Shown here piece after piece: positions 1 to 64,000 of a stretch of 64,000 nucleotides of DNA. The notes under the pieces are model-generated. The model was not told where the DNA came from. It worked only from the letters and a program-made list of their open reading frames with translations, and did not search any database. The position numbers were made by a program, and so were the translations under genes. This DNA comes from Acetobacteraceae bacterium (lineage in GTDB: Bacteria > Pseudomonadota > Alphaproteobacteria > Acetobacterales > Acetobacteraceae). Position 1 is the first letter of the stretch. Each line of letters starts with the position of its first letter. Where the stretch lies: positions 1,277,501-1,341,500 of the forward strand of contig CP039459.1 of the NCBI GenBank assembly GCA_004843165.1, in the 5' to 3' direction.

Positions 1-1095
<1,095 letters not shown>

Positions 1096-1183
1096 CCAGC
1101 TTTGTATTCAACATACAAACATCATTCAAAACTTTCTCAATCTCTCTTATCTCTTCTATCCCATTCACCTGATGTGACGCAGC

Positions 1184-1299
1184 AGCGGGGGGTTATGGCG
1201 AGGGTCCCAAACCCGATCCCATCCCGAACTCGATGGTTAAACCCCTCAGCGCCAATGATACTTCGTCTCAAGACGCGGAAAAGTAGGTCGCCCCCCGCT
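1184..1299 (+). rRNA. rrf: 5S ribosomal RNA
   Basis: A 5S rRNA lies about 90 bases after the 23S end. The terminal helix is formed by AGCGGGGGG at 1184-1192 and CCCCCCGCT at 1291-1299. Between the arms are the conserved loop motifs CCCGATCCCATCCCGAACTC and AAGTAGGTCG. No tRNA lies downstream inside this rRNA operon: a terminator follows directly. Confidence 0.95.
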
Positions 1300-1321
1300 A
1301 CTCAGTCACATCATTTAAAAA

Positions 1322-1355
1322 AGCCCCCCTCACATGAAAATGTCAGGGGGGTTTT
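1322..1355 (+). terminator. Rho-independent terminator of the rRNA operon
   Basis: A strong GC hairpin has arms beginning CCCCCCT and ending AGGGGGG, extended by ACAT/ATGT across one mismatch, and is followed by TTTTTG. It lies 20-odd bases after the 5S and ends the rRNA transcript. Confidence 0.9.
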
Positions 1356-1501
1356 TGTGCTTAATTAACCTTACCTCTGCTAAAAGCTTCTTTCTATATT
1401 GTCTCTTGCGCCTTAGATGATTAAAAGATTTCTACAAAAAAATGAGAAAAAAGGGGGCTTTGAGAATTATGTTTGCTGATACGGATAAAAATCTTTAAGC
1501 G

Positions 1502-1517
1502 TATCTTTTATAAGATA
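1502..1517. promoter_or_regulatory. Inverted repeat in the urease upstream region
   Basis: The interval 1356-1552 before ureA holds no gene. It contains a perfect 6-bp inverted repeat, TATCTT-TTAT-AAGATA, about 35 bases before the ureA start and overlapping a -10-like TATAAG. It could be an operator or just part of an AT-rich promoter. No known binding-site consensus is recognised with certainty. Confidence 0.25.
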
Positions 1518-1552
1518 ATTCTGCGTAAGCGTTCTTGGGAGCTAAAAGCCCT

Positions 1553-1855
1553 ATGCAATTAACACCACGAGAAATTGAAAAATTAATGGTTTATACTTTG
1601 GCCGACGTTGCTTCGAAACGTAAGGCACGTGGTATAAAGCTCAATCATCCAGAAGCCGTCGCGATCATTACAACAGCTGCCCTTGAAGGGGCACGTGAAG
1701 GCAAAACCCTTGAGGAAGTCATGTACGATGCGGGGCAGGTGCTGACTCGTGAGGATGTGATGGAAGGTGTTCCTGAAATGATTTCACATGTACAGGTCGA
1801 GGCAATCTTTACAGATGGTAGCCGCCTCGTCACTTTACATGATCCTATTCGCTAG
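1553..1855 (+). CDS. ureA: Urease subunit gamma (UreA)
   Basis: Small structural subunit of the nickel enzyme urease, which hydrolyses urea to ammonia and carbamate in the cytoplasm. At 100 residues it has the standard length of a stand-alone UreA and carries the family signatures [20 protein letters not shown] near the N-terminus and LNHPEAVA around residues 30-37. A TTG 18 bases upstream is also in frame. The ATG at 1553 is preferred because UreA proteins begin with MxLTPREx and a GGGAG lies 11 bases before it. First gene of a seven-gene same-strand operon; ureB follows after 63 bases. Confidence 0.97.
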
Positions 1856-1918
1856 TTTGTTGAGAATATCCTCTTTTGAGGATATTTTTTATGCCTTATC
1901 CGTTAGGGGAGGTCATTG

Positions 1919-2335
1919 ATGTACAATAAAGAAAGTTTTGTGGAGATCGGAGGGTATCTTCTTGCAGAAGAGTCCATCCATTTTAATCAAGCTTATGAAG
2001 CAGTCTCAATTACCGTTCGCAATACGGGGGATCGTCCCATACAGGTGGGCTCGCATTTTCATTTTTTTGAGGTCAATAAGTTTTTACAATTTGACCGAAC
2101 AGCTGCTTTTGGAAAACGTCTTAATATTGCTTCAAGTACAGCGATCCGTTTTGAACCAGGGGATGAAATCAATGTTTCTTTAATCCCGATTGGAGGGACG
2201 CAGAAAGTTTATGGATTTAATAATCTCGTTGATGGTTGGGTAGGGGAAAACCCTAACAAGAAAAGTGGAGAATCAGAAAAGACACTGCCTGTGAAACATG
2301 CGATCGAACCTGATTATAAAGATATTACAGACTAG
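1919..2335 (+). CDS. ureB: Urease subunit beta (UreB)
   Basis: Second small urease structural subunit, packing around the UreC active-site subunit. The 138-residue product has the family core: [12 protein letters not shown] near the start, [21 protein letters not shown] in the middle (the HFHFFE motif is diagnostic), then RFEPGDE. The C-terminal tail after residue 105 is charged and somewhat longer than the roughly 100-residue norm. The ATG at 1919 is chosen over the adjacent TTG because AGGGGAGG lies at a proper distance upstream. It is 25 bases from ureC. Confidence 0.96.
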
Positions 2336-2360
2336 CGCTTAAGCTTAGAGGACGAAGATA

Positions 2361-4076
2361 ATGCCAACAATTTCCCAGAAAGAATATGTAGCGCTATTTG
2401 GCCCAACCGTCGGCGATAAAATCCGTTTAGGGGATACACAGCTCTTTATTGAAATTGAAAAAGACTTGCGCGGATATGGTGAGGAGTCTGTCTATGGCGG
2501 TGGTAAGTCACTCCGTGATGGGATGGGGGCTGATAATCTTCTCACGAGTAAAGATGTTTTAGATCTTGTGATTACAAACGTTACCATTTTGGATGCATGC
2601 CAAGGGGTGATTAAGGCAGATGTGGGTATTAAAGATGGTCTTATCGTTGGGATTGGTAAGAGTGGTAATCCAAGCATGATGGGGAACATAACCCAAGGTA
2701 TGGTCGTTGGGGTTGCGACAGATGTTGTCTCTGGAGAGCATCTTATTCTGACAGCAGCCGGCATTGATACGCATATTCATTTTATTGCGCCGCAGCAGGC
2801 AGTGCATGCGCTATCAAATGGTGTGACTACCTTTTTTGGCGGGGGTGTTGGCCCAACAGATGGCTCAAATGGGACAACCGTAACAGCGGGCCCTTGGCAT
2901 ATTCATCGTATGTTGCGCGCTTTTGAAAATTTACCTGTTAATGTTGGGCTTTTAGGCAAGGGACATGCGGCTCATGCCGCACCGTTAGCAGAGCAAATTA
3001 CGGCAGGGGTAGCAGGTTTAAAAATACATGAAGACTGGGGTGCCACAAACTCAGCGCTTCGGCATGCTTTACGTGTTGCGGATGAGATGGATATTCAAGT
3101 TGCGGTCCATACAGATAGTCTTAATGAGGGCGGGTATATTGAGGATACCATTGATGCCTTTGAGGGACGTACAATTCATACCTTTCATACCGAGGGTGCT
3201 GGCGGTGGACACGCTCCAGACATTATAAAGGTTGCAGGGCAGATGAATGTTTTGCCAAGCTCGACAAACCCAACCTTGCCTTTTGGGATTAATAGTCAGG
3301 CTGAGCTGTTTGACATGATTATGGTTTGCCATAATCTAAATCCCAATGTGCCAGCGGATGTGGCTTTTTCTGAAAGCCGTGTGCGTCCAGAAACGATGGC
3401 GGCTGAAAATGTTTTGCATGATATGGGGGTTTTATCGATGTTCTCCAGTGATTCCCAAGCCATGGGACGTGTTGGAGAGAATTGGCTACGCTTAATGCAA
3501 ACGGCACATGCCATGAAAATGGCACGGGGTAAGCTTCCAGAAGACGCCCCAAATAATGATAATTTTCGTGTGCTACGCTATGTCGCTAAAATTACCATTA
3601 ACCCAGCGATCACGCAGGGAATTAGCCATATTCTCGGCTCTGTTGAAGTTGGTAAAATGGCAGATTTGGTCTTGTGGGATCCACGGTTTTTTGGCGCAAA
3701 GCCTAAGCTCGTTATTAAAGGGGGCATGATTAACTGGGCCGTGATGGGAGACCCCAATGCTTCTTTGCCAACACCTCAGCCTGTTTTTTATCGTCCAATG
3801 TTTGGTGCTATGGGAAAAGCAATGCAGGAAACCTGTGTTACCTTTGTTTCCGAAGCTGCGATGCAAAATGACATTAAAGAAAAGCTAGGTCTCGAGCGAC
3901 AAGTCATGGCGGTACGAAATTGCCGTGACATTTCTAAAAAAGATATGGTCTGCAATGCCGAAACTCCAGAGATAGAGGTTGATCCAGAAACCTTTGCGGT
4001 CAAGGTAAATGGTGAACATGCAACGGTAGAGCCTGTGCATACAGCGGTCTTGAATCAGCGATATTTTTTCAGCTGA
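2361..4076 (+). CDS. ureC: Urease subunit alpha, catalytic (UreC)
   Basis: Catalytic subunit of urease, a metal-dependent amidohydrolase with a two-nickel centre. The 571-residue length is normal. All expected metal ligands and catalytic residues can be located: His138 and His140 (GIDTHIH), the carbamylated Lys221 (GLKIHEDWG), His250 (VAVHTDSLNE), His276 (HTFHTEGAGGGHAPD), the flap histidine His324 (VCHNLNP) and Asp364 (FSSDSQAMGR), each offset by about +4 from the Klebsiella enzyme. The protein should therefore be active once nickel is inserted by the UreDEFG proteins encoded downstream. Confidence 0.99.
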   Translation: MPTISQKEYVALFGPTVGDKIRLGDTQLFIEIEKDLRGYGEESVYGGGKSLRDGMGADNLLTSKDVLDLVITNVTILDACQGVIKADVGIKDGLIVGIGKSGNPSMMGNITQGMVVGVATDVVSGEHLILTAAGIDTHIHFIAPQQAVHALSNGVTTFFGGGVGPTDGSNGTTVTAGPWHIHRMLRAFENLPVNVGLLGKGHAAHAAPLAEQITAGVAGLKIHEDWGATNSALRHALRVADEMDIQVAVHTDSLNEGGYIEDTIDAFEGRTIHTFHTEGAGGGHAPDIIKVAGQMNVLPSSTNPTLPFGINSQAELFDMIMVCHNLNPNVPADVAFSESRVRPETMAAENVLHDMGVLSMFSSDSQAMGRVGENWLRLMQTAHAMKMARGKLPEDAPNNDNFRVLRYVAKITINPAITQGISHILGSVEVGKMADLVLWDPRFFGAKPKLVIKGGMINWAVMGDPNASLPTPQPVFYRPMFGAMGKAMQETCVTFVSEAAMQNDIKEKLGLERQVMAVRNCRDISKKDMVCNAETPEIEVDPETFAVKVNGEHATVEPVHTAVLNQRYFFS

Positions 4077-4097
4077 GATAAGAAATATGGTTGCTTT

Positions 4098-4682
4098 ATG
4101 ATCGTGATTAACCAGATCTTGGGAAATATGAAGCGTGATTCATTTTGGCAGTCACGCTTAAAGGGAGCCTCAATTGATATTCTGGCGCTTTCACAATGGG
4201 AGGCGCAAAGGAGCTCTTGCCGAAAAACGACCTGTGAAGGACAGGATTTAGGGATTTCGCTTGCACGAAACCAAGTTTTAACAGATGGCGATATTTTGCT
4301 ATGGGATACGCTTGAGGAACGGGCAGTTGTTGTCCAAACGGAACTACGAGATATTCTTGTCATCCAGATTCAATCCTTATTAGAAAAGGAAGAGGCTTCC
4401 ATCCTAAAGGCCAGTTTTGAGCTAGGACATCTCTTAGGCAATCTTCATTGGAAATCTATTCTTAAAGATCATCAGATTTATATTCCACTTGTCGTCTCTC
4501 GTAAGGTCATGGAATTGGTCTTGCAAAGGAATGGCTTTAATTTGCCTTATGCCTTTGTTAAAGGGGAGACATTGTTACCCAAATTAGCTCCTTCAGAGAT
4601 ACAGGCCCTGTTCGGAGGTGCGGATGAGACGGGGATGCATGTGCATCTTAAAAGCGATTTTAGTGTGACGCGGGCGGTTTGA
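4098..4682 (+). CDS. ureE: Urease accessory protein UreE (nickel metallochaperone)
   Basis: UreE delivers nickel to the UreDFG-apo-urease complex. The 194-residue product has the two-domain layout: an N-terminal chaperone-like domain ([18 protein letters not shown]) and a metal-binding C-terminal domain with [12 protein letters not shown] and, later, ETGMHVH. It lacks the long polyhistidine tail of the Klebsiella protein, so storage of several nickel ions is unlikely. The C-terminal half, including [15 protein letters not shown], is more divergent than the rest. Its stop at 4680-4682 lies one base before the ureF start, which suggests translational coupling. Confidence 0.93.
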
Positions 4683-4683
4683 G

Positions 4684-5370
4684 ATGAAGGCTGTTGGTTT
4701 AATAAAAATCTTACAGTTTTCTGATTCTGTGTTACCTGTTGGTGCCTTTGCCTTTTCGAATGGCTTAGAGTCAGCGATACAAAGCGGCATTGTGCATGAT
4801 CTTGCAACGCTGAAAGATTTTACACGTGCGGCATTGCAGCAATCAGCAATGGGAGATGGTCGTGCTGTTGTCGCAACTTGCCAAGCTTTAAAGCACGGTG
4901 AGCGTGAGACAGCCATTCTCAACGACCGGGCTTTATTAAATCGCAGACTTAATGAAGAAGGTCGGATGATGCTTCTTCGGATGGGAAAGAAATTGGCAGA
5001 AATGGCGGCCTCTGTCACAGAAGAGCCGTTGGTTCGCTGGTGGTTAGAACAGATAAAATCTGGTGCGACACCTGGGACTTATCCCATGACACAGGCTGTG
5101 TTGATGACAGCATTGGGGGCCAGTGCCCGTGAAATTATCGTGATGCAACATTATAGTGTTGCATCGACCATTTTGAATGCCGCAATCCGTTTGATGCGTG
5201 TAACGCATATTGAAATACAGTGCATTTTGTTTGCGTTAAACCAAGAGATTGAGCAGTTTTGTGCGCAGGCAGAGTGTGGCGGTATTGAGCAAATGGCTTC
5301 TTATGCACCGGTAACGGATATCTTGGCTTCGTTACATGTTGGGGCCTTTACCCGATTATTTAGCACTTAA
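4684..5370 (+). CDS. ureF: Urease accessory protein UreF
   Basis: All-helical accessory protein that bridges UreD and UreG in the nickel-insertion complex. The 228-residue length is typical. Family features are [20 protein letters not shown] near the N-terminus (the [16 protein letters not shown] signature) and a hydrophobic helical C-terminus. The start is one base after the ureE stop; ureG follows after 22 bases. Confidence 0.96.
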
Positions 5371-5392
5371 CGATGAATAGAGAAGATTCAGT

Positions 5393-6028
5393 ATGAAGAA
5401 AATTATTCGTATCGGTATCGGTGGCCCCGTTGGTTCTGGCAAAACGGCTATTATTGAAGTGATAACGCCCCGTTTAATGGCTTTGGGTGTTAAACCCTTA
5501 ATTATTACAAATGACATTGTCACCATAGAGGATGCAAAGCAGGTTAAACGTACGCTTAAAGGGATATTGGATGAGGAAAAAATCCTTGGTGTCGAAACAG
5601 GCGCTTGTCCCCATACTGCCGTACGTGAAGACCCCAGCATGAATATTGCCGCCGTCGAAGAAATGGAGGCGCGTTTTCCAGAAAGCGATGTCGTGATGAT
5701 AGAGAGTGGTGGAGATAACCTCACATTGACGTTTAGCCCAGCTCTTGCAGATTTCTCGATTTATGTGATTGACGTTGCCGAAGGGGAAAAAATTCCTAGA
5801 AAGAATGGGCCGGGTTTTGTGCAGGCTGATATTGTCGTAATCAATAAAACAGATTTGGCACCTTATGTTGGGGCAAGTCTAGAAGTGATGGAACGAGATA
5901 CCCGCATGGTACGGGGGGAGCGTCCTTATGTTTTTACCAACTGTAAGACCGGGGAAGGGATTGAGAGATTGGTAAAGATGATTATGCGTGATTTTCTTTT
6001 CACCTATACACCATCGGTAGCGGTATGA
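5393..6028 (+). CDS. ureG: Urease accessory GTPase UreG
   Basis: SIMIBI-class GTPase that powers nickel insertion. The P-loop [10 protein letters not shown] sits at about residues 10-19. Other family motifs include [10 protein letters not shown], the metal-binding region [11 protein letters not shown] (the CPH motif), ESGGDNLT and the guanine-specificity motif [11 protein letters not shown]. Length 211 residues, as usual. Its TGA overlaps the ATG of ureD (ATGA at 6025-6028), indicating coupled translation. Confidence 0.98.
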
Positions 6029-6969
6029 GAGCGGAGGATGCTTTAAGTCAGGTCTGCCTGCTTGGAGCATCTGCGCCAGAAATGGCTGATTATCAAGATG
6101 AGCCGCCTCAAATGGCGAGCGGCAGTGTCGGAAAAAGCGGTTATCTTCGCCTAGGTTTTGAGCGGCGTGGTGAACGCAGTATTTTAGCGCAAATGGATCG
6201 GCGTGTACCGTTTTTGGTACAGCGTGCTTTGTACTGGGATGAGGCACTGCCAAAGATGCCTTGTGTCTTTGTGATTTCGACTTCTGGTTGCATCTTACAA
6301 GGGGATCGTCTGGCCATGGAGGTCAGGAGTGCGCCTTATGCTTATGGGCATGTGACAACTCAGTCTGCAACAAAAATCCATGCAATGCAAAATAACTATG
6401 CGGCACAATTGCAGAAATTGACTTTAGAAGAGGGGAGTTATCTGGAAATGATGCCTGACCCTGTCATTCCGCATAGTGGCTCACGCTTTATTAACGATAC
6501 ACAGATTAATATCCATTCAACTGCTACCTTGCTTTATTCCGAAATTCTCATGTCGGGTAGAAAGTATCACCCTGAAGATCGTGGCTTTCGTTTTGATGTA
6601 TATTCATCAAAGATCACGGCTTGCAATGAAACAGGGAAAGCATTGTTTTCAGAACGCTATGTTTTAGAGCCAGAAAAACAAGCCTTGAATAATGTTGGGA
6701 TTATGGGGCCGTTTCATGTGTTTGGTAATGTGATTTTGCTTACGCCTACGGTGCATTATCAAAAGATTATGGATCGGATGCCAGCACGCTATAATGAAAA
6801 AGCAGGTATTGCTTATGGGATTAGCCTTTTACCGAATGATTGCGGTTTGATTTTTAAGGCGCTGGGGCATGAGGCGCATCAGGTTAAAGCGCTTGTTCGT
6901 CAGTTCTGGTCTATTGCCCGTGAGGAGATTTTAGGCGTACCATTACCAGAAGCTTTTCTCTGGCGTTAA
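6025..6969 (+). CDS. ureD: Urease accessory protein UreD (UreH)
   Basis: Scaffold subunit of the UreD-UreF-UreG nickel-insertion complex, recognised by TTQSATKIH around residue 112 and [12 protein letters not shown] around residue 145. Length 314 residues; an N-terminal stretch of about 35 residues precedes the usual start ([20 protein letters not shown]). Gene order is notable: in many proteobacteria ureD is the first gene of the operon, here it is last. No urea channel or nickel transporter is encoded next to it. Confidence 0.95.
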
Positions 6970-7028
6970 GATAAGAATCTCTTTTAGGGCAGTAATTTCT
7001 AAAAAATAAAAAATCTTCTTTTTTCCGC

Positions 7029-7057
7029 TAGACATTGCTTTTAAAGACGTCTATACA
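7029..7057 (+). promoter_or_regulatory. Sigma70-type promoter for tRNA-fMet
   Basis: A TAGACA -35 hexamer (7029-7034) and a TATACA -10 hexamer (7052-7057) are separated by exactly 17 bases. They lie about 30 bases before the mature 5' end of the tRNA, in the gap after ureD. The interval 6970-7028 shows nothing else clear. Confidence 0.6.
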
Positions 7058-7086
7058 ATGGGAACACGCTTCTTAAAGCTTTCTAT

Positions 7087-7163
<77 letters not shown>

Positions 7164-7170
7164 AAAAGAA

Positions 7171-7197
7171 ACCCCTGTTTTTTAACAGGGGTTTTTC
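7171..7197 (+). terminator. Rho-independent terminator after tRNA-fMet
   Basis: A perfect 9-bp hairpin with ACCCCTGTT (7171-7179) and AACAGGGGT (7184-7192) around a T4 loop, followed by TTTTCTTT. It sits 8 bases after the tRNA CCA. Confidence 0.9.
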
Positions 7198-7221
7198 TTT
7201 GCTTATTTTCTCAGCTTTTTC

Positions 7222-7866
7222 TTAAATGAGTCCGTGTAATGGGGCATAAAGAAGCATTCCGCCTAGAATAATGAATAAGAGGCCTGCGATAATATCAATG
7301 ATGTTGCGTTTGTCATTAAACCATTGCGCCATAAAAGGGGCACTGAGGCAAAATGCCAACATTCCCATCCAGCCAACTTGAATGACGAACATAATGGCGG
7401 TTGCGGCCAGTCCCATCCAGAGCGGGGCATTTGCTGGAAACATGCTTGCAAAAAGAGAGGTCGTAAAGACAAGAACATCTGGATTGGAAATACAGCAGAA
7501 AAAACCTTTGAAAAAAGCATGTGAGAAGCTTTCAGGGCCTGCGGTTTCGTTATCACTTGGCGCATGAAGCTCTTGGTTGCGTTTACGGATAAGATCAATA
7601 CCAACCCAAATCAGGAAAAGGCCGCCTGCAATTTTTGCAAAAGTCTCAAGTCTAGGCTGCCATTCAAAAAGCGCATGAAGGCCAAGGAAACCGCCTAGTC
7701 CCCAAAGAATTGCGGCAACACCAATGCCAAGCGTTGTAAAAAGGCCCGCTGTACGGCCATGAAGGGCGGCAGTACGTGTCACAAGAACAAAGTTTAAGCC
7801 GGGGACAATGACCGTTACAAGCCAAGCAAGTGTAAAGGGCCCTAAAGGGGCGAGGGAATGTAGCAT
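7222..7866 (-). CDS. LysE/RhtB-family amino acid exporter
   Basis: Inner-membrane exporter of the LysE superfamily, which typically pumps amino acids or derivatives out of the cell. The 214-residue protein has about six hydrophobic segments. The N-terminal family signature PGLNFVLVTRTAALHGRTAG lies around residues 22-41, followed by G(I)GVAAILWG and, after a charged loop of about 25 residues, FFKGFFCCISNPDVLVF, which matches the conserved FxxGxxxxxxNPK region with Asp in place of Lys. The substrate cannot be told from sequence. The neighbouring minus-strand gene ends 23 bases upstream of this start, so the two may be cotranscribed. Confidence 0.88.
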   Translation of the reverse strand: MLHSLAPLGPFTLAWLVTVIVPGLNFVLVTRTAALHGRTAGLFTTLGIGVAAILWGLGGFLGLHALFEWQPRLETFAKIAGGLFLIWVGIDLIRKRNQELHAPSDNETAGPESFSHAFFKGFFCCISNPDVLVFTTSLFASMFPANAPLWMGLAATAIMFVIQVGWMGMLAFCLSAPFMAQWFNDKRNIIDIIAGLLFIILGGMLLYAPLHGLI

Positions 7867-7889
7867 AAGGAAATCGTATTCTTTTTAAG

Positions 7890-8627
7890 TTATTGTTTTT
7901 TTAAGGTGAGAAAAGCATGACGCTTTGTTTTTGAACTTATGTCAAAAGGTAAAAGGACTTGTTTTTCAGGGGCTTGGGTTTGAGAAAAAAATTCAATTTC
8001 AAGCTGTTCGGTTGAAAATTCAATTAAAACAGCACTAATGGAGGATAACGTAAATTTCTCAAGTAATTTTCCGAGAGAAGGAGAGAATTTTTTAGGATAT
8101 TTTTGATTATAAAGCGGTGCAAAATGCCCGATTAAAGCAGCCTCTAACAGATCGATTTTACGGCGGACGGGGACTTGCAAACGTTGTATTTTTTCTAATT
8201 TTTTATGAAGTTCAGGTGTTTGCTGAATTTCTTCTTCTTTAATCCCTTCTGCTGGAAGGAGGTAAGGCTCATGTGAGAAGGGAAAAAGCAAAATAGAAAA
8301 AACATCTTGAGGCCAAGTTTCTTTCGCCCTTTCAATAATTTCCACCAGCTCTGCATGGCTTGTCAGGCGTTTGAGTAAATCGCTTTCGCCATTTATGCCA
8401 AAACATTGGCTAATATAGAGGATTTCTTCTTTATTAGGGTCTGTTTCCGAAGATTTACAAAGTGCAAACAGATGCGCCTCTTGGAGCGATTGTTTTTCAA
8501 GATCGCTGAGGGTTTCATGTTGGCGAGCCACTTGCAGCAGCTCCTCTAGCGGTAATAAGAGCAGATTTTCTGCAATATATTGGGCGCAGAAAGTGATCGG
8601 CCGCTGCGCTGAAGATAGCTGATTCAT
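7890..8627 (-). CDS. Hypothetical protein with LIGHFxPxYN motif
   Basis: I do not recognise the 245-residue product. It is soluble and helix-rich in appearance, without signal peptide or membrane segment. The most conserved-looking part is LLEAALIGHFAPLYNQKYPK at about residues 160-180, a pattern (EAxLIxxFxPxYN) that I recall from uncharacterised nuclease-like proteins; this is a weak lead. The C-terminal third is beta-rich by eye. The start is an ATG, and the gene runs toward the LysE-type exporter 23 bases away. Divergent from the OprB porin gene across about 170 bases that must hold both promoters. Confidence 0.75.
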   Translation of the reverse strand: MNQLSSAQRPITFCAQYIAENLLLLPLEELLQVARQHETLSDLEKQSLQEAHLFALCKSSETDPNKEEILYISQCFGINGESDLLKRLTSHAELVEIIERAKETWPQDVFSILLFPFSHEPYLLPAEGIKEEEIQQTPELHKKLEKIQRLQVPVRRKIDLLEAALIGHFAPLYNQKYPKKFSPSLGKLLEKFTLSSISAVLIEFSTEQLEIEFFSQTQAPEKQVLLPFDISSKTKRHAFLTLKKQ

Positions 8628-8801
8628 GCGTTAAATTTCATTATCTCTAGAAAAAGAATTGTTTAAGGGTGAATTTAATCTATTTTTCTCTTTTCGTCTT
8701 GCTGAAAAAGCTTGCTTTTCTAAATCGGAGGCCTATAACGCAAAGCAGATTTTGAGAACTGCTTAAATACATGCGCTAGAATGAGGGGAAGAATCATTTC
8801 T

Positions 8802-10307
8802 ATGCCATCAAGCCAACAGATCTGTTCCTTGAGAATCCTTTCTTTGAGAAGAAAGTGTGTTCTAGGAAAACTCGTTCTGAAATTTTGCTTGCTTTCCCTT
8901 CTTTTTCTTTTCTTTTGTTTCAATATTCCTAAGCTTTATGCACAGACAATGGATGTGAATATTGGTAATTTACCAGCCATTCGTGTGGCAGAACCGGGTA
9001 AGCCTAAAAGTAAACTCGGTAAAAATTCCTCACCGGCTTTTATTACGCCACAGGCGCTTTTCCCGACGGGTTTTGGCGCATTGTCTTGGCTGAGAAAGCA
9101 AGGCGTTAATATTCTGGTCCAAAACACAAATGAATTTGCTGGGGCACTCTATGATCCGACCCCCGGATTTCCACAATATAAACGAGGGGGAAGTAATGCG
9201 GGGCAGCTCTCTGAATCTTTGGATATTGATTGGTCAAAACTTGCGGGTCTCACGGGTTTTGCAACGCATGCCGTTACGGTTGGGCGTTATGGAACGACAG
9301 CAAACCGAATGTTTGGGGACTGGTTAAATCATTCTTCGGAAGATTACGGAGGCGGCGGAAATGTCGCCGTCCATTTGGTTTATGCCTACGGCGAGGAAAC
9401 ACTTTATCATCAGCGTATTGCGATTGCAGCGGGTCTTATGGGAGAAATGGGAAGCTTCCAAAGTAGCCCGCTTTTTTGTAACTTCATGAATAACAGCATG
9501 TGCGGCCGCCCGAAGGCGGCAACAGACAGTCCGTATGCGAGCGGTTATCCTGCCTCTGTCTGGTCAGGGCGTATCCGTGTCCGTCCGACAGCACATACCT
9601 ATGCGCAAGTAGGGGCTTTTGCTGCTGAAGAGGGGCTGTATCAGAATATCCAACATCGAACCGGTTTTAAATTTAATGGCGCAACGATTAAAGGGGTACG
9701 TTTGCCTTTGGAAATTGGATATGAGCCTGTTTTTCGAGGTGTCCTAGAGGGGCATTATAAAATTGGCGGATTATGGCAGCATGCGCCTTTGCCAAGCGAT
9801 TATTACAATAATAATGGTCAATCTTACGCCCTGACAGGAACAAAACCTGAGAATGTGGAGGATACTTATGCTGCTTGGTTTATGGCAGATCAGAAAATCT
9901 GGACACATTACCATGATAAACGCAGAGGCCTCATTTTCTTAACCGGATTTCAGTGGAATGATCCAAGGGTTTCACTTCGAAATTGGGAGGTTTACGGTGC
10001 CTTCATTGACCGGGGAATTTTTAAAAGTCGCCCTTATGATTCACTTGATTTTTCCTTTACCCATCAGGGCATTGCTCCCGGTGTGAGCGGTACAGAGGCA
10101 ATTTTACTGAATAAGGGGGAGGAGCTTCCCAATCATGCAACGGGAATTCAAACGAAAACGTCTATTTTAGAGCTTAATTACGAATTCAGCTTAGGTCGTG
10201 GTCTGATTATTGAGCCTGTTTTTGAGTATTATTTTAATCCTAATGGACAGCGTAATCTTCGTAATGCCGCTATGCTAGGTTTTAAGTCAACATGGGAAAT
10301 TTTTTAA
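8802..10307 (+). CDS. OprB-family carbohydrate-selective porin
   Basis: Outer-membrane beta-barrel porin of the OprB type, which lets sugars through the outer membrane. From the ATG at 8802 the protein is about 501 residues. A signal peptide begins with a basic stretch (RILSLRRK), continues as a Leu/Phe-rich core and ends in LYAQT. The mature part shows the aromatic, Gly-rich strand pattern of porins with family-like segments (WLRKQGVNILVQNTNEFAG, VTVGRYGTTANRMFGDW, GFQWNDPRV) and a C-terminal aromatic end (KSTWEIF). An in-frame ATG at 8781 is less likely because AGGGGAAG precedes the second ATG. Acetic acid bacteria usually carry several such porins. Confidence 0.9.
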   Translation: MPSSQQICSLRILSLRRKCVLGKLVLKFCLLSLLFLFFCFNIPKLYAQTMDVNIGNLPAIRVAEPGKPKSKLGKNSSPAFITPQALFPTGFGALSWLRKQGVNILVQNTNEFAGALYDPTPGFPQYKRGGSNAGQLSESLDIDWSKLAGLTGFATHAVTVGRYGTTANRMFGDWLNHSSEDYGGGGNVAVHLVYAYGEETLYHQRIAIAAGLMGEMGSFQSSPLFCNFMNNSMCGRPKAATDSPYASGYPASVWSGRIRVRPTAHTYAQVGAFAAEEGLYQNIQHRTGFKFNGATIKGVRLPLEIGYEPVFRGVLEGHYKIGGLWQHAPLPSDYYNNNGQSYALTGTKPENVEDTYAAWFMADQKIWTHYHDKRRGLIFLTGFQWNDPRVSLRNWEVYGAFIDRGIFKSRPYDSLDFSFTHQGIAPGVSGTEAILLNKGEELPNHATGIQTKTSILELNYEFSLGRGLIIEPVFEYYFNPNGQRNLRNAAMLGFKSTWEIF

Positions 10308-10385
10308 AAGTGCTTTTGTTTTTGCTTGTGATCAGGCAGACTTTGCCAGAGATGATGAATATATCTCCCCAAGAAAAGAGGCATT

Positions 10386-11519
10386 ATGTCTGAAAAAGAC
10401 TCTTTAAAAGAATTTCTAAAAACGTCGCCTTTTCTAAAATGGCTCCCTGTTGCTTTCCCCTTTGTTTTGTTGGGAGGCGGATTTTATTTTCTGAATGGAA
10501 ATTTTCATAAAAAAACAATTTCACCGGATAAATTTGTGGAAGTGCTTGAAAAAGGCGATAGCCACGATACTGGCTTTAGACGGGCACATGCCAAAGGAGT
10601 CTGTCTAAAAGGAAATTGGCAGGGTTCTGCGGAGATGTCCCCTTATTCCAAGGCTGAAATTCTCAATATTCAAACGCCTGTGTTGGGGCGTTTTTCCATT
10701 GGCCCTGGGAATCCTTTTATTGCCGATAAGCCTGCTTTGACCCGTTCGATGGCTTTAAAAATGAATACGCCCGGAGGGGTTTGGGAAACGGCAATGAATA
10801 ATACCCCTGTGATCCCAATGTCGAATGTGCAGGATGCTTATGATCTGTTTAAAACAGATGAGATTGATCCCAAAACAGGCAAACCCGATCCAAAGGCTTT
10901 CCCGCATTTTGTTGAAACCCATCCGTGGCTTTCCCCGGCGTTGAAAATACTTTCCGCCACACAACCGACTTCTGGTTTGAGTGACACAACTTATTACGGT
11001 GTGAGCGCCTTTATCGCACGTGATAAAGCGGGAAAAGAACATGCCGTCCGTTGGAAAATGGTACCGCATCAAGCTGTAAAGCCAGCCACAGGAGAGATGA
11101 ATGATCCGAACTATCTTTTCAAAAATCTGATTAAACAGGCGCATGCGGGAGTACAGGCACATCAACCTCTCGCTTGGGATATGGTTATGGTCATTGCCAA
11201 TAGTGCCCCTGAGATTCAGGCGGGTAAAGCGCCTAAAGATATCATTAAGGATCCAAGCAAGGTTTGGAATGCGCAGGATCTTGAAATTAAGGCAGGTACC
11301 GTCCGCATTGAAAAGCTTTATTCCGAGAATGCGGAAGGGCTCTGTAAACCAATGTCTTTTGATCCGACTGTTTTACCGAAAGGGATCGAATTGTCAGAGG
11401 ATCCTATTCCGAGTTTACGTTCACAAATTTATATGAAATCTTTTTACCGCAGAGCAGGAGAGACCCAAAAAGCAAGTGAAGTGACGGCGGAAATGATTAA
11501 AAAAGGTGAAAATTCATGA
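10386..11519 (+). CDS. Catalase-related peroxidase (SrpA type), membrane-anchored
   Basis: Heme protein of the catalase superfamily, smaller (377 residues) than true catalases. One N-terminal hydrophobic segment (about residues 19-37) anchors it with the enzyme domain in the periplasm. The distal heme His is His68 in FRRAHAKGVCLKG and the conserved Asn is in SIGPGNP near residue 109. TRSMALKM follows, and the proximal Tyr is probably in QIYMKSFYRRAG near the C-terminus. The stop overlaps the start of the cytochrome b561 gene (ATGA). The pairing suggests that electrons for peroxide reduction come from the quinone pool through b561; this is inferred from context. Confidence 0.9.
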   Translation: MSEKDSLKEFLKTSPFLKWLPVAFPFVLLGGGFYFLNGNFHKKTISPDKFVEVLEKGDSHDTGFRRAHAKGVCLKGNWQGSAEMSPYSKAEILNIQTPVLGRFSIGPGNPFIADKPALTRSMALKMNTPGGVWETAMNNTPVIPMSNVQDAYDLFKTDEIDPKTGKPDPKAFPHFVETHPWLSPALKILSATQPTSGLSDTTYYGVSAFIARDKAGKEHAVRWKMVPHQAVKPATGEMNDPNYLFKNLIKQAHAGVQAHQPLAWDMVMVIANSAPEIQAGKAPKDIIKDPSKVWNAQDLEIKAGTVRIEKLYSENAEGLCKPMSFDPTVLPKGIELSEDPIPSLRSQIYMKSFYRRAGETQKASEVTAEMIKKGENS

Positions 11520-12049
11520 GTAATCTACTTCAACCTCAGAAATTTTCTCTTTCGTTACGGATTTTACATTGGCTGATGGCGGTACTCGTTTTGGCTATGC
11601 TGATAATCGGTATTTTAATGGCCAGCCATTGTGCAGGTTATTATGCGACTTTGCTTGCATGGCATCGGCCTATAGGCATTTTATTATTGATTTTGGTTTT
11701 TGTTCGTTTGACAATCAGAATTTTAAGTAAAATCCCTGCATTGCCGGAAGATTTGTCTTCATCTCAAAAATTTGCTGCGAAAGCTTCGCATGTCGGACTT
11801 TATGGCTTGTTGTTTCTGATGCCTTTGCTGGGCTGGGGGATGCTGTCGGCAGGTAATTATCCCATTCGGCTTTTCCCCGGCTTGGAATTGCCAGCATTTT
11901 TGCAGGGTAATCAGCCGCTTTGGCATCTTTTAAGGGAATATCATTCTTGGGCGGCTTTTGCGCTCTTTGTCTTGATTATTTTGCATATCACAGCAGCCTT
12001 GCATCATAAATTTATCCGTCGGGATAAAATATTGGATCAGATGCTTTAG
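11516..12049 (+). CDS. Cytochrome b561 (diheme membrane cytochrome)
   Basis: Four-helix membrane cytochrome b of about 177 residues. Candidate heme-ligand histidines are His in RILHWLMA (helix 1), WHRPIG (helix 2), KASHVGLYG (helix 3) and EYHSWAAFALFVLIILHITAALHH (helix 4). Translation is coupled to the upstream peroxidase by an ATGA overlap. It is expected to pass electrons from ubiquinol to the periplasmic peroxidase. A terminator follows within 30 bases of the stop. Confidence 0.93.
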   Translation: MSNLLQPQKFSLSLRILHWLMAVLVLAMLIIGILMASHCAGYYATLLAWHRPIGILLLILVFVRLTIRILSKIPALPEDLSSSQKFAAKASHVGLYGLLFLMPLLGWGMLSAGNYPIRLFPGLELPAFLQGNQPLWHLLREYHSWAAFALFVLIILHITAALHHKFIRRDKILDQML

Positions 12050-12074
12050 GCATATTCCTCTTGAGATAGAAATA

Positions 12075-12103
12075 AAAAAGCGTGCTTTTCGGCACGCTTT
12101 TTT
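12075..12103. terminator. Bidirectional Rho-independent terminator
   Basis: A hairpin with AAAAAGCGTGC and GCACGCTTTTTT arms around a 6-base loop. A-runs on one side and T-runs on the other make it work on both strands: for the peroxidase-b561 operon (plus) and for the small membrane protein gene (minus) that converges on it. Confidence 0.85.
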
Positions 12104-12111
12104 ATAGGGCA

Positions 12112-12267
12112 TTATTTGCCTTTGAGCTTAGCAGAGGCGAAAAGAACACCAAAAATAACGAGAACAACGGGAATGAGAAGCAGAATAAGAATGGTCTTAG
12201 CTGCAAAAGCGGCACCGCCGATAACACATAAAATGAGAAAGAGAATAAATAGCGTCCATAGATTCAT
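12112..12267 (-). CDS. Small (51-aa) two-helix membrane protein
   Basis: A short reading frame encodes a hydrophobic protein. It starts MNLWTLFILFLILCVIGG, continues with a second Leu/Ile/Val-rich segment (residues about 25-43) and ends with the basic tail SAKLKGK. A good ribosome binding site (AAGGAAG) lies 8 bases before the ATG, and the shared terminator lies just beyond the stop. These signals argue that it is real despite its size. I recognise no named family; it resembles the small inner-membrane proteins common in proteobacteria. Function unknown. Confidence 0.7.
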   Translation of the reverse strand: MNLWTLFILFLILCVIGGAAFAAKTILILLLIPVVLVIFGVLFASAKLKGK

Positions 12268-12341
12268 GTGAAAAACTTCCTTTTAGAAAATAAATGCTTA
12301 CGTCAATTAAGACAGATATAATGATTATAAAAGGTTTGAAA

Positions 12342-13316
12342 ATGGAAGCGCTGATTCAAAATAAATTTGGCAAGCCGGAAGAGGTTTTTTTAACACAGAA
12401 AATGCGCAAGCCTCAGCCAAAAGAAAATGAGGTTTTGATTAAAACGCTCCTTTCTCCTTTACATCATCATGATTTGAGTGCGGCTAAAGGCTTATATGGC
12501 CAGTTCCGTCCTTTTCCGATTATCAGTGGTAGTGAAGCCGTTGGCATTGTCGAAGCCTGTGGCAAGCAAGTAACAGATTTTAAGATCGGGCAACGGGTGA
12601 TTACGGCCTCTGGCGCTGGGACTTGGGCAGAATATTTTACAGCCCCCGCAGATTCCGTTTTTCCTGTTTCAGAGGGTTTGAAAGCAGAACAGGCCGCACA
12701 GCTTGCCGCTATGCCGCTCAGCGCTTTGCTTTTGCTGAATTTCTTAGAGGTTCAGAAGGGCGATTGGATTATTCAGAATGGAGCAAATGGCGTTATTGGG
12801 AAAATTTTAGGTGCATTGGCAAAAGCACGGGGGATTCATGTCGTAAATTTGGTGCGTAGCGCAAAAGCCTCGGCAGAACTGAAAAAAGCAGGCGCAGAAT
12901 ATATTGTCGAAACTTCAGCAAAAGACTGGAAAGCACAGGCTAAAGAGATTGCGGGTGACATGTTAAAAGCAGGCATTGATGTTTTGGGCGGCGAAGCCAG
13001 CGGAAATTTGGTTGAATTATTAGGGAATGACTCTTTGCTGGTCAGTTTTGGGCAGATTGCTTGTGGCGAAATGAAAATCCCATCAGGCCCGCTGATTTTA
13101 AAATCCATTACGCTTAAAGGCTTTTATGTCACGCCTGTTTTGAACAAGATGTCTAAAGGGGAAAAAATCAAAATCCTAGAGGAGTTGGAAGCGCTTATTC
13201 TCGCAGGAAAATTGAGCCTGCCTGTTGAGAGCATCCATGATCTCGATCATTTCCAAGAAGCTTTAACAGCCCATAATCAGCAAGGCAGAGCTGGGAGGGT
13301 GTTGTTGAAGGTTTAA
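12342..13316 (+). CDS. MDR-superfamily (zinc-independent) alcohol dehydrogenase / quinone oxidoreductase-like
   Basis: Medium-chain dehydrogenase/reductase of about 324 residues. The N-terminal GroES-like domain contains GSEAVGIVEACGKQVTDFKIGQRV (around residues 63-87). The Rossmann domain carries a modified dinucleotide motif, QNGANGVIGKILGALAKARG, around residues 145-165. The zinc-ligand cysteine pattern of classical alcohol dehydrogenases is missing, so it belongs with the quinone oxidoreductase / 2-enoyl thioester reductase branch that uses NADPH. The ATG at 12342 (AAAGG seven bases upstream) is preferred over one at 12294, which would add 16 residues without family support. Substrate unknown. 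Confidence 0.88.
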   Translation: MEALIQNKFGKPEEVFLTQKMRKPQPKENEVLIKTLLSPLHHHDLSAAKGLYGQFRPFPIISGSEAVGIVEACGKQVTDFKIGQRVITASGAGTWAEYFTAPADSVFPVSEGLKAEQAAQLAAMPLSALLLLNFLEVQKGDWIIQNGANGVIGKILGALAKARGIHVVNLVRSAKASAELKKAGAEYIVETSAKDWKAQAKEIAGDMLKAGIDVLGGEASGNLVELLGNDSLLVSFGQIACGEMKIPSGPLILKSITLKGFYVTPVLNKMSKGEKIKILEELEALILAGKLSLPVESIHDLDHFQEALTAHNQQGRAGRVLLKV

Positions 13317-13377
13317 TATAGTTGTGGACGAATCAATAACCTGGACGATGTCGTTATCTATTTGAACAGTACGGTGG

Positions 13378-13668
13378 CTAGCAGTCATTATAGTATCGAA
13401 CTCGTATCTCAAATTCTCTTATTTTAGAGAATTTAGAAGAGGCTGATACGAGCTCGTCATATTTCTGTGCAAAGTTAGCTATGGAATTTTTCCATATCAT
13501 AAAGGTTTCATAAGGTTTATTAAATAGATCTAACGTTTAATTTGTGATGAGTAATTTCTTTTTACTCTTTAGCCGTTTTGGCTTCTGTTTAGAAATATTC
13601 CACGTCATTAGGCCAAGTATAAGCGTTGGTACAATGCTTAAAAGCTTACTTAAAAAATCACACAACAT
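13378..13668 (-). pseudogene. Broken gene for a small membrane-anchored hypothetical protein
   Basis: The 355-base gap between the MDR gene and bioD holds the remains of a minus-strand reading frame. From an ATG at 13668 it reads a hydrophobic segment (FLSKLLSIVPTLILGLMTWN) and a basic stretch (KQKPKRLKSKKKLLITN), then meets a TAA at 13537-13539. In the same frame it goes on for over 50 codons (LDLFNKPYETFMIWKN, later SKFSKIREFEIRVRYYNDC) to a TAG at 13378. The layout of one membrane helix, a basic linker and an LDLFNKxYE-like segment resembles a common family of hypothetical proteins (helix then KLxLDLFDKRxxVY). It is probably a decayed, 3'-truncated copy. A real 43-residue protein is the alternative. 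Confidence 0.45.
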
Positions 13669-13671
13669 CTC

Positions 13672-14301
13672 TTATCCAAAATGAAGTAGAATATTTTTAT
13701 CGCTTAAATATTTCTGAACTAACTCTCCATTCCCCTGTTTATCCTCACCCCATAAAATGAGTTTGTGGAGGGGGAGATTGTAGGTTTCTAAGAGAGCGAG
13801 ACTGGAAAAAATATGGTTCAGCGCACCGAGTTTATTTTTAGCGACTAAGATCACCGGCAGGTTGAGCGCTTTTATCAAATCAATGAGAAAAAGATCGTCC
13901 CAGATCGGAACCATGAGGCCGCCAGCCCCCTCAACAATCAGCGTTTTTTCGGTGTCATATTTTGGAATGGAAATTTTCTTAGGCTCAATGATTTTTTGAT
14001 CCTGCTCTGCGGCGCTTAGGGGGCAGAGCGGTTCTTGGAATTCATAGGCGCAGGGCAGAATATCTTCAGGAGCACAGCCGCTTTTTCTTAGAACAGTTTC
14101 TTTATCGCCAGTATCCTTTTTGAGACCTGTTTGAAATGGTTTCCAATAAACGCCTTTCTCTTCTTTGAGTAATTTGGCGCTCTGATAGGTTTTACCGACA
14201 TCTGTATCGGTGCCTGTCACGAAAAAGCCTTTTTTGGGCTGAACCTCTTTAAATAAATTAGGAAAAGGGCAGGGGGATTTGGGCGCAAATAATTTTCTCA
14301 T
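13672..14301 (-). CDS. bioD: Dethiobiotin synthetase (BioD)
   Basis: ATP-dependent enzyme forming dethiobiotin from 7,8-diaminopelargonate and CO2, the penultimate biotin step. The P-loop GTDTDVGKT lies at about residues 31-39. The substrate region KPFQTGLKKDTGD and the motif VEGAGGLMVPI are typical. Length 209 residues, with about 25 extra N-terminal residues ahead of the core. Last gene of the minus-strand bio operon; its start overlaps the bioC stop by 4 bases. Confidence 0.93.
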   Translation of the reverse strand: MRKLFAPKSPCPFPNLFKEVQPKKGFFVTGTDTDVGKTYQSAKLLKEEKGVYWKPFQTGLKKDTGDKETVLRKSGCAPEDILPCAYEFQEPLCPLSAAEQDQKIIEPKKISIPKYDTEKTLIVEGAGGLMVPIWDDLFLIDLIKALNLPVILVAKNKLGALNHIFSSLALLETYNLPLHKLILWGEDKQGNGELVQKYLSDKNILLHFG

Positions 14302-15074
14302 TTGTAGATTTCCCCAAGACCGATTTCATAGCTGACTTTTTGATAATGTCGGTCAAAGAAATGAATGGCACTTTTTAATTTTTGGCTTTTCTGTCCTGAA
14401 TTTAGATTTTTAGGCGTTGCCCCGATTTCCTTGAGACCTTTTAGAAAAGAAATCGCATTTTTGACCTCTTCTTGGATTTGGTATCTTTTCCATTTGGCCT
14501 GTGCATATTCGGTCTCTAGTTCGGCAACAGAAGGATAAAGCGGGACAGCACAGGGATTCTCACTGATTTCACATGCATAGCGCCATTCTTGGAGCGAGCC
14601 GTCCAGCAACGTTGTCAGAAAGGCGGCACCGCCGACATCTAATTTTGTATAGATGTTTTCTAAAGCGATTGGGCGGTTTTGAACCCATTGAAAGGCGAGG
14701 TTGGAAATGATGAGGTCAAATTTCCCTGCCAAAGGATGCTCTTTTGTGAGGTGTTTAGGGAAATTTTCCATATCCAGCGGAAGAAAGGAAAGATTGAGGC
14801 CGAGATGTTTGGTTTTCCGCTCGGCACGTCTCAGCATCTCTTTGGAAAGATCTGTACAGACATATTCTGCATAGGGAAAAAGTGGGGCGATTTTCTGTGT
14901 TAATGCACCGGTGCCTGCACCAAGTTCTAAAATACGTTGAATTTTCTTTGAGCGAAGGCGGGAGGGAATGATTTCGGTTAGGAGATTGGCAGCTATCGGC
15001 TGAATCACAGCGAAATCATCGTAATGCTTGGCGTGCGCAAAGCTTTTTTCTATATCGTTTGTTGCGTATTTCAT
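14298..15074 (-). CDS. bioC: Malonyl-ACP O-methyltransferase (BioC)
   Basis: SAM-dependent methyltransferase that disguises malonyl-ACP as its methyl ester so that fatty-acid synthase can build pimeloyl-ACP. SAM-binding motif I is ILELGAGTGALTQKIA (around residues 48-63), followed by VCTDLSKEMLRRA and DLIISNLAFQWV. The position between an esterase gene and bioD supports BioC over a generic methyltransferase. The 4-base overlaps on both sides indicate coupled translation. Length 258 residues, as expected. Confidence 0.88.
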   Translation of the reverse strand: MKYATNDIEKSFAHAKHYDDFAVIQPIAANLLTEIIPSRLRSKKIQRILELGAGTGALTQKIAPLFPYAEYVCTDLSKEMLRRAERKTKHLGLNLSFLPLDMENFPKHLTKEHPLAGKFDLIISNLAFQWVQNRPIALENIYTKLDVGGAAFLTTLLDGSLQEWRYACEISENPCAVPLYPSVAELETEYAQAKWKRYQIQEEVKNAISFLKGLKEIGATPKNLNSGQKSQKLKSAIHFFDRHYQKVSYEIGLGEIYK

Positions 15075-15724
15075 GAAGATTTTAAAAGTTTTAAATGTTT
15101 TTTAATCCATGTAGCACAAAATTCAGGATGTGTTAGAGGGAGTAAATGGCCGCCAGAAATATTGGTTTGCTCTGTAAGCCAGTGTTTTTTGGCGGGGGCA
15201 AGCGGATCATCTTTTCCAGAAAGCATGGAAAGAATTTTAGAAGTCTTTTCCAGTTTTTTAAAGGTTTCTCTTTGATCCTCTTGTGCAAGTATTTCAAGCC
15301 CCTGCTGAAGAGATGGTAGATCAAGTCGCTTTTGAGGTCGGCTTTCTTTTGAATCACCACACATTTTGTAAAAATCACAGAGGGTCTTTTCCGGATTGCG
15401 GCTGAGGTTGCGTTGCATGAGCGCTAAAATCCGTGGCGAAATCCCTTCTTTAAAATCTTCTTTTTGCACAAAGCATGCAAAAGCATTGATTCCTAAAATG
15501 CCCAGGCTATTTTTATCGGCCTCTATTTTTGGAAGTAAGCGCATAAAGCCCAGAGAATGGCCAATGACAATATAATTGCTTTGAGGGAGTTGTACTGTTT
15601 TTTCAGCAAAATATCCTGCATCGGCAAGGATAATGTGGTGTTCTGAGAGGTGGGAAGCTGTTTTTTGCCAGAAATCTTTTGAATATCCCCAGCCATGTAG
15701 AAAATACAGAATAGGAGTGGTCAT
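15071..15724 (-). CDS. Alpha/beta hydrolase, probable pimeloyl-ACP methyl ester esterase
   Basis: A 217-residue alpha/beta hydrolase with the oxyanion-hole motif FLHGWGYS near residue 10, the nucleophile elbow GHSLG with Ser57, an Asp in SGKDDPLAP and a catalytic His in GGHLLPLTHPEF. The position between bioF and bioC fits the esterase that removes the methyl group from pimeloyl-ACP methyl ester and so ends pimelate synthesis. In sequence it is BioH-like in motif but shorter than E. coli BioH (256 residues). Several non-homologous esterase types fill this role in different bacteria, so I give no symbol. The function is inferred from context. Confidence 0.75.
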   Translation of the reverse strand: MTTPILYFLHGWGYSKDFWQKTASHLSEHHIILADAGYFAEKTVQLPQSNYIVIGHSLGFMRLLPKIEADKNSLGILGINAFACFVQKEDFKEGISPRILALMQRNLSRNPEKTLCDFYKMCGDSKESRPQKRLDLPSLQQGLEILAQEDQRETFKKLEKTSKILSMLSGKDDPLAPAKKHWLTEQTNISGGHLLPLTHPEFCATWIKKHLKLLKSS

Positions 15725-16875
15725 GCCTGTCCTAAAATTTCAATGATTTTATAAAGGTCTTTTTCGTTTAAATTTGTTTGCATTGTAAAGCGTAAACGGG
15801 CCGTGTTCGGCGGAACGGTTGGTGGACGAATGGCCCCGCATCTGAAGCCTTCTTTTTGTAATTTTTCCTGTAAACGCAGGGCTTTGTCAGGTTCACCGAC
15901 CAAGAGCGGGATAATCTGACTATTGCTTTCTAAATAATTCCAATGATTTTCTTTTAAAAGGATACGGAATTTTTCTGCCAGTTTAAGAAGATAAGTGCGC
16001 TCTTTTGTCATCTCAGGCACGGTTTCAATCGCCCCCTGTAATGCACCGAGTACCGCCGGTGGCAGAGCTGTGGAATAGACAAAGCCGGAGGCCATATTCC
16101 ATAGCCATGCTTTCATTTTTTGAGAGGCAGAGAGAAATGCTCCCGAAGCGCCCAGAGCTTTGCTTCCCGTACTAAGAATGAGTTCGATTTCTTTCGGATC
16201 ACAGAGGCCGCTGCCATTCTTGCCAAAAAGACCTGTTGCATGGGCCTCATCCACGTAAAGAGTAGCATGATAATGGTTTTTAAGCTGAATGAGACTTTCT
16301 AAATCTGCTCGGTCGCCATCCATGGAAAAAATACTTTCCGTTAGGATGAATTTAAGGCTTTTTGTTTCTTTTTCTGCCTCAAGAAGTTTTTCCAAATGCT
16401 TTAAATCATTATGACGAAAGCGCAGAATTTTGGCTTTTGAAAGACCGGCTTGGCAATTATTCGCCCCAAAAATCATGCTGGCATGGCATAATTTATCCAT
16501 AAAGAATAAGGCCGGTTTTTGGGTTGCCTGTTTGGATAAGGCGTTTAGTGCCGGCAGAATACTCGCATTGGCTTGCCAGCCCGAATTAAAGAGCAGAGAG
16601 GCCTCTGCGCCTTTAAAGGCTGCGAACTGTTTTTCGAGTTTTGCGTAGCCTTCATATGAGCCGGAAATAAGACGGGAACCTGTCGCACCAACGCCCAAAT
16701 TTTCTGTCCATTCTTTAGCTTTGGCTTTCAGCGTAGGATGTTTTGAAAGATTAAGATAGTCGTTAGAGGAGAGATCAATAAAATGCTTTGGAAGGGGGGA
16801 GGCTTCTTTTCGTAAAAGCCCTTCTGCTTGCCGTTTCCGAAGGCTGATCTCTAAAGCTTGGTTAAGTAAATTCAT
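15721..16875 (-). CDS. bioF: 8-amino-7-oxononanoate synthase (BioF)
   Basis: PLP enzyme condensing pimeloyl-ACP and alanine into 8-amino-7-oxononanoate. Typical features are DLSSNDYLNLSKHP, GVGATGSRLISGS, VDEAHATGLFGKNGSGL and the PLP lysine in STGSKALGASGAF. The ATG at 16875 gives 384 residues; an in-frame TTG two codons earlier is less likely. It overlaps the end of bioA by 14 bases and the esterase gene by 4, so translation is tightly linked. Confidence 0.96.
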   Translation of the reverse strand: MNLLNQALEISLRKRQAEGLLRKEASPLPKHFIDLSSNDYLNLSKHPTLKAKAKEWTENLGVGATGSRLISGSYEGYAKLEKQFAAFKGAEASLLFNSGWQANASILPALNALSKQATQKPALFFMDKLCHASMIFGANNCQAGLSKAKILRFRHNDLKHLEKLLEAEKETKSLKFILTESIFSMDGDRADLESLIQLKNHYHATLYVDEAHATGLFGKNGSGLCDPKEIELILSTGSKALGASGAFLSASQKMKAWLWNMASGFVYSTALPPAVLGALQGAIETVPEMTKERTYLLKLAEKFRILLKENHWNYLESNSQIIPLLVGEPDKALRLQEKLQKEGFRCGAIRPPTVPPNTARLRFTMQTNLNEKDLYKIIEILGQA

Positions 16876-18139
16876 GTTCAATCACATGGCCGATGGCATG
16901 AGTCAGTTTCGTAAGCTCCGCTGATGTTATCGTAAAAGAGGGGGTGAGATAGAGAATATTTCTAAAAGGACGTATCCAGACGCCTAATTTTAGAAAGGCT
17001 TGGTTGAGCGCCGCAGGATTGGGGATATGATCCATTTCAACCACGCCTAAAGCCCCCATGATGCGAATATCTTTGACATGCGGCAATTTTCGAAAAGGTT
17101 CGAGTTCTTTTGTCAGTTGTTTTTCGATTTTTTGAACCTGCTCAAGACGGGGCTCGGTTTCAAAAAGATCAAGGGAAGCATTAGCTGCGGCACAGGCAAG
17201 CGGATTTCCCATAAAGGTTGGGCCATGCATCAAAGCCTTTTCTGCATTCTCAGAGAGAAAAGATTCAAAAATTTTCTGTGAGGCAATCGTTGCGCCAAGC
17301 CCCATTGTTCCGCCTGTGAGTGCTTTAGAAAGTCCGACAATATCAGGGCAAATTTCGGGGAGGTTGGAGACAAACATTTCCCCTAAACGTCCAAATCCCG
17401 TAAAGACTTCATCATAGATAAGCAAAATGTCATGCTCATCACAAAGATCTCTGAGAATTTTAAGCGTTTCTCTTGTGTGGAAAAGCATTCCACCAGCCCC
17501 TTGCACGAGCGGCTCGACAATCATGGCTGCAATTTCAGAGCCTTTATGTTTTAAAAATCTTTCGAGATCAGCTTTTTTTTGAGGATCAGTCGGAAGGTGG
17601 GCAAGATATTGTGGGTTAAGAATTTCCCGGAAATGGTTATGCATTCCTTCTTCCGGGTCGCAAATATTCATCATCCCCCATGTATCGCCATGATAGCCGC
17701 CGTGAAAGGAAAGAAGTTTATGGCGAGCCGGCTTCTCTTGATTGAGAAAATATTGGAAAGCCATCTTAACGGCAACTTCTATTGCCGTTGAACCTGAATC
17801 ACTGAAAAAGACATGGTTGAGGGAATCTGGAAAAAGTTTTGCTAAGCGGTGCGCTAAAATTTCTGCCTGGTCGTGGATCATGCCCCCAAACATCATATGC
17901 GGCATTGTTTGTACCTGTTGTATGACGGCTTTTTGAATATGGGGATGACAATAGCCGTGGCAGGCTGTCCACCAAGAGGCAATCCCATCAATTAAATCTC
18001 TGCCGTCTTTGAGGATGATGGTGCAGCCGACACTTTTCTCAGCGCTTGGGGGAAAAGGGGCTGTTTTCATTTGGCAATAAGGGAGCCAGAGGTGAGGAAG
18101 ATTACTCGCCATTTTAAAAGAGGCAGAATTTTGTGTCAT
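16862..18139 (-). CDS. bioA: Adenosylmethionine-8-amino-7-oxononanoate aminotransferase (BioA)
   Basis: PLP aminotransferase using S-adenosylmethionine as amino donor to make 7,8-diaminopelargonate. First gene of the operon. Motifs: HLWLPYCQM at the N-terminus, DGIASWWTACHGYCHP (the SWW signature of BioA), FFSDSGSTAIEVAVKMA, YDEVFTGFGRLG and the PLP lysine in GLSKALTGG. From the ATG at 18139 it has 425 residues; an upstream TTG at 18160 would add seven unsupported residues. The region 18140-18284 must hold its promoter, facing the lipoprotein gene. No bioB is present in the window. Confidence 0.96.
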   Translation of the reverse strand: MTQNSASFKMASNLPHLWLPYCQMKTAPFPPSAEKSVGCTIILKDGRDLIDGIASWWTACHGYCHPHIQKAVIQQVQTMPHMMFGGMIHDQAEILAHRLAKLFPDSLNHVFFSDSGSTAIEVAVKMAFQYFLNQEKPARHKLLSFHGGYHGDTWGMMNICDPEEGMHNHFREILNPQYLAHLPTDPQKKADLERFLKHKGSEIAAMIVEPLVQGAGGMLFHTRETLKILRDLCDEHDILLIYDEVFTGFGRLGEMFVSNLPEICPDIVGLSKALTGGTMGLGATIASQKIFESFLSENAEKALMHGPTFMGNPLACAAANASLDLFETEPRLEQVQKIEKQLTKELEPFRKLPHVKDIRIMGALGVVEMDHIPNPAALNQAFLKLGVWIRPFRNILYLTPSFTITSAELTKLTHAIGHVIEHEFT

Positions 18140-18284
18140 GAAGTCTTCCCAGTAAATCAATGAGGATAAATATATTTATGGGGAAAAAGAGTCGAAAAAG
18201 CGATATTTTTCTCTTCCTTTATCCTTATTTATGGCATTTAAGAAGAGTATGGACTTTTCTCGTGAGTAAAGAGGTTAAAGTGAG

Positions 18285-18635
18285 ATGAAAGAGAAATTAG
18301 AAAAAATGAATGGCGCTGTTCTTATTGTTTTGGCAGGGTTTATTTTCTCTCTCAGCGGCTGTTTGGCTGGGCACTCTAAAAAGATATCTGAGGCAGCACC
18401 ATCCTCTATCGAAAAAGTGATACATATTATTTCAGTTTCTCCCCTTCCAGAAACAGCAAAAGAGAATGCAACACGTGTGGAGATCGCTTATCAAGACACA
18501 GATACGATGGCATTTGAGTTTTTTCAAGAGGACAAACGCCCTTGCGAATTTCATCCGGGTGAGGCAAATTTAATCATCGAAAAAGGGGAGCGATCTCTGA
18601 TCTTACCAAATGCAATCTGTGCCTTATCTGAATGA
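18285..18635 (+). CDS. Small predicted lipoprotein
   Basis: A 116-residue product with a lipoprotein signal: a charged start (MKEKLEKMNG), a hydrophobic core (AVLIVLAGFIFSL) and the lipobox LSGC with the modified Cys around residue 26. The mature part is short and polar, with one Cys in RPCEFHPGEAN and one near the C-terminus, which could form a disulfide. I recognise no family. It lies about 135 bases upstream of the type I secretion genes on the same strand and might belong with them, but separate transcription is equally possible. Confidence 0.8.
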   Translation: MKEKLEKMNGAVLIVLAGFIFSLSGCLAGHSKKISEAAPSSIEKVIHIISVSPLPETAKENATRVEIAYQDTDTMAFEFFQEDKRPCEFHPGEANLIIEKGERSLILPNAICALSE

Positions 18636-18770
18636 AGTCTTCCGCCCAGAAGCGAGATAAGGTAGAGAGGAACTTCGTCATTTGATATGGATAGGGTGTC
18701 TTTGCATTAACATAATGCCTGAAATATTTTTAGCTAAAATGGTCATGTATTCTCTGAGGAAGGAAATCTG

Positions 18771-21167
18771 GTGACGTCTATACCGCCCGAAGATTCCAAC
18801 AAGCAACCGGAAAATTCCGAGAATTCTTCTCAGGAAAACCAAAAGACCCAGACTTCTTTCGAGGAAAAGGCAGGGGAATTCGATCCTCTTAAAACACGTC
18901 TTCAAGCGGTGATGGCCGCTGCACGTTTCCATGGCGTTGTTCTTGATCCTTCTCTTTGCGCAAAACCTGAAGATGGCAAGCCTGTTTCGCCCGCTGCCTT
19001 AGCTTTGTGGGCAAGGGAAGGGGGCTGTGTTGCCAAGGCAATGCGTTTGCATGCGGATTATTTGCTCAATATGGGTAAAACACCGCCAATCGTTTTGATG
19101 TTCCGAGATGGCTCTGCCGCCCTTATGGTCGGAGGGAATCAGGAAAGAAAAGTTGTTTTACTTAGAGATCCTTGGGATGAACCCCGTTCAGAACCTGTTC
19201 CTGTGGATATTTTACGTTTAAATCGTTTGTGGAACGGTGACGTTTTATTGCTCAAACGGCGTGTGGATGAAACAGAGCGAGAAGCGCCTTTTGATTTGGA
19301 TTGGTTTATAAAACTGGTTCTGCGCCAAAAAAAGGGTCTAAGAGATGTTTTAATTTCCTCTATGCTGATGAGCGTTTTACAGCTTTTTCCTGGCCTGATT
19401 GTGATGCAAGTTGCAGATCGTGTGGTAAATTATCATTCGATGGCAACTTTGGTGTCTTTAAGCACTTTTGTTATTGTGCTCTCCATTTATGAAGTTGTTT
19501 TGACACATGCGCGGCAAGAGCTTGTCTTGGGAATTACGACACGTTTGGACGCTAGAATTTCTATCTATGCCTACGAACGCCTTCTTTCATTACCTTTGGA
19601 ATTTTATGAAAGAGAGCAGACGGGGGAAATTTTATCGAGATTTTCTCAGATTTTCGCCGTTCGAAACTTCATGACAGGCCCATTGCTCAATACTTTTTTA
19701 GATCTTTTTGTCCTTATTGTTATTCTGCCGGTTTTATTTTTTCTTAGCCCAACAATGGCCTGGCTTACGCTGATTGCCTCAGGGATAATCGGTGTGATTG
19801 CTTTATTGATGCTGCCTTATGCTTCTGCAGTGGAAAGCAATACCATTCGCGCAGAGATGAAGCGGAATGCTGTTTTGTATGAAACTGTTGCAGGGATTCG
19901 TACGGTTAAAACAATGGCCCTGGAATCTACTAGAAAATTCTTATGGGATGAAAAAAGCGCTGTCGTCGTTAAGTGGCGTCTTGCTGGTGGCCGGATGAGC
20001 AACTGGATTTCGACAGCCGTACAGCCTTTTAATATGTTTATTAATCGTGGGATCATTCTTGTCGGTGCTTATATCATTTTGACCAATGATAAAAGCGGCA
20101 TGCAGACTGGGACGCTCATGGCTTTTATGATGTTGGGGGGACGTGTGGCCTCACCTTTAGTGAATCTGGCGCGTTTGACGGAGAATTTTAATGAGGTCAG
20201 AGTTGCCCTTTCTGAAGCCGGAGCCGTTTTAAATCAGCCAACAGAACTTAAAGAGTTGACATCTGGCCTTACGCCCAAAATTAAAGGGGAAATTCATTGT
20301 TTAGATGTCAATTTTTCCTATCCGGGGTCAACACGGAAGGCTTTAAATAATGTTAATTTCCATATCCCCGCTGGAACAATGTTAGGGCTAGTGGGTAAAT
20401 CCGGTTCCGGGAAATCAACTATTACACGCTTACTTCAAGGGGTGAGCCGTGATTATACGGGCTTTTTGCGGCTGGATGGTATTGATTTGCGGGAAATTAA
20501 TCTTACCCATTTGCGCCGTTCAGAAGGTTCAGTGCTGCAGGATAATTTTCTCTTTAGAGGGACGATCGCTGAAAATATCGTTGCAGGTCGTCCGGGCCTT
20601 ACGATGGAAGATGTGATTAATGCCTGCCGTTTGGCAGAGGCTGAAGAGTTTATCGAAAGATTGCCAGCTGGCTATGAGACAATTATCGAGGAAGGTTCAA
20701 CCAATATTTCCGGTGGTCAGCGTCAGCGCTTAGCAATTGCACGTGCCGTTGCTAATGATCCCAAATTGATGATTTTGGATGAGGCAACAAGTGCACTTGA
20801 TCCGGAATCTGAAGCGATTGTGAATGCAAATCTGGAGCGTATCGCAAAAGGTCGTACGATGGTGATCGTTTCTCATCGCCTTTCTTCCTTGGTGCGCTGT
20901 GATTTGATCGCTGTTTTAGAGCAGGGACGCTTGGTCGATATTGCGCCTCATGCAACGCTGGTAGAGCGTTGCGAGATTTACCAATCTCTTTGGAATCAAC
21001 AGAATGAGCATATGATTAGACAGCTGGAAGAGGCAATGGAGGCAAGTAATAAATCGGCTAAGGATAAAGAATTCATAAAAGAGGAAATAGAGGATTTAGA
21101 AGAGTCTCTAGATATGGATAAGGGGAAAAATAAAGCCTCTGATGAGAAAGATAATGGCGATGCGTGA
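18771..21167 (+). CDS. Type I secretion ABC transporter (HlyB/LapB-type) with degenerate C39-like domain
   Basis: Inner-membrane ABC exporter of 798 residues. Domain order: polar N-terminal tail (1-40); a C39-peptidase-like domain (about 45-160) without a recognisable catalytic Cys/His dyad, as in substrate-docking CLD domains; a six-helix membrane domain (about 180-460); an ATPase domain with Walker A GKSGSGKST, signature NISGGQRQRLAIARA and Walker B LMILDEATSALD; and a highly charged C-terminal tail after about residue 740. The start is GTG, with GAGGAAGGAAA upstream. It exports a protein together with the membrane fusion protein encoded next. No obvious RTX-type substrate gene is in the window, so the cargo is unknown. 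Confidence 0.93.
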   Translation: MTSIPPEDSNKQPENSENSSQENQKTQTSFEEKAGEFDPLKTRLQAVMAAARFHGVVLDPSLCAKPEDGKPVSPAALALWAREGGCVAKAMRLHADYLLNMGKTPPIVLMFRDGSAALMVGGNQERKVVLLRDPWDEPRSEPVPVDILRLNRLWNGDVLLLKRRVDETEREAPFDLDWFIKLVLRQKKGLRDVLISSMLMSVLQLFPGLIVMQVADRVVNYHSMATLVSLSTFVIVLSIYEVVLTHARQELVLGITTRLDARISIYAYERLLSLPLEFYEREQTGEILSRFSQIFAVRNFMTGPLLNTFLDLFVLIVILPVLFFLSPTMAWLTLIASGIIGVIALLMLPYASAVESNTIRAEMKRNAVLYETVAGIRTVKTMALESTRKFLWDEKSAVVVKWRLAGGRMSNWISTAVQPFNMFINRGIILVGAYIILTNDKSGMQTGTLMAFMMLGGRVASPLVNLARLTENFNEVRVALSEAGAVLNQPTELKELTSGLTPKIKGEIHCLDVNFSYPGSTRKALNNVNFHIPAGTMLGLVGKSGSGKSTITRLLQGVSRDYTGFLRLDGIDLREINLTHLRRSEGSVLQDNFLFRGTIAENIVAGRPGLTMEDVINACRLAEAEEFIERLPAGYETIIEEGSTNISGGQRQRLAIARAVANDPKLMILDEATSALDPESEAIVNANLERIAKGRTMVIVSHRLSSLVRCDLIAVLEQGRLVDIAPHATLVERCEIYQSLWNQQNEHMIRQLEEAMEASNKSAKDKEFIKEEIEDLEESLDMDKGKNKASDEKDNGDA

Positions 21168-23190
21168 AGGGCCTGAATCTCATTGGAAAACCAGCCGTTT
21201 TGAACGTTTTATAGCCTTTTTGCTTAAGCCATTTTCACCGTTGATACGGTTTATTTTAGGTGTCTCCGAAGAGGAAAGAAATGCAAGGCAGGCTGAAAAA
21301 CGACGTAAAAAATCTCTTAGGGCAGAAAATAAAGCTGAAAAGATTGCGGAAAAAGCGCTGAAAAAAGCGCAGCTACAGCAAGGCAAAGCAGAAAAAAAAT
21401 CCGCAGAAACAGTAAAACAGGCGGAAGAGCCGGAAGTGGCCTCGCCTGAACTTCCAGAATTTTTTGGCCCGCATCCGGCGCAAGAGCAAGAAGAACAAAA
21501 ACAAGAAAAAACAACAGATCTTGAGGAAGAGGTAATTTCTCAACTCAATAAGACAGAGGCGGCATTAGATGCTGAGATTCCCTTAAAAGGGAAGGGGGCA
21601 GGGTTTTTTAAAACGATTGTTTTATATGCGACAGCGCCTATTGTTTTTTTGCGTTATGGCATCGGGAAAATTGGGGGAAAATCTTTTTTTTCTCATAATT
21701 TACGTAAAAATATTCAAGAAGACGGTTTCTTTGTCGGGAGTGTGCATTACTTTTCTGATTTGAGAAAAAAATCTAAAAAGAAGGCAGAGGAAAAGGCCAA
21801 TAATCCCCGATATAAAGATCCTTTAGGTGCTGGGGATGAACCGTTAGAACTGTTAGAGTTCCGTTCTCCAACAGTTGCAATTGTAAATACGCCCTTACCG
21901 CCACTTGCACGTTATATTATTTGGGTCATGCTGGGGCTAATTGCCAGTATGTTGCTTGCGATGGTATTGTTGCCCATTAATAAAGTGGTTGTGCTTAAGG
22001 GGCGTTTAATTAGCAAACGGCCTATGATTCTGGTTCAGCCAACAGATCAAGGGATTGTGCTTGATATTAAAGTTCGTGTCGGCGATGTTGTTAAAAAAGG
22101 GCAACTTCTAGGGGTGATGGATCCACGTTTGACACAATCTGAACTGGTTGCAATGCGAGAAGAGCTTAAGATTTATCAGGCTCTTGTTGCACGTTTAAAG
22201 GCCGAGGTTGCTGATCGTCCTTATGTTCCTGATGAGTCAGATCCTGCTTCTTTGGAGCAGGGCAAAAACTATTTACATCGCCAAAAAGATTTTAGAGCAA
22301 AACTAGAAACGATAGATGAAACGATTGCAAGCCAGCAAACTACTTTGCAGGGGGCTGAAGCGTCAGCCGCTATGTATGGTAGTAAATTACGTATTGCTTT
22401 AGAGCTTTTGCGCATTCGTCAGGCAGAACAGCATCATGAGGTTGGCACACGTCTTGGAACCTTACAGGCGCAAGACGCTGTGATGGATACAGAGCGCCAG
22501 CTTATTGAGGCGCAAAAAGCGGCGAATAGTGCACGATCCGAATTAAAGGGGGAGCAAGCAAAACGAGAAAGCTTTTTGCAAAGCTGGAAGGCTGAGGCTT
22601 ACAGTCTATTAGCCGAAACAGAGGTTAAGTTAGCAACGGCACAATCAAGCTATGATCAAGCACAAGTTAAGAATGAACTGGTTAATTTAAGAGCCCCTGA
22701 GGATGGTATCGTTCTCTCACAGGGAAAAATTGCTCGGGGAGCAACGCTGAGCGCAGGGATGCCTTTTATGACCTTGGTTCCGCTCAAGGGTGGGATAGAA
22801 ATGGAAGGTTCAATGAAAGCCGAAGATGCTGGATATGTTAAAACAGGTGCGCATGCGATCATAAAATTCGTAAGCTTTCCATATGATGTCTATGGTGGCG
22901 CAGAAGGGAGTGTGTCTGTCATTAGTGCAGATTCCTTCTTACCGATGGAAGCCGTTAGTGAAAATACGCAGGAAGCCGTTTTGCCACCAGATGAAAAGGC
23001 TGCTCTTTTTTACCGTGTTAAGGTAAGCCTTGACCGTTATACTTTGCATGGAACACCAAAATTTTTCCATCCAGGCCCTGGGCAAGTTGTTACAGCAGAT
23101 TTGGATGTTGGTAAGCGAACCATGATGCAATATTTCTTTGGTAATGTGAAAACAAATTTATCAGAAGGTATGCGGGAACCTTCAAATTAA
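21160..23190 (+). CDS. HlyD-family type I secretion membrane fusion protein with long cytoplasmic N-terminus
   Basis: Periplasmic adaptor linking the ABC exporter to an outer-membrane channel. The membrane helix (WVMLGLIASMLLAMVLL) comes only after about 255 residues; ordinary HlyD proteins have it near residue 60. The preceding part holds a Lys/Glu/Ala-rich coiled-coil-like region (about 30-80), an acidic Gln/Glu region and another basic stretch (LRKKSKKKAEEKA). After the helix come a barrel-sandwich half (QPTDQGIVLDIKVRVGD), a long coiled coil, the second half (NLRAPEDGIVLSQGKIARGA) and a C-terminal beta domain. The start overlaps the ABC gene. ATGs at 21142, 21154 and 21160 are possible; the last has GAGAAAG upstream. 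Confidence 0.9.
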   Translation: MREGPESHWKTSRFERFIAFLLKPFSPLIRFILGVSEEERNARQAEKRRKKSLRAENKAEKIAEKALKKAQLQQGKAEKKSAETVKQAEEPEVASPELPEFFGPHPAQEQEEQKQEKTTDLEEEVISQLNKTEAALDAEIPLKGKGAGFFKTIVLYATAPIVFLRYGIGKIGGKSFFSHNLRKNIQEDGFFVGSVHYFSDLRKKSKKKAEEKANNPRYKDPLGAGDEPLELLEFRSPTVAIVNTPLPPLARYIIWVMLGLIASMLLAMVLLPINKVVVLKGRLISKRPMILVQPTDQGIVLDIKVRVGDVVKKGQLLGVMDPRLTQSELVAMREELKIYQALVARLKAEVADRPYVPDESDPASLEQGKNYLHRQKDFRAKLETIDETIASQQTTLQGAEASAAMYGSKLRIALELLRIRQAEQHHEVGTRLGTLQAQDAVMDTERQLIEAQKAANSARSELKGEQAKRESFLQSWKAEAYSLLAETEVKLATAQSSYDQAQVKNELVNLRAPEDGIVLSQGKIARGATLSAGMPFMTLVPLKGGIEMEGSMKAEDAGYVKTGAHAIIKFVSFPYDVYGGAEGSVSVISADSFLPMEAVSENTQEAVLPPDEKAALFYRVKVSLDRYTLHGTPKFFHPGPGQVVTADLDVGKRTMMQYFFGNVKTNLSEGMREPSN

Positions 23191-23216
23191 ACCCTTGCCA
23201 CTTAAGAAGAAGGATT

Positions 23217-25076
23217 ATGACCTCTTTATTTTTTAAAAACTCAGGTTCTAGAGCACTGCAAAAAAAACGTTCGCGCGCAGATCGGAAAATGATGCTTCGT
23301 GCAATGAAAATGCTTGAGGAACAAAAAGACACAGAGGCTTTTCCCCTTTTTTCTGTATTGGCAACGAAAGGGGATGCTGAAGCACAGTGGCACGTCGGTA
23401 AATTCTATCTTGCAGGGCAGGCTGTACCTTATTCCCTCGCCGATGGGGTTTATTGGGTACATCTTTCCGCACAGCAGGATTTTCCACCTGCTTGTTTAAC
23501 GCTTGCACATCTTTATAAGGACGGTCTGCCGTCTTCTTTGGACTTATCGCAACACGATCAGGTACTTTCTGCCAGTCTCAACGATGAACGGGAAGCTAAT
23601 TATGAAAAGGCGCAGTTTTGGGCAGAAAAAGCTGCAGAGGCAGGGGATGTCAATGCTCAGGCCTTTTTAGGATCTTTGCTCCGTAAAGCGGCACAGGCTG
23701 GTCAGGTAAAAGAAGAGCATCAAACTCAGGCCGTAAAATGGCTTCAGCGTTCGGTTGAAGGTGGGTCTGTGATTGGTAAATTAGAGCATGGCCGACAGAT
23801 CTTGGAGGATGAAGGGTATTTGAAGCCGGTCGAAACATTGGCCGCTCCTCCTTTACCCACGGAGATATTTTATAAAGCTGTTTGTTATCTTGAGGAGGCT
23901 TTGGAGGAGGGCGCCATGGGGGCAGCACTGCTCCTTGGCTGGCTTCGTCTTCATGGCCCTGAGACTTTTAGAGATATTGGGAAGGCGATTTCCTTGCTGG
24001 AGAGCGTTGCGGAAAAGGGTTTTTCACAGGCGCAATACCGTCTTGGATTGCTATACATGCAGAATTATCCTGGAGCTTCCGCTGATTTTAAAAAGGCAGA
24101 AAAATGGTTAACGCAGGCTTTAAGGAGAGAAGTTGCTCCTGCAGGTTATACGCTTGGGCAGCTTTATGAAGTGATCCTACCGGAAGCAAAGCGTGATAAA
24201 GTTTTAGCCATGAAATTTTATCATGCGGCTGCGCTTTTAAAGGATGTTCCTGCCATTTTACGTCTGGCGCATTTGCTGGTTGAGGGGATTCCTGAGCGTG
24301 ATATTAAGCCTGATTTGCGAAAAGGAGCCTTTTGGTTTTCACGTGCATCAGGCTTAGGAAATCAGGAGGCCCAAGTTGAATTTGGAAATCTTCTCCTTCA
24401 TGGTGTGAGCGTGCCAAAGGAAGAAGGTGAGGCGTGGCGAGAGGGCTTAGAGCAGGAAGCGGAAAAAGGCTCCCATGAATCAGCGTATAATCTTGCGCTT
24501 TCTTATTTGGACGGCATTGGTGGAGAGAAGGAAGAGCATTTAGCCCGAAAATGGCTTGAGAAATCTGCCACTTTTTTCCCAGAAGCTGCTTATCAATATG
24601 GTAAAATGCTTTTTGAAGGAAAAGGGGGAGAACGGGATCTTGAAAAAGCACGTTATTTTTTTGAAAAATCGGCTGAAGCAGGTCAGATAGAAGGCTGTTT
24701 GGCTTTAGCGCAGATGTATCTGCTCATCGAAAATATGAAGGATCATCCTCGTGCATTGGCATTGTATCATCAAGCCGCAGAGGCCGGGAGCGCAGATGCA
24801 ATGTTTTCTTTAGGTGCAATGTATGGTGGTGGGCATGATGTTCCGATGGATCGTTTTAAGGCGCGCTACTGGTTTGTTTTAGGGGCTGAAAAGGGGAATC
24901 CTTTAGCGCAATATATGGCCGGACGCTATTATTTGCGATCTTTGGGCGGTGAGCGTGACTTGGAAAAAGCGTATTTTTGGCTCAGCAAGGCCGCTGAAAA
25001 AGGGGTTAAGGAAGCACAGGAAAATTTATCTGCTCTTCAAAGAGAACTAAAACTCGTAAAGATGAGAGATAAATGA
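23217..25076 (+). CDS. Sel1-repeat (SLR/TPR-like) protein
   Basis: A 619-residue solenoid protein made of many Sel1-type repeats. Copies of the pattern AxxxLGxxYxxGxGxxxDxxKAxxWxxKAAExGxxxA are clear, for example AQWHVGKFYLAGQAVPYSLA, AFWFSRASGLGNQEAQVEFG, ARYFFEKSAEAGQIEGCLAL and AYFWLSKAAEKGVKEAQENL. No signal peptide or membrane segment is seen, so it is probably cytoplasmic. Sel1 proteins are usually scaffolds. Placed between the secretion genes and a glycosyltransferase with which it shares an ATGA overlap, it may bring those machines together (inference). No catalytic domain is visible. Confidence 0.9.
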   Translation: MTSLFFKNSGSRALQKKRSRADRKMMLRAMKMLEEQKDTEAFPLFSVLATKGDAEAQWHVGKFYLAGQAVPYSLADGVYWVHLSAQQDFPPACLTLAHLYKDGLPSSLDLSQHDQVLSASLNDEREANYEKAQFWAEKAAEAGDVNAQAFLGSLLRKAAQAGQVKEEHQTQAVKWLQRSVEGGSVIGKLEHGRQILEDEGYLKPVETLAAPPLPTEIFYKAVCYLEEALEEGAMGAALLLGWLRLHGPETFRDIGKAISLLESVAEKGFSQAQYRLGLLYMQNYPGASADFKKAEKWLTQALRREVAPAGYTLGQLYEVILPEAKRDKVLAMKFYHAAALLKDVPAILRLAHLLVEGIPERDIKPDLRKGAFWFSRASGLGNQEAQVEFGNLLLHGVSVPKEEGEAWREGLEQEAEKGSHESAYNLALSYLDGIGGEKEEHLARKWLEKSATFFPEAAYQYGKMLFEGKGGERDLEKARYFFEKSAEAGQIEGCLALAQMYLLIENMKDHPRALALYHQAAEAGSADAMFSLGAMYGGGHDVPMDRFKARYWFVLGAEKGNPLAQYMAGRYYLRSLGGERDLEKAYFWLSKAAEKGVKEAQENLSALQRELKLVKMRDK

Positions 25077-28039
25077 CAGCGGATTTTCTTTTTAAGCCTG
25101 TAAAAGAGGAAGGGGCTCTCTATGGATGGGAGCCGGATTTTGAACGTCAAAAAGCTTTCAAAGAGAAAGTCACCGAACGTGCAAAAGCCTTATATGAACA
25201 AGGGTTGCAACGTTCAGAAAAGGGGGATTTGATCGGGGGATGGATGTCCCTTGGATATGCAAGCCGCCTGTTACCCCATGAACCACATTTTTCCTTTGCA
25301 TATGCTTTGAGCTGTTTAAATGTAAAAGCATCTGATCTGGCTTTAAAAAGAATGACAGATCTTCTAAAGCAGTATGATTACCGTGGGGCGGCTTTTGGAC
25401 GTGTTTCCGCATTATTCCAAATGCGGGATCTTTCAGGCGCTGTGGCGACGATGGCAGATTCTTTAGCGCGCTTTGCGATTGGACAGGATATTTGGGAGTT
25501 TGTTCTTTTTCTGGCGCAACAGGCTGATTATGCAGGAGGGGCCGGTTTCTCGTTGGAAGAGGGAAAGCTATGGCTTTCTGGAGCTGGGAAGGTCTCTTTA
25601 CTTCTTGATGGACGCTTAATTCAGAAACTAACTTTGTCTGAAGGGCTTCAAAAATTTTCATTACCTTCCCATTGGAAAACAGCCGAGCGTTTGCGGATTA
25701 AAGGTGAAGGTAAGGGTTTTCTTGGGGCTGAGATTGATCTATTGGCCATGCGGCGTATGAAATCTTTAGCGTGGCACGAGCAGAATATTCTTTATGCATG
25801 GGTCGAATATCCAGCAGATCCTGATTTTACATCTATCCCTATCTGTGAGAGTCACAATCAGAAAAAAGAAATGAGAGAGGACTTTAAGGAAAATCCTCTT
25901 TTTTATCAGGGGCTTGGAAAGCCCAAAATGTATCATTTGCCGATAGCTTTTCAAGAGGGCTCTCGTTTCGAGATTAAGGATATTTTTCAGCGTGAGTTTT
26001 GGGGGAGTCCACTCTCACCCCCATTTTCTCAGGGGACTATCCCCCCAATGACTAAGGCACGTTCTGGAAGGCCGGGAGAAGGGCGAGATTTTGTTATTAT
26101 CGTACCTGTTCATGGGAAAGAAATTTTTGTGAGACGAACGCTGGCTTCTCTCGTTAAAACTTTACCTCTCAATAAAGGCTTTCATTTTCAAGGTGAAATT
26201 CTTGTCGTTGATGATGCGAGTTCAGAAAAATCATTAAAACGTTACCTAACGAAGCTGGCAAAAGAAAAAAAAATTACCCTTTTGACGCACCAACAGCAAA
26301 AAGGTTTTGCGGTGAGTGTTAATCTTGCGTTGCAACATGCAGATGGCAGAGATGCTATTTTATTTAATAGTGACGCTGTGGCTTTCGGAAATTGGGCTGT
26401 GCGGCTTTTGACTCATTTGCGGCATAAAAATGCAGGAACAGTTACACCTTTTGGGAATAAAGCCGGACAGATGTCTTTCCCAGAGAAGCAGGATAGAGAA
26501 GTTTCGCCAGCAGAGGCGCATCGATTAGATCATTTATTCGCAGAAATCGGCAATTCTCAAAATCCTGTTGCGCTTGTGACAGGTAATGGTTTTTGTATGG
26601 GAATTTCTGCAGAATGTTTGGCACAAACAGGAGGCATTACCGAAGGTATTTTTGCTCAGGCCTATGGCGAAGAGGTTGATTTCTGCCTGCGAGCAACAAA
26701 AAAAGGCTTTAAACATTTTGCAGCAGAAAATGTGTATGTTTATCACGAAGGGCGAGGAAGTATTGGAGGCGCTGGGTCTGCGCTCTTTTTGAGAAATCAG
26801 GAAATTTTAAAAAAACGTCACCCTGCCTTTCCTTTGAAGGTGTGGAAATTTGAAGAGGCAAACCCTTTTGGCCGTTATCGACGACTTATTTCTGAAAGAA
26901 TTTTACAAAAGAAAATGCGTCAGAGTGCGCCGGTTCTTATCGTAAGCCATGCGATCGGCGGCGGGGTGACACGTTATATTGCGCAGCGCTGTAAAAATTT
27001 AGAAAAAGAGCATAAAACACCGCTTTTACTTATTCCAACAAAAGAGGGATGCCGTTTGGGACTTGTGAATGAAGTCGGAGAAATTTCTTATAATGAGGCA
27101 ACTTTTTCTTTTTCTTTGCCTGAGGAACAACTTTTACTCATCGCCGTCCTACGTCGTTTAAAAATTACAGAGGTTGAGTATCATAATTTTGTTGGACATT
27201 CACGATCCATTCGTAAACTGGCAGAGCAATTGGAAATTTCCCCAACTATTTTTGTCCATGATCATGCCACTTTTTGTCCGCATATTACTCTGATCGGCGA
27301 AAATGACCATTATTGTGGTGAGCCTGATGTAAAATCGTGCCAAAAATGTACCGTTAAACGCTTTCAGAAAATTCATAAAGGCGGCATAGAGGAAGGGTCT
27401 TCGCCAGATGTTTCAAAATTTTTAGCCGAAAATCTTACAGAGATGAAAAAGGCTAAAAGGATTTTGACACCATCGAGAGATTCCGCACAACGATTAAAGC
27501 GCCATTTTCCCGAAATTACACCGGAAGTATTCTCGCCTGAAAATACGCTAACGCTTTTTCAGAAAAATTTTTATAAAAGGCGGCAACATCAACACCGTCC
27601 GTCAAAACATATCTGGAGGGTAGGGATTGTCGGGGCTTTGAGTGTTTGGAAAGGTGCCTTAATTTTAGAAAAAATTGCTCTGGAGGTGCAAAAACTTTCT
27701 TTACCGATACAATTTTTTCTTATTGGCCATGCTATCAATGAAAAAGCTTTGGAAAGTGCCGGAGTCGAGATTACAGGCGTTTTTGCGGAGGATGAAATCA
27801 AAACGTTACTTGCTACACTTGATTTGGATGCCGTCTTACTGCCATCTATTGCCCCAGAAACATGGGGATATGCTTTTAGCCATGTTGTTGAAGCTGGACT
27901 TTTTACCTTTTGTTTTGATATTGGAAGCGTTGCGGAAAGAGTTCGTCTTTTGGGGGAAGAGGCCGGATTTGTGATTCCCTTGGCTTTTCCACCAGGGCGT
28001 ATCGGGCAGTTTTTAATTCAAAAGCTGTCCTGCAGATGA
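25073..28039 (+). CDS. Bifunctional glycosyltransferase: TPR-like N-terminus, GT2 domain, GT4-like domain
   Basis: A 988-residue cytoplasmic enzyme. Residues 1-200 are helical and TPR-like. A GT2 (GT-A fold) domain starts near 340 with VIIVPVHGKEIFVRRTLASL, has LVVDDASS and LFNSDAV in place of a canonical DxD, and GEEVDFCLRATKKGF. A GT-B (GT4-like) domain starts near 620 with PVLIVSHAIGGGVTRYIAQR and contains a Cys cluster (FCP, then YCGEPDVKSCQKC) like that of some GT4 enzymes, possibly metal-binding. The end shows PETWGYAFSHVVEAGL, resembling the nucleotide-sugar site. Translation is coupled to the Sel1 gene (ATGA). Two transferase domains imply two successive sugar additions. Confidence 0.88.
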   Translation: MTADFLFKPVKEEGALYGWEPDFERQKAFKEKVTERAKALYEQGLQRSEKGDLIGGWMSLGYASRLLPHEPHFSFAYALSCLNVKASDLALKRMTDLLKQYDYRGAAFGRVSALFQMRDLSGAVATMADSLARFAIGQDIWEFVLFLAQQADYAGGAGFSLEEGKLWLSGAGKVSLLLDGRLIQKLTLSEGLQKFSLPSHWKTAERLRIKGEGKGFLGAEIDLLAMRRMKSLAWHEQNILYAWVEYPADPDFTSIPICESHNQKKEMREDFKENPLFYQGLGKPKMYHLPIAFQEGSRFEIKDIFQREFWGSPLSPPFSQGTIPPMTKARSGRPGEGRDFVIIVPVHGKEIFVRRTLASLVKTLPLNKGFHFQGEILVVDDASSEKSLKRYLTKLAKEKKITLLTHQQQKGFAVSVNLALQHADGRDAILFNSDAVAFGNWAVRLLTHLRHKNAGTVTPFGNKAGQMSFPEKQDREVSPAEAHRLDHLFAEIGNSQNPVALVTGNGFCMGISAECLAQTGGITEGIFAQAYGEEVDFCLRATKKGFKHFAAENVYVYHEGRGSIGGAGSALFLRNQEILKKRHPAFPLKVWKFEEANPFGRYRRLISERILQKKMRQSAPVLIVSHAIGGGVTRYIAQRCKNLEKEHKTPLLLIPTKEGCRLGLVNEVGEISYNEATFSFSLPEEQLLLIAVLRRLKITEVEYHNFVGHSRSIRKLAEQLEISPTIFVHDHATFCPHITLIGENDHYCGEPDVKSCQKCTVKRFQKIHKGGIEEGSSPDVSKFLAENLTEMKKAKRILTPSRDSAQRLKRHFPEITPEVFSPENTLTLFQKNFYKRRQHQHRPSKHIWRVGIVGALSVWKGALILEKIALEVQKLSLPIQFFLIGHAINEKALESAGVEITGVFAEDEIKTLLATLDLDAVLLPSIAPETWGYAFSHVVEAGLFTFCFDIGSVAERVRLLGEEAGFVIPLAFPPGRIGQFLIQKLSCR

Positions 28040-28049
28040 TTACTTTGAG

Positions 28050-28079
28050 TTGTCACTCATTGGATTTTTTTTGTATGAT
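28050..28079 (+). promoter_or_regulatory. Possible sigma70 promoter inside the secretion-glycosylation cluster
   Basis: TTGTCA (28050-28055) and TATGAT (28074-28079) are separated by 18 bases in the 89-base gap before the ChW-like gene, followed by an AT-rich leader. Good matches to both hexamers suggest that the distal genes can be transcribed separately. Confidence 0.4.
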
Positions 28080-28128
28080 ATTTTGTCGCTCTTCTACATT
28101 TTTTAACCTTCGTTTTTAGGATCTTCGT

Positions 28129-28995
28129 TTGCCTGATAAAGCTTCTTCTATGCTCATAGGTGAGCTCAAAGTGCGTGCCCATGTTATGACATTGGGAAGC
28201 GGTGTTTACTGCCTTTTTCTCGCAAAAGATAAAGGAATTCTTTCTTCAAAAGAATTTCCGGCTGTTAAAGTTTCCCTTGCTCCGGGGGAAAGGGGAGAGA
28301 GTGACAATGTTTCTATCTCTTCCTTTGACAATGAGGGCTGGCTGAATGAAGAGACTTCAGCGCTTCTGGTCAAGGTGAAAACCGGTCCTGCGAAGATCTT
28401 AGTTTCCTTTTATGATGAGATGGAATCCGATGCCGCTTTGCCGCGTTTGCAGCTTCTGCAAGTCGGTGGAGAGGAAGAACAAAAAAACGATCTTTTAGGG
28501 ACAAAAACACGACGTGAAGAGGATTTTAAAGAGGGGCATCTTTTAGCGCACATCCAGGAACAAGGGGATGTGCTTCAGCCGATTTCTGACTGGATAGGTG
28601 AGATCGGGAATAATCTTTGGATTGAGGGGTTTAAAATTGCGGTTCCGCCGCCCCTTAAACCGCAAGATTTGGAGTATCAAGCTGTTTTAGGAAAAGGTTG
28701 GCTTTCGCCGTGGGTTGAAGGCGGCGAGTTTTGCGGATCTCGTGGTATGTCTTTGCCGCTTCTTGGTTTGAAAGTTCGTTTATGTGGCGAGATTGCACAG
28801 AAATGGGAGCTGAAGATAGAGGCCGCTTTTACAGACGGTTTTCGGATTGATAATCTTCAAGAACGTGAGTTAACCTTAGAATCACCTGATCATGCGCCTT
28901 TAGAGGCTTTTAAGATTACTTTCGAGGAAAAATCTCAGAAAAAAACGGTTAAAAAAGCATCTTCACGGTCTAAAAAATCAGAGAAGAAAAAATGA
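28129..28995 (+). CDS. Hypothetical protein with one ChW-like (hydrophobic-W) motif
   Basis: A 288-residue protein starting at TTG with AGGA about 8 bases upstream (alternative: ATG at 28150). No signal peptide is seen. I place it in no named family, but residues about 184-222 contain EYQAVLGKGWLSPWVEGGEF followed by CGSRGMSLPLLGLKVRL. This fits the ChW pattern (Y..HV...GW..WV..G...GT.G...R.E.I.I.L) known from surface proteins. The C-terminus is a Lys/Ser-rich tail (KKASSRSKKSEKKK). Lying between two glycosyltransferase genes, it may bind a glycan or a glycosylated partner. That is inference. Confidence 0.75.
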   Translation: MPDKASSMLIGELKVRAHVMTLGSGVYCLFLAKDKGILSSKEFPAVKVSLAPGERGESDNVSISSFDNEGWLNEETSALLVKVKTGPAKILVSFYDEMESDAALPRLQLLQVGGEEEQKNDLLGTKTRREEDFKEGHLLAHIQEQGDVLQPISDWIGEIGNNLWIEGFKIAVPPPLKPQDLEYQAVLGKGWLSPWVEGGEFCGSRGMSLPLLGLKVRLCGEIAQKWELKIEAAFTDGFRIDNLQERELTLESPDHAPLEAFKITFEEKSQKKTVKKASSRSKKSEKKK

Positions 28996-29036
28996 TTTTT
29001 CAAACAGATATTCTTTGTAAGAAATAAATTTTTTAG

Positions 29037-30257
29037 ATGCGATATCTTTTTGTTCACCAAAGTTTCCCTGGGCAGTATCTGCATTATATTAAGTGGTTAC
29101 GTGCCCGTGGGCACGAGGTTGTTTTTATTACATCCGCTCCAAGAAGCAATTTTTTGCCCGATGTGCGCAGGATACAATATGTACAGCCGCCGCCTATGAA
29201 AGGTTTACATTCCGGCGTAGCGGATCTGAATCAGGCTGCTTTGAGAGCAGAAGCCGTTGCACAAGCCGCACGATCTCTTAAAAAACTTGGCTATATGCCG
29301 GATATTATTATTGGACATCATGGGTGGGGTGAACTGCTTAATCTAAAAGATGTTTTTCCAGATTCCCCTATTCTAGGTTATTTTGAGTTTTACTACGCAG
29401 CGCAAGGATTAGATGTCGGTTTTGATCCAGAATTTTTATCGCATGAAGCGCTTGCAGGACAGGTGCGTTTAAAAAATTCGGTGAATTTACAGGCACTTGC
29501 TTTGGAGCAATATGGACAAACACCGACTTTGTTTCAGCGAAATACTTATCCGCCACTCTTTCGAAAAAAAATTGCCCTTGTTTCAGAAGGGGTCGATTTA
29601 GAGAAATGTAAACCTGATTCTGAAAAGATGGGCTCTAGCTGGTCTTTTGAAGAGACGCATATTAAAAAAAATGTTCCTTTAGTGACCTATATTTCCCGTA
29701 ACCTAGAGCCTTATCGGGGATTTCATAGCTTTATGCGGGCACTCCCAACGATTCTCTCTCAAAATGCACAATGCGAGGTAGTGATTGTCGGAGGAAATGG
29801 GGTGAGCTATGGCGCATTACCGCCAGAGGGTGGCGGATGGAAACAGCGCCTTTTACGGGAGATCGGTGGACTTATCGACATTAAGCGTGTTCATTTTATC
29901 GAATATCTTCCTTATAAATTCTTTGTTACGCTTCTCCAGCGTTCTTGGGCGCATATTTATTTAACCTATCCTTTTGTTCTTTCATGGTCTTTGAGAGAGG
30001 CGATGGCAATTGGTTGTCCAATTGTTGCAAGTGATACAGCCCCTGTGAAAGAGTTTTTAACCGATAGTGTTAATGCCCGTTTGGTGCCTTTTTTAGCGCC
30101 AAAAGAAATTGCGGATAAGGTTCTTGAGTTACTCGAAGACAGAGAGCAGGCTTATGGGCTGGGTTTGGCTGCACGGAGAGAGGCGGAAGCAAAAATGGAG
30201 ATGAATCTCTGTTTGAATTTGTATAATGAGCTTATCAATAAGATTGCGAGAAAATAG
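29037..30257 (+). CDS. GT4-family glycosyltransferase
   Basis: A 406-residue GT-B glycosyltransferase. The N-terminus MRYLFVHQSFPGQYLHYIKW fits the acceptor domain start; PDIIIGHHGWGE lies near residue 89. The donor domain contains VTYISRNLEPYRGFHSFMRA (around 218), VVIVGGNGVSYG and, near 320, YPFVLSWSLREAMAIGCPIVASDTAPVKEF, matching the E(x7)E-like nucleotide-sugar site of GT4. The donor sugar cannot be told. The gene follows the ChW-like gene by 41 bases and is followed after 2 bases by the WVVQR-repeat gene, so it is part of the same transcription unit. Confidence 0.92.
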   Translation: MRYLFVHQSFPGQYLHYIKWLRARGHEVVFITSAPRSNFLPDVRRIQYVQPPPMKGLHSGVADLNQAALRAEAVAQAARSLKKLGYMPDIIIGHHGWGELLNLKDVFPDSPILGYFEFYYAAQGLDVGFDPEFLSHEALAGQVRLKNSVNLQALALEQYGQTPTLFQRNTYPPLFRKKIALVSEGVDLEKCKPDSEKMGSSWSFEETHIKKNVPLVTYISRNLEPYRGFHSFMRALPTILSQNAQCEVVIVGGNGVSYGALPPEGGGWKQRLLREIGGLIDIKRVHFIEYLPYKFFVTLLQRSWAHIYLTYPFVLSWSLREAMAIGCPIVASDTAPVKEFLTDSVNARLVPFLAPKEIADKVLELLEDREQAYGLGLAARREAEAKMEMNLCLNLYNELINKIARK

Positions 30258-30259
30258 AA

Positions 30260-30694
30260 ATGCTTCAGAATGATGACGATTTTGTCCTTTTTGCCCAAGA
30301 AAGCAGTTTGCCGCAGGAATTGGCAAATTTTTTAAAAGAGTGGGTTGTTCAGCGTCAAGAGGGTAAGAAGCCTTCAGCTTTGACACAAGAAGAGATTAAT
30401 CATCTATCCTTTTTATCCGTCAGTTGTTTGCGTCAAAGAGCTTTAGGCGAAAAAAATACAGGTTCATGGTCTCCTTTACTGCCCTTGCTTGAAAATTGGG
30501 TTGTTCAACGCCGAAAAGGGGAGCTGCCAACAAAAATAACGGTTCAAGATTGTCAGGATCTTGTACGCTTAGTGCTTAAAGCCTTAATTACTCCGATTTA
30601 TATTGAGCAAAAGTCGGAGAATGCTCTTTTAGAGAATAAAGAGGTAGAAGATCCTCTTTTTTTCCTAAGAGAACATCTCTCCCAAGGCCTTTAA
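30260..30694 (+). CDS. Small protein with duplicated WVVQR motif
   Basis: A 144-residue protein of unknown function, soluble by appearance. It contains an internal duplication with a 52-residue period. Residues 21-57 (LANFLKEWVVQRQEG, KPSALTQEEINHL) align with 72-109 (PLLPLLENWVVQRRKG, LPTKITVQDCQDL), both reading LxxWVVQRxxGxxPxxxTxxxxxxL. The repeats look like short helical modules. The start lies 2 bases after the stop of the GT4 gene, so it is probably translated with it and may be its partner. Its stop overlaps the convergent cfa stop by 4 bases. Confidence 0.78.
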   Translation: MLQNDDDFVLFAQESSLPQELANFLKEWVVQRQEGKKPSALTQEEINHLSFLSVSCLRQRALGEKNTGSWSPLLPLLENWVVQRRKGELPTKITVQDCQDLVRLVLKALITPIYIEQKSENALLENKEVEDPLFFLREHLSQGL

Positions 30695-31896
30695 TCTTTG
30701 AGATAGTCCCGTGTAAGTGGAAGCGTTTCAAGCTGATTACTCAACTGAATCTGGAAATTCATGTGATCCTGTACCCGAAAGGCCAGTTCTGCGGAGGTAA
30801 GGTAGAAACGGAACATGCGGACAAATTTCTCATCAAACATTTTTTTGATTTCTGCTTGATTAGCTTCAAAACGTTGGCGCCAATGTTTGATTGTTTCTGC
30901 GTAATGGAGACGTAGAATTTCACAATCTGTCACCCATAATTTAGAATTTTCAACGGCTTGAAAAACCTCACTCAGCGCGGGGCTGTAGCCACCCGGAAAA
31001 ATATAGCGTGCAATCCAAGGATTCGTGGCGTAAGGGCCGTCTTTACGGCCAATCGAATGAATGAGGGCAACCCCTTTGGTTTTTAAGAGGCGTTTTACAC
31101 CCGAAAAAAATTCTTCATATTGTGATTTTCCGACATGTTCAAGCATACCGACAGAAACAATGCGATCAAATTTTTGATGGAGAGAACGGTAATCAGAGAG
31201 TTTAAAATCAACAAGATGGGATAATCCTGCTTTTTCAACACGCTTTTGGGCAATGGAGAGCTGTTCTTTTGAAAGCGTTATGCCGGTCACTTTAACGCCG
31301 TAATCTTTTGCTAAGGTGATAGCTAACCCTCCCCAGCCACATCCAATATCTAAAACGTGAAGATTTTTAGACGTTAAAGCAAGCTTTTGAGCAATATGTT
31401 TTTTCTTAGCAATTTGCGCTTCTTCGAGACTTTCTTTCCCCGTTTTGAAATAGGCGCAAGAATATTGGAGATCTTTATCTAAGAAGAGACGGTAAAGATT
31501 ATGATTGATATCGTAATGATGGGAAATATTCTTTTTTGATTTTTGAAGGTTATTCCGTAGAAAAGAGGGTTTCAAATGATGCAAAAACCGTCCCAGCCCT
31601 CTGAGAAGGCGGTCGCTGAAAAGGGTGCCTTTTTCAATATTGAATAAGAAAAGATGCAGAACAGATTCTAAGTCATTCTTTTGAGGCACAATTTCCCCTG
31701 ACATATATTTTTCGCCAAAAGAAAGGGCAGGGTTAAAGAGTAAAGCACGTTCTGCCGCTGGTGTACGGAGGGATAATCCTGCATGGATGCCGGGATATTT
31801 CCCTTTATAATGTTTTTTGCTCCCATCGCTGTATATGACATCAAGAGAGCCATATTGAACAACATACCGAAAGACATAATGAAGAAGCTTATTCAT
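30691..31896 (-). CDS. cfa: Cyclopropane-fatty-acyl-phospholipid synthase
   Basis: SAM-dependent enzyme that adds a methylene bridge to unsaturated phospholipid acyl chains, often for acid or ethanol tolerance. At 401 residues it has the usual two parts: an N-terminal lipid-binding domain and a methyltransferase domain with VLDIGCGWGGLAITLAKDYG (SAM motif I). Family motifs HHYDINHNLYRLFLDKDLQYSCAYF, LSKEQLSIAQKR, GMLEHVG and IFPGGYSPALSE are present. It converges on the glycosylation cluster with overlapping stop codons and no terminator between them. Confidence 0.96.
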   Translation of the reverse strand: MNKLLHYVFRYVVQYGSLDVIYSDGSKKHYKGKYPGIHAGLSLRTPAAERALLFNPALSFGEKYMSGEIVPQKNDLESVLHLFLFNIEKGTLFSDRLLRGLGRFLHHLKPSFLRNNLQKSKKNISHHYDINHNLYRLFLDKDLQYSCAYFKTGKESLEEAQIAKKKHIAQKLALTSKNLHVLDIGCGWGGLAITLAKDYGVKVTGITLSKEQLSIAQKRVEKAGLSHLVDFKLSDYRSLHQKFDRIVSVGMLEHVGKSQYEEFFSGVKRLLKTKGVALIHSIGRKDGPYATNPWIARYIFPGGYSPALSEVFQAVENSKLWVTDCEILRLHYAETIKHWRQRFEANQAEIKKMFDEKFVRMFRFYLTSAELAFRVQDHMNFQIQLSNQLETLPLTRDYLKD

Positions 31897-32032
31897 TTTG
31901 AAAGACCTTAAGATAAAGGGATCATGCTTTTAGGAGATAGAAAGGATCTTTCTTTTTACAAGCGAAGAACTTGCTATGAGAATGAAATTATTTTTCACTT
32001 ACAGTCTTTAGGATGGGGGTAAAGAGTGTTTT

Positions 32033-34594
32033 TTAAAAAGAATTAGGTTTTTTTAACTGATGAAAAGTATCTCCCTCTAAAATAAAGTTTTTAGGATAGA
32101 AGGGGTCTTGTTGAAAAAAGGCAACTTCTCCCCAGCGGTCAAGGAGAGACTGACTTTCTTGAAAAAGTCTGCGTTCATTTTGGTTTATTTCATCACTGCC
32201 ACGGCTAAAGCTTTCATGATGAATGGCTGTCGCATCTGCACAATAATAAATATGATAGCCGTGTGCCCGGAGGCGTAAGCAGAAATCAACATCATTGTAA
32301 GCAATCGGAAAATGTTGCTCATCGAATTCTCCAATTTCGACAAAAAGATTTTTTGATGTGAGGAGGGCTGCACCTGTTACTGCAGAAACTTCCTGGCTGA
32401 GTCCTGCGCGCGCCATATAGCCAAGATCCTTGTCGTCTCGTCCCCTATGCATGTGAACAGCAATGGCCTGAGGAGAGACGGCAACACCGCCATGCTGTAT
32501 GCGTTTTGACGGATAGAGGAGACGTGCCCCAATGGCTCCGGCTTTTGGGAGGTTAAGTATTTCGCCCATCATATTTGAGAGAAAATCTTTTTGCCTGACT
32601 TCGACATCATTATTGAGAAATAATAAATATTCACTCTGTGCTTCTTGGGCCGCCAGATTATTAAGGCGGGAAAAATTAAATTCCTCTTCAATGCGTAAGA
32701 TAGAAACTTTTTTATTTTGAGAGAGTCTTTTAAGCATTTGATGCGTTTCGGCTTCAACAGACCAATTATCAATCAATAAAATTGAAAAATTGCTGTATGA
32801 CTGCTTTTTGAGGAGAGAGGAGACACATCTCTCTGTCATTTTGCTTTGATCTCTAAAGGGAATAATGATGGTGACAGAAGGTATTTTTTGGGGAAGCGTC
32901 CATTTGGTTTTATAAAGCGTGATTTTTGGTATTGGCGCAACCGTTGCGTTTAATCCCTGCCTTTCAAAATGATGTCGCACAGCTTTGGCGCCATTATTTT
33001 TGGCATATTTTTTATTTTCTGAAGATAAAGCAGTTGAGTTCGGGGTCTGCCGCCAGTGGTAGAGAATCTCCGGCACATGCGCAAAACCATCTGGAGAGGC
33101 TTCATAAGCTTTCAGCAATAAAGCATGATCTTGTGCCCCATCGTAAATTTTTTCAAAGCCGCCAATCTTTTGTAAAAGAGAACGACGATACATCGTTAAA
33201 TGGCAAATATAATTACAGCCTAAAAGATAGCGATAGTTAAAATCGGGTTTGAAATGTGGGGCGTGTAAAACACCTGTTAAGCTAATTTTATCTTCATCAG
33301 AATAGAGAATTTCTGCACCTGTTTTAAGCGCAGCACGCAACATGACTTCACAAGCATTTGGATCAAGGAGATCATCGTGGTCGAGAAAGAGAATATATTC
33401 CCCCGTTGCATTTTCGAGGGCTTTGTTCGTGGCCTTTGCGATCCCTTGTGCTTTTGAAAGCGATAAAAGTGTCAGCCGTGAATCTTCTTTTTGAATGTCT
33501 TTGACGATATTTTGTATATTAGCATTTTGCGGCCCATCAAAAACAAGGATCAGGTTCCAATTTTGATAGGTTTGATTTTGAACGGATCGAATAGCTTCTA
33601 AAAAATGCTCTTTATCAGGATGGAAGACGGGGCAAATAATGGACAGAAGCGTTTCTGTACTTAGGGGAGCTTGCCGCTGCTGTTGCTTTACACGTGTGGT
33701 GAGTGATTTTTGATAATAGCGGTGCCATCGATCATATTCTTCAATAGAGAATTTATGTGTATGCGGCATTAGGGAGAGAGTTTCACGTCTAAGCTGTGTC
33801 AGCTGTTGCTGCAGCATATCAAGCATATTATTTAGGCCTGCGAGCCGTGTTGCAATGCCGTCGTCACTGTATTTTGAACGAATGGGGCTGCCAGAAACAG
33901 GTATTTTTTGAGGGAGAATGGAAACACTGAACTCGTGGTAAGCGCCATCTCGGAGAGAAGCCGGCAGAGGATAGTTAAAGCCACAGGCTTGATCTGGTTC
34001 CGATGTAGAAAAATTATCCTGCTTTAGACTTTGCGAGACATCCGCGCGCTGACGGTCTGCTCGGAGACGGGCAAGCGGACGGCCATCTATATGGATATCA
34101 ACGACCAGTTGGCCTTTCCATTTTCCATAACGGCCTGTTCGCTGTACAGCCCATCCTCTCAGATGGCCGTCATGGAGACCTTCGAAATAGGATCTGGTTT
34201 CGGTCTCTTCTTTCCCATTGAAAATCCATTCTGGTAAAAGCGGTTCATGAGAGGGAGGAGCATCAAAAAAATAAGCTGGGAAAGGAAGGATAGAGCGATC
34301 TGGAAAACGTAGAGAGATCCATCTTGTTTTGCCATCAAAGAATTTTTTAGGCACTTCCCAGTGAAAGCCAATATTCGGATTTGTATGTTGATAGCGTAAA
34401 GCTTCTTCCGGGCGGGGAAGGTTACAGGCAACCCGTTCAATTTCCTGTCCGTCAACTAAAATATGGATCCATGTCTCTTCAGAGCCTCTTGGTACAGCTC
34501 TACGATGCGAGATGGCCCAACCTTCGATAACGCCATGGGAAAGATGTGTGATCTGGCCATGGAAGAGATTGGAAAAAGATGTAGGTGTCGCCAC
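32033..34594 (-). CDS. Large glycosyltransferase: two N-terminal accessory repeats and two GT2 domains
   Basis: An 853-residue protein starting at GTG (AGGAAAT upstream). Residues 1-260 hold two copies of a beta-rich accessory module, GxxxGWAxx...hVDGxxhxR...GFxxxhPxxhxDGxxh, beginning at GVIEGWAISHRR and HLRGWAVQRTGR. A first GT2 domain starts near 318 (LSIICPVFHPDKEHFLEAIR) with DHDDLLDP as metal/nucleotide site. A second starts near 571 (VTIIIPFRDQSKMTERC) with LFLNNDVEV and ends with YNDVDFCLRLRAHGY. Such tandem GT2 enzymes make repeating or two-sugar units of surface glycans. Divergent from pstC and just upstream of cfa on the same strand. Confidence 0.9.
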   Translation of the reverse strand: MATPTSFSNLFHGQITHLSHGVIEGWAISHRRAVPRGSEETWIHILVDGQEIERVACNLPRPEEALRYQHTNPNIGFHWEVPKKFFDGKTRWISLRFPDRSILPFPAYFFDAPPSHEPLLPEWIFNGKEETETRSYFEGLHDGHLRGWAVQRTGRYGKWKGQLVVDIHIDGRPLARLRADRQRADVSQSLKQDNFSTSEPDQACGFNYPLPASLRDGAYHEFSVSILPQKIPVSGSPIRSKYSDDGIATRLAGLNNMLDMLQQQLTQLRRETLSLMPHTHKFSIEEYDRWHRYYQKSLTTRVKQQQRQAPLSTETLLSIICPVFHPDKEHFLEAIRSVQNQTYQNWNLILVFDGPQNANIQNIVKDIQKEDSRLTLLSLSKAQGIAKATNKALENATGEYILFLDHDDLLDPNACEVMLRAALKTGAEILYSDEDKISLTGVLHAPHFKPDFNYRYLLGCNYICHLTMYRRSLLQKIGGFEKIYDGAQDHALLLKAYEASPDGFAHVPEILYHWRQTPNSTALSSENKKYAKNNGAKAVRHHFERQGLNATVAPIPKITLYKTKWTLPQKIPSVTIIIPFRDQSKMTERCVSSLLKKQSYSNFSILLIDNWSVEAETHQMLKRLSQNKKVSILRIEEEFNFSRLNNLAAQEAQSEYLLFLNNDVEVRQKDFLSNMMGEILNLPKAGAIGARLLYPSKRIQHGGVAVSPQAIAVHMHRGRDDKDLGYMARAGLSQEVSAVTGAALLTSKNLFVEIGEFDEQHFPIAYNDVDFCLRLRAHGYHIYYCADATAIHHESFSRGSDEINQNERRLFQESQSLLDRWGEVAFFQQDPFYPKNFILEGDTFHQLKKPNSF

Positions 34595-34611
34595 AGAAAA
34601 TTTCCTCGTAA

Positions 34612-34830
34612 ATGATGTCTCTTTTATACAATATACCCGATGTCTTTAGAGATAGCCATTTGCATTCTGAGGCGAGGAGAGGTAAAGGAAGGAAAACAAG
34701 GCGTCTTGGTCGGGGGAAACAAGTCGCTTTTTTGACAATTTATCTCTTTCGTGAACTTATGAGGCAGACGTTGCAACACGCAGCCCCTTCCGTAGAAACA
34801 GCTTTTAGCCGAATGTTTCTGCAAGGATGA
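34612..34830 (+). CDS. Possible small leader ORF coupled to pstC
   Basis: A 72-codon frame fills the gap between the large glycosyltransferase and pstC; its TGA overlaps the pstC ATG (ATGA at 34827-34830). The product is basic and matches no family I know. It is worth noting because pstC has AAGG directly against its ATG and therefore no well-spaced ribosome binding site, which coupling to an upstream frame would explain. It may equally be chance in a promoter region, since its start overlaps the leader of the divergent gene. Confidence 0.3.
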   Translation: MMSLLYNIPDVFRDSHLHSEARRGKGRKTRRLGRGKQVAFLTIYLFRELMRQTLQHAAPSVETAFSRMFLQG

Positions 34831-35774
34831 GTACAATAACATCCCGTCAGAGAAAGCGGAAATGGTTAGACCGTTTTTTCAATTTTCTTTTTGTGTCTTC
34901 TGCCGCCTTAACTTTGGCGGCCTTAGGTGCGCTTGTATTCCTTATTGGCAATGGAGGCCGGCAGGCTTTTGCTGATTTTGGCCCTGCCTTTTTAGTCAGT
35001 AATATTTGGAACCCCGTTACACAGCAATATGGTGCGTTGGCGCCCCTTTGGGGAAGTATTATCAGCAGTCTGATTGCGATTTGCTTAGCTTTTCCACTTT
35101 CGTTTGGTGCTTCTTTTTGGATCGTTTCAATCCTGCCTGTAAAATGGTCTCGACCCGTTGCGGCAATGATTCAAATACTTGCAGGCGTTCCCTCCATTAT
35201 TTTTGGGATGTGGGGCTTTTTTACAATTGTTCCCTTTGTGGCTTCTATCCAGCCTTATTTGAATCATTTTTCTCAGAAAATACCGGGACTTTCCTATCTT
35301 ATCCATCCACTTTTCTCCGGTGCGCCTTTCGGAACGGGTTTGATGACAGCAGGCATTGTGCTCGCCATTATGATCGCCCCCTTTATGACGGCAGTGATGG
35401 TGGATTTGATGCGGGCAATTCCACCAATGCTGAAGGAAAGCGCTTATGGGTTAGGTGCTGGACGTTGGGAAGTTATGACAAAAGTGGTTGTGCCTTGGGC
35501 ACGTAATGGCATGATAAGCGCAACGATGTTGGGCGTTGGACGTGCCTTGGGAGAAACGATGGCCGTGACTTTTGTCATCGGGGACGTCGTTTCAATGGGA
35601 TGGTCGCTTTTTGCCCCTCGAAGTACCGTTGCTTCTTTAATCGCTTTGCAATTTCCAGAGAGTCCTTCGGGTTCTATTCGTCTTTCTGCCCTGATGGCTT
35701 TGGGATTCATTCTTTTATCTTTATCTGCCGTAACCCTTCTTTTGGCACGTTTTTGCCATAGGAGAGAAAAATGA
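34827..35774 (+). CDS. pstC: Phosphate ABC transporter permease PstC
   Basis: Inner-membrane channel subunit of the high-affinity phosphate importer. 315 residues with six to seven hydrophobic helices. The permease motif around ESAYGLGAGRWEVMTKVVVPWARNG (the EAAxxxGA loop that contacts PstB) is followed by GVGRALGETMAVTFVIGD, specific for PstC/PstA. First gene of a pstCAB-phoU run; the usual periplasmic binding protein gene pstS is not upstream. Its stop overlaps pstA by 4 bases. Confidence 0.96.
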   Translation: MSTITSRQRKRKWLDRFFNFLFVSSAALTLAALGALVFLIGNGGRQAFADFGPAFLVSNIWNPVTQQYGALAPLWGSIISSLIAICLAFPLSFGASFWIVSILPVKWSRPVAAMIQILAGVPSIIFGMWGFFTIVPFVASIQPYLNHFSQKIPGLSYLIHPLFSGAPFGTGLMTAGIVLAIMIAPFMTAVMVDLMRAIPPMLKESAYGLGAGRWEVMTKVVVPWARNGMISATMLGVGRALGETMAVTFVIGDVVSMGWSLFAPRSTVASLIALQFPESPSGSIRLSALMALGFILLSLSAVTLLLARFCHRREK

Positions 35775-36676
35775 GTGAGCAAAAGATACTTCCTGCAAAG
35801 GAAGCGAAGCTTTCTGTAAGTTGGGAAGGCGGAAAACGTGCTTCCCGGCGGCGTTGGAAAGATCGTTTCGCAACTGTTTTCGCCTATGGTATGGGGATCA
35901 TTCTGCTTGCCTGCGTGATTTCTATTTTTTGGAATTTACTTGCACAAGGGTTGCCGGGTTTAAAAGCGATTACTTTTACCCATGCGCAAGGCGCACCGGG
36001 GAGTAGTGGCGGTCTTGGAAATGCCATTGTCGGAAGTTTGATTCAAACGGGACTTGGCATGTTGATTGCCGGGCCTTTGGGACTCTTTTGCGGAATTTAC
36101 TTGGCCGCCTATGGTGGGCCTAAAAATCATTTTGCAACTTCTGTTCGTTTTGTTTCTGACATGTTGATGTCGGTGCCTTCGATTTTAGCCGGTCTTTTTA
36201 TTTATCAGCTCTTGGTTGCGCCATTTGCGCATTTTTCGGCCTTTGCAGGTTCTGTTTCCTTGGCTGTGCTGAGTATGCCGCTGGTTATTCGTTCGACAGA
36301 AGATATGCTTTCACTCGTACCCGCAGGAATGCGAGAGGCTGCTTATGCTTTAGGTGCGCCACGTTGGAAAGTTATTTGGACAATTTGGGTTAGAGCCGCC
36401 CGGGGCGGAATTGTTACAGGAATGCTTTTGGCGCTCGCCCGTATGGGGGGAGAAACAGCGCCGCTTCTTTTTACCTCTATGGGCAATCCAAATTGGTCGT
36501 TTGATTTAAATAAACCGATGGCAAGTTTACCCGTGGCAATTTATCAATATGCAGGCTCATCTTATTCTGATTGGGTGGGACTTGCATGGACAGGGGCACT
36601 TTTAGTGACATTGGGCGTATTAGGTATAAATTTAATAGTTCGTGGGTTGGCTCATGGGCTTCAAGGAAGGAAGTAA
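35771..36676 (+). CDS. pstA: Phosphate ABC transporter permease PstA
   Basis: Second phosphate permease, 301 residues. Motifs: [20 protein letters not shown], then [26 protein letters not shown] as the ATPase-contact loop and [20 protein letters not shown]. It begins within the pstC stop (ATGA) and ends 4 bases before the likely pstB start, so all three are translated together. Confidence 0.96.
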
Positions 36677-36680
36677 TTCG

Positions 36681-37439
36681 TTGTTAACGCCAGCTGTAAA
36701 AGTTAGAAATCTTAATTTTTATTACGGTGCTCATCAGGCATTACACGGTATTTCTATGGATTTCCCGAGAAGGTCTGTTACAGCGCTTATCGGTCCGAGT
36801 GGATGCGGAAAATCAACTTTTTTAAGAACTTTTAATCGTATCTACGATCTTTATCCTGAGCAAAGAGCAACAGGGGAAATCATTTTTGACGGACGCAATA
36901 TCTTAGATCGGGATATTGATGTAGATGTTTTGCGAAGTCGTGTTGGGATGGTTTTTCAAAAACCGACCCCGTTCCCGATGTCTATTTTTGATAATGTAGC
37001 CTTTGGTGTGCGTTTGCATGAAAAACTTTCCCATGCAGCCTTGGAGGCACGGGTAAAAGATGCCTTAGAGCGTGTTGCACTATGGCCAGAGGTGCAGGAT
37101 CGTTTAAATGCGCCAGCAACAGGGATGTCCGGTGGGCAGCAGCAGCGTCTTTGCATTGCCCGTTCGATTGCGACAAGATCAGAACTTTTATTATTAGATG
37201 AGCCGACATCGGCTCTTGATCCCATTTCAACTGCCCGTATTGAAGAATTAATTGACGAGTTAAAGAGTGATTTTACGATTGCGATCGTAACGCATAACAT
37301 GCAGCAGGCCGCGCGCTGTGCTGACCGTGTCGCCTTTTTCTATATGGGACATTTGGTGGAAGTAGATCGTGCAGATAAAATTTTTACGAATCCTACCCAG
37401 CAGCAAACACAGGATTATATTACAGGTCGCTTTGGCTAA
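36681..37439 (+). CDS. pstB: Phosphate ABC transporter ATPase PstB
   Basis: Energy subunit of the phosphate importer. Walker A is GPSGCGKST, the signature is [14 protein letters not shown] and Walker B is [28 protein letters not shown] and [13 protein letters not shown] are PstB-specific. The start is taken as TTG at 36681 (252 residues, normal length). It lies 4 bases after the pstA stop and behind a strong AAGGAAGGAAG ribosome binding site. Longer in-frame starts at 36642 or 36654 would overlap pstA and lack a better site. Confidence 0.97.
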
Positions 37440-37481
37440 TGTTCATTTTTAGCTAGAATGCGGGAAATGGAGGAAAAAACG

Positions 37482-38249
37482 ATGAATGCTGGACGTGCAC
37501 ATATCGTAAAGAGTTATCAACAGGAATTAGACTACCTCCGTGCCCTTATGGCAGATATGGGCCGGCAGGTTGAGCAACAGTTTGATTTGGCCATGCGTGC
37601 CATTTTAGATGGTGATAATGAAGCCGCTGACGAAGCGACGGCAATGGATCGAGATGTCGATGAAATGGAGCGTGAGGTCGAGAGTCTTGCTATTCGTCTT
37701 TTGGCCTTGCGTAGTCCATTTGGCGCAGATTTGCGGGAAACAATCGCCGCCTTGAAAATCACGGATGGTTTAGAGAGAATGGGGGATTATGCTGCCTCTA
37801 TTGCACGCCGTTCGAGATCTGTCGGGGAGGCAAGAGGAAAAATTTCTCTTTCCGGTTTGCGTTCTATGGGAAGTTTGGTTCAAGAGAATCTTCAACGTAT
37901 GATTCATGCGATGAAAACCCAAGATCCGAATGAGGCCTTGGCCTTGTGGTATGCCGATGATGCGGTAGATGAATCTTATACGACTTTTTTCCGTGAATTG
38001 GTGACGTATATGATTGAGGAGCCTCGTAATATACGTCCTTGCACGGAACTGCTTTTTATTGCCAAAAATTTAGAACGTATTGGCGATCATGCGGGCAATA
38101 TTGCAGAGCGTATTTTTTATGCGGCAACGGGAACAAGTCTTTTACAACAAAAGCAAAGGCGGCCTAAATCGGGCTGGAATAGCAAAAAGAAAATTGTTGA
38201 AGATGTTGATGCAGAGGTCAGCGAAGACGAAAAATCAAACCAAACATAA
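37482..38249 (+). CDS. phoU: Phosphate signalling regulator PhoU
   Basis: Negative regulator that links PstSCAB to the PhoR/PhoB system and damps phosphate uptake. Two three-helix PhoU domains are visible with the metal-binding motifs ITDGLERMGDYAASIARRS (around residue 94-112) and FIAKNLERIGDHAGNIAERI (around 195-214), the E/DxxxD clusters of the family. The ATG at 37482 is chosen because GGAGG lies 8 bases upstream; two in-frame ATGs at 37458 and 37467 lack that. The C-terminus is extended by a Lys-rich then acidic tail. Confidence 0.95.
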   Translation: MNAGRAHIVKSYQQELDYLRALMADMGRQVEQQFDLAMRAILDGDNEAADEATAMDRDVDEMEREVESLAIRLLALRSPFGADLRETIAALKITDGLERMGDYAASIARRSRSVGEARGKISLSGLRSMGSLVQENLQRMIHAMKTQDPNEALALWYADDAVDESYTTFFRELVTYMIEEPRNIRPCTELLFIAKNLERIGDHAGNIAERIFYAATGTSLLQQKQRRPKSGWNSKKKIVEDVDAEVSEDEKSNQT

Positions 38250-38278
38250 TGTTTGAAAATTTTAAAAGATGAGATTGA

Positions 38279-38314
38279 AAATCCGCTCCCGTTAAAGGGA
38301 AGCGGATTTTTTTT
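38279..38314 (+). terminator. Terminator of pstCAB-phoU, overlapping the end of the convergent permease gene
   Basis: The hairpin AATCCGCT-CCC / GGG-A-AGCGGATT is followed by a run of nine T. The TTA that is the stop codon of the minus-strand permease lies in its loop (38292-38294), so the 3' arm also encodes that protein's last residues. Confidence 0.85.
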
Positions 38315-39677
38315 TATGTTTGAGAATGATATGCCAGCTGAGATACATGCCGATGGCTAAGATTGGCAGGGCAGCAAGGGTAATGGTGCCATTTGGATAA
38401 TCAAAACCGATACTAATAACGATAAAGCCGAGAAAGCCAAGCGTTAAATAATTGGTAAGAGGGGAGCCTGGCATTGGATATTCGGTTTTTTGAATTTTTC
38501 CAGAAGTGATCGCACGATGCAGACTGATATTACAAAGTAAAATTGTTGCCCACGCACCAATGACCCCAACGGCAGCAACACCCAGCGCTAATTCAAAAAC
38601 ATAATTAGGAATGAGATAGTTTAAAAACACCCCAATAAGATAAAAACAGAGTGTCACGCCAATGGCAATGAAAGGAATGCGTGCTTTGGAACTAAGTTTT
38701 AAGAAAGATTTAGGCGCCGCACCCGTTTCCGCAAGGGCACGTAAAATGCGGCTTGTGGAGTAGAGGCAGGAGTTAAGACTAGAGAAAGCGGCCATGAGAA
38801 CAACGATATTCATAATATCGGCAATCATGGGCACGCCGAGCGTTTTGAGGAAAGTCACAAAGGGGCTTTCCGAGGCCATATAATGATCAAAAGGGAGAAG
38901 AAGGGCTAAAAGAGCGATTGACCCGACATAGAAAAAAAGAATGCGCCAGATAACGCCATTGATCGCTTTGGGCACAACCTCACGAGGATTGGCACATTCA
39001 CTGGCTGCGATACCGATAAATTCACTGGAGGCATAGGCAAAAATTACGCCTTGAAGGAGGAAAATCGGCGCTCCCCAGCCATGTGGAAAAAAACCGCCAT
39101 GGGCGGTAATCATTGGGATACCGACAGATTGGTGACTATGAAAAAAGGCATGGGCAAGAACAACGCCGCCAATCGCCAGAAAGAGTGCTAGCGAACCAAC
39201 TTTAATAAGGGCTAGCCAAAATTCAACCTCACCGAAATATTTAACACCGATAAAGTTAAGCGCCCCTACAAGGCATAAGGCAGCAAGGGCGATCATCCAT
39301 TGGGGGAGAAATTGAAAAATTGGCCAATAATGAAGAAAAACAGCAACAGCTGTAATATCAACGATCCCTGTTAAAAGGAGATTAAGGGCATAAAACCATC
39401 CCATAGCATAGGCTGCGCCAGAGCCTAAAAACTCCTGAGCGTAAGAAACAAAGCTCCCACTGGCGGGACGATAAACAACCAGTTCACCGAGCGCCCGTAA
39501 AATCATAAAAACGCAGAGGCCACAGAGGGCATAAGCAAAAATAAGAGAAGGACCTGCAGTGTGAAGACGCAGGCCAGCTCCTAAAAAGAGACCAGTTCCA
39601 ATCGTTCCGCCAAGCGCAATCATACGAATATGACGTTCAGAAAGGTCTTTTCGATATCCTTTTTTCGTTGCTGTCAT
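38292..39677 (-). CDS. AnsP-type amino acid permease (AAT/APC family), copy 2
   Basis: Twelve-helix amino acid/proton symporter of 461 residues. The N-terminal AAT signature RHIRMIALGGTIGTGLFLGAG is followed by segments that match E. coli AnsP (L-asparagine permease) from memory: GIVDITAVAVFLHYWPIF, IGVKYFGEVEFWLALIKVG, HGGFFPHGW and FDYPNGT near the end. Asparagine is the best guess; other amino acids are possible. It shares long identical stretches with the gene 36 bases upstream, so the pair is a tandem duplication that has diverged. Lacks the 40-residue N-terminal extension of its neighbour. Confidence 0.9.
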   Translation of the reverse strand: MTATKKGYRKDLSERHIRMIALGGTIGTGLFLGAGLRLHTAGPSLIFAYALCGLCVFMILRALGELVVYRPASGSFVSYAQEFLGSGAAYAMGWFYALNLLLTGIVDITAVAVFLHYWPIFQFLPQWMIALAALCLVGALNFIGVKYFGEVEFWLALIKVGSLALFLAIGGVVLAHAFFHSHQSVGIPMITAHGGFFPHGWGAPIFLLQGVIFAYASSEFIGIAASECANPREVVPKAINGVIWRILFFYVGSIALLALLLPFDHYMASESPFVTFLKTLGVPMIADIMNIVVLMAAFSSLNSCLYSTSRILRALAETGAAPKSFLKLSSKARIPFIAIGVTLCFYLIGVFLNYLIPNYVFELALGVAAVGVIGAWATILLCNISLHRAITSGKIQKTEYPMPGSPLTNYLTLGFLGFIVISIGFDYPNGTITLAALPILAIGMYLSWHIILKHKKKSASL

Positions 39678-39713
39678 ATTTACAACCTTTTTCTACTCTT
39701 TTTCGATACTGTC

Positions 39714-41219
39714 TTATTGCTCTGGATTTTGCATGTTTTTTTGTTTGTTTTTGCGGACAAACTGCCAGCCAATAAAGAGCAAAACTGCAAAAATAGGCAA
39801 GGCTGCAACACTGAAGGTTCCAGATGGATAGTCAAAAGCCATCATCACTAAAATACTTGCGAGAAAGGCAAGGGCAATCCAGCCGCTATAGGGTGCGAAA
39901 GGCATAGGGAAGCCAGTTGGGGCGATCCGCCCTTCTTTGATTTCTTTGAAAAGACGTAATTGGCACAGTAAAATGGTTGCCCAAACGCCCAAGAAGCCAA
40001 TGGAGGCAACACCGAGTGCCAGTTCAAAAACTTGTGAGGGGATAAAGAAATTTAAGCCGACCCCAATGATATAAACACCGACAGTCGCTAAAATGCCGAC
40101 ATAAGGGACTTTTTGCTTGCTTAAACGGCTAAGGATTTTGGGGGCTGAACCTGAAAGAGAGAGGGCACGTAACACACGACCTGTCGAGTAAAGGCCAGAA
40201 TTAAGGGAAGAGAGTGCCGCTGTAATCACAACAAGATTCATAATGGTTGCGGTGCCGCCCACCCCGATGGAGGAGAAAAAAGTGACGAAAGGGCTCTCGC
40301 CTGCTTTATAAGCGCTCCAAGGAAGGACTAAGGCCAAAAGAGCAATGGAGCCAACATAAAAAATGGTGATGCGCCAGATAATACTATTGACGGCTTTAGG
40401 CACGATTTTTCGAGGCTCGGCACATTCTCCCGCAGTCACACCAATCAATTCTGTTGCCGCATACGCAAAAATAACGCCTTGGATCAGTAGAATGGCAGGT
40501 AAAAAACCATGGGGGAAAAAGCCACCATGCTGTGCGACCATGTGAACACCGGGGGTAATCGTCTCCACATGACCGGCAATATTTGTATGTAAGTGAATGC
40601 CGAAGGCAAGCACGGAAATCCCGACGACAAGAAAGACGATGATGGAGGCAACTTTAATGAGAGAGAGCCAAAACTCCATTTCACCAAAATATCTTACCCC
40701 CACAAGATTAGAGGCCATCACAATGCAAAGAGCGGCTAAAGCAATTGTCCATTGTGGAATAAATTGAAAGCTGGCCCAGTAATGAACAAAAAGCGCAACA
40801 GCACTAATATCTGCGATTCCTGTGAGTGCCCAGTTTAGGCAAAAAAACCATCCAGCCGTGTAGGCAGCGCCTTCTCCCAGAAATTCTCTTGCATATGTTA
40901 CAAAACTGCCAGAACTAGGGCGGTACATAACAAGCTGGCCAACGGCACGTAAAATCATAAAGGCGCACAGACCGCATAATGCGTAAACCACGATCAGGGA
41001 AGGGCCGACTTGGTTAAGGCGTACACCGGCCCCCATAAAAAGGCCCGTTCCAATCGCCCCGCCGATGGCCATCATGTTCATATGGCGTTCAGAGAGTGAT
41101 TTATTATATCCCTCATCATGCAAAGGAAGATTTTCGGGGGAGGTCGGGTCCGCAGAGGCCGCTTTATCCGCAAGTTTTTTTTGAGCTTTTAGTATGTTTT
41201 TGTCAGCATTATCGGTCAT
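39714..41219 (-). CDS. AnsP-type amino acid permease (AAT/APC family), copy 1
   Basis: 501-residue amino acid permease, promoter-proximal member of the tandem pair. After a polar, Lys/Ala-rich N-terminal tail of about 45 residues comes RHMNMMAIGGAIGTGLFMGAG. The body matches AnsP closely (GIADISAVALFVHYWASF, VGVRYFGEMEFWLSLIKVA, AAGECxxP-like TAGECAEPRKIVPKAVNS, MAFDYPSGT). The ATG at 41219 is preferred over an adjacent TTG. The 217-base region between it and the TetR gene holds no other gene that I can see. Confidence 0.92.
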   Translation of the reverse strand: MTDNADKNILKAQKKLADKAASADPTSPENLPLHDEGYNKSLSERHMNMMAIGGAIGTGLFMGAGVRLNQVGPSLIVVYALCGLCAFMILRAVGQLVMYRPSSGSFVTYAREFLGEGAAYTAGWFFCLNWALTGIADISAVALFVHYWASFQFIPQWTIALAALCIVMASNLVGVRYFGEMEFWLSLIKVASIIVFLVVGISVLAFGIHLHTNIAGHVETITPGVHMVAQHGGFFPHGFLPAILLIQGVIFAYAATELIGVTAGECAEPRKIVPKAVNSIIWRITIFYVGSIALLALVLPWSAYKAGESPFVTFFSSIGVGGTATIMNLVVITAALSSLNSGLYSTGRVLRALSLSGSAPKILSRLSKQKVPYVGILATVGVYIIGVGLNFFIPSQVFELALGVASIGFLGVWATILLCQLRLFKEIKEGRIAPTGFPMPFAPYSGWIALAFLASILVMMAFDYPSGTFSVAALPIFAVLLFIGWQFVRKNKQKNMQNPEQ

Positions 41220-41439
41220 CAAACGAAAACTAATTTCCTTTCAGGTTTAGGTTGAGTGTTGCCGATGCTGCGCAATAGTAAGGATTTATCTCGTAAATAG
41301 TTTTGGAGAAGTTAAAAGCATACGGTCAAGACAAATTCAGTTTTACGGAGTTTAACCGATTTTCAAAAAGAGTCATAGATTAAGAGTTTGATAAAGGAAA
41401 ATTCAAAAAACAGAAAGTCAGTCTTTTGAAAAATATTAT

Positions 41440-42093
41440 TTATCGGGTGCCATATCCTGCAAGGAAAACCCTCACCCCCTCTCGGATAAATCTGTCTGTC
41501 CACGCCGCATCCTTTTCTTTTTGAACACATTTTAAAAGATGGCTGATAAAGGGTGCTCCTAAGACCAGGCCAAAGAGCCGAGAGGAAGTTTCTTCAAGGT
41601 CTGGGAAATCAAGCAGCCCCTTTTCTCTCTTTTCCAAGAGGAAAGAATGAAGTGGAGATTCTTTATCTGAGCGATGGATAAGCTCACTTAAAATTTGCTC
41701 TACTGTTGCTGAACGTTCACTTTCCCCAATCAGCAAGCGCAGCAGAGCAAGGTTACGAGGATGGATGCAATGTTCGTAGAGCTGGCGCATAAGCTCTGTG
41801 AGTTCTTCGGCCAGTGTCATGGGTGTGGAAAGCGGCTGGAATTTCATTGGGATGAAAAGGCGCTCTTGGAGAAGCTCGAAAAGCAGAATTTCTTTGCTTT
41901 CAAAAATTTGATAAATGGTTTTTTTAGACATGCAGGCTTTACGGGCGAGACATTCCACAGAAAGCTCGGTATAGCCGCCCTTTTGAAGCAGAGCGCAGGC
42001 CGTATCAAAAATTTTTTCCCGCCGCTCTTTGAGATTTTCTTTGGAGGCGGGGATTCCGTCATCAGCGGAATGGATCGGGCATAATTCAAGCAC
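41440..42093 (-). CDS. TetR-family transcriptional repressor of the adjacent efflux pump
   Basis: A 217-residue regulator starting at GTG. The N-terminal helix-turn-helix reads KIFDTACALLQKGGYTELSVE followed by CLARKACMSKKTIYQIFESK, a standard TetR domain (residues about 25-75); the rest is a helical ligand-binding domain. It is divergent from the RND efflux genes across 84 bases that contain a palindrome, so autoregulation and repression of the pump are likely by analogy with AcrR/MexZ. The inducer is unknown. Confidence 0.92.
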   Translation of the reverse strand: MLELCPIHSADDGIPASKENLKERREKIFDTACALLQKGGYTELSVECLARKACMSKKTIYQIFESKEILLFELLQERLFIPMKFQPLSTPMTLAEELTELMRQLYEHCIHPRNLALLRLLIGESERSATVEQILSELIHRSDKESPLHSFLLEKREKGLLDFPDLEETSSRLFGLVLGAPFISHLLKCVQKEKDAAWTDRFIREGVRVFLAGYGTR

Positions 42094-42116
42094 AGATAAA
42101 ATTCCCCGTCATAATA

Positions 42117-42175
42117 GGAAACCGTCTGGTTTCCATTGTGTTTATGTTTTATAAAGAAGAAATAATTTGGTTTCC
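42117..42175. promoter_or_regulatory. Operator region between TetR and efflux genes
   Basis: A perfect palindrome GGAAACC-GTCT-GGTTTCC spans 42117-42134, and another GGTTTCC half-site lies at 42169-42175, two bases before the pump gene start. The spacing and placement between the divergent genes fit a TetR binding site with a second weaker site. Confidence 0.65.
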
Positions 42176-42177
42176 AG

Positions 42178-43437
42178 ATGTTTTTTGAGAGTGAAAATAT
42201 TAGGCAGAAAATGGCGTTTTTAAAGGTATTTCTGCCAAAATGGCAGACGGATAAAAAATTCAGAATTCTCTCATCGCTTGCCTTTATCGGAATCGTTCTT
42301 CTCCTTTTTTATCTATTTTTTTCGTTTAAAAGTTTTTTTGCACCTGCAAAACGCATTACCTTACCGCCTCAGCCTGTTAATATTATCGAACTCCATTATC
42401 AGAATGCGGTTCTGGAAACTGTCTTGCCCGGACGGATCAATGCCATTGAACAGGCACATATTCGTCCGCAGGTGAGCGGCGTGATTGTCTCAAGAGATTT
42501 TCATCAGGGGGCAGATGTCGAAAAGGGACAGGTTCTCTATAAAATTTATGCCGTGCCTTATCAGGCGGCTGTAGATCAGGCGCAAGGGGCGTGGATGGAG
42601 GCAAGGGCCATGCATTTACGTGCGCAAGTGCAGTTAAAACGCTATGGGCCGCTACATCAGGCACATGCTGTGAGCGATCAGGCTTATGATAATGCTGTTG
42701 CAGATGAGGAACAGACACGGGGACAGTTGCTTCAGACCGAGGGGGCACTTCATGTCGCTCAGGTTAATTTAGATTATTCGACAGTTCGTTCTCCAATTTC
42801 CGGGCGTATCGGGCGTATGATTTACACGCCAGGGACATTGGTTACGGCGAATCAGCCCGATGATATTGCGTTGGTAACACGTCTTGACCCAATTTATGTG
42901 GATGTGAATTTAGCCGCAGAAGAATTATTGCGTTTCCGCCGTGAAATTTCAGAAGGACGCATCAAAGCGGCTGGCGTAAATGCGGCCTCTGTGCGTTTAG
43001 AATTGTCTGATGGATCAGATTACGCTCAAGAAGGGCGGCTGGAACTTTCAGAAGTGACGGTGGACCCCTCAACAGGAACATTGGTGATGCGGGCACAATT
43101 TCCTAATCCACAGCATTTGCTATTGCCGGGTATGTTTGCACGGGCACATATTCGAGAGGGGGCGGATCCACATGCTTTATTGGTACCGGAGGAGGCCGTT
43201 GAGTTCTCCCCAAATGGCTCTCCTTACGTGATGCTGGCGCTCAAAGATAACCATGTTAAAATGCAGCCGATTCAGTTAGGCCTTCGTGTTGGTGGTGAAT
43301 TGATGGTAAAAAAAGGACTTCAAGAGGGGGATCATTTGATTGTTTCCGGCCTTGTTAAAATTCATCAAGGGGATGTGATCACGCCGATGCCTTTATCGTC
43401 GAAGGAGAGCGAAGCGCCTAACGGGAAGAAAGCTTAG
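42178..43437 (+). CDS. RND efflux periplasmic adaptor (membrane fusion protein, AcrA/MexA type)
   Basis: 419-residue adaptor of a tripartite drug efflux pump. A single N-terminal membrane helix (about 30-50, LSSLAFIGIVLLLFYLFF) replaces the usual lipoprotein signal. Then come the barrel-sandwich part (GRINAIEQAHIRPQVSGVIV), a helical hairpin (about 130-200), YSTVRSPISGRIGR completing the lipoyl domain, and the beta-barrel region with LPGMFARAHI. The start codon follows a GGTTTCC half-site directly, so repressor binding there could block both transcription and initiation. Confidence 0.94.
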   Translation: MFFESENIRQKMAFLKVFLPKWQTDKKFRILSSLAFIGIVLLLFYLFFSFKSFFAPAKRITLPPQPVNIIELHYQNAVLETVLPGRINAIEQAHIRPQVSGVIVSRDFHQGADVEKGQVLYKIYAVPYQAAVDQAQGAWMEARAMHLRAQVQLKRYGPLHQAHAVSDQAYDNAVADEEQTRGQLLQTEGALHVAQVNLDYSTVRSPISGRIGRMIYTPGTLVTANQPDDIALVTRLDPIYVDVNLAAEELLRFRREISEGRIKAAGVNAASVRLELSDGSDYAQEGRLELSEVTVDPSTGTLVMRAQFPNPQHLLLPGMFARAHIREGADPHALLVPEEAVEFSPNGSPYVMLALKDNHVKMQPIQLGLRVGGELMVKKGLQEGDHLIVSGLVKIHQGDVITPMPLSSKESEAPNGKKA

Positions 43438-43446
43438 AACTAAAAA

Positions 43447-46400
43447 ATGTCTTCCATTTCACGTTTTTTTATTGATCGTCCCGTTCTCGCTTGGGTTATT
43501 GGCATTATTGTGATGCTTGTGGGCACGGTCTCTCTGTTTAAAATGCCAATTTCGCAATATCCGCCGATTGCAGCGCCAGCGGTAAATATTACCGTTTCTG
43601 ATCCTGGAGCTTCGGCAGAAACGGTTAATAATACCGTGGTTCAGCCAATCTTGCAGCAAATGTTTGGTCTGGATCATCTGGAATATGTCACGTCCACTTC
43701 TTACGGGAATGGGACGATGCTGATTGATTTGACCTTTGAGCAGGGGACTAATCCTGATATTGCGCAGGTGCAGGTTCAAAATAGACTTCAGGTTGTGCAG
43801 CCGCAATTGCCGCAGGAAGTGGTCTCCCAGGGGATTAGCGTTTTAAAAGAGCAAGCCAGCTTTATGATGGTTCTCTCTTTTTCGTGTAAAGATGGCAGTC
43901 TGAGTGATGCCGATATTGCCGATTATGTGGCTTCGAATATTCAAGATCCAATTTCTCGGGTGAGTGGTGTGGGGGATCATCAGCTTTTTGGGGCAGAATA
44001 TGCGATGCGTATCTGGCTCGATCCCGATAAGCTTTATAATTATAATTTAAACATTTCAGATGTTGAAAATGCTTTAAAAGAGCAAAATATTCAGCTCCCA
44101 GCCGGGGAGTTGGGGGGATTACCAGCAAATAAGAATGCCAAAATTAACGCCACTATTATCGGGCCGAGACGTTTATCCGATGTGAAGCAATTTAAACAAA
44201 TTCTCATCAAGGTGAATCAAGATAATAGTCGTGTTACTTTAGGTGATATTGCTAAAATTGAGCTGGGACCGCAGAGTTTTAATATTTCTGCCTCTGAAAA
44301 TAATTATCCTGCGGCGGGTCTAGGCTTGAAGCTTGCCCCCGGCGCTAATCAGCTAGAAACAGAAAATGCTGTTTTAGCAAAAATCAATGAGCTTTCAGAA
44401 TATTTTCCGCCGGGACTGTCTTACGGCATTCCTATGGATACGAAACCTTATATTACACACTCTATTGAGGAGGTTGTCGAAACCCTCATTATTGCGATTA
44501 TTTTGGTCGTGCTTGTGATGATGGTTTTTTTACAAAATCTTCGGGCAACGATTGTCCCAACTTTAGCCATTCCTGTTGTGCTTTTGGGGACTTTCGGGAT
44601 GTTGTCGGCAATGGGATATACTTTAAATACGCTGACAATGCTTGCCCTTGTTCTTGCTGTTGGACTTTTGGTGGATGATGCAATTGTTGTCGTAGAAAAT
44701 GTCGAACGCGTGATGAATGAGGAAAAACTCTCCCCCAAGGCGGCGACCCGTAAATCCATGGAGGAAATTAGCGGAGCACTTTTTGGTATTGTGATGGTTT
44801 TGACCGCTGTTTTTTTGCCAATGGCGTTTTTTGGTGGTTCTGTTGGGATTATTTACCGTCAGTTTTCCATTACAATTGTTGTTGCCATGTGGCTTTCTCT
44901 TGGTGTCGCATTGATTTTGACACCAGCAATGTGTGCGACGCTTTTAAAGCCTCATACCCATTCTACTGTGCAGGGCAGAGGATTGTTTGGCAAAATTCAG
45001 ACGCTTTTCCAAAAAGCAGGTGCACGCTTTAACCAATTTTTTGATGCGCTGACGGCTGAATATATCAAGGGTGTTGAAAAGGTGCTCCAACATTGGAAGG
45101 CCTCTTTTTCCATTTTTTGTGTTTTGGCAGTTTCTGCGACTTTATTATTTTGCAAATTGCCTTCAGGATTTCTTCCTGATGAGGATCAGGGCAAAATTTT
45201 TGGCATGATTCAGTTACGCTCTAATGGCACGCAGGATAAAGTCGTTGAAATCACACGGGATTTATCGGACTGGGTGCTGAAAACCTATTCAGTGAATATT
45301 AACTCTGTTTTTGCCATGAATGGTTTTAGTTTCGCAGGGCAAGGACAAAATAACGGCGCTTTTTTCATTAATTTAGCCCCATGGGATGAAAGACCCCGTC
45401 AAGACCAGTCTGCCCAAACAATTGCTATGGGTATTATGCAGCATTTTTGGGAAGATCCAAGGGCACGTGTCTTTGCTTTTAGCCCGCCCGCAGTGCAGGA
45501 GTTGGGGAATGCGACAGGATTTGACCTTGAACTGGTCAATGAGGGGAATTTAACGCGGGAAGAATTTTTAGCAAGGCGTGACGATATTTTGATGCGTGCG
45601 GCACAAGATCCGCTTTTAACCTCTGTTCGTCCAAATGGGATGGAGGATGCAGCGCAATATGTGTTTGAAGTCGATAGGGGCAAAGCCAACGCTATGGGCG
45701 TCAGTAACGAAGATATCAATGATACGATTTCGGGTGCCTTAGGGTCTATTTATGTCAATCAGTTTTTAAGAAATAATCGTGTCAAACAGGTCTACATTCA
45801 GGCGGAACCCTCTGCTCGTATGAATGAAAGAGATCTAAAACGCTGGTATATCCGTAACCATACCGGTACAATGGTACCATTGAATGCTTTTACTTCGGGT
45901 CATTGGATTACAGGGCCGCAAAAGCTTGAAAATTACAATGGTTTACCTTCTTTTGAAATTAATGGTGAGCCCGCATCCGGTGTGAGTTCGGGACAGGCTA
46001 TGGCCGAAATGGTCAAGTTGGTAAAAGAAACGCCGGGCGGTGGTGTGGGATATGCTTGGGTTAATCTTTCTTATGAACAGGTTTCCGCTGGCGGATCGAC
46101 TTTGCCTTTATATGCTTTAGCCTCAATCATTATTTTTCTTTGCCTTGCGGGACTTTATGAAAGTTGGACAATCCCTGTTGCCGTGCTTTTGGTTTTACCG
46201 CTTGGGGTGTTGGGGGCCGTGAGTTTTAGCATGGGACGAGGCTATGCCAATGATATTTATTTTCAGATTGGGGTGCTGACGACTGTCGCCTTGTCGGTTA
46301 AAAATGCCATTTTGATTGTTGAGTTTGCATATGAATATTATAACAAAGGGACTTCATTAGCAGATGCTGCCATGCGGGCGGCACAACAGAGACTGCGTCC

Positions 46401-46614
46401 TATTTTGATGACTTCTATTGCGTTTTTATGCGGTGTGTTACCTTTGGCGATCGCTGTCGGGGCTGGGGCTGGGGCACGTCGTGCCATTGGCACATGCGTT
46501 GTTGGCGGTATGTTATCGGCAACGCTTTTTGCCGTGTATTTTGTCCCTTTGTTTTTTGTGGAAGTGTTACGCTTTTTTAAAGTTAAGCCGGTCGGAGAAG
46601 ACGGGGAATGCTGA
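43447..46614 (+). CDS. RND multidrug efflux transporter (HAE1 family, AcrB-like)
   Basis: Inner-membrane proton-driven pump of 1055 residues, full length. It starts with the typical FFIDRPVLAWVIGIIVMLVG helix. The proton-relay aspartates lie in LAVGLLVDDAIVVVENVERV (around residue 405-424), and a later segment LSVKNAILIVEFA carries the matching Lys. Two large periplasmic loops are present (residues about 30-335 and 560-870). It lies 9 bases after the adaptor gene and overlaps the outer-membrane gene by 7 bases. Confidence 0.97.
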   Translation: MSSISRFFIDRPVLAWVIGIIVMLVGTVSLFKMPISQYPPIAAPAVNITVSDPGASAETVNNTVVQPILQQMFGLDHLEYVTSTSYGNGTMLIDLTFEQGTNPDIAQVQVQNRLQVVQPQLPQEVVSQGISVLKEQASFMMVLSFSCKDGSLSDADIADYVASNIQDPISRVSGVGDHQLFGAEYAMRIWLDPDKLYNYNLNISDVENALKEQNIQLPAGELGGLPANKNAKINATIIGPRRLSDVKQFKQILIKVNQDNSRVTLGDIAKIELGPQSFNISASENNYPAAGLGLKLAPGANQLETENAVLAKINELSEYFPPGLSYGIPMDTKPYITHSIEEVVETLIIAIILVVLVMMVFLQNLRATIVPTLAIPVVLLGTFGMLSAMGYTLNTLTMLALVLAVGLLVDDAIVVVENVERVMNEEKLSPKAATRKSMEEISGALFGIVMVLTAVFLPMAFFGGSVGIIYRQFSITIVVAMWLSLGVALILTPAMCATLLKPHTHSTVQGRGLFGKIQTLFQKAGARFNQFFDALTAEYIKGVEKVLQHWKASFSIFCVLAVSATLLFCKLPSGFLPDEDQGKIFGMIQLRSNGTQDKVVEITRDLSDWVLKTYSVNINSVFAMNGFSFAGQGQNNGAFFINLAPWDERPRQDQSAQTIAMGIMQHFWEDPRARVFAFSPPAVQELGNATGFDLELVNEGNLTREEFLARRDDILMRAAQDPLLTSVRPNGMEDAAQYVFEVDRGKANAMGVSNEDINDTISGALGSIYVNQFLRNNRVKQVYIQAEPSARMNERDLKRWYIRNHTGTMVPLNAFTSGHWITGPQKLENYNGLPSFEINGEPASGVSSGQAMAEMVKLVKETPGGGVGYAWVNLSYEQVSAGGSTLPLYALASIIIFLCLAGLYESWTIPVAVLLVLPLGVLGAVSFSMGRGYANDIYFQIGVLTTVALSVKNAILIVEFAYEYYNKGTSLADAAMRAAQQRLRPILMTSIAFLCGVLPLAIAVGAGAGARRAIGTCVVGGMLSATLFAVYFVPLFFVEVLRFFKVKPVGEDGEC

Positions 46615-48167
46615 ATCGCTATTTTCGACTGATCCTTTCTGGACTGGTTGGTTTTTCTATTTCAGGATGTAACTTTGCACCGATTACCAAGCGGCCGCAT
46701 ATTAATACGTCACGCTCTTATCCGAATGATGCAGGCGGAAAGCCAAATGATAAACTGGCCTCGGAGAATATTTTAGAATTGGGATGGGAGGATTTCTTTA
46801 CAGATCCCCGTCTTAAAATGCTCATTCAAAATGCGCTTGAATATAATCGGGATTTGGCAGGGCAGTTTGAAGCGATTTTACAGGCACGTGGGCAATATAT
46901 GGCGCAAAGAGGGATGTTATTGCCGCAAATTGGCATTACGGAACAAGCGCAATTTATGGACCCTTCGGATGCTGCGGGTTATTCCTTTGCGCCGGGAAGT
47001 GGTCGAAGTAATCCATTTTTTGAATATTATAACGAAGGGATCGGTTTCGCTTCTTATGAGGTTGATTTTTGGGGGCGGGTTGCCAACCTCTCCAAAGCTC
47101 AAAAGGAGCTGGCACTTCAAAATAGTGAAAATCTTCGAAGCTTATGGCTGAGTATTCTTTCTCAAGTTGCGAACACCTATATTAATTGGCTCGAAGACAG
47201 AGATCTTTTGATTCTAGCATGTGAAACCTATTTATCGCAGAAACATACCTTAGATCTCATTCAAATGACTTTTAACATGGGGCAGGCAGATGGTTTGACA
47301 GTAGCAGATGCACGGACACAGGTTGAGCAGTCTGCAACACAAATCGCACAAGCCTCTCGCCTGATGGCGAATGATGAACATATGCTGACGGAATTGGTTG
47401 GTGGTAAAATGCCGGAATTTCTACCGCCGCCGAGACCGCTGGGCGAGCAAACAATTTTACGGGATCTTCCAGCGGGTTTGCCTTCACAGCTTTTGAATCA
47501 GCGGCCTGATATTCGTTCGGTAGAGCATAAATTGCGCCAGACAAATGCTGAAATTGGTTCTGCACGTGCGGCTTTTTTCCCTAAATTTACTTTGAGTGCG
47601 TCAGAGGGGAATAATGCGCTGCAATTTAATCATTTATTCAGTAAATTTGCAGAAACATGGAGCCTTAATCCACAAATGACGATCCCTGTTTTAACATGGG
47701 GGGTGAATCTCGGAAATTTGAGAACAGCAGAATCTCAGGCAAAGCAAGCGGCTTCGGACTACCAGAAAACAGCTTTGGCTGCCATTCATGAAGTGTCGGA
47801 TGCCTTGACAGCAAGAGAAACCTATCTCAGGCAAGAAAAACACACGCATCAGCTTGTGGATGCGACAGGGCGGAGCTATGCGCTGGCATGGATGAAATAC
47901 CAAGAGGGCATTGAAAATTATCAAATTGTTTTAGAACAGCAACGCAGTTTTTATAATTCTCAGCTCAGTCTTATTCAGGTTGAGGCAGCGCGCTTCCAAA
48001 ATATGGTCACCGTGTATCGGGTGCTAGGTGGCGGATGGCGTAAGAATGGTCTATTGGATGCACCGGTTGAGAAGCGGGATGCGACCAAGGCAGAAATACC
48101 AGCACGGCAACGTCCAACATGGCTGAGAGGCTGGTGGGAAGGCGATGGCTACGGAAAGGGATTTTAG
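46608..48167 (+). CDS. Outer-membrane efflux lipoprotein (OprM/NodT family)
   Basis: 519-residue trimeric outer-membrane channel of the TolC superfamily. The lipoprotein signal ends in SISGC (Cys about residue 21), then NFAPITKRPH. Typical features: WEDFFTDPRLKMLIQNALEYN, then two repeats of the long helices, with LLNQRPDIRSVEHKLRQTNAEIGSARAAFFPKFTLSAS near residue 295 as the strongest signature. Completes the tripartite pump. It might also serve the type I secretion genes at 18771-23190, which have no channel of their own in the window (speculative). Confidence 0.95.
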   Translation: MLNRYFRLILSGLVGFSISGCNFAPITKRPHINTSRSYPNDAGGKPNDKLASENILELGWEDFFTDPRLKMLIQNALEYNRDLAGQFEAILQARGQYMAQRGMLLPQIGITEQAQFMDPSDAAGYSFAPGSGRSNPFFEYYNEGIGFASYEVDFWGRVANLSKAQKELALQNSENLRSLWLSILSQVANTYINWLEDRDLLILACETYLSQKHTLDLIQMTFNMGQADGLTVADARTQVEQSATQIAQASRLMANDEHMLTELVGGKMPEFLPPPRPLGEQTILRDLPAGLPSQLLNQRPDIRSVEHKLRQTNAEIGSARAAFFPKFTLSASEGNNALQFNHLFSKFAETWSLNPQMTIPVLTWGVNLGNLRTAESQAKQAASDYQKTALAAIHEVSDALTARETYLRQEKHTHQLVDATGRSYALAWMKYQEGIENYQIVLEQQRSFYNSQLSLIQVEAARFQNMVTVYRVLGGGWRKNGLLDAPVEKRDATKAEIPARQRPTWLRGWWEGDGYGKGF

Positions 48168-48168
48168 G

Positions 48169-48609
48169 ATGAAGCAAGGGCGTTTTTTTTCAAATAATTT
48201 TCAAAAAATAGCGATAATGGCATTTTTGATGTCGCCGACAGCCTTCTTTGGCACAAATGCTTTTGCTCAAATGGGTATGGGCGGCGGCGGTATGGGGGGA
48301 AGCCAATCGCAAATGCCTCAACAAATTCCCGGCGCTCCTGAAATTCCACCAGCGCCGAGCCTTGAAGAGCAATTTCAGGCTTCAGGTATTTCAAAATCAG
48401 ATTATGATCTGCATCTCTTTCACTATATCCCAAAAGGGGCGATGCTTGTTCGACAACCGGAACATCGGCGGGTTTTATTTCAGGATAAGGATCATCATTC
48501 CCTTGGTTATGCGCAGCAGAAAGGGGCAGCGATTATCTATTATGACCCACAGGGAAAGCCTATTCATGTCCAGCGTTTGAGCCCGGATGAAATGGAAGGG
48601 CTTTCTTAA
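48169..48609 (+). CDS. Small exported Met/Gly/Gln/Pro-rich protein after the efflux operon
   Basis: A 146-residue product from the ATG at 48169, one base after the channel-gene stop. A signal peptide ends ...FFGTNAFA|QMG. The mature N-terminus is a low-complexity Met/Gly/Gln/Pro stretch, then an ordered part with His-rich segments (DLHLFHYIPKGAMLV, DKDHHSLGY). The Met- and His-rich composition might mean metal binding in the periplasm, but no family is recognised. It is cotranscribed with the RND pump. Its stop overlaps the convergent transporter gene by 4 bases. An ATG at 48145 would spoil the signal peptide. Confidence 0.78.
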   Translation: MKQGRFFSNNFQKIAIMAFLMSPTAFFGTNAFAQMGMGGGGMGGSQSQMPQQIPGAPEIPPAPSLEEQFQASGISKSDYDLHLFHYIPKGAMLVRQPEHRRVLFQDKDHHSLGYAQQKGAAIIYYDPQGKPIHVQRLSPDEMEGLS

Positions 48610-49187
48610 GCCCTTTTCTGTCGGAGGATACGAGACCAGTGAAAAAGACCAACAATGGAAAGCAGGGCAAGATAGGCATAGAGCAAACCACTCATCGGAA
48701 GCCCCCAGCAGAAGAGGGATGTTGCATAGGCACCATCAGCTACCAGCCATAAAATCCAATGACAGAGATAGGCACGAGACATCCAATATTGGGCGAGCAT
48801 AGCATAAATGCTTAATGTGCCATCCCAATAAGGGTGCGGGTCATCTGTGACATGCGCAAGAAGTTCAGCCCAGAGAAAACTTCCTAAGGCAGCGAGGCTC
48901 AAATCTCGCAGGATATATAAAGGAGAATAAATAAGTGGACAAAAATCTTGAGGCGCTTGAGATTTTTTTGACCAGCTTATGAGGCCGTAAAGGCTGAGAG
49001 AGGCAAATCCAAGTTGAAGAGCGAGGGTGGCATAGAGCTTATTATATCCAAAGATGAAGATATAGAGTAAACCGCTCATCAGAAGAAAAAGCCAACCGGA
49101 ACGACGGGGAAACATAATCAGCGTTGCGCCGATCGCCGCAGAGAGTGAGGCGAAAAGTTCTATAATTTGCAGAATGCTTAGGCCCAT
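48606..49187 (-). CDS. PnuC-family transporter, second copy (probable thiamine transporter)
   Basis: 193-residue membrane protein with about seven helices, related to the PnuC vitamin facilitators. Recognisable features are FPRRSGWLFLLMSGLLYIFIF and the Trp-rich substrate region LAQYWMSRAYLCHWILWLVAD. It is clearly a paralogue of the gene 39 bases upstream, sharing the spacing of GWLFLL, AQYWMxRxxxCxW and the C-terminal YLALxSxxG. Because both lie downstream of a TPP riboswitch, thiamine or a precursor is the likely substrate rather than nicotinamide riboside. The function of two copies is unclear: two subunits, two substrates or redundancy. Confidence 0.85.
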   Translation of the reverse strand: MGLSILQIIELFASLSAAIGATLIMFPRRSGWLFLLMSGLLYIFIFGYNKLYATLALQLGFASLSLYGLISWSKKSQAPQDFCPLIYSPLYILRDLSLAALGSFLWAELLAHVTDDPHPYWDGTLSIYAMLAQYWMSRAYLCHWILWLVADGAYATSLFCWGLPMSGLLYAYLALLSIVGLFHWSRILRQKRA

Positions 49188-49226
49188 ATTTCTTCCAAAA
49201 TCTCTTTTTAAAATGTTTTACTCTGC

Positions 49227-49814
49227 TTATGTAACAGATTTTTGGAAGGACACCATCTGCCATTTTCGCCAACCCGGTACAGAAATCAAGGCAAGATAGG
49301 TAAAAAGAATGGCGGAAAAAGGGAGATGCCAAAAGAGGAGCTGAAGCGCATAGCAACTATTGACGATGATCCAGAGAGGCCAGCAACAAATAAAAGAGCG
49401 GGCCATCCAATATTGTGCCAAGAGTGAAAAACCGCTGAGAAGGCCATCCATCCATGGGGCAGGATCATCACTGAAATTTTTCAAAAAAAATCCAATACCG
49501 ATCCCTCCAATGAGGGTAAGCGTACTATCTCTGAAAATGGAAAGGGGCTCTAGAGAGATTGCCTGCCATTTTTGAGGTTGTTTTTGATCTGGAAAAGACC
49601 AGCAAATCCAGCCATAAAGATTGATAAAGGAAAAGATGATCTGGAGCGTTAGGTTGGCATAAAGATGATGTGCACCAAAAACAGCCGCATATAGAACAGC
49701 GCTGATAAGAAGAAAAAACCAGCCTGAAATTCGGGGGAGAATAAGAAGGGTCGAGCCGATGGCGCAATTTATCGCTGCAATCAGCTCAATGGTGTAAAGA
49801 TTGGGTAAAATCAT
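49227..49814 (-). CDS. pnuT: PnuC-family transporter, PnuT-type thiamine transporter (first copy)
   Basis: 195-residue multi-helix membrane protein of the PnuC family (ISGWFFLLISAVLYAAVF, then LAQYWMARSFICCWPLWIIVN, the region that lines the substrate pocket in PnuC proteins). The start codon lies 7 bases after the end of a TPP riboswitch. The ribosome binding site GGAGGGAG is part of the riboswitch 3' strand. This identifies it as PnuT, the thiamine-specific branch, on the basis of regulation rather than residues. Expected to import thiamine when cellular TPP is low. Confidence 0.88.
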   Translation of the reverse strand: MILPNLYTIELIAAINCAIGSTLLILPRISGWFFLLISAVLYAAVFGAHHLYANLTLQIIFSFINLYGWICWSFPDQKQPQKWQAISLEPLSIFRDSTLTLIGGIGIGFFLKNFSDDPAPWMDGLLSGFSLLAQYWMARSFICCWPLWIIVNSCYALQLLFWHLPFSAILFTYLALISVPGWRKWQMVSFQKSVT

Positions 49815-49820
49815 TGGAAG

Positions 49821-49895
49821 CTCCCTCCGCCCGCATGATCGGGATCAGGTTATGAGGGTACTTCTCAGTCTTTGGGATAAAGACGCCCCTGCCAA
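49821..49895 (-). promoter_or_regulatory. TPP (thiamine pyrophosphate) riboswitch, THI element
   Basis: On the minus strand the leader reads AGGGGCGTC, then the THI-box core GACTGAGAAGTACCC, then AACCTGATC-CCGATCATG and GCGGGCGGAGGGAGC. These match the conserved CUGAGA, ACCC, GAACCUGAUC-like and GCGnAGGGA blocks of the TPP aptamer. The ribosome binding site of the first PnuC-type gene is inside the last block, so ligand binding would hide it: translational control is likely. Confidence 0.95.
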
Positions 49896-49939
49896 GTCTT
49901 CATTGTTAGGAGAGACGAGAGGGGCGGTCAATCCAAATA

Positions 49940-50125
49940 TTATTTGCGTGCTTTTTCAATAATCTCGATCAGTTCGTTTAAAGGGGCTTCATCAAGCTCA
50001 ACATGAATCCAATTTTTATCTTTGTTGAGAACTTTGTGAAGAACGTCTTTCACACCCTCAATCACTTCTTTTTTTTGTTCTGGGGAGGCTGATCCACTGG
50101 CTAGTCTGACATTTACAACTGGCAT
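49940..50125 (-). CDS. Tautomerase-family protein (4-oxalocrotonate tautomerase-like)
   Basis: 61-residue product with Pro directly after the start Met (MPVVNVRLASGSASPEQKKE), as in the 4-OT tautomerases where the N-terminal Pro is the catalytic base. The fold pattern beta-alpha-beta and the EQKKEVIEGVKDVL helix agree. The Arg residues of classical 4-OT at mature positions 11 and 39 are Ser and Ile here, so real 4-oxalocrotonate activity is doubtful. It lies just upstream of the riboswitch on the same strand. Role unknown. Confidence 0.85.
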   Translation of the reverse strand: MPVVNVRLASGSASPEQKKEVIEGVKDVLHKVLNKDKNWIHVELDEAPLNELIEIIEKARK

Positions 50126-50487
50126 TGATTTTCTCCATTCAAAATTTCTTGAAATACGCTTAAGAAAGCGTTTTAAATATAGGTCTTTTGAATAGAATTT
50201 CCTATTTTTTTTAAATCTTTTAGAGAGAAAGAAGAGAGATATAAAATATTTTTTAACTTAAAAGAATATAAGTAAAAATGGATTCATATAAAGTAATCAT
50301 TTTTTTTTAAATCTATTTATTTTAAATTCGTATTTTTGATATTTTACATCTATTCTAAATTGTTTTAGAATGGAGAATAATATTTTCTAATCTTTCAATA
50401 ACTTACTGTATTAGTCTTCTTTATCCTTTTAACATACAAGGGTAGAATAGTTGCGACTCAAAATGAGCTGGAATGATGGAGTAACGG
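50126..50487. other. Gene-free AT-rich stretch with a perfect inverted repeat
   Basis: Upstream of the heparinase-like gene, 362 bases are strongly AT-rich and hold no credible gene. At 50352-50371 is a perfect 8-bp inverted repeat, ATTCTAAA-TTGT-TTTAGAAT. A -10-like TAGAAT lies at 50443-50448 before the heparinase-like gene. The stretch could be a promoter region, a remnant or a nucleoid-protein site. Nothing more can be said from sequence. Confidence 0.5.
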
Positions 50488-52134
50488 ATGGGTTGGAAAA
50501 GTTTTTGGCGGTCAGTACAGAAAAAACTGATGAAGCCGCCATCTATTCCCGGCAAGCCACCGCCTGATTTTCAGTCTATTTCAGGTATTGGCTCTATCTG
50601 GCGTGGGCAAGCATTATTACGAGGAGAGCTTTATTTCGATGGCGCCTTTTTCCCGCTGATAAGGCCGGAACAATTCGGTAAATTACCTAGCCATTATAAA
50701 AATCTGCCGCATATTGTTCGGGAATATTTCCAAAGTTTCCAGTGGCTCGCTGATCTGCGTGCAGAGGGAAGTCCTTCTGCACGTCTGTTAGGGCGTGCTT
50801 ATATGGTGGCATGGGGATGGCGTCCACCTCAAGATTCTATGGATGACGATCCTGTGCTCATCGGTTGCCGTTTGCTCTGCTGGGTGATTCATTATGAATA
50901 TTTTATTGGTACAGCACCAAAAGCGGCATCCAGCTCCGTTTTATCCCGTTTAGGCCAAGAGGGGCGGTTGCTGTCCTCTTTGTTGCCGGGAGATGATTTT
51001 GGAAGTCGCAATCTGGTTTCTTGCGCTGGATTATTGGCTGCATATCTGGTTTTTCCAACGCAGGACGGTTTTCTAAGCCGTTATGAACGTTTTTCTTCGG
51101 AGGCTTTGGAATCCGCTTTATTGCCGGGAGGAACGGTCGTTGAGCGCAATCCGATGGCACAGCTTAATTTCGTATATTTGCTGTATCGTCTTTGGGAAAT
51201 TCATTTATTGATCGGTATTGACTTCCCGTTGCAATTTAAAACGGCCCTTTCCCGCTCCGTGACTTCTTTAGCGGCACAAGTGCATGGGGATGGGGCTTTG
51301 GCGATTTTTAATGGTGCTGCGGAAGGAAATCCTGATTTTGTTCAGGCCTTATTACGCTCCTTGAATATTCCAGTGACATTCCCGGCAACCAGTTTTCATG
51401 ATGCTTTTGTGCGACTGGCATGCGGTAAAGGTTTAGTATTGATTGATGCAGGCCGTCCTGTCGAGGATCTACCGCATAATAAAACCCATGCCGGTATTTT
51501 ATCTTTTGAGTTTTCTTATGGAAAAACCCGTATTTTTTCAAATATGGGGGCAGGGTTCTTACCTGAAAGGCAAAAAGCTTGGCGTCAGGGTCCCTCCCAT
51601 AATTTACTCATTCCGAATGAAAAATCCTGCTTGATTTTTAAAGATGAAGAGGATTTCATCTATGCGCCTCGCTATATTCAGCGCCATACTTATACCCAGG
51701 ATGATGGGGAGCTGATTGTTCTTTCACATGATTTTTACCGCGTGAGTCTCGGTGGAACATGGGAGCGTCAGATTTTCCTTTCCAATAATGGGGAAGTCCT
51801 TAAAGGGGAAGAATTTTGGTATGGTCGCCAAATGCCGGAAATGGTGATGCGTTTTCACCTTCATCCGGATGTGACAGCCGTTTGGGAAGAGGATGAAATT
51901 ATTATTCGTTCGGCAGGGATGGCGTGGCGCTTTAGTTGTGAAGGCGGCGTTTTGTGTCTTGATGATGATTTATATCTTGGAAAAGTGGTGCCAAAAGAGA
52001 CGAAACAAATTGTTATCCATAGAACCAAACATCATCAAATTGAACAATATGCGTTTGGGACTGAGGATTGGATTGCGGGACATAAAAAAAGTGAGCAGGT
52101 TTTTCGCTGGTATTTAGAACGGGTGCCTGCTTAA
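50488..52134 (+). CDS. Heparinase II/III-family protein
   Basis: 548-residue protein of the alphaproteobacterial heparinase II/III-like family. An alpha-barrel N-terminal half includes LPGGTVVERNPMAQLNFVYLLYRLWEI (the pattern DGGxxxRNPxxxL). A beta-sandwich C-terminal half starts near 325 with HAGILSFEFSYGKTRIFSNMG and contains RHTYTQDDGELIVLSHDFY. No signal peptide is seen, in line with the cytoplasmic members common in alphaproteobacteria. The substrate is unknown; these proteins are thought to act on uronate-containing polysaccharides. Confidence 0.88.
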   Translation: MGWKSFWRSVQKKLMKPPSIPGKPPPDFQSISGIGSIWRGQALLRGELYFDGAFFPLIRPEQFGKLPSHYKNLPHIVREYFQSFQWLADLRAEGSPSARLLGRAYMVAWGWRPPQDSMDDDPVLIGCRLLCWVIHYEYFIGTAPKAASSSVLSRLGQEGRLLSSLLPGDDFGSRNLVSCAGLLAAYLVFPTQDGFLSRYERFSSEALESALLPGGTVVERNPMAQLNFVYLLYRLWEIHLLIGIDFPLQFKTALSRSVTSLAAQVHGDGALAIFNGAAEGNPDFVQALLRSLNIPVTFPATSFHDAFVRLACGKGLVLIDAGRPVEDLPHNKTHAGILSFEFSYGKTRIFSNMGAGFLPERQKAWRQGPSHNLLIPNEKSCLIFKDEEDFIYAPRYIQRHTYTQDDGELIVLSHDFYRVSLGGTWERQIFLSNNGEVLKGEEFWYGRQMPEMVMRFHLHPDVTAVWEEDEIIIRSAGMAWRFSCEGGVLCLDDDLYLGKVVPKETKQIVIHRTKHHQIEQYAFGTEDWIAGHKKSEQVFRWYLERVPA

Positions 52135-52190
52135 TTTTAATCATTTTTAATTAAAATTTTTTTAAATTCTATCGGAGAAGATGGATCGAT

Positions 52191-52868
52191 ATGGCACAGA
52201 TTTTACATTTTGATTTTGATGGGACAATTGCCGATACGGTTCAATGTGTCGTTGCGACCACGCAGGAAAGCTTTAAAAAATTTGGGCGCCAGGCACCGGA
52301 TGCAGAGATTGTTAAGTCTTTTATGGGAATTCCACTTGAAATTTCAGGGCATGAAATGAGTAGTAAGCCTTTTTCTGAGGCAGAATTTTCTGAATTTTTA
52401 AAAAGTTACCGTGCGCTTTATCTTGAATATGCACCTTCAAAAATTCAGGTTTTTCCTCATGTTCGGGAAATATTGCTACAGGCCAAAGAGAAAGGCTGTT
52501 TTCTAACGATTGTCACCAGTAAATACACGGCGGCCGCAATTCAAAACCTCAAAGATTTAGATTTATTTTCTCTCTTTGATGTCGTTGTTGGTTCAGATAC
52601 GGCCGGCGGCTATAAACCAAGCGCAGCACCTATCCGTAAAGCAGAAGAATTGCTGTTGGAAAAATACGGCACGGAAGTTAATCAGGTACTTTTTCAAAAG
52701 GCATGGGTTTTTGGGGATTCTACTTTCGATATCGAAATGGCCCATAATGCAGGGCTGAAAGCCTGTGCGGTTACTTGGGGCGCACATTCTCTCGAACAGT
52801 TAAAATCTTCTAGCCCTGATTTTATTGCAGACACACCAGTACAATTAGCCCAATTTTGGAGGGAATAG
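52191..52868 (+). CDS. HAD-superfamily hydrolase (phosphoglycolate phosphatase-like)
   Basis: 225-residue HAD phosphatase. Motif I is FDFDGTIADT with the nucleophile Asp at residue 8 (second Asp two positions later), motif II lies in FLTIVTSKYTAAAIQNL, the motif III lysine in GYKPSAAPI, and motif IV in WVFGDSTFDIEMAHNAGL. A cap domain of subclass I lies between motifs I and II. The substrate is probably a small phosphate ester; Gph is the nearest common name but I leave the symbol empty. It stands alone between the heparinase-like and the PLD-like genes. Confidence 0.92.
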   Translation: MAQILHFDFDGTIADTVQCVVATTQESFKKFGRQAPDAEIVKSFMGIPLEISGHEMSSKPFSEAEFSEFLKSYRALYLEYAPSKIQVFPHVREILLQAKEKGCFLTIVTSKYTAAAIQNLKDLDLFSLFDVVVGSDTAGGYKPSAAPIRKAEELLLEKYGTEVNQVLFQKAWVFGDSTFDIEMAHNAGLKACAVTWGAHSLEQLKSSSPDFIADTPVQLAQFWRE

Positions 52869-52946
52869 AGTGATTAAACTCTAATTTTTGAGCTTATTTG
52901 ATTTGATAAAAAATAATTTGAAATAAAAAAATTAGGAAAAAATACT

Positions 52947-53927
52947 GTGGCTGAATTTCTTACAGGGTTAGATTTAAGTAATAGAATTAGAGAAGTTTTA
53001 CAGGGTAAAAATTTGAAATGTGCAGTTGCCTTTTGGGGAGTGAACACAGGTTCTCTTAAGGACTTTAAAAATGCAAAAATCATTTGCGATATCCATAGTG
53101 GTGGAACTAACCCCGCGGTTTTAGAGGCTTTATGGGAGCAGAGTATAAAGAAAGAAAATATACGTTACCGTGAAAATTTACATGCCAAAGTTTACTGGAG
53201 TGAAAACGGTGTCATTATTGGTTCAGCAAATGCTTCAAGTTCAGGATTAGGAACTTTTGAAAAAGACCCAAGTAATTTGGAGGCAGGTGTTTTTCACAAG
53301 CCAAACTTCTCGGTGTGGAAATCGGTTGAGAAATGGTTTGACGGAGAATTTCAAAATAGCCACTGCGTAGATCAGAGAGTTTTGCAAATATGTAAGGAGC
53401 GTTGGTCTTCTAAAGAAAAACAGGGAATGTTTAGAGGAGAAATAGAGGAAGAAAGTAAAAAACAGATTGCAGCGGCTCAAGAAGAGGGGTCTTTATTTAA
53501 AATGCTTTGCGCTAATCCATTGGCTTTTGAAAGGGTCTCATTTGCATTTACGACTTGTAATGTAAGCAAGGCAAGAGAAGTGGAAATTAAGAATAAGTGC
53601 ATTGAAAAAACCACTTTAAAGGAAGAAAATTTTTTACCTTTAATACCTTGGAATGGATGGGACTTGCACTCCGTTGAAGGTGTAAGCAATTTAATTGAAT
53701 TTTATAAACCAAGGTCTAGAGTTAAAATAATAGCTCATAGCGTGGTTTATACTGACAAAAATAAACAGGAACAAGAAGCTTCATTACTTACTCGGGTAGA
53801 ATCTTGGCGTGACTGGATGAAAGAAGGTATTCTTCCACATGGGACGCCATTTCTTGAAAATGTTTTAGAGCGAGATTTAAGAAAAATAGAAAAATTTTTT
53901 GAAGAAACAGAAGAGTGGCATAGCTAG
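52947..53927 (+). CDS. PLD-like (HKD) domain protein
   Basis: 326-residue protein with one phospholipase-D-type motif, LHAKVYWSENGVIIGSANAS, at residues 78-97: His79, Lys81 and a Glu at 86 where canonical HKD has Asp, followed by GSANAS. One motif means it should dimerise to form an active site, as in Nuc/BfiI-type nucleases. The C-terminal half is unrecognised. The start is GTG with AGGAAAA upstream. Its base composition is AT-rich compared with neighbours, and it stands alone. A DNA-acting or defence role acquired by transfer is possible but not shown. Confidence 0.8.
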   Translation: MAEFLTGLDLSNRIREVLQGKNLKCAVAFWGVNTGSLKDFKNAKIICDIHSGGTNPAVLEALWEQSIKKENIRYRENLHAKVYWSENGVIIGSANASSSGLGTFEKDPSNLEAGVFHKPNFSVWKSVEKWFDGEFQNSHCVDQRVLQICKERWSSKEKQGMFRGEIEEESKKQIAAAQEEGSLFKMLCANPLAFERVSFAFTTCNVSKAREVEIKNKCIEKTTLKEENFLPLIPWNGWDLHSVEGVSNLIEFYKPRSRVKIIAHSVVYTDKNKQEQEASLLTRVESWRDWMKEGILPHGTPFLENVLERDLRKIEKFFEETEEWHS

Positions 53928-53999
53928 ATATTTAGTGCTTATGAATTAAAGGAGGCACTCGAAAAAGCAGGCTTGGCATAGGAGATTTTCTCCAGCCTT

Positions 54000-54740
54000 T
54001 TATTTTAGTTCGTTGACTTTTCTTGTGAAGTTTCGGCCGAGCCATTGCCCCATGAGGGTGGAGAAAGTTTCGATTTGAAGTTCGATATTCCCGGTCTCGC
54101 ATTTCATTTCGGAAAATAACGTATTCACCGTACATTTTTTGACATTGGGATGAAGTCTTTCGGGCAGGAAGGCTTCCCCAAAAGAATTGATTAAATGATC
54201 CATGCTTTTTGAAATTTCTTTAGAAATTTCAGGATAGCCCATTTCCGTTTGATAAAATAAGCCTTCAATCAGTTTTGCAGAAGTTGTAAATTTTGATTTT
54301 TGAATCATGAGATTAATTAAAAATTTACTATCGGGCTTTTCATGATTTTTAATCACCCGATAGGCTTCAAAACATTCCATCATAAAAAGAGAGGCTGAAT
54401 CCAAATAGTTTCGGAAATGCGGTGCCGCCATATTGGATTGGGAGACGTTTCGGCGATCTTCCGCAATATCCTGCATCGTGGCCTGGACTTCGAGGAGGGC
54501 GGCTTGTGTCTCAATTTGCTGACGGGCAGCTTTCCCGGCACCAATCCCTAAAAGAACAGTTGCAGAACAGCTGATAAAGGAGGCGGCGAGGATTAAGAGA
54601 ACGGTTTCACTCTGGGGAAAACGTCCAGAAACAAGCCATTCATGTATGAAATAGCTACAGCATAATAATGCTAAGAAGATGAGGAGAACGGCTAAAAGCG
54701 GTTTCCAGTACAGCATGATTTTACGAAAGATTGTTTTCAT
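54000..54740 (-). CDS. Hypothetical membrane protein, two N-terminal helices
   Basis: 246 residues of unknown family. Two hydrophobic helices near residues 12-34 and 45-67 make it an inner-membrane protein, followed by a helical, coiled-coil-like cytoplasmic part (QQIETQAALLEVQATMQDIAEDRR) and a domain with LINLMIQKSKFTTSAKLIEGL. The architecture resembles small signalling or defence-associated membrane proteins, but I see no known domain. It neighbours the PLD-like gene in a convergent arrangement with a 72-base gap. Confidence 0.75.
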   Translation of the reverse strand: MKTIFRKIMLYWKPLLAVLLIFLALLCCSYFIHEWLVSGRFPQSETVLLILAASFISCSATVLLGIGAGKAARQQIETQAALLEVQATMQDIAEDRRNVSQSNMAAPHFRNYLDSASLFMMECFEAYRVIKNHEKPDSKFLINLMIQKSKFTTSAKLIEGLFYQTEMGYPEISKEISKSMDHLINSFGEAFLPERLHPNVKKCTVNTLFSEMKCETGNIELQIETFSTLMGQWLGRNFTRKVNELK

Positions 54741-54785
54741 TTTTAAAAATATAATTAAAAACAGCCAAAAGGGATATATACAATT

Positions 54786-55691
54786 TTACCTTTTATAAAA
54801 CTGCCAGCCGTGTTTCTGATAAAATTGAAAAGCGCTCTGAATAAAATAAAAAATATGCTTGTTTCCTTTTTGGCTGGCATTCCCGCCAAAATGTCGAATG
54901 CGCATCTGCGGTAAAATCGCTGTGCAGGTTATTTTTTGAGCCCGCAAAGAAAAATCGAAATCCTCAAAATATAAAAAGAATTTTGGATCAAAGCCGTTTA
55001 ATTTTTTAAAAATTTCTCCTCGCATCAAAAGAAAAGATCCCGAAAGACAGGGAACATTTCGAATAATTTTGTTATTTTGTAGCGTAGGGATGTGATGGCC
55101 TAAACGATATTTTGCTAAATATTTCCCAAAAAAATTTCTTAGAAAAGGCGGGGCAAAACCTCTTAATCCGAGAGAAAACAGATCGGGAAAGTCACGCCCT
55201 AAATGAGAAAGTTTATTATTTGCGTTCAAAGTAGCAGGGGCGCAAAGCCCTATTTCAGGATGTTCTAAAAGATATTGGATACCTTTTTGGATCGCTTCTT
55301 TTTCGATCCAAATATCAGGATTTAAAATTAAGTGAAATTGCCCAAGCCGATTTTGCTTTAGGATAAGATTATGGGCTTTTCCAAAACCGAGATTGCCAAG
55401 CCCTGTTATGATTTCAGTTGGAATATTTTGCCATGTGATTGTTTTATGAATGCTGTGCCGATTGGGGCTGTTATCTATAATCAGAAAGCAAAGATTTTCA
55501 GCGGGAAATTCTTTTAACGCTTGCGCAAGCGTTTTTAAAGTCTCTTTGAGATGCGCTCTAGAGGGATTGTACAAAACAAGGGAGAGGGAAAGGAAAATCT
55601 TTTTCTCCTGTCCCTCTCCGTATTTTTGAGAGTGTTTTTTAAAATTCAAGCTGAATTTTAAGATGTTTTTTCTTGCCGACAGAAAGGGCAA
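54786..55691 (-). CDS. GT2-family glycosyltransferase (rhamnosyltransferase-like)
   Basis: About 301 residues if counted from the TTG at 55691, which lies inside the 3' end of tyrS. GT2 features: LVLYNPSRAHLKETLKTLAQ, LIIDNSPN, GNLGFGKAHNLILKQ, a substituted DxD in LNPDIWIEKEA, LSGSFLLMRGEIFKKLNGFD and FEDFDFSLRAQK. The first 30 residues are probably not real: the family begins at about FLSLSLVLYN. A ribosome-site-like GGACAGGAG sits in front of an ATT codon at 55598, so a rare start there is possible. It probably contributes to lipopolysaccharide or capsule assembly. Confidence 0.85.
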   Translation of the reverse strand: MPFLSARKNILKFSLNFKKHSQKYGEGQEKKIFLSLSLVLYNPSRAHLKETLKTLAQALKEFPAENLCFLIIDNSPNRHSIHKTITWQNIPTEIITGLGNLGFGKAHNLILKQNRLGQFHLILNPDIWIEKEAIQKGIQYLLEHPEIGLCAPATLNANNKLSHLGRDFPDLFSLGLRGFAPPFLRNFFGKYLAKYRLGHHIPTLQNNKIIRNVPCLSGSFLLMRGEIFKKLNGFDPKFFLYFEDFDFSLRAQKITCTAILPQMRIRHFGGNASQKGNKHIFYFIQSAFQFYQKHGWQFYKR

Positions 55692-56943
55692 CGCCTTTGC
55701 TTAAATCATCCCAAGCAACGGTTTGATTTTCGTCAGAAATTTTTTCGCCTTCAATACGAATACCGCCATTGCGGATGAGGCGTCTGGCTTCGCCACGAGA
55801 GCCAGCCATTTCTGTGAGGTGGAGAAGAGCAATTAAAGGCAGTGCCTCTGCAAACTCAGCTTTTAAATCAGGTGGGCAGGGAAGCGTTTTTTCTGGAAAA
55901 GAAGCGGTTGGATTGCTCTTTTTCTGAGAGAAAATTTCCCGTGCCTGCGCTTGTGCTGCCTCGGCTTTTTCACGTCCGTGGGCGATTGAGGTAGCTTCTG
56001 TGGCAAGAATTTCTTTGGCTTGGTTAATATCACCTTTAGCAATCTCTTCGCATTTTTCAACGGAAAGATCGGTAAAAAGTTTGAGAAAGCGTTCAACGTC
56101 AGGATCTTCGACATTGCGCCAAAATTGCCAATAGTCAAAAACAGGCAGTTTTTCTTCACGCACCCAAATCGCAGTACCTTCTGCAGATTTCCCCATCTTC
56201 GCACCGGAGGCTGTTGTTAAAAGCGGGGTTGTGAGGCCAAAAACTTTTCCGGCTCCTGTGCGGCGAGAGAGTTCAATTCCTGAGGTGATATTTCCCCATT
56301 GATCCGATCCGCCAATTTGCAGCACGACATTATGTTTTCTTTTCAGCTCTCTGAAATCATAGGCTTGGAGAATGGAATAGTTAAATTCCAGAAAGGTCAG
56401 CCCTTGCTCACGGTCTAGGCGTTGCTTCACACTTTCTGCCGAAAGCATCCGGCTCATTGAAAAATGAGGCCCGACATCTTCTAAAACTTCTAGCCATGAT
56501 AAGCCTGCAAGCCAGTCTGCATTATTCAAAAGAAGGGCAGGGCTTTGTGCCTGATTAAAATTGAGGAACTGGCCAAGAGAAGCTTTGACGCCTTCAATAT
56601 TTTTGGCAAGGGTTTCCGAATTTTGGAGTTTTCTGGCCTCCTCCCGAAAGGAAGGATCACCAATACGCCCTGTTCCGCCGCCTGCTAGAGCAACAGGCTG
56701 ATGACCGTGTTTTTGCAACAGGCGCAACACCATGATGGAAAGCGCATTCCCGACATGCAAAGAATCTGCCGTTGGATCAAAGCCGGCATAGGCGGCAATC
56801 TTGCCCTCTGCCATTTGGTTATCCAGCGTTTCTAAATCGGTGCAGTCAAAAATCATGCCTCGCAAATAAGCTTCTTTTAAAAAAGAGGATTTGAAAGGAT
56901 AATTTTGTGCTGTTCTGGGCTTTTCTTGGGTATTAGCAGTCAT
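55639..56943 (-). CDS. tyrS: Tyrosine--tRNA ligase
   Basis: 434-residue class I aminoacyl-tRNA synthetase. The HIGH-like motif is LHVGN (residues about 58-62) in GFDPTADSLHVGNALS, the KMSKS-like motif is KMGKS, and the tyrosine pocket has AYDF and QIGGSDQWGNI. A C-terminal S4-like RNA-binding domain (TEMAGSRGEARRLIRNGGIRIEGEKI) completes the normal layout. The 3' end overlaps the start of the downstream glycosyltransferase frame by 53 bases, subject to the start uncertainty noted there. Confidence 0.97.
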   Translation of the reverse strand: MTANTQEKPRTAQNYPFKSSFLKEAYLRGMIFDCTDLETLDNQMAEGKIAAYAGFDPTADSLHVGNALSIMVLRLLQKHGHQPVALAGGGTGRIGDPSFREEARKLQNSETLAKNIEGVKASLGQFLNFNQAQSPALLLNNADWLAGLSWLEVLEDVGPHFSMSRMLSAESVKQRLDREQGLTFLEFNYSILQAYDFRELKRKHNVVLQIGGSDQWGNITSGIELSRRTGAGKVFGLTTPLLTTASGAKMGKSAEGTAIWVREEKLPVFDYWQFWRNVEDPDVERFLKLFTDLSVEKCEEIAKGDINQAKEILATEATSIAHGREKAEAAQAQAREIFSQKKSNPTASFPEKTLPCPPDLKAEFAEALPLIALLHLTEMAGSRGEARRLIRNGGIRIEGEKISDENQTVAWDDLSKGVALSVGKKKHLKIQLEF

Positions 56944-56954
56944 AAATTTTTAAA

Positions 56955-57611
56955 TTAAAAAAGATTTGTATCAGCTTTGCGGGAACGCTCGACATGTTCC
57001 TGCACGGCTTGGGTGATGTCGTTGACATAAGCCGCAAAAAGATGATCGGCTCCTGCAAAAATACGGTAATCAACCTGTACATTTTTCTGTGTATTGAGTT
57101 TGTCCACAACTTTACGGATACCCGGCTCCGGCGCAAGTGTGTCTCGTCCGCCCGCAATCATCAGGCCACTGCAAGGGCAGGGCGCAAGAAAGCTGAAATC
57201 ATAATCATTGGCAGGGGGAGCAACACTGATCCAGCCACTGATGCCAGGGCGGCGCATGAGGAGCTGCATGGCAACGAAAGCCCCAAAAGAATAGCCCGCA
57301 ACCCATGTTTCTGTTGAATCAGGATTCATGGATTGAATCCAGTCAAGAGCTGAGGCAGCGTCTGAAATTTCACCGATGCCGCCATTATATTTCCCTTGAG
57401 ACTTTCCAACGCCACGGGAGTTATAACGGAGAACAGAAAATCCCATCTCTGCAAAAATTTTTGCTAGTGTCACTGTGATCCGGTTACGCATATTTCCGCC
57501 CATTTGCGGGTGCGGATGCATGATGACGGCGAGAGGTGCGCCTGGAATTTGTGATTGGTGATAGCGCCCTTCTAGTCTTCCAACAGGGCCATTAAAAATA
57601 ACTTCAGGCAT
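56955..57611 (-). CDS. Alpha/beta hydrolase (conserved alphaproteobacterial family)
   Basis: 218-residue serine hydrolase with VIMHPHPQMGGNMRNR near residue 32 (oxyanion region, conserved in this family), NSRGVGKSQGKYNGGIGE, the nucleophile elbow AGYSFGA, an Asp in GGRDTLAPEPG and a His in GADHLF. It lies 11 bases upstream of tyrS and probably shares its promoter. The real substrate is not known; family members are annotated only as alpha/beta hydrolases. Confidence 0.9.
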   Translation of the reverse strand: MPEVIFNGPVGRLEGRYHQSQIPGAPLAVIMHPHPQMGGNMRNRITVTLAKIFAEMGFSVLRYNSRGVGKSQGKYNGGIGEISDAASALDWIQSMNPDSTETWVAGYSFGAFVAMQLLMRRPGISGWISVAPPANDYDFSFLAPCPCSGLMIAGGRDTLAPEPGIRKVVDKLNTQKNVQVDYRIFAGADHLFAAYVNDITQAVQEHVERSRKADTNLF

Positions 57612-57792
57612 GAGAATTTGAGATCCGTACGGTTTTTCCGGGATAGCCGGTCTTTTGGAAAGCAGAAATTAAAAGGTAGAGAATTCTTGTCCGCCCTTTA
57701 ATTTTTAAACTGATTATATATATTTATGTAGCAATGTTATTATAAGGTATTTGTAAGTTTTTTTCCAGTTTTATTGCTATTTTAAATTCTAG

Positions 57793-57810
57793 ACCCTGCT
57801 TGGCTAGGGT
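57793..57810. promoter_or_regulatory. Inverted repeat upstream of the desulfurase genes
   Basis: ACCCT (57793-57797) and AGGGT (57806-57810), separated by 8 bases, lie 32 bases before the start of the first desulfurase gene in the 231-base divergent gap. The position suits a regulator site, for example an Fe-S-sensing Rrf2 protein, but I cannot match it to a defined consensus. The rest of the gap is AT-rich promoter-like sequence. Confidence 0.3.
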
Positions 57811-57842
57811 TTTCGGGAGCAAGAAGGTTTTTCTGCCATTTC

Positions 57843-58997
57843 ATGATATATCTTGACGCAAATGCGAGTGAGGTGCCACGCCCTAACGTGGTGAAAACCG
57901 CTTATGAAATTGCATTGGCTGCGGGAAATCCAGCCTCTGTTCATCGGGCAGGAAATCAGGCAAAACGCCATCTAGAGATGGCACGTGAAAATGTTGCGGC
58001 GTTTTTTCAGCGTGAGTCTGAAAATTGTATTTTTACCTCTGGGGCAAGTGAAGCCAATGCGCTTTTGCTGGAGAGTTTTTTAAAAACGAAATCTGGAAAG
58101 CGGCATCAAATTTTTGTTGGTGCGACAGAGCATCCTTCCATTTTGAACAGCTTGCCCGAAACGGCAAAGATCATTCCGGTCAATGATCAGGGGGCGCATG
58201 ATTTGGACTGGCTCCGTTCAGAGTTGCAGGAAGATCAGAAAAGAGATGTCTCCTTAAGCCCGTTGATTTGTGTCATGGTCGCCAATAACGAAACAGGTGT
58301 TTATTCGGATATTGACGGCTTTTTAAAACTTGCCAAAGAATTTGATGCTTTTTTGCATTTGGATGCGGTTCAGGCTTTGGGGCGTGGATGGAAACCGCCT
58401 CCGACAGAGGGTGTTAAAGTCAGTTTTTCTCTTTCGGGTCATAAAATGGGCGGATTGTTAGGCGCTGGTGCTTTGGTTGTCTCTCATCCTGATGAGATTA
58501 TTCCGATTTTTAAGGCAGGGGGACAAGAGGGAGGAAAGCGTGGCGGTACACCAGCCTTGCCGGCGATTGTGGCACTTTCTGAAGCTTTGAAAGAAGCGCA
58601 ATCTCAAAACTGGTCGGAAATTCTGAGGTTGCGAAAATCTTTAGAGAGCTCCGTGAACATATTGGGGGCAAAACTGGTTGCACCGCAATCGCAACGTCTT
58701 CCGAATACGAGTGCTTTCGTTTTGGAGGGGATTGCCTCGCAAGCACAGTTGATGACAATGGACCTTGCAGGTATTTGCGTTTCTGCCGGCTCAGCATGTG
58801 CCTCAGGAAAGATGGGGGCTTCACCTGTTTTAAAGGCAATGGGCTTAGAGCAACAGGCAGGTCATGTCATGCGGGTAAGCTTGCCGTGGAATTGTACGCA
58901 AGAGGCTATAGAGCATTTTTTAAAAGCGTATCGCCCTTTGGCTGAACGGGCGCAGCAAAAGAAAAAAGATAAAAGAGACAATTATGATTTACCTTGA
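57843..58997 (+). CDS. Cysteine desulfurase-like class-V aminotransferase, first copy
   Basis: 384-residue PLP enzyme of the NifS/IscS family. PLP Lys201 in SGHKMGG, the substrate loop VANNETG, and the active-site Cys319 in VSAGSACASGK are present, so it may be a working desulfurase. Yet the N-terminus, MIYLDANASEVPRPNV, departs from the YLDxxATTP pattern that the next gene keeps. It overlaps the next desulfurase gene by 14 bases. Two consecutive, non-identical desulfurases suggest division of labour (Fe-S clusters versus tRNA thiolation) or a heteromeric enzyme. Confidence 0.9.
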   Translation: MIYLDANASEVPRPNVVKTAYEIALAAGNPASVHRAGNQAKRHLEMARENVAAFFQRESENCIFTSGASEANALLLESFLKTKSGKRHQIFVGATEHPSILNSLPETAKIIPVNDQGAHDLDWLRSELQEDQKRDVSLSPLICVMVANNETGVYSDIDGFLKLAKEFDAFLHLDAVQALGRGWKPPPTEGVKVSFSLSGHKMGGLLGAGALVVSHPDEIIPIFKAGGQEGGKRGGTPALPAIVALSEALKEAQSQNWSEILRLRKSLESSVNILGAKLVAPQSQRLPNTSAFVLEGIASQAQLMTMDLAGICVSAGSACASGKMGASPVLKAMGLEQQAGHVMRVSLPWNCTQEAIEHFLKAYRPLAERAQQKKKDKRDNYDLP

Positions 58998-60108
58998 TTA
59001 TGCCGCAACGACCCCTTGCGATCCTGATATTTTAAAAAAGATGCTTCCGTTTTTTTCGGAATGTTACGGCAATGCCGGAAGCCAGCATATTTTAGGGGAT
59101 TTTTCAGCTTATGCTGTTGAAGTCGCAAGAAGACAAGTCGCTGCTTTAATAAAAGCACAATCGAATGAAATTATTTTCACATCGGGTGCTACCGAAGCGA
59201 TTAATCTGGCTCTGAGGGGAACGGCTAAACAGCTTTTGCACGCCTCGCAGACCTGCCGGATGATTAGTTTCGCCACAGAACATAAAGCGGTTTTGGAAAC
59301 GCTTGAAGATCTTAAAAAAGATGGGGTGGAAGTTGAGATTTTACCTGTTGATGCACAAGGGAAAATCAATAAGGAGACGCTGAAAAAAGCGCTTGAAACA
59401 CCAACCAATTTGGTTAGTCTGATGGCGGCTAATAATGAAACAGGCATTTTGGCTGATCTTGAAGAAATTTCAGAAATTGTACGTTCCAAGGGTGTTCTTT
59501 TTCATGTGGATTTGGCCCAAATAGCTGGAAAGCTCCCAGTTGATTCTGCACTTTTTGATCTTGCCTCTCTCTCTGCTCATAAGCTCTACGGGCCGAAAGG
59601 GATTGGTGCGCTTTATGTTCGCCGTCGTCCACGGGTGCGTTTGCGTGCACTGGCAACGGGGGGCGGTCAAGAGCGGTTGCTACGTTCAGGAACCGTGCCG
59701 GTGCCCTTGGTTGTAGGGTTTGGGGAGGCGTGTGAGAAGGCTGAAAAAGAAATGCCAGAAGAGGGAAAAAGAATTAAGGCCCTTCGTAAGCAGCTTGAGG
59801 AGGGGCTTTTAAAATGTTTTCCTGACGGTAAAATCAATGGCGATCAGGTTGATCGTTTGCCGGGAACCTTGAATTTTTCTTTTCCTGAAAATTATGAAGG
59901 AAAAAAAATCATGCAATCCTTACCGAAGCTTGCTGTTTCAAGAGGTTCTGCGTGTACGGCTGATTCTGGCGCAGGGTCTTATGTTTTGAAAGCGATGGGT
60001 CGGGAGGAGGCAGAAGCGCAAAGGAGTTTGCGTTTCTCGCTAGGGCGATTTACCTCCCAAAAGGAAATCGAAGAAGTTTTAAAAATGTTTTCTCATCTTT
60101 CTTTCTGA
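58984..60108 (+). CDS. iscS: Cysteine desulfurase (IscS/NifS-type), second copy
   Basis: 374-residue PLP-dependent desulfurase that takes sulfur from cysteine as a persulfide. It starts MIYLDYAATTP, with LAANNETG-like MAANNETG, PLP Lys200 in SAHKLYGPKG and active-site Cys324 in SRGSACTAD. It resembles IscS, although GSACTAD replaces the usual GSACTSAS. Placed between another desulfurase and ferredoxin plus mnmA, it is a good candidate for the sulfur donor to MnmA. No iscU, iscA or suf genes are in the window. Confidence 0.92.
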   Translation: MIYLDYAATTPCDPDILKKMLPFFSECYGNAGSQHILGDFSAYAVEVARRQVAALIKAQSNEIIFTSGATEAINLALRGTAKQLLHASQTCRMISFATEHKAVLETLEDLKKDGVEVEILPVDAQGKINKETLKKALETPTNLVSLMAANNETGILADLEEISEIVRSKGVLFHVDLAQIAGKLPVDSALFDLASLSAHKLYGPKGIGALYVRRRPRVRLRALATGGGQERLLRSGTVPVPLVVGFGEACEKAEKEMPEEGKRIKALRKQLEEGLLKCFPDGKINGDQVDRLPGTLNFSFPENYEGKKIMQSLPKLAVSRGSACTADSGAGSYVLKAMGREEAEAQRSLRFSLGRFTSQKEIEEVLKMFSHLSF

Positions 60109-60161
60109 TAAGAAATGGAAAAGCAGTTTTCTAATGAACAAAATTAAAGAAGGAAAATACC

Positions 60162-60476
60162 ATGCCGCATATGGTTTTTGTTGAGCCAGATGGTACAAGA
60201 CGTGAAGTTGAGGCACCTCTAGGGCAATCCGTTCTAGAAATCGCTCATGCGAATGATATTGATCTCGAAGGGGCCTGCGAGGGCTCTTTGGCTTGCGCAA
60301 CGTGCCATGTGATCGTTGATCCCGCTTGGGCGGCTAAATTGCCGGAAACAACCGAAGAGGAAGAGGATATGCTTGACCTTGCTTTTGGTGTGCAAAAAAC
60401 ATCCCGTCTAGGATGTCAGATTCTGATAACAGAAGCTTTGGATGGCCTCACGGTTCTTATTCCGAAACAAGATTAA
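60162..60476 (+). CDS. fdx: [2Fe-2S] ferredoxin (adrenodoxin/Fdx type)
   Basis: 104-residue electron carrier for Fe-S cluster assembly. Cluster ligands are Cys39, Cys45, Cys48 and Cys85 (C-x5-C-x2-C-x36-C) in [13 protein letters not shown] and [24 protein letters not shown] is the usual interaction region of this family. Good AAGGAAA ribosome site upstream. It lies between the desulfurase gene and mnmA. Confidence 0.96.
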
Positions 60477-60491
60477 GGGAAATTATTTACT

Positions 60492-61595
60492 TTGCGAATT
60501 TTGGTAGCAATGTCTGGAGGGGTGGATAGCGCCGTTACAGCCGCACTCTTGCGTGAGCAGGGGCATGAGGTCATCGGTGCCACCCTTGATTTGAATCCTT
60601 CGGGGGCTGCTGCCAAAGGTTGCTGCGGCGGAAGTGACGCAAGAGACGCCGCAAAGGTCGCTGAGAGAATGGGCTTTCCGCATTATGTGATTGATGCGAC
60701 CCAACGCTTTAAAGAAAGTGTTGTGGATGTTTTTGCGGCGCAATATGCCAAAGGGGAAACGCCAGTTCCTTGTGTAAATTGCAATCAAGGGGTCAAATTT
60801 ACCGATCTCCTGACCGTGGCAAAAGATCTTGGCTGTGAGGGGATGGCGACCGGGCATTATGTCCGTCGTGAAAATTTATCAGATGGTAGGGCTGCCCTTT
60901 ATCGCCCTGTTTGCTTAGAGCGGGATCAATCTTGGTTTTTGTTTGCGACAACCTACGAACAGCTTGAATTTCTACATTTTCCACTGGGCAATTATTCCTC
61001 CAAAGATGAGGTGCGGGCGGAGGCAAAAAGATTGGGGCTGGTAACAGTCGCCTCAAAATCTGACAGTCAGGATATTTGTTTTGTCAGTAAGGGATCTTAT
61101 GCCGATCTTGTCGAAAAAATGGCACCTTCCACAAAAGGTAAGGGGGAAATCACCGATATGGAAGGCAATATTGTTGGCACCCATGACGGGATTGTTCGTT
61201 ATACAATTGGCCAAAGCAAAGGCTTAGGCAATTTGCATACGACGCTGGGCGAGCGCCAGATGGTCGTTAAAATTGAGGCAGGAAAGCGCCGCTTGGTTGT
61301 TGCACCACGTCGTTTGCTTGAGGAAACGTGTGCGCCTGCCTCTCCTTGGCGTCGTTTTTATCTTAAAGAAACAAATTGGCTCATTGCGCCACCGGTTTCG
61401 GATGATTTGGCATGTTCCTTTCAGCTGAGGGCACGTGAGAAGCCCCGCAAAGGGAAAGTCAAAGCGCTTGAAGGGGGGCGTGCAGAGGTTTTCTTGGAGG
61501 AAGCTGCGCTTCCAGCGCCGGGGCAGGCCTGTGTTTTCTATGAGAATGATCGCATTTTGGGTGGTGGTTTTATCGAGCCGCTTTCTTTTTCTTAA
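60492..61595 (+). CDS. mnmA: tRNA-specific 2-thiouridylase MnmA
   Basis: Enzyme that thiolates wobble uridine 34 of tRNAs (Lys, Glu, Gln). The ATP PP-loop SGGVDSA lies at residues 8-14. The two redox cysteines are probably Cys97 (in CVNCNQGVKF) and Cys196 (SDSQDICF). Length 367 residues. The start is TTG, with TAAGGGAAA 10-15 bases upstream; no ATG start is available at a sensible place. A CCGG insert at residues 44-47 is typical of the alphaproteobacterial type. It needs sulfur relayed from a desulfurase, which the neighbouring genes can provide. Confidence 0.95.
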   Translation: MRILVAMSGGVDSAVTAALLREQGHEVIGATLDLNPSGAAAKGCCGGSDARDAAKVAERMGFPHYVIDATQRFKESVVDVFAAQYAKGETPVPCVNCNQGVKFTDLLTVAKDLGCEGMATGHYVRRENLSDGRAALYRPVCLERDQSWFLFATTYEQLEFLHFPLGNYSSKDEVRAEAKRLGLVTVASKSDSQDICFVSKGSYADLVEKMAPSTKGKGEITDMEGNIVGTHDGIVRYTIGQSKGLGNLHTTLGERQMVVKIEAGKRRLVVAPRRLLEETCAPASPWRRFYLKETNWLIAPPVSDDLACSFQLRAREKPRKGKVKALEGGRAEVFLEEAALPAPGQACVFYENDRILGGGFIEPLSFS

Positions 61596-61696
61596 AGGAA
61601 AAGAAAGAAAATCATAAAAAATCTTTTGTTACCTCTTGAGGTCTCTTTTTAAATCATTATCTAGGACTCAAGAAGATCCCGTTTTTCTCTTAAAAA

Positions 61697-61715
61697 TTTT
61701 TCCAGACTGGAGAAA
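61697..61715. promoter_or_regulatory. Near-palindrome upstream of ahpC
   Basis: TTTTCCA-GAC-TGGAGAAA is an almost perfect inverted repeat about 50 bases before the ahpC start, inside a wider imperfect hairpin (CCCGTTT ... AAACGGG). It could be a peroxide-regulator site. The sequence does not clearly match an OxyR or PerR consensus. The 166-base gap contains no gene. Confidence 0.3.
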
Positions 61716-61761
61716 CGGGGCAATGGTTTGGAATATTTATTTTTAAAAAAGGACTATAAAC

Positions 61762-62334
61762 ATGGTCAAAATTGGCGACGAAATCCTAGATTTTGAAACA
61801 ACAGATACTTTTACTCCAGTCGATGGCAAGTTCGGTAAGTTCAGCCCAGAAGATCTAAAAGGTAAATGGTCAATTCTTTTCTTTTACCCAGCTGATTTCA
61901 CATTTGTTTGCCCAACAGAGCTTGAAGACATGGCAGACAAATATGAAGCGTTCAAAAAATTGGGTGTTGAAGTTTATTCTGTTTCTACAGATAAACATTT
62001 CACACATAAAGCATGGCATGATGCAAGCCCAGCTATCGGTAAAGTGAAATTCCCAATGGTCGCTGATCCAAGCGGTGAAATTTCTGATTCTTTCGATGTT
62101 CTACGTGACAATTTCTTTGCCGCTGATCGTGCAACTTTCTTGATTGATCCAGAAGGTAAAATTCAGTACATCGAAATCACCTCTGAAGGTGTTGGCCGTG
62201 AAGCAGACACACTTCTTAAAAAGGTTGAAGCTGCACAATTCGTCAGCAAAAATCCAGATCAAGTTTGCCCAGCAAAATGGCGTGAAGGTGAAAAAACTTT
62301 GAAGCCAGGCATTGATCTCGTTGGTAAGATCTAA
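61762..62334 (+). CDS. ahpC: Alkyl hydroperoxide reductase subunit C (peroxiredoxin)
   Basis: 190-residue typical two-Cys peroxiredoxin that reduces peroxides and peroxynitrite. The peroxidatic Cys50 lies in FTFVCPTELEDM and the resolving Cys169 in DQVCPAKW. The codon choice is unlike its neighbours, with many fewer alternatives in use (repeated GCT, CCA, GGT), as expected of a very strongly expressed gene. A clean AAAAAGGA ribosome site precedes it. Its reductase AhpF is encoded 98 bases downstream. Confidence 0.98.
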   Translation: MVKIGDEILDFETTDTFTPVDGKFGKFSPEDLKGKWSILFFYPADFTFVCPTELEDMADKYEAFKKLGVEVYSVSTDKHFTHKAWHDASPAIGKVKFPMVADPSGEISDSFDVLRDNFFAADRATFLIDPEGKIQYIEITSEGVGREADTLLKKVEAAQFVSKNPDQVCPAKWREGEKTLKPGIDLVGKI

Positions 62335-62350
62335 GTTTATTTCTAAATAG

Positions 62351-62412
62351 AGGGAGGTTTGTGCCTCCCTTGTTTGAGAAACGATGATAGCCGGGCCTTT
62401 GTCTCCGGCTAT
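62351..62412 (+). terminator. Two hairpins between ahpC and ahpF (partial terminator/attenuator)
   Basis: Hairpin 1 has AGGGAGG/CCTCCCT arms (62351-62370) and a short, imperfect T tract. Hairpin 2 has ATAGCCGG/CCGGCTAT arms (62387-62412) followed by TTTTC. Neither has a strong terminal T run. They probably lower ahpF transcription relative to ahpC rather than stop it. Confidence 0.55.
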
Positions 62413-62432
62413 TTTCGTCTTGAGGAGAAAAT

Positions 62433-64000
62433 ATGACGCAGGAATTACTTAGCGATGATATTATCGCCCAGCTGAAAGCGTACATGGATTATCTGGTTGG
62501 CCCTGTTGAAATTTCGGCCAGCCTTGATGACGGAGAAACGTCTCGTCATCTGCGCCGGCTTTTTAAAGTCTTAACAGAGATTACAGATAAAATTACATGG
62601 CATGAGAAGGGTGCGTCTGATCGTACACCTTCTTTTTCTTTGGCACGTCCTGGTGAAGATGCTCGCATTACCTTTGCTGGTTTGCCAATGGGGCATGAGT
62701 TTACATCATTTATTTTGGCACTTTTGCAGACAAGTGGTCATCCGCCTAAAATTGAGGCAAGCGAAGTTGAACGTATTCGTACTCTCGGACAACAAGATGG
62801 TGCCAAATACCATTTTGAAGTTTGGTTCTCGCAATCCTGTCAAAACTGCCCAGATGTTGTCCAGGCCCTGAATATTCTTTCTGTTTTAAATCCTAATATT
62901 ACAAATATTGCGATTGATGGGGCTGATTTTGCGGATGAGGCCACCGAAAGAGGTATTTTGGCGGTTCCGCAAGTCTATCTTAATGGTGAAAAATTTTCCT
63001 CTGGACGTTCAACGCTTGAGAAAATTCTTAACCGTTTAGATACGGCGGGCGCACAGGTTGAGGCTAAGAAAATCGGGGATGAAAAACCTTTTGATGTCTT
63101 GGTGATCGGGGGTGGCCCTGCCGGAGCGGTTGCTTCTATCTATGCCGCACGTAAAGGCTTGAGAACGGGACTTGTGGCAGAACGTTGCGGTGGTCAGGTG
63201 ATGGATTCTGGTGAAATTGAGAATTTCCCATCCGTGATGCTGATTGAAGGACCCGAACTCGCTAAAAATCTTGAGGCGCAGGTGCGTCATGCAGGTGTTA
63301 CGATTTTGAATGGTCAGAAAGTTCAAAATCTTTTGCCTGCAACCCAAAAAGGGGCTTTCCATCAAGTTAAGCTTGAAAATGAAGCTATTTTAAAGGGACG
63401 GACTGTTATTGCGGCGACAGGGGCACAGTGGAAGAAGTTGAATGTCCCTGGTGAAGAAGAATACCGTACAAAAGGGGTTGCATATTGCCCACATTGTGAC
63501 GGCCCGTTCTTTAAAGGGGAGAAAGTCTCTGTTATCGGCGGCGGTAATAGCGGTGTTGAGGCGGCGATTGATCTCGCTGGGATTTGTGAGCATGTGACAT
63601 TGCTTCAGCGTGGGGGGCATCTTGTCGCTGATGAAGTCCTTCAAAGAAAACTTCGTTCTCTTAAAAACGTAACTATTCTTTTCAATGCGTTAACCGAAGA
63701 AGTCGTCGGAAATGGGAAGAATGTTACGGGATTGCGTTATAAAGATCGTCAAACAGGTGAGTCAAAGACATTAGAGCTCAAAGCTGTCTTTGTGCAGATT
63801 GGACTTTTGCCAAATACCGATTGGGTAAAAGGTGCATTGAAATTGACAGATTTTAATGAGATTGAAATTGATTCCAAGTGCCGTACATCTGTTCCTGGTA
63901 TTTTTGCGGCAGGGGATGTCACCAATGTTCCTTATAAGCAAATTATTATTGCCTCCGGTGAGGGAGCAAAAGCTTCTCTTACGGCCTTCGGCTATTTGAT
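62433..64000 (+). CDS. ahpF: Alkyl hydroperoxide reductase subunit F, partial at window end
   Basis: NAD(P)H-dependent flavoprotein that recycles AhpC. The frame runs from ATG 62433 (GAGGAGAAA upstream) off the window end, giving over 520 residues. The N-terminal thioredoxin-fold domain has CxxC at 136-139 (SQSCQNCPDVVQAL). The thioredoxin-reductase-like part carries the FAD motif VIGGGPAGAVASIYAARKG, the redox pair in YCPHCDGPFFKG, the NAD motif VIGGGNSGVEAAIDLAG and GIFAAGDVTNV. The last few residues are missing because the window ends. Confidence 0.97.
   Translation, partial: MTQELLSDDIIAQLKAYMDYLVGPVEISASLDDGETSRHLRRLFKVLTEITDKITWHEKGASDRTPSFSLARPGEDARITFAGLPMGHEFTSFILALLQTSGHPPKIEASEVERIRTLGQQDGAKYHFEVWFSQSCQNCPDVVQALNILSVLNPNITNIAIDGADFADEATERGILAVPQVYLNGEKFSSGRSTLEKILNRLDTAGAQVEAKKIGDEKPFDVLVIGGGPAGAVASIYAARKGLRTGLVAERCGGQVMDSGEIENFPSVMLIEGPELAKNLEAQVRHAGVTILNGQKVQNLLPATQKGAFHQVKLENEAILKGRTVIAATGAQWKKLNVPGEEEYRTKGVAYCPHCDGPFFKGEKVSVIGGGNSGVEAAIDLAGICEHVTLLQRGGHLVADEVLQRKLRSLKNVTILFNALTEEVVGNGKNVTGLRYKDRQTGESKTLELKAVFVQIGLLPNTDWVKGALKLTDFNEIEIDSKCRTSVPGIFAAGDVTNVPYKQIIIASGEGAKASLTAFGYL

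What the first reader, a model, noticed from the sequence alone, without database searches (positions are those of the whole stretch)
18285..30694. Possible secretion-coupled glycosylation system: T1SS, Sel1 scaffold, two glycosyltransferases, ChW-like protein and WVVQR protein
From 18771 to 30694 the genes lie on one strand, mostly with very small gaps or overlaps: ABC exporter, membrane fusion protein, Sel1-repeat protein, GT2-GT4 fusion, ChW-like protein, GT4, duplicated-motif protein. Type I exporters normally sit beside their large substrate, but none is here. The mix of an export machine with sugar transferases, a scaffold and a putative carbohydrate-binding motif suggests that a surface protein is glycosylated in the cytoplasm and passed to the exporter. 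The lipoprotein gene at 18285 may belong to it.
Basis: partly seen in the sequence, partly recalled or inferred. Interest (0 to 1): 0.72.

Follow-up and report, generated by a model that had tools for sequence, protein, structure and literature searches.

The report
Sugar-enzyme-coupled type I secretion cluster
Bacteria related to acetic acid bacteria carry a conserved block of genes that joins a protein-export pump to sugar-attaching enzymes, and a likely exported protein was found elsewhere in their genomes; whether it leaves the cell carrying sugars, or helps sugar chains leave, can now be tested.

Summary
Six genes (ABC exporter, adaptor, Sel1 protein, GT2-GT4 enzyme, ChW protein, GT4) form one operon-like block. 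Close orthologues of ABC, ChW and GT4 mark the same 33 of 80 relatives. The lipoprotein and WVVQR genes are clade-limited. A candidate for the missing substrate was traced: a family of Ser/Thr/Asn/Gly-rich, degenerate-RTX proteins encoded elsewhere, found in 100 of 145 ChW-positive and 6 of 75 ChW-negative family members. In 13 of 20 chosen loci its gene lies near further glycosyltransferase genes, two of them homologous to a GT2-GT2 gene behind the window cluster. The window species has a short, weakly similar member about 366 kb away. In one relative, exporter, enzymes, ChW and three substrate genes are broken together. In Azospirillum a substrate-like gene precedes a natural fusion of the GT2-GT4 and ChW proteins. 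The closest known system is Sinorhizobium galactoglucan (EPS II), where a type I-secreted calcium-binding protein is needed for a polysaccharide. Exporter, enzymes and exported protein as one unit is well supported. Glycosylation of the protein before export is my first choice but unshown; a polysaccharide role is the main rival.

The parts
18771..21167 (+). Type I secretion ABC exporter, HlyB-like with N-terminal C39-like region (798 aa, GTG start)
   Evidence: TIGR01846 over 44-745, below its cut-off; close orthologue in 33 of 80 relatives
21142..23190 (+). HlyD-type membrane fusion protein (682 aa) with a charged N-terminal extension of about 200 aa, inferred to be cytoplasmic; most orthologues outside the genus are about 460-550 aa
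   Evidence: TIGR01843 above cut-off; lengths
23217..25076 (+). Sel1-repeat protein (619 aa), seven stretches reported
   Evidence: PF08238; in place in 20 of 24 loci
25073..28039 (+). Multidomain glycosyltransferase: N-terminal helical (TPR-like, by reading) part, beta region, GT2 domain, C-terminal GT-B half (988 aa)
   Evidence: PF00535; model helices in 23-150 with block pLDDT 72-94, whole-model mean 63.2; Foldseek matches to GT-B enzymes
28150..28995 (+). ChW-motif protein, beta-rich model and a Lys-rich tail (281 aa from the ATG; the listed ORF starts at TTG 28129)
   Evidence: PF07538 above cut-off; 33 of 80 relatives; fused to a GT2-GT4 homologue in Azospirillum
29037..30257 (+). GT4 glycosyltransferase with PF12000 N-terminal domain (406 aa); 37% identical to a GT4 in the Sinorhizobium EPS II region
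   Evidence: PF12000, PF00534
30260..30694 (+). WVVQR two-repeat small protein (144 aa), clade-limited accessory gene
32033..34594 (-). GT2-GT2 glycosyltransferase (853 aa), likely accessory enzyme: homologues lie near the cluster in G001 and G032 and near substrate genes in G009 and G018
   Evidence: two PF00535 stretches
18285..18635 (+). Small predicted lipoprotein, among 24 loci found only in the window congener; membership doubtful

Best explanation
The cluster is the export-and-glycosylation half of a two-locus system. The ABC/adaptor pair exports a dedicated family of degenerate-RTX, Ser/Thr/Asn/Gly-rich proteins encoded elsewhere. The glycosyltransferases (GT2-GT4, GT4, and in the window clade GT2-GT2), with the ChW and Sel1 proteins as targeting or scaffold parts, build glycans on the unfolded protein in the cytoplasm before it passes through the type I channel to the cell surface. 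Shown here: conservation of the block, co-occurrence with the substrate family, nearness of related glycosyltransferase genes to many substrate genes, the ChW/GT2-GT4 fusion, and joint decay in one genome. Inferred: secretion of this protein by this exporter, its glycosylation, the order of events, and the roles of ChW and Sel1.
For: ABC, ChW and GT4 (close orthologues) in an identical set of 33 of 80 genomes. Six-gene order in 20 of 24 loci, 19 of 23 distinct. Substrate profile A1 (12 rows from nine genomes, each cluster-positive): E<1e-20 in 24 of 33 cluster-positive and 1 of 15 cluster-negative members of the family; without the nine, 15 of 24 vs 1 of 15, p 7e-4. Over 220 family genomes 100 of 145 ChW-positive vs 6 of 75, p 2.7e-19; without the nine, 91 of 136 vs 6 of 75, p 7.6e-18; kinship not corrected for. 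Of the six exceptions G081 and G176 have the ABC orthologue, G125 and G157 have it in pieces. Glycosyltransferase genes of three kinds in 13 of 20 chosen substrate loci, against 0 of 24 cluster loci for two kinds and 2 of 24 for the third. In G157 0 of 10 system genes are intact, 18 of 24 other ORFs are. In Azospirillum thermophilum a substrate-like gene, a GT2-GT4 + ChW fusion and, one gene on, a GT4 homologue (43%) lie together. Among 22 neighbouring window proteins read, none looked like a polysaccharide flippase or polymerase (by reading). No PF00353 repeat in G000 or G001, so no ordinary RTX protein competes there.
Against: No glycan or secretion data. The closest characterised relative is described as a polysaccharide system in which the secreted protein is needed for EPS II. 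45 of 145 ChW-positive genomes lack a profile hit at E<=1e-15, though at most 7 candidates per genome were scored. G005 and G114 have the substrate but no exporter orthologue; their assemblies are 90% and 73% complete. Distant GT4 homologues occur in 10 genomes without the cluster. In the window species the putative substrate is short, matches only weakly (E 5.8e-5) and has no recognised glycosyltransferase neighbour. Seven of 20 substrate loci have none either. G157 has interrupted ORFs outside the system too.
Confidence: 0.5

Rival explanations
1. EPS-II-like system: the glycosyltransferases make an extracellular polysaccharide, and the type I-exported RTX-like protein is an accessory needed for making, exporting or anchoring it, as reported for ExpE1/WgeA of Sinorhizobium meliloti. 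The protein itself is not glycosylated.
For: GT4 is 37% identical to the GT4 beside the MarR regulator, type I ABC, adaptor and calcium-binding gene of S. meliloti; a similar arrangement stands in Phyllobacterium. [quoted passage not shown] another paper says that absence of galactoglucan in a tolC mutant is explained by lack of WgeA secretion. RgpF-like genes (F4, named after rhamnan synthesis) lie at nine of 20 substrate loci (Pfam confirmed for two). Bradyrhizobium has partial homologues of GT2-GT4, ChW and GT2-GT2 plus GT4 together, without a type I gene in the stretch.
Against: Among 22 neighbouring window proteins read, none looked like a sugar-nucleotide, priming-transferase, flippase or polymerase protein (by reading; rest of genome not searched). 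The exporter is HlyB-like, 29% identical to the S. meliloti ABC. Substrates have 20-27% Ser+Thr, the S. meliloti protein 7%.
Confidence: 0.33
2. Co-located but separate functions: a type I exporter for adhesin-like proteins and enzymes for an unrelated surface glycan, kept together by shared regulation or by descent.
For: The block occurs within one family in these searches and co-occurrence was not corrected for kinship.
Against: Identical 33 of 80 sets for three markers; substrate loci often carry glycosyltransferases; RTX-like or type I genes near the GT4 homologue in 7 of 10 plasmid loci that I chose; joint decay in G157.
Confidence: 0.12
3. In the window species the real substrate is a different, unrecognised protein, and the nadE-linked protein is a relic. 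(This question is separate from the other three; the odds do not add up with them.)
For: Weak similarity (E 5.8e-5, congener 1.6e-3), short protein, no RTX repeat, no recognised GT neighbour.
Against: It lies next to a nadE-like gene, as does the clear member of G032, and a nadE-like gene (F1) is in eight of the 20 other substrate stretches; conserved DTISAAG motif and matching C-terminal region (by reading); open frames in both congeners, 49% identical.
Confidence: 0.25

Closest known systems
Sinorhizobium meliloti galactoglucan (EPS II; exp/wg) locus: ExpD1-ExpD2 type I exporter, secreted calcium-binding ExpE1 (WgeA), glycosyltransferases including ExpC (WgcA)
   Same: Type I ABC + adaptor, an RTX-like exported protein and several glycosyltransferases in one genetic unit; the GT4 enzymes are homologous (37%); profile A1 scores the S. 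meliloti calcium-binding protein at 37.7 bits (E 2.1e-12 in a set of 32 proteins; repeats contribute)
   Different: HlyB-like instead of PrtD-like ABC; Sel1 and ChW proteins have no match among the S. meliloti neighbours compared; no MarR regulator or dTDP-sugar genes recognised in the block; substrate gene not linked to the exporter. The names ExpC and others for the record's genes are inferred from gene order and the reviews; the record's annotation does not give them
SwmA of Synechococcus WH8102 and oscillin (glycosylated RTX surface proteins)
   Same: RTX proteins of the cell surface described as glycosylated (passages of PMC3034196; SwmA in a table of PMC2943079)
   Different: Cyanobacteria; canonical repeats; no gene-level comparison was made here
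Accessory Sec / serine-rich repeat glycoprotein systems (GtfA and others)
   Same: Cytoplasmic glycosylation coupled to a dedicated exporter (recalled); the model of the GT2-GT4 protein matches GtfA among many GT-B enzymes
   Different: SecA2/SecY2 export, Gram-positive (recalled); no specific homology shown

Membership tests
Type I secretion system (HlyB/HlyD type) | ABC exporter with transmembrane and ATPase domains | tested here: met
   PF00664 and PF00005 above cut-off
Type I secretion system (HlyB/HlyD type) | HlyB subfamily TIGR01846 at its curated cut-off | tested here: not met
   510 bits vs 725.55: HlyB-like, not filed in that subfamily
Type I secretion system (HlyB/HlyD type) | HlyD adaptor TIGR01843 at cut-off | tested here: met
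   254.1 vs 208.65
Type I secretion system (HlyB/HlyD type) | TolC-type outer membrane channel in the genome | not tested
   no search was made for it
RTX substrate family | Nonapeptide repeats PF00353 in the exported protein | tested here: inconclusive
   present in several relatives' proteins; no match in G000 or G001 or in the window-species candidate
S. meliloti EPS II (exp/wg) system | WgcA-type GT4 | tested here: met
   homologous over the full length, 37%; homology, not proven orthology
S. meliloti EPS II (exp/wg) system | PrtD-like ABC (ExpD1) orthologue | tested here: not met
   29% identity only and HlyB-like N-terminus
S. meliloti EPS II (exp/wg) system | MarR-family regulator and dTDP-sugar genes in the cluster | tested here: not met
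   none among the eight proteins scanned nor, by reading, among 22 neighbours; rest of genome not searched
S. meliloti EPS II (exp/wg) system | Makes galactoglucan | not testable with these tools
   needs chemistry
ChW (PF07538) | Score above the gathering threshold | tested here: met
   33.1 vs 22, one stretch only

The most novel reading that the evidence does not exclude
Protein-primed polysaccharide export: the RTX-like protein is both primer and cargo. The multidomain glycosyltransferases build a long chain on it in the cytoplasm and the type I channel carries protein and glycan out together. This would also explain why ExpE1 secretion is required for galactoglucan in Sinorhizobium.
Probability: 0.15. 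Interest if true: 0.88.

Novelty: new variant of a known kind. Interest (0 to 1): 0.62.

Why it matters
Type I secretion is not usually thought of as a glycoprotein pathway. A widespread exporter that travels with its own glycosyltransferases, a ChW protein and a likely dedicated substrate family makes that idea testable in ordinary acetic acid bacteria. It also touches an older point: why a type I-secreted calcium-binding protein is needed for galactoglucan in Sinorhizobium.

Tried and rejected
Large substrate beside the cluster: none in the window. Upstream of ABC in 16 loci I first saw nothing conserved; on recount a small same-strand ORF with a C-x-C-C motif stands there in 9 of 16, without a Pfam match above cut-off for the two tested. 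It is not in the window locus and its role is open.

Ordinary RTX substrate in the window genome: no PF00353 match in G000 or G001; the weak hits in relatives led to the substrate family.

WVVQR protein as a domain fused to GT4 elsewhere: the GT4 tails seen are short or Lys/Ala/Pro/Ser-rich and were not hit by it.

ChW protein by structure: model pLDDT 62.1, no Foldseek match at E<=0.001; second look best Z 6.8 to Ig-like domains over residues 3-111, mostly low confidence: inconclusive. By sequence no PDB chain matches ChW, GT4 or GT2-GT4 at the limits used. The model of the GT2-GT4 enzyme (pLDDT 63.2) matches many GT-B enzymes with different acceptors, so it does not name the acceptor.

PHROGs: no match at E<=0.01 for five proteins. 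One substrate protein against plasmids: no match at E<=1e-10. Literature searches that returned no paper; the lists show no paper on this cluster, as judged from titles and abstract starts. Promoter-like sites 26 found vs 21.5 expected; terminator-like 27 vs 16.4, not interpreted.

Counts mended after checking: one interrupted ORF (222 aa) had been set aside wrongly as cut by a stretch end. The right control is 18 of 24 other ORFs intact in G157; Fisher p lies between 3e-5 (18 of 23) and 1.1e-4 (18 of 25). Dropped before this count: seven ORFs under 170 aa (two intact, five not) and two cut by stretch ends. These are mechanical ORFs, not all proven genes.
Full report
What is there. The window is G000:C1:1277501-1341500 of a 1,923,586-base genome. 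The best named relative of its GT4 in the plasmid collection is from Acetobacter aceti (51.5%), so I treat its family f1 as Acetobacteraceae; this is an inference. The six genes ABC, MFP, Sel1, GT2-GT4, ChW and GT4 lie head to tail with gaps of -26 to 110 bases, followed by the WVVQR gene.

Is the block real? Searches with ChW, ABC and GT4 over the same 80 relatives agree. ChW: 33 genomes at E<=0.001. ABC: 37 genomes at E<=1e-120, of which 33 at 49% identity or more; the other four (G016, G029, G038, G048) are at 34-39%, one of them (G038) with more bits (542) than the truncated orthologue of G031 (527), so identity and not bits was used. GT4: 43 genomes at E<=1e-40, of which 33 at 48% or more and 384 bits or more; the other ten (G004, G016, G022, G025, G029, G035, G036, G047, G058, G069) are at 38-44%. 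The limits were set after seeing the tables. The three sets of 33 are the same genomes, all in the window's family (33 of the 48 searched). Six genes in order: 20 of 24 loci, or 19 of 23 since L003 and L043 are one contig; L005, L039 and L042 are cut by contig ends; L045 (G027) keeps only the GT2GT4-ChW-GT4 half.

The substrate. G000 and G001 have no PF00353 repeat. In 21 chosen genomes, nearly all cluster-positive, weak PF00353 hits fell repeatedly into one protein family of about 440-500 aa, sometimes about 800 aa, with a shared start (VVGASG..VQVTVDG) and a conserved C-terminal stretch (TITDFGSAAGN ... ITFVGVTDL). Twelve members have Ser+Thr 20-27%, Lys+Arg 1-5% and 0-2 Cys. A profile of these 12 (A1), from nine cluster-positive genomes, over the 80 relatives gave E<1e-20 in 24 of 33 cluster-positive and 1 of 47 cluster-negative genomes (15 of these 47 in the family). 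Many cluster-negative genomes give weaker hits (about 1e-4 to 1e-10), probably ordinary RTX proteins, so the limit matters. Leaving out the nine genomes: 15 of 24 vs 1 of 15 in the family, p 7e-4. Over 220 family genomes (which include the 48): ChW 145, substrate at E<=1e-15 106, both 100, substrate without ChW 6, p 2.7e-19; without the nine, 91 of 136 vs 6 of 75, p 7.6e-18. At most 7 candidates per genome were scored, and G021, positive, was missed, so 100 is a lower bound. Relatives are not independent, so these p values are too small. Of the six exceptions, G081 and G176 have an ABC orthologue (52-53%), G125 has it in two pieces, G157 is discussed below, and G005 and G114 have only distant ABC matches; their assemblies are 90% and 73% complete.

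The window species' own candidate is at G000:C1:1673877-1674866 (minus; L119:8878-9867, 329 aa, start uncertain), outside the window, about 366 kb past the cluster. It is next to a nadE-like gene (named by reading), as is the member of G032, and a nadE-like gene is in eight of the 20 other substrate stretches. The profile match is weak (E 5.8e-5; congener 1.6e-3). The alignment with G032 keeps the DTISAAG motif and the C-terminal region (by reading). It has 20% Ser+Thr, 7% Lys+Arg and no Cys. I regard it as a shortened member; this rests on synteny plus weak similarity.

Substrate loci carry glycosyltransferases. Of 20 chosen stretches around substrate genes of 14 genomes, 13 (12 genomes) contain a GT4-GT4 or GT4-GT2 gene (F3), an RgpF-like gene (F4) or a homologue of the window's GT2-GT2 gene; seven contain none. 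F3 and F4 were defined from one of these loci (L126), so this is partly circular. The comparison set, 24 cluster loci, has 0 with F3 or F4 as best match and 2 with the GT2-GT2 type, both in the window clade; no random loci were tested. The two stretches of the window genus have none. The GT2-GT2 gene behind the window cluster (32033-34594, minus) is 68% and 44% identical to genes at the cluster in G001 and G032, and 42% and 37% to genes at substrate loci in G009 and G018: a link between the two loci.

Joint decay. G157 is a congener of G046, which has an intact cluster and three substrate genes. In G157 ABC and MFP are each in three frames, Sel1 in pieces with a stop, GT2-GT4 truncated with stops, ChW not found at E<=1e-8, GT4 in two frames, the three substrate genes interrupted, and the adjoining F3 gene interrupted. 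So 0 of 10 system genes are intact, against 18 of 24 other ORFs of 170 aa or more in the same stretches (p between 3e-5 and 1.1e-4). Intact meant one frame, no stop and over 90% cover. Six other ORFs, among them a methionine synthase, are also interrupted, so general decay or assembly error contributes; the frames were not checked against reads.

Outside the family. Among 226 plasmid records with a GT4 homologue I chose 10 loci. Seven have an RTX-like or type I gene in the fetched stretch: Methylobacterium (type I target protein), Azospirillum thermophilum (calcium-binding protein), Rhodovastum (DUF4214 protein, counted for its usual association, recalled), Pseudosulfitobacter (HlyD and ABC pieces), Phyllobacterium, Sinorhizobium and Phaeobacter (calcium-binding protein plus type I exporter). 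Three have none annotated: Acetobacter aceti (where ChW adjoins GT4 among insertion sequences), Azospirillum brasilense and Bradyrhizobium. In A. thermophilum a 1383-aa protein is a fusion: residues 217-1039 match the GT2-GT4 enzyme (30%) and 1098-1345 the ChW protein (29%). The calcium-binding gene just before it matches A1 with 80 bits (E 2.8e-25 in a set of 32 proteins) and has 22% Ser+Thr; GT4 (43%) lies one gene further on. In Bradyrhizobium partial homologues of GT2-GT4 (33% over 293 aa), ChW (24%, E 3e-7), GT2-GT2 (33% over 453 aa) and GT4 (42%) sit together without a type I gene in the stretch, which fits the polysaccharide rival.

How it probably works. The exporter, the enzymes and the RTX-like protein form one functional unit (about 0.85 by my judgement). 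That the enzymes glycosylate the protein in the cytoplasm before export is my first choice (0.5): large enzymes without obvious membrane segments (by reading), a Ser/Thr/Asn-rich acceptor, no polysaccharide export gene recognised among the 22 window neighbours read, and a ChW protein that is fused to the enzyme in Azospirillum. The rival (0.33) follows the S. [quoted passage not shown] PMC3233446; PMC2912261; the original paper of 2000 was seen only in reference lists). Both predict the same genetics; chemistry must separate them.

Novelty. I found no paper describing this cluster: searches returned none, and the lists of 52, 53, 60, 104, 112 and 114 show none by title and abstract start. The library holds open-licence papers only. 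It is a new variant of a known kind (type I secretion linked to glycan synthesis), not a new category.

Noticed in passing
G157:C1 (L152-L155) against G046 (L027, L127-L129): A relative in which exporter, glycosyltransferases and three substrate genes are broken together while 18 of 24 other ORFs are intact.
   Followed up: yes
L157:4092-8243 (Azospirillum thermophilum plasmid): Natural fusion of a GT2-GT4 enzyme and a ChW protein in one 1383-aa polypeptide, directly behind a substrate-like calcium-binding gene.
   Followed up: yes
upstream of ABC in L027, L029, L030, L031, L034, L035, L038, L041, L043: A small same-strand ORF with a C-x-C-C motif just before the exporter in 9 of 16 loci, absent from the window locus; no Pfam match above cut-off for the two tested.
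   Followed up: partly
window 30260-30694; L032:14752-15324; L025: WVVQR-type protein with two repeats and a similar C-terminal end; behind GT4 in the window genus and G032, elsewhere in G009.
   Followed up: partly
window 21142-21900: The adaptor protein has a charged, Lys/Glu-rich N-terminal extension of about 200 aa that most relatives lack.
   Followed up: no
family f1 genomes: 12 of 15 cluster-negative family members have 22 or more RTX repeat matches, while 26 of 33 cluster-positive ones have 5 or fewer.
   Followed up: partly
window 34827-38249: Phosphate-transport-like genes and a PhoU-like gene (named by reading) follow the GT2-GT2 gene; Sinorhizobium EPS II genes are PhoB-controlled.
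   Followed up: no
window 13672-18160: Five genes on the minus strand that look like biotin synthesis genes (by reading), divergent from the cluster.
   Followed up: no

What the first reader, a model, noticed from the sequence alone, without database searches (positions are those of the whole stretch)
48606..49895. Two PnuC-family transporters behind one TPP riboswitch
The leader at 49821-49895 carries all core blocks of a TPP aptamer, and two paralogous PnuC-type genes follow at short distance. PnuC proteins usually take nicotinamide riboside. The riboswitch points to thiamine (PnuT). Tandem paralogues under one TPP switch are unusual and could transport different thiamine-related compounds or form a hetero-oligomer.
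Basis: partly seen in the sequence, partly recalled or inferred. Interest (0 to 1): 0.6.

Follow-up and report, generated by a model that had tools for sequence, protein, structure and literature searches.

The report
Riboswitch-controlled pair of vitamin-B1-salvage importers
A small acetic-acid-type bacterium carries two sister membrane importers behind one vitamin-B1 sensor; because the genome appears to lack the usual kinase for whole vitamin B1 but has exported B1-splitting enzymes, the importers most likely bring in pieces of the vitamin rather than the vitamin itself.

Summary
Confirmed: a TPP riboswitch (RF00059, 65.5 bits) at 49900-49805 (-), with its Shine-Dalgarno inside helix P4 of the aptamer, followed by two paralogous PnuC-family genes (44% identical). 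Context changes the meaning. In Acetobacteraceae the PnuC-family gene normally ends an operon [TPP switch]-TonB receptor (OMthi)-APH-type kinase-PnuT (kinase present in 56 of 56 named loci that have the carrier). In this genus the kinase is gone, no TPK and no ThiC were found, the receptor has moved to another TPP-switched locus together with signal-peptide-bearing TenA (thiaminase II), and a thiM-thiE-thiD salvage operon is present. Both carriers have lost an Asp that is invariant in 77/77 other family members (now Asn54/Thr54), plus several other invariant residues, while keeping the substrate-binding WxxW. Best explanation: thiamine is split in the periplasm and the PnuT-derived carriers import the pieces (HMP, perhaps also thiazole alcohol) for reassembly. 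Intact-thiamine uptake remains a serious rival. The tandem pair was found in 1 of 397 family genomes; the sister species has one carrier and no switch in front of it. Interesting, testable, new variant of a known kind.

The parts
49805..49900 (-). TPP riboswitch aptamer
   Evidence: Rfam RF00059 65.5 bits; the alignment of 13 family aptamers has 97.1% paired cells and 7 pairs with changes on both sides
49824..49828 (-). Shine-Dalgarno GGAGG of pnuT1, inside the 3' strand of aptamer helix P4; 9 nt before the ATG at 49814
   Evidence: sequence and Infernal alignment
49227..49814 (-). pnuT1, PnuC-family carrier, 195 aa; Asn54 and Asn152 at the two diagnostic sites
   Evidence: PF04973 108.6 bits; AlphaFold model pLDDT 92, 4QTN Z 19.5
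48606..49187 (-). pnuT2, PnuC-family carrier, 193 aa; Thr54, Asp151; orthologue of the single copy in the sister species
   Evidence: PF04973 97.6 bits; tree 100/96 with G001
49940..50125 (-). 4-oxalocrotonate-tautomerase-family gene upstream of the switch
   Evidence: PF01361 43.1 bits; 82% identical orthologue at the same place in G001
48145..48609 (+). small exported protein convergent with pnuT2; with OEP and AcrB (46608-48167, 43447-46614) it marks the ancestral PnuT position
   Evidence: homologues next to PnuT across Acetobacteraceae

Best explanation
pnuT1-pnuT2 encode PnuT-derived facilitators that import breakdown products of thiamine rather than thiamine. Proposed flow: the TonB receptor (OMthi, other locus) brings thiamine or degraded thiamine across the outer membrane; exported TenA splits it in the periplasm to HMP (and, from intact thiamine, thiazole alcohol); PnuT1/PnuT2 pass HMP, possibly one carrier per piece, through the inner membrane; ThiD and ThiM phosphorylate the pieces, ThiE joins them, and TMP is taken to TPP. 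When TPP is plentiful it binds the aptamer, locks the Shine-Dalgarno into P4 and shuts off translation of pnuT1, with pnuT2 following by coupling/polarity. Shown: riboswitch, gene pair, SD inside P4, gene content found and not found, residue losses, TenA signal-peptide-like N-termini. Inferred: periplasmic location, substrate, direction of regulation, co-transcription, final kinase (ThiL not searched for).
For: ThiC (PF01964) and TPK (PF04263) not found in G000 or G001, with working controls. The operon kinase has no homologue there; the only APH-family hit in G000 is homoserine kinase. Two TenA genes share a TPP-switched locus with OMthi; PDB and plasmid relatives align only from about residue 27-29, after a hydrophobic signal-like N-terminus. 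thiM-thiE-thiD operon and second ThiD; de novo thiazole operon thiO/S-G-E-F under a TPP switch. Asp54-equivalent is Asp in 77/77 other family PnuTs (Glu87 in the nicotinamide riboside carrier 4QTN) but Asn/Thr/Thr here; Arg, Pro, Phe and Arg invariant in the 37-sequence set also lost; WxxW kept. A second group with a secreted thiaminase-I-like neighbour also lacks the Asp (Ser).
Against: No transport data. The Asp has not been shown to contact substrate. g1 is one lineage, so its residue changes are one event, and the thiaminase-I-linked carriers are so distant that their Ser may be ancestral. Absence of a thiamine kinase rests on two families; a non-homologous kinase is possible. The last TPP step was not searched. 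The sister species keeps one carrier without a switch, so two carriers are not obligatory. TenA prefers aminomethyl-pyrimidine over thiamine in Bacillus (as cited in PMC5627462), so the feedstock may be degraded thiamine.
Confidence: 0.5

Rival explanations
1. Both are ordinary PnuT carriers of intact thiamine, duplicated for dosage or different affinity, feeding an unrecognised thiamine kinase.
For: TPP-switched PnuC relatives are known thiamine carriers (PMC5613172, PMC7749635); the family operon OMthi-kinase-PnuT is thiamine-type; WxxW kept.
Against: No kinase by two families; loss of several family-invariant residues; exported TenA would destroy the substrate on its way.
Confidence: 0.3
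2. Division of labour: one copy takes HMP (or thiamine), the other thiazole alcohol or another pyrimidine, each paired with a TenA and ThiD paralogue.
For: G000 has two PnuT, two TenA and two ThiD where G001 has one of each; TenA1 has QDTQFV where TenA2 has QDAYYL; PnuT1 has Asn152 where PnuT2 has Asp151; duplication predates the species split.
Against: One genome pair only; no co-localisation of the partners; ThiD and TenA timings are uncertain.
Confidence: 0.12
3. Nicotinamide riboside transporters (true PnuC).
For: Both exceed the NCBIfam TIGR01528 PnuC cut-off; PnuT1 has Asn at the Asn189 site of 4QTN.
Against: The same model also passes the kinase-operon PnuT of G090, so it does not discriminate; TPP switch, thiamine synteny and tree place them among PnuT; Glu87 of 4QTN is not kept.
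Confidence: 0.04

Closest known systems
PnuT / OMthi thiamine uptake of Bacteroides (PMC5613172)
   Same: TPP riboswitch, TonB outer-membrane receptor and PnuC-family inner-membrane carrier
   Different: There one PnuT with a pyrophosphokinase (tnr3) and full biosynthesis; here two carriers, no kinase found, exported TenA, no ThiC
PnuC nicotinamide riboside transporter of Neisseria (PDB 4QTN)
   Same: Fold (Z 19.5, 190 residues) and WxxW
   Different: 22% identity; Glu87 replaced by Asn/Thr; TPP instead of NAD context
SAR11 pyrimidine salvage (thiV, TPP riboswitch, tenA; lack of thiC; PMC10881298)
   Same: ThiC-less, ThiG-bearing genome; pyrimidine carrier next to a TPP switch; TenA
   Different: Carrier is a sodium:solute symporter (ThiV), not PnuC-family
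Paenibacillus secreted thiaminase I with thiM/thiD/thiE (PMC5627462)
   Same: Proposed split-outside, import-and-rejoin salvage
   Different: Thiaminase I, other importers, and TPK is present

Membership tests
TPP riboswitch (RF00059) | Covariance-model score above gathering threshold | tested here: met
   65.5 vs 54.3 bits
TPP riboswitch (RF00059) | TPP-dependent control of the gene | not testable with these tools
   SD in P4 suggests translational repression; no binding or expression data
PnuC-family (PF04973) | Family profile score above cut-off | tested here: met
   108.6 and 97.6 bits, cut-off 27.3
PnuC-family (PF04973) | Pnu fold with 7 helices | tested here: met
   PnuT1 model pLDDT 92; 4QTN is the only strong match, Z 19.5. 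PnuT2 was not modelled
PnuC-family (PF04973) | Substrate-binding WxxW in helix 6 | tested here: met
   W145/W148 and W144/W147
PnuT (thiamine) | Thiamine regulon context (TPP switch, OMthi) | tested here: met
   OMthi is at another locus in this genus
PnuT (thiamine) | Accompanying thiamine kinase/TPK that traps thiamine | tested here: not met
PnuT (thiamine) | Residues invariant in Acetobacteraceae PnuT (Asp54-equivalent and others) | tested here: not met
PnuT (thiamine) | Transport of thiamine | not testable with these tools
   no assay
PnuC (nicotinamide riboside) | NCBIfam TIGR01528 score above cut-off | tested here: inconclusive
   59.8 and 63.1 vs 42.45 bits, but the kinase-operon PnuT of G090 also passes
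PnuC (nicotinamide riboside) | Genome has NadR/NR kinase | not tested

The most novel reading that the evidence does not exclude
PnuC-family carriers have switched from the cation thiamine to neutral halves of thiamine (HMP, perhaps one carrier for each half), forming with exported TenA a 'split in the periplasm, rejoin in the cytoplasm' route that replaces thiamine kinase; the key change is loss of one membrane acid conserved in thiamine and nicotinamide riboside carriers.
Probability: 0.42. Interest if true: 0.75.

Novelty: new variant of a known kind. Interest (0 to 1): 0.5.

Why it matters
No PnuC-family HMP or thiazole carrier turned up in the papers searched. If confirmed, it would add a substrate class to this facilitator family, name a candidate specificity residue that one point mutation can test, and show how a thiC-less bacterium could use environmental thiamine without a thiamine kinase. 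It also warns that 'PnuC-family gene behind a TPP switch means thiamine transporter' can mislead annotation and models of vitamin exchange.

Tried and rejected
(1) A first genome-contig scan with the three g1 carriers found no relative. (2) Early Rfam scans of PnuT loci seemed to show no TPP switch in relatives; this was an artefact of short flanks, because the switch sits upstream of OMthi about 3.5 kb away. (3) PF03070 across the family hits 340 of 397 genomes; the family also covers PqqC, so it says nothing on TenA distribution. (4) TIGR01528 cannot separate PnuT from PnuC. (5) The idea that the sister species keeps a degenerate switch was rejected: no RF00059 match even at permissive thresholds. 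(6) A Sphingobium TonB-TenA pair also has a TPP switch, but its receptor is unrelated to OMthi and its TenA lacks a signal peptide, so it is not the same arrangement. The 2018 PnuT paper (Jaehme et al., PMC5749112) is not in the library, so pocket residues beyond WxxW could not be taken from it.

Full report
Observation. The window's minus strand carries a TPP riboswitch at 49900-49805 (RF00059, 65.5 bits, E 1.3e-10), then two ORFs of 195 and 193 aa, both PF04973, 44% identical, separated by 39 nt. The Shine-Dalgarno GGAGG (49828-49824) lies in the 3' strand of aptamer helix P4, nine bases before the ATG at 49814. The simplest reading is therefore an aptamer that hides the ribosome site directly when TPP is bound (inferred). 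pnuT2 has its own GGAAG site, so its control would be through coupling or polarity (inferred). An AlphaFold model of PnuT1 (pLDDT 92) has seven helices and matches PnuC 4QTN far above anything else (Z 19.5 over 190 residues).

Own genome. The genome is one 1.92-Mb contig. It has just these two PF04973 genes and three TPP riboswitches. The second precedes a TonB receptor (OMthi) and two tandem TenA genes (L006). The third precedes thiO/thiS-thiG-thiE-thiF (L007; the thiG call is from reading the sequence, as NCBIfam returned no family for that ORF). Elsewhere lie thiM-thiE-thiD (L020) and a second thiD (L021). ThiC and TPK were not found; the ThiC search found its family in 13 of 14 control genomes and the TPK search in 7 of 14. 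The only APH-family protein is homoserine kinase. The genome thus appears able to make thiazole, to phosphorylate HMP and thiazole alcohol and to join them, but shows no known way to make HMP or to phosphorylate thiamine.

The family norm. In 397 genomes of the same family, 63 have a PF04973 match and only this genome has two adjacent intact copies. In named Acetobacteraceae and a few others (Bombella, Saccharibacter, Gluconobacter, Asaia, Acetobacter, Zymomonas and more), all 56 loci that contain the carrier have the order OMthi, APH-type kinase, PnuT. PnuT often faces a small exported protein, an outer-membrane efflux protein and AcrB, exactly as pnuT2 does in the window. The window is therefore best read as the remnant of that locus. 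In this genus OMthi has moved away, TenA sits next to it instead of the kinase, the kinase has no homologue, and the carrier has been duplicated.

The sister species. G001 has one carrier, at the same place after the tautomerase; it is the orthologue of PnuT2 (70% identity against 44% between the paralogues). It has no detectable TPP switch in front of that gene, but it has a switch in front of OMthi-TenA. The tree groups the three proteins with 100/100 support and PnuT2 with G001 at 100/96, so the duplication predates the split and G001 most likely lost pnuT1. The stem is long (3.0 changes per column), in line with altered constraint. G000 also has two TenA and two ThiD where G001 has one of each.

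Residues. Aligned with 37 family PnuTs, the g1 carriers differ at positions that are invariant there: Arg to Pro27, Pro to Phe/Leu/Ala33, Asp to Asn/Thr/Thr54, Phe to Leu159 and Arg to Trp/Trp/Cys162 (PnuT1 numbering). With a larger set the Asp remains Asp in 77 of 77; 4QTN has Glu87 there. The WxxW described as substrate-binding (PMC7162841) is kept. Thiamine and nicotinamide riboside are cations, HMP and thiazole alcohol are mostly neutral, so loss of an acid conserved in the carriers of cations fits a change of substrate. That is inference: whether this residue touches substrate was not tested. Two distant PnuC-family genes (L057, L058) lie next to a signal-peptide-bearing thiaminase-I-like protein (TIGR04541 44 and 42 bits, below that model's cut-off of 175; PDB 2thi E 6.5e-5 with the LC motif aligned) and have Ser at the same site. 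This is a second case where a carrier beside a secreted thiaminase lacks the acid, though the Ser could be ancestral in that branch.

TenA. All three g1 TenAs carry a hydrophobic N-terminal extension ending in a signal-peptidase-like motif; known TenAs align only from about residue 27-29. A Sphingobium relative behind a TPP switch and an unrelated TonB receptor lacks such an extension. TenA1 differs from TenA2 at the QDxYY motif (QDTQF), so TenA1 may have another substrate or low activity.

Mechanism proposed. OMthi takes up thiamine or its degradation products; TenA releases HMP in the periplasm; PnuT1/PnuT2 carry HMP, perhaps also thiazole alcohol; ThiD, ThiM and ThiE rebuild TMP. Each enzyme assignment rests on family models; location, substrate and flux are inferred. 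Similar logic is published for SAR11 (thiV-tenA under a TPP switch, no thiC; PMC10881298) and was proposed for Paenibacillus (secreted thiaminase I with thiM/D/E; PMC5627462), but with other importers. PnuT with OMthi as a thiamine route is known from Bacteroides (PMC5613172), and riboswitch class is said to predict PnuC-family specificity (PMC7749635). In this case that prediction may be right about the regulon but not about the molecule.

Limits. The residue argument rests on one lineage plus one distant group. Regulation and transport need the bench.

Noticed in passing
L058 1940-3427 (+), 3460-4188 (+); L057 1767-3242 (+), 3211-3990 (+): Secreted thiaminase-I-like protein next to a divergent PnuC-family gene in two genomes (L058 also with an OMthi-type receptor); no TPP switch found in the upstream stretches checked.
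   Followed up: partly
L006 4609-5346 and 5386-6090 (+): Tandem signal-peptide TenA paralogues, 61% identical with identical stretches at both ends (possible gene conversion); TenA1 lacks the usual QDxYY motif.
   Followed up: partly
L021 1468-2268 (+): Second, stand-alone ThiD in this genome, absent from the sister species.
   Followed up: partly
L007 5988-7205 (-): ThiO and ThiS appear fused in one ORF (ThiO residues 9-324, ThiS 345-405).
   Followed up: no
window 49926-49880 (-): The 5' strand of the aptamer can pair with GCCCCT just after the tautomerase gene, forming a hairpin that would exclude the aptamer; it may be the tautomerase terminator and an alternative state of the switch.
   Followed up: partly
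L054 5117-5977 (+): PnuT of G090 has an insertion of roughly 40 residues in the middle loop.
   Followed up: no
L118-L178: The APH-type kinase between OMthi and PnuT in Acetobacteraceae is a candidate thiamine kinase; NCBIfam did not name the one tested (G090).
   Followed up: partly
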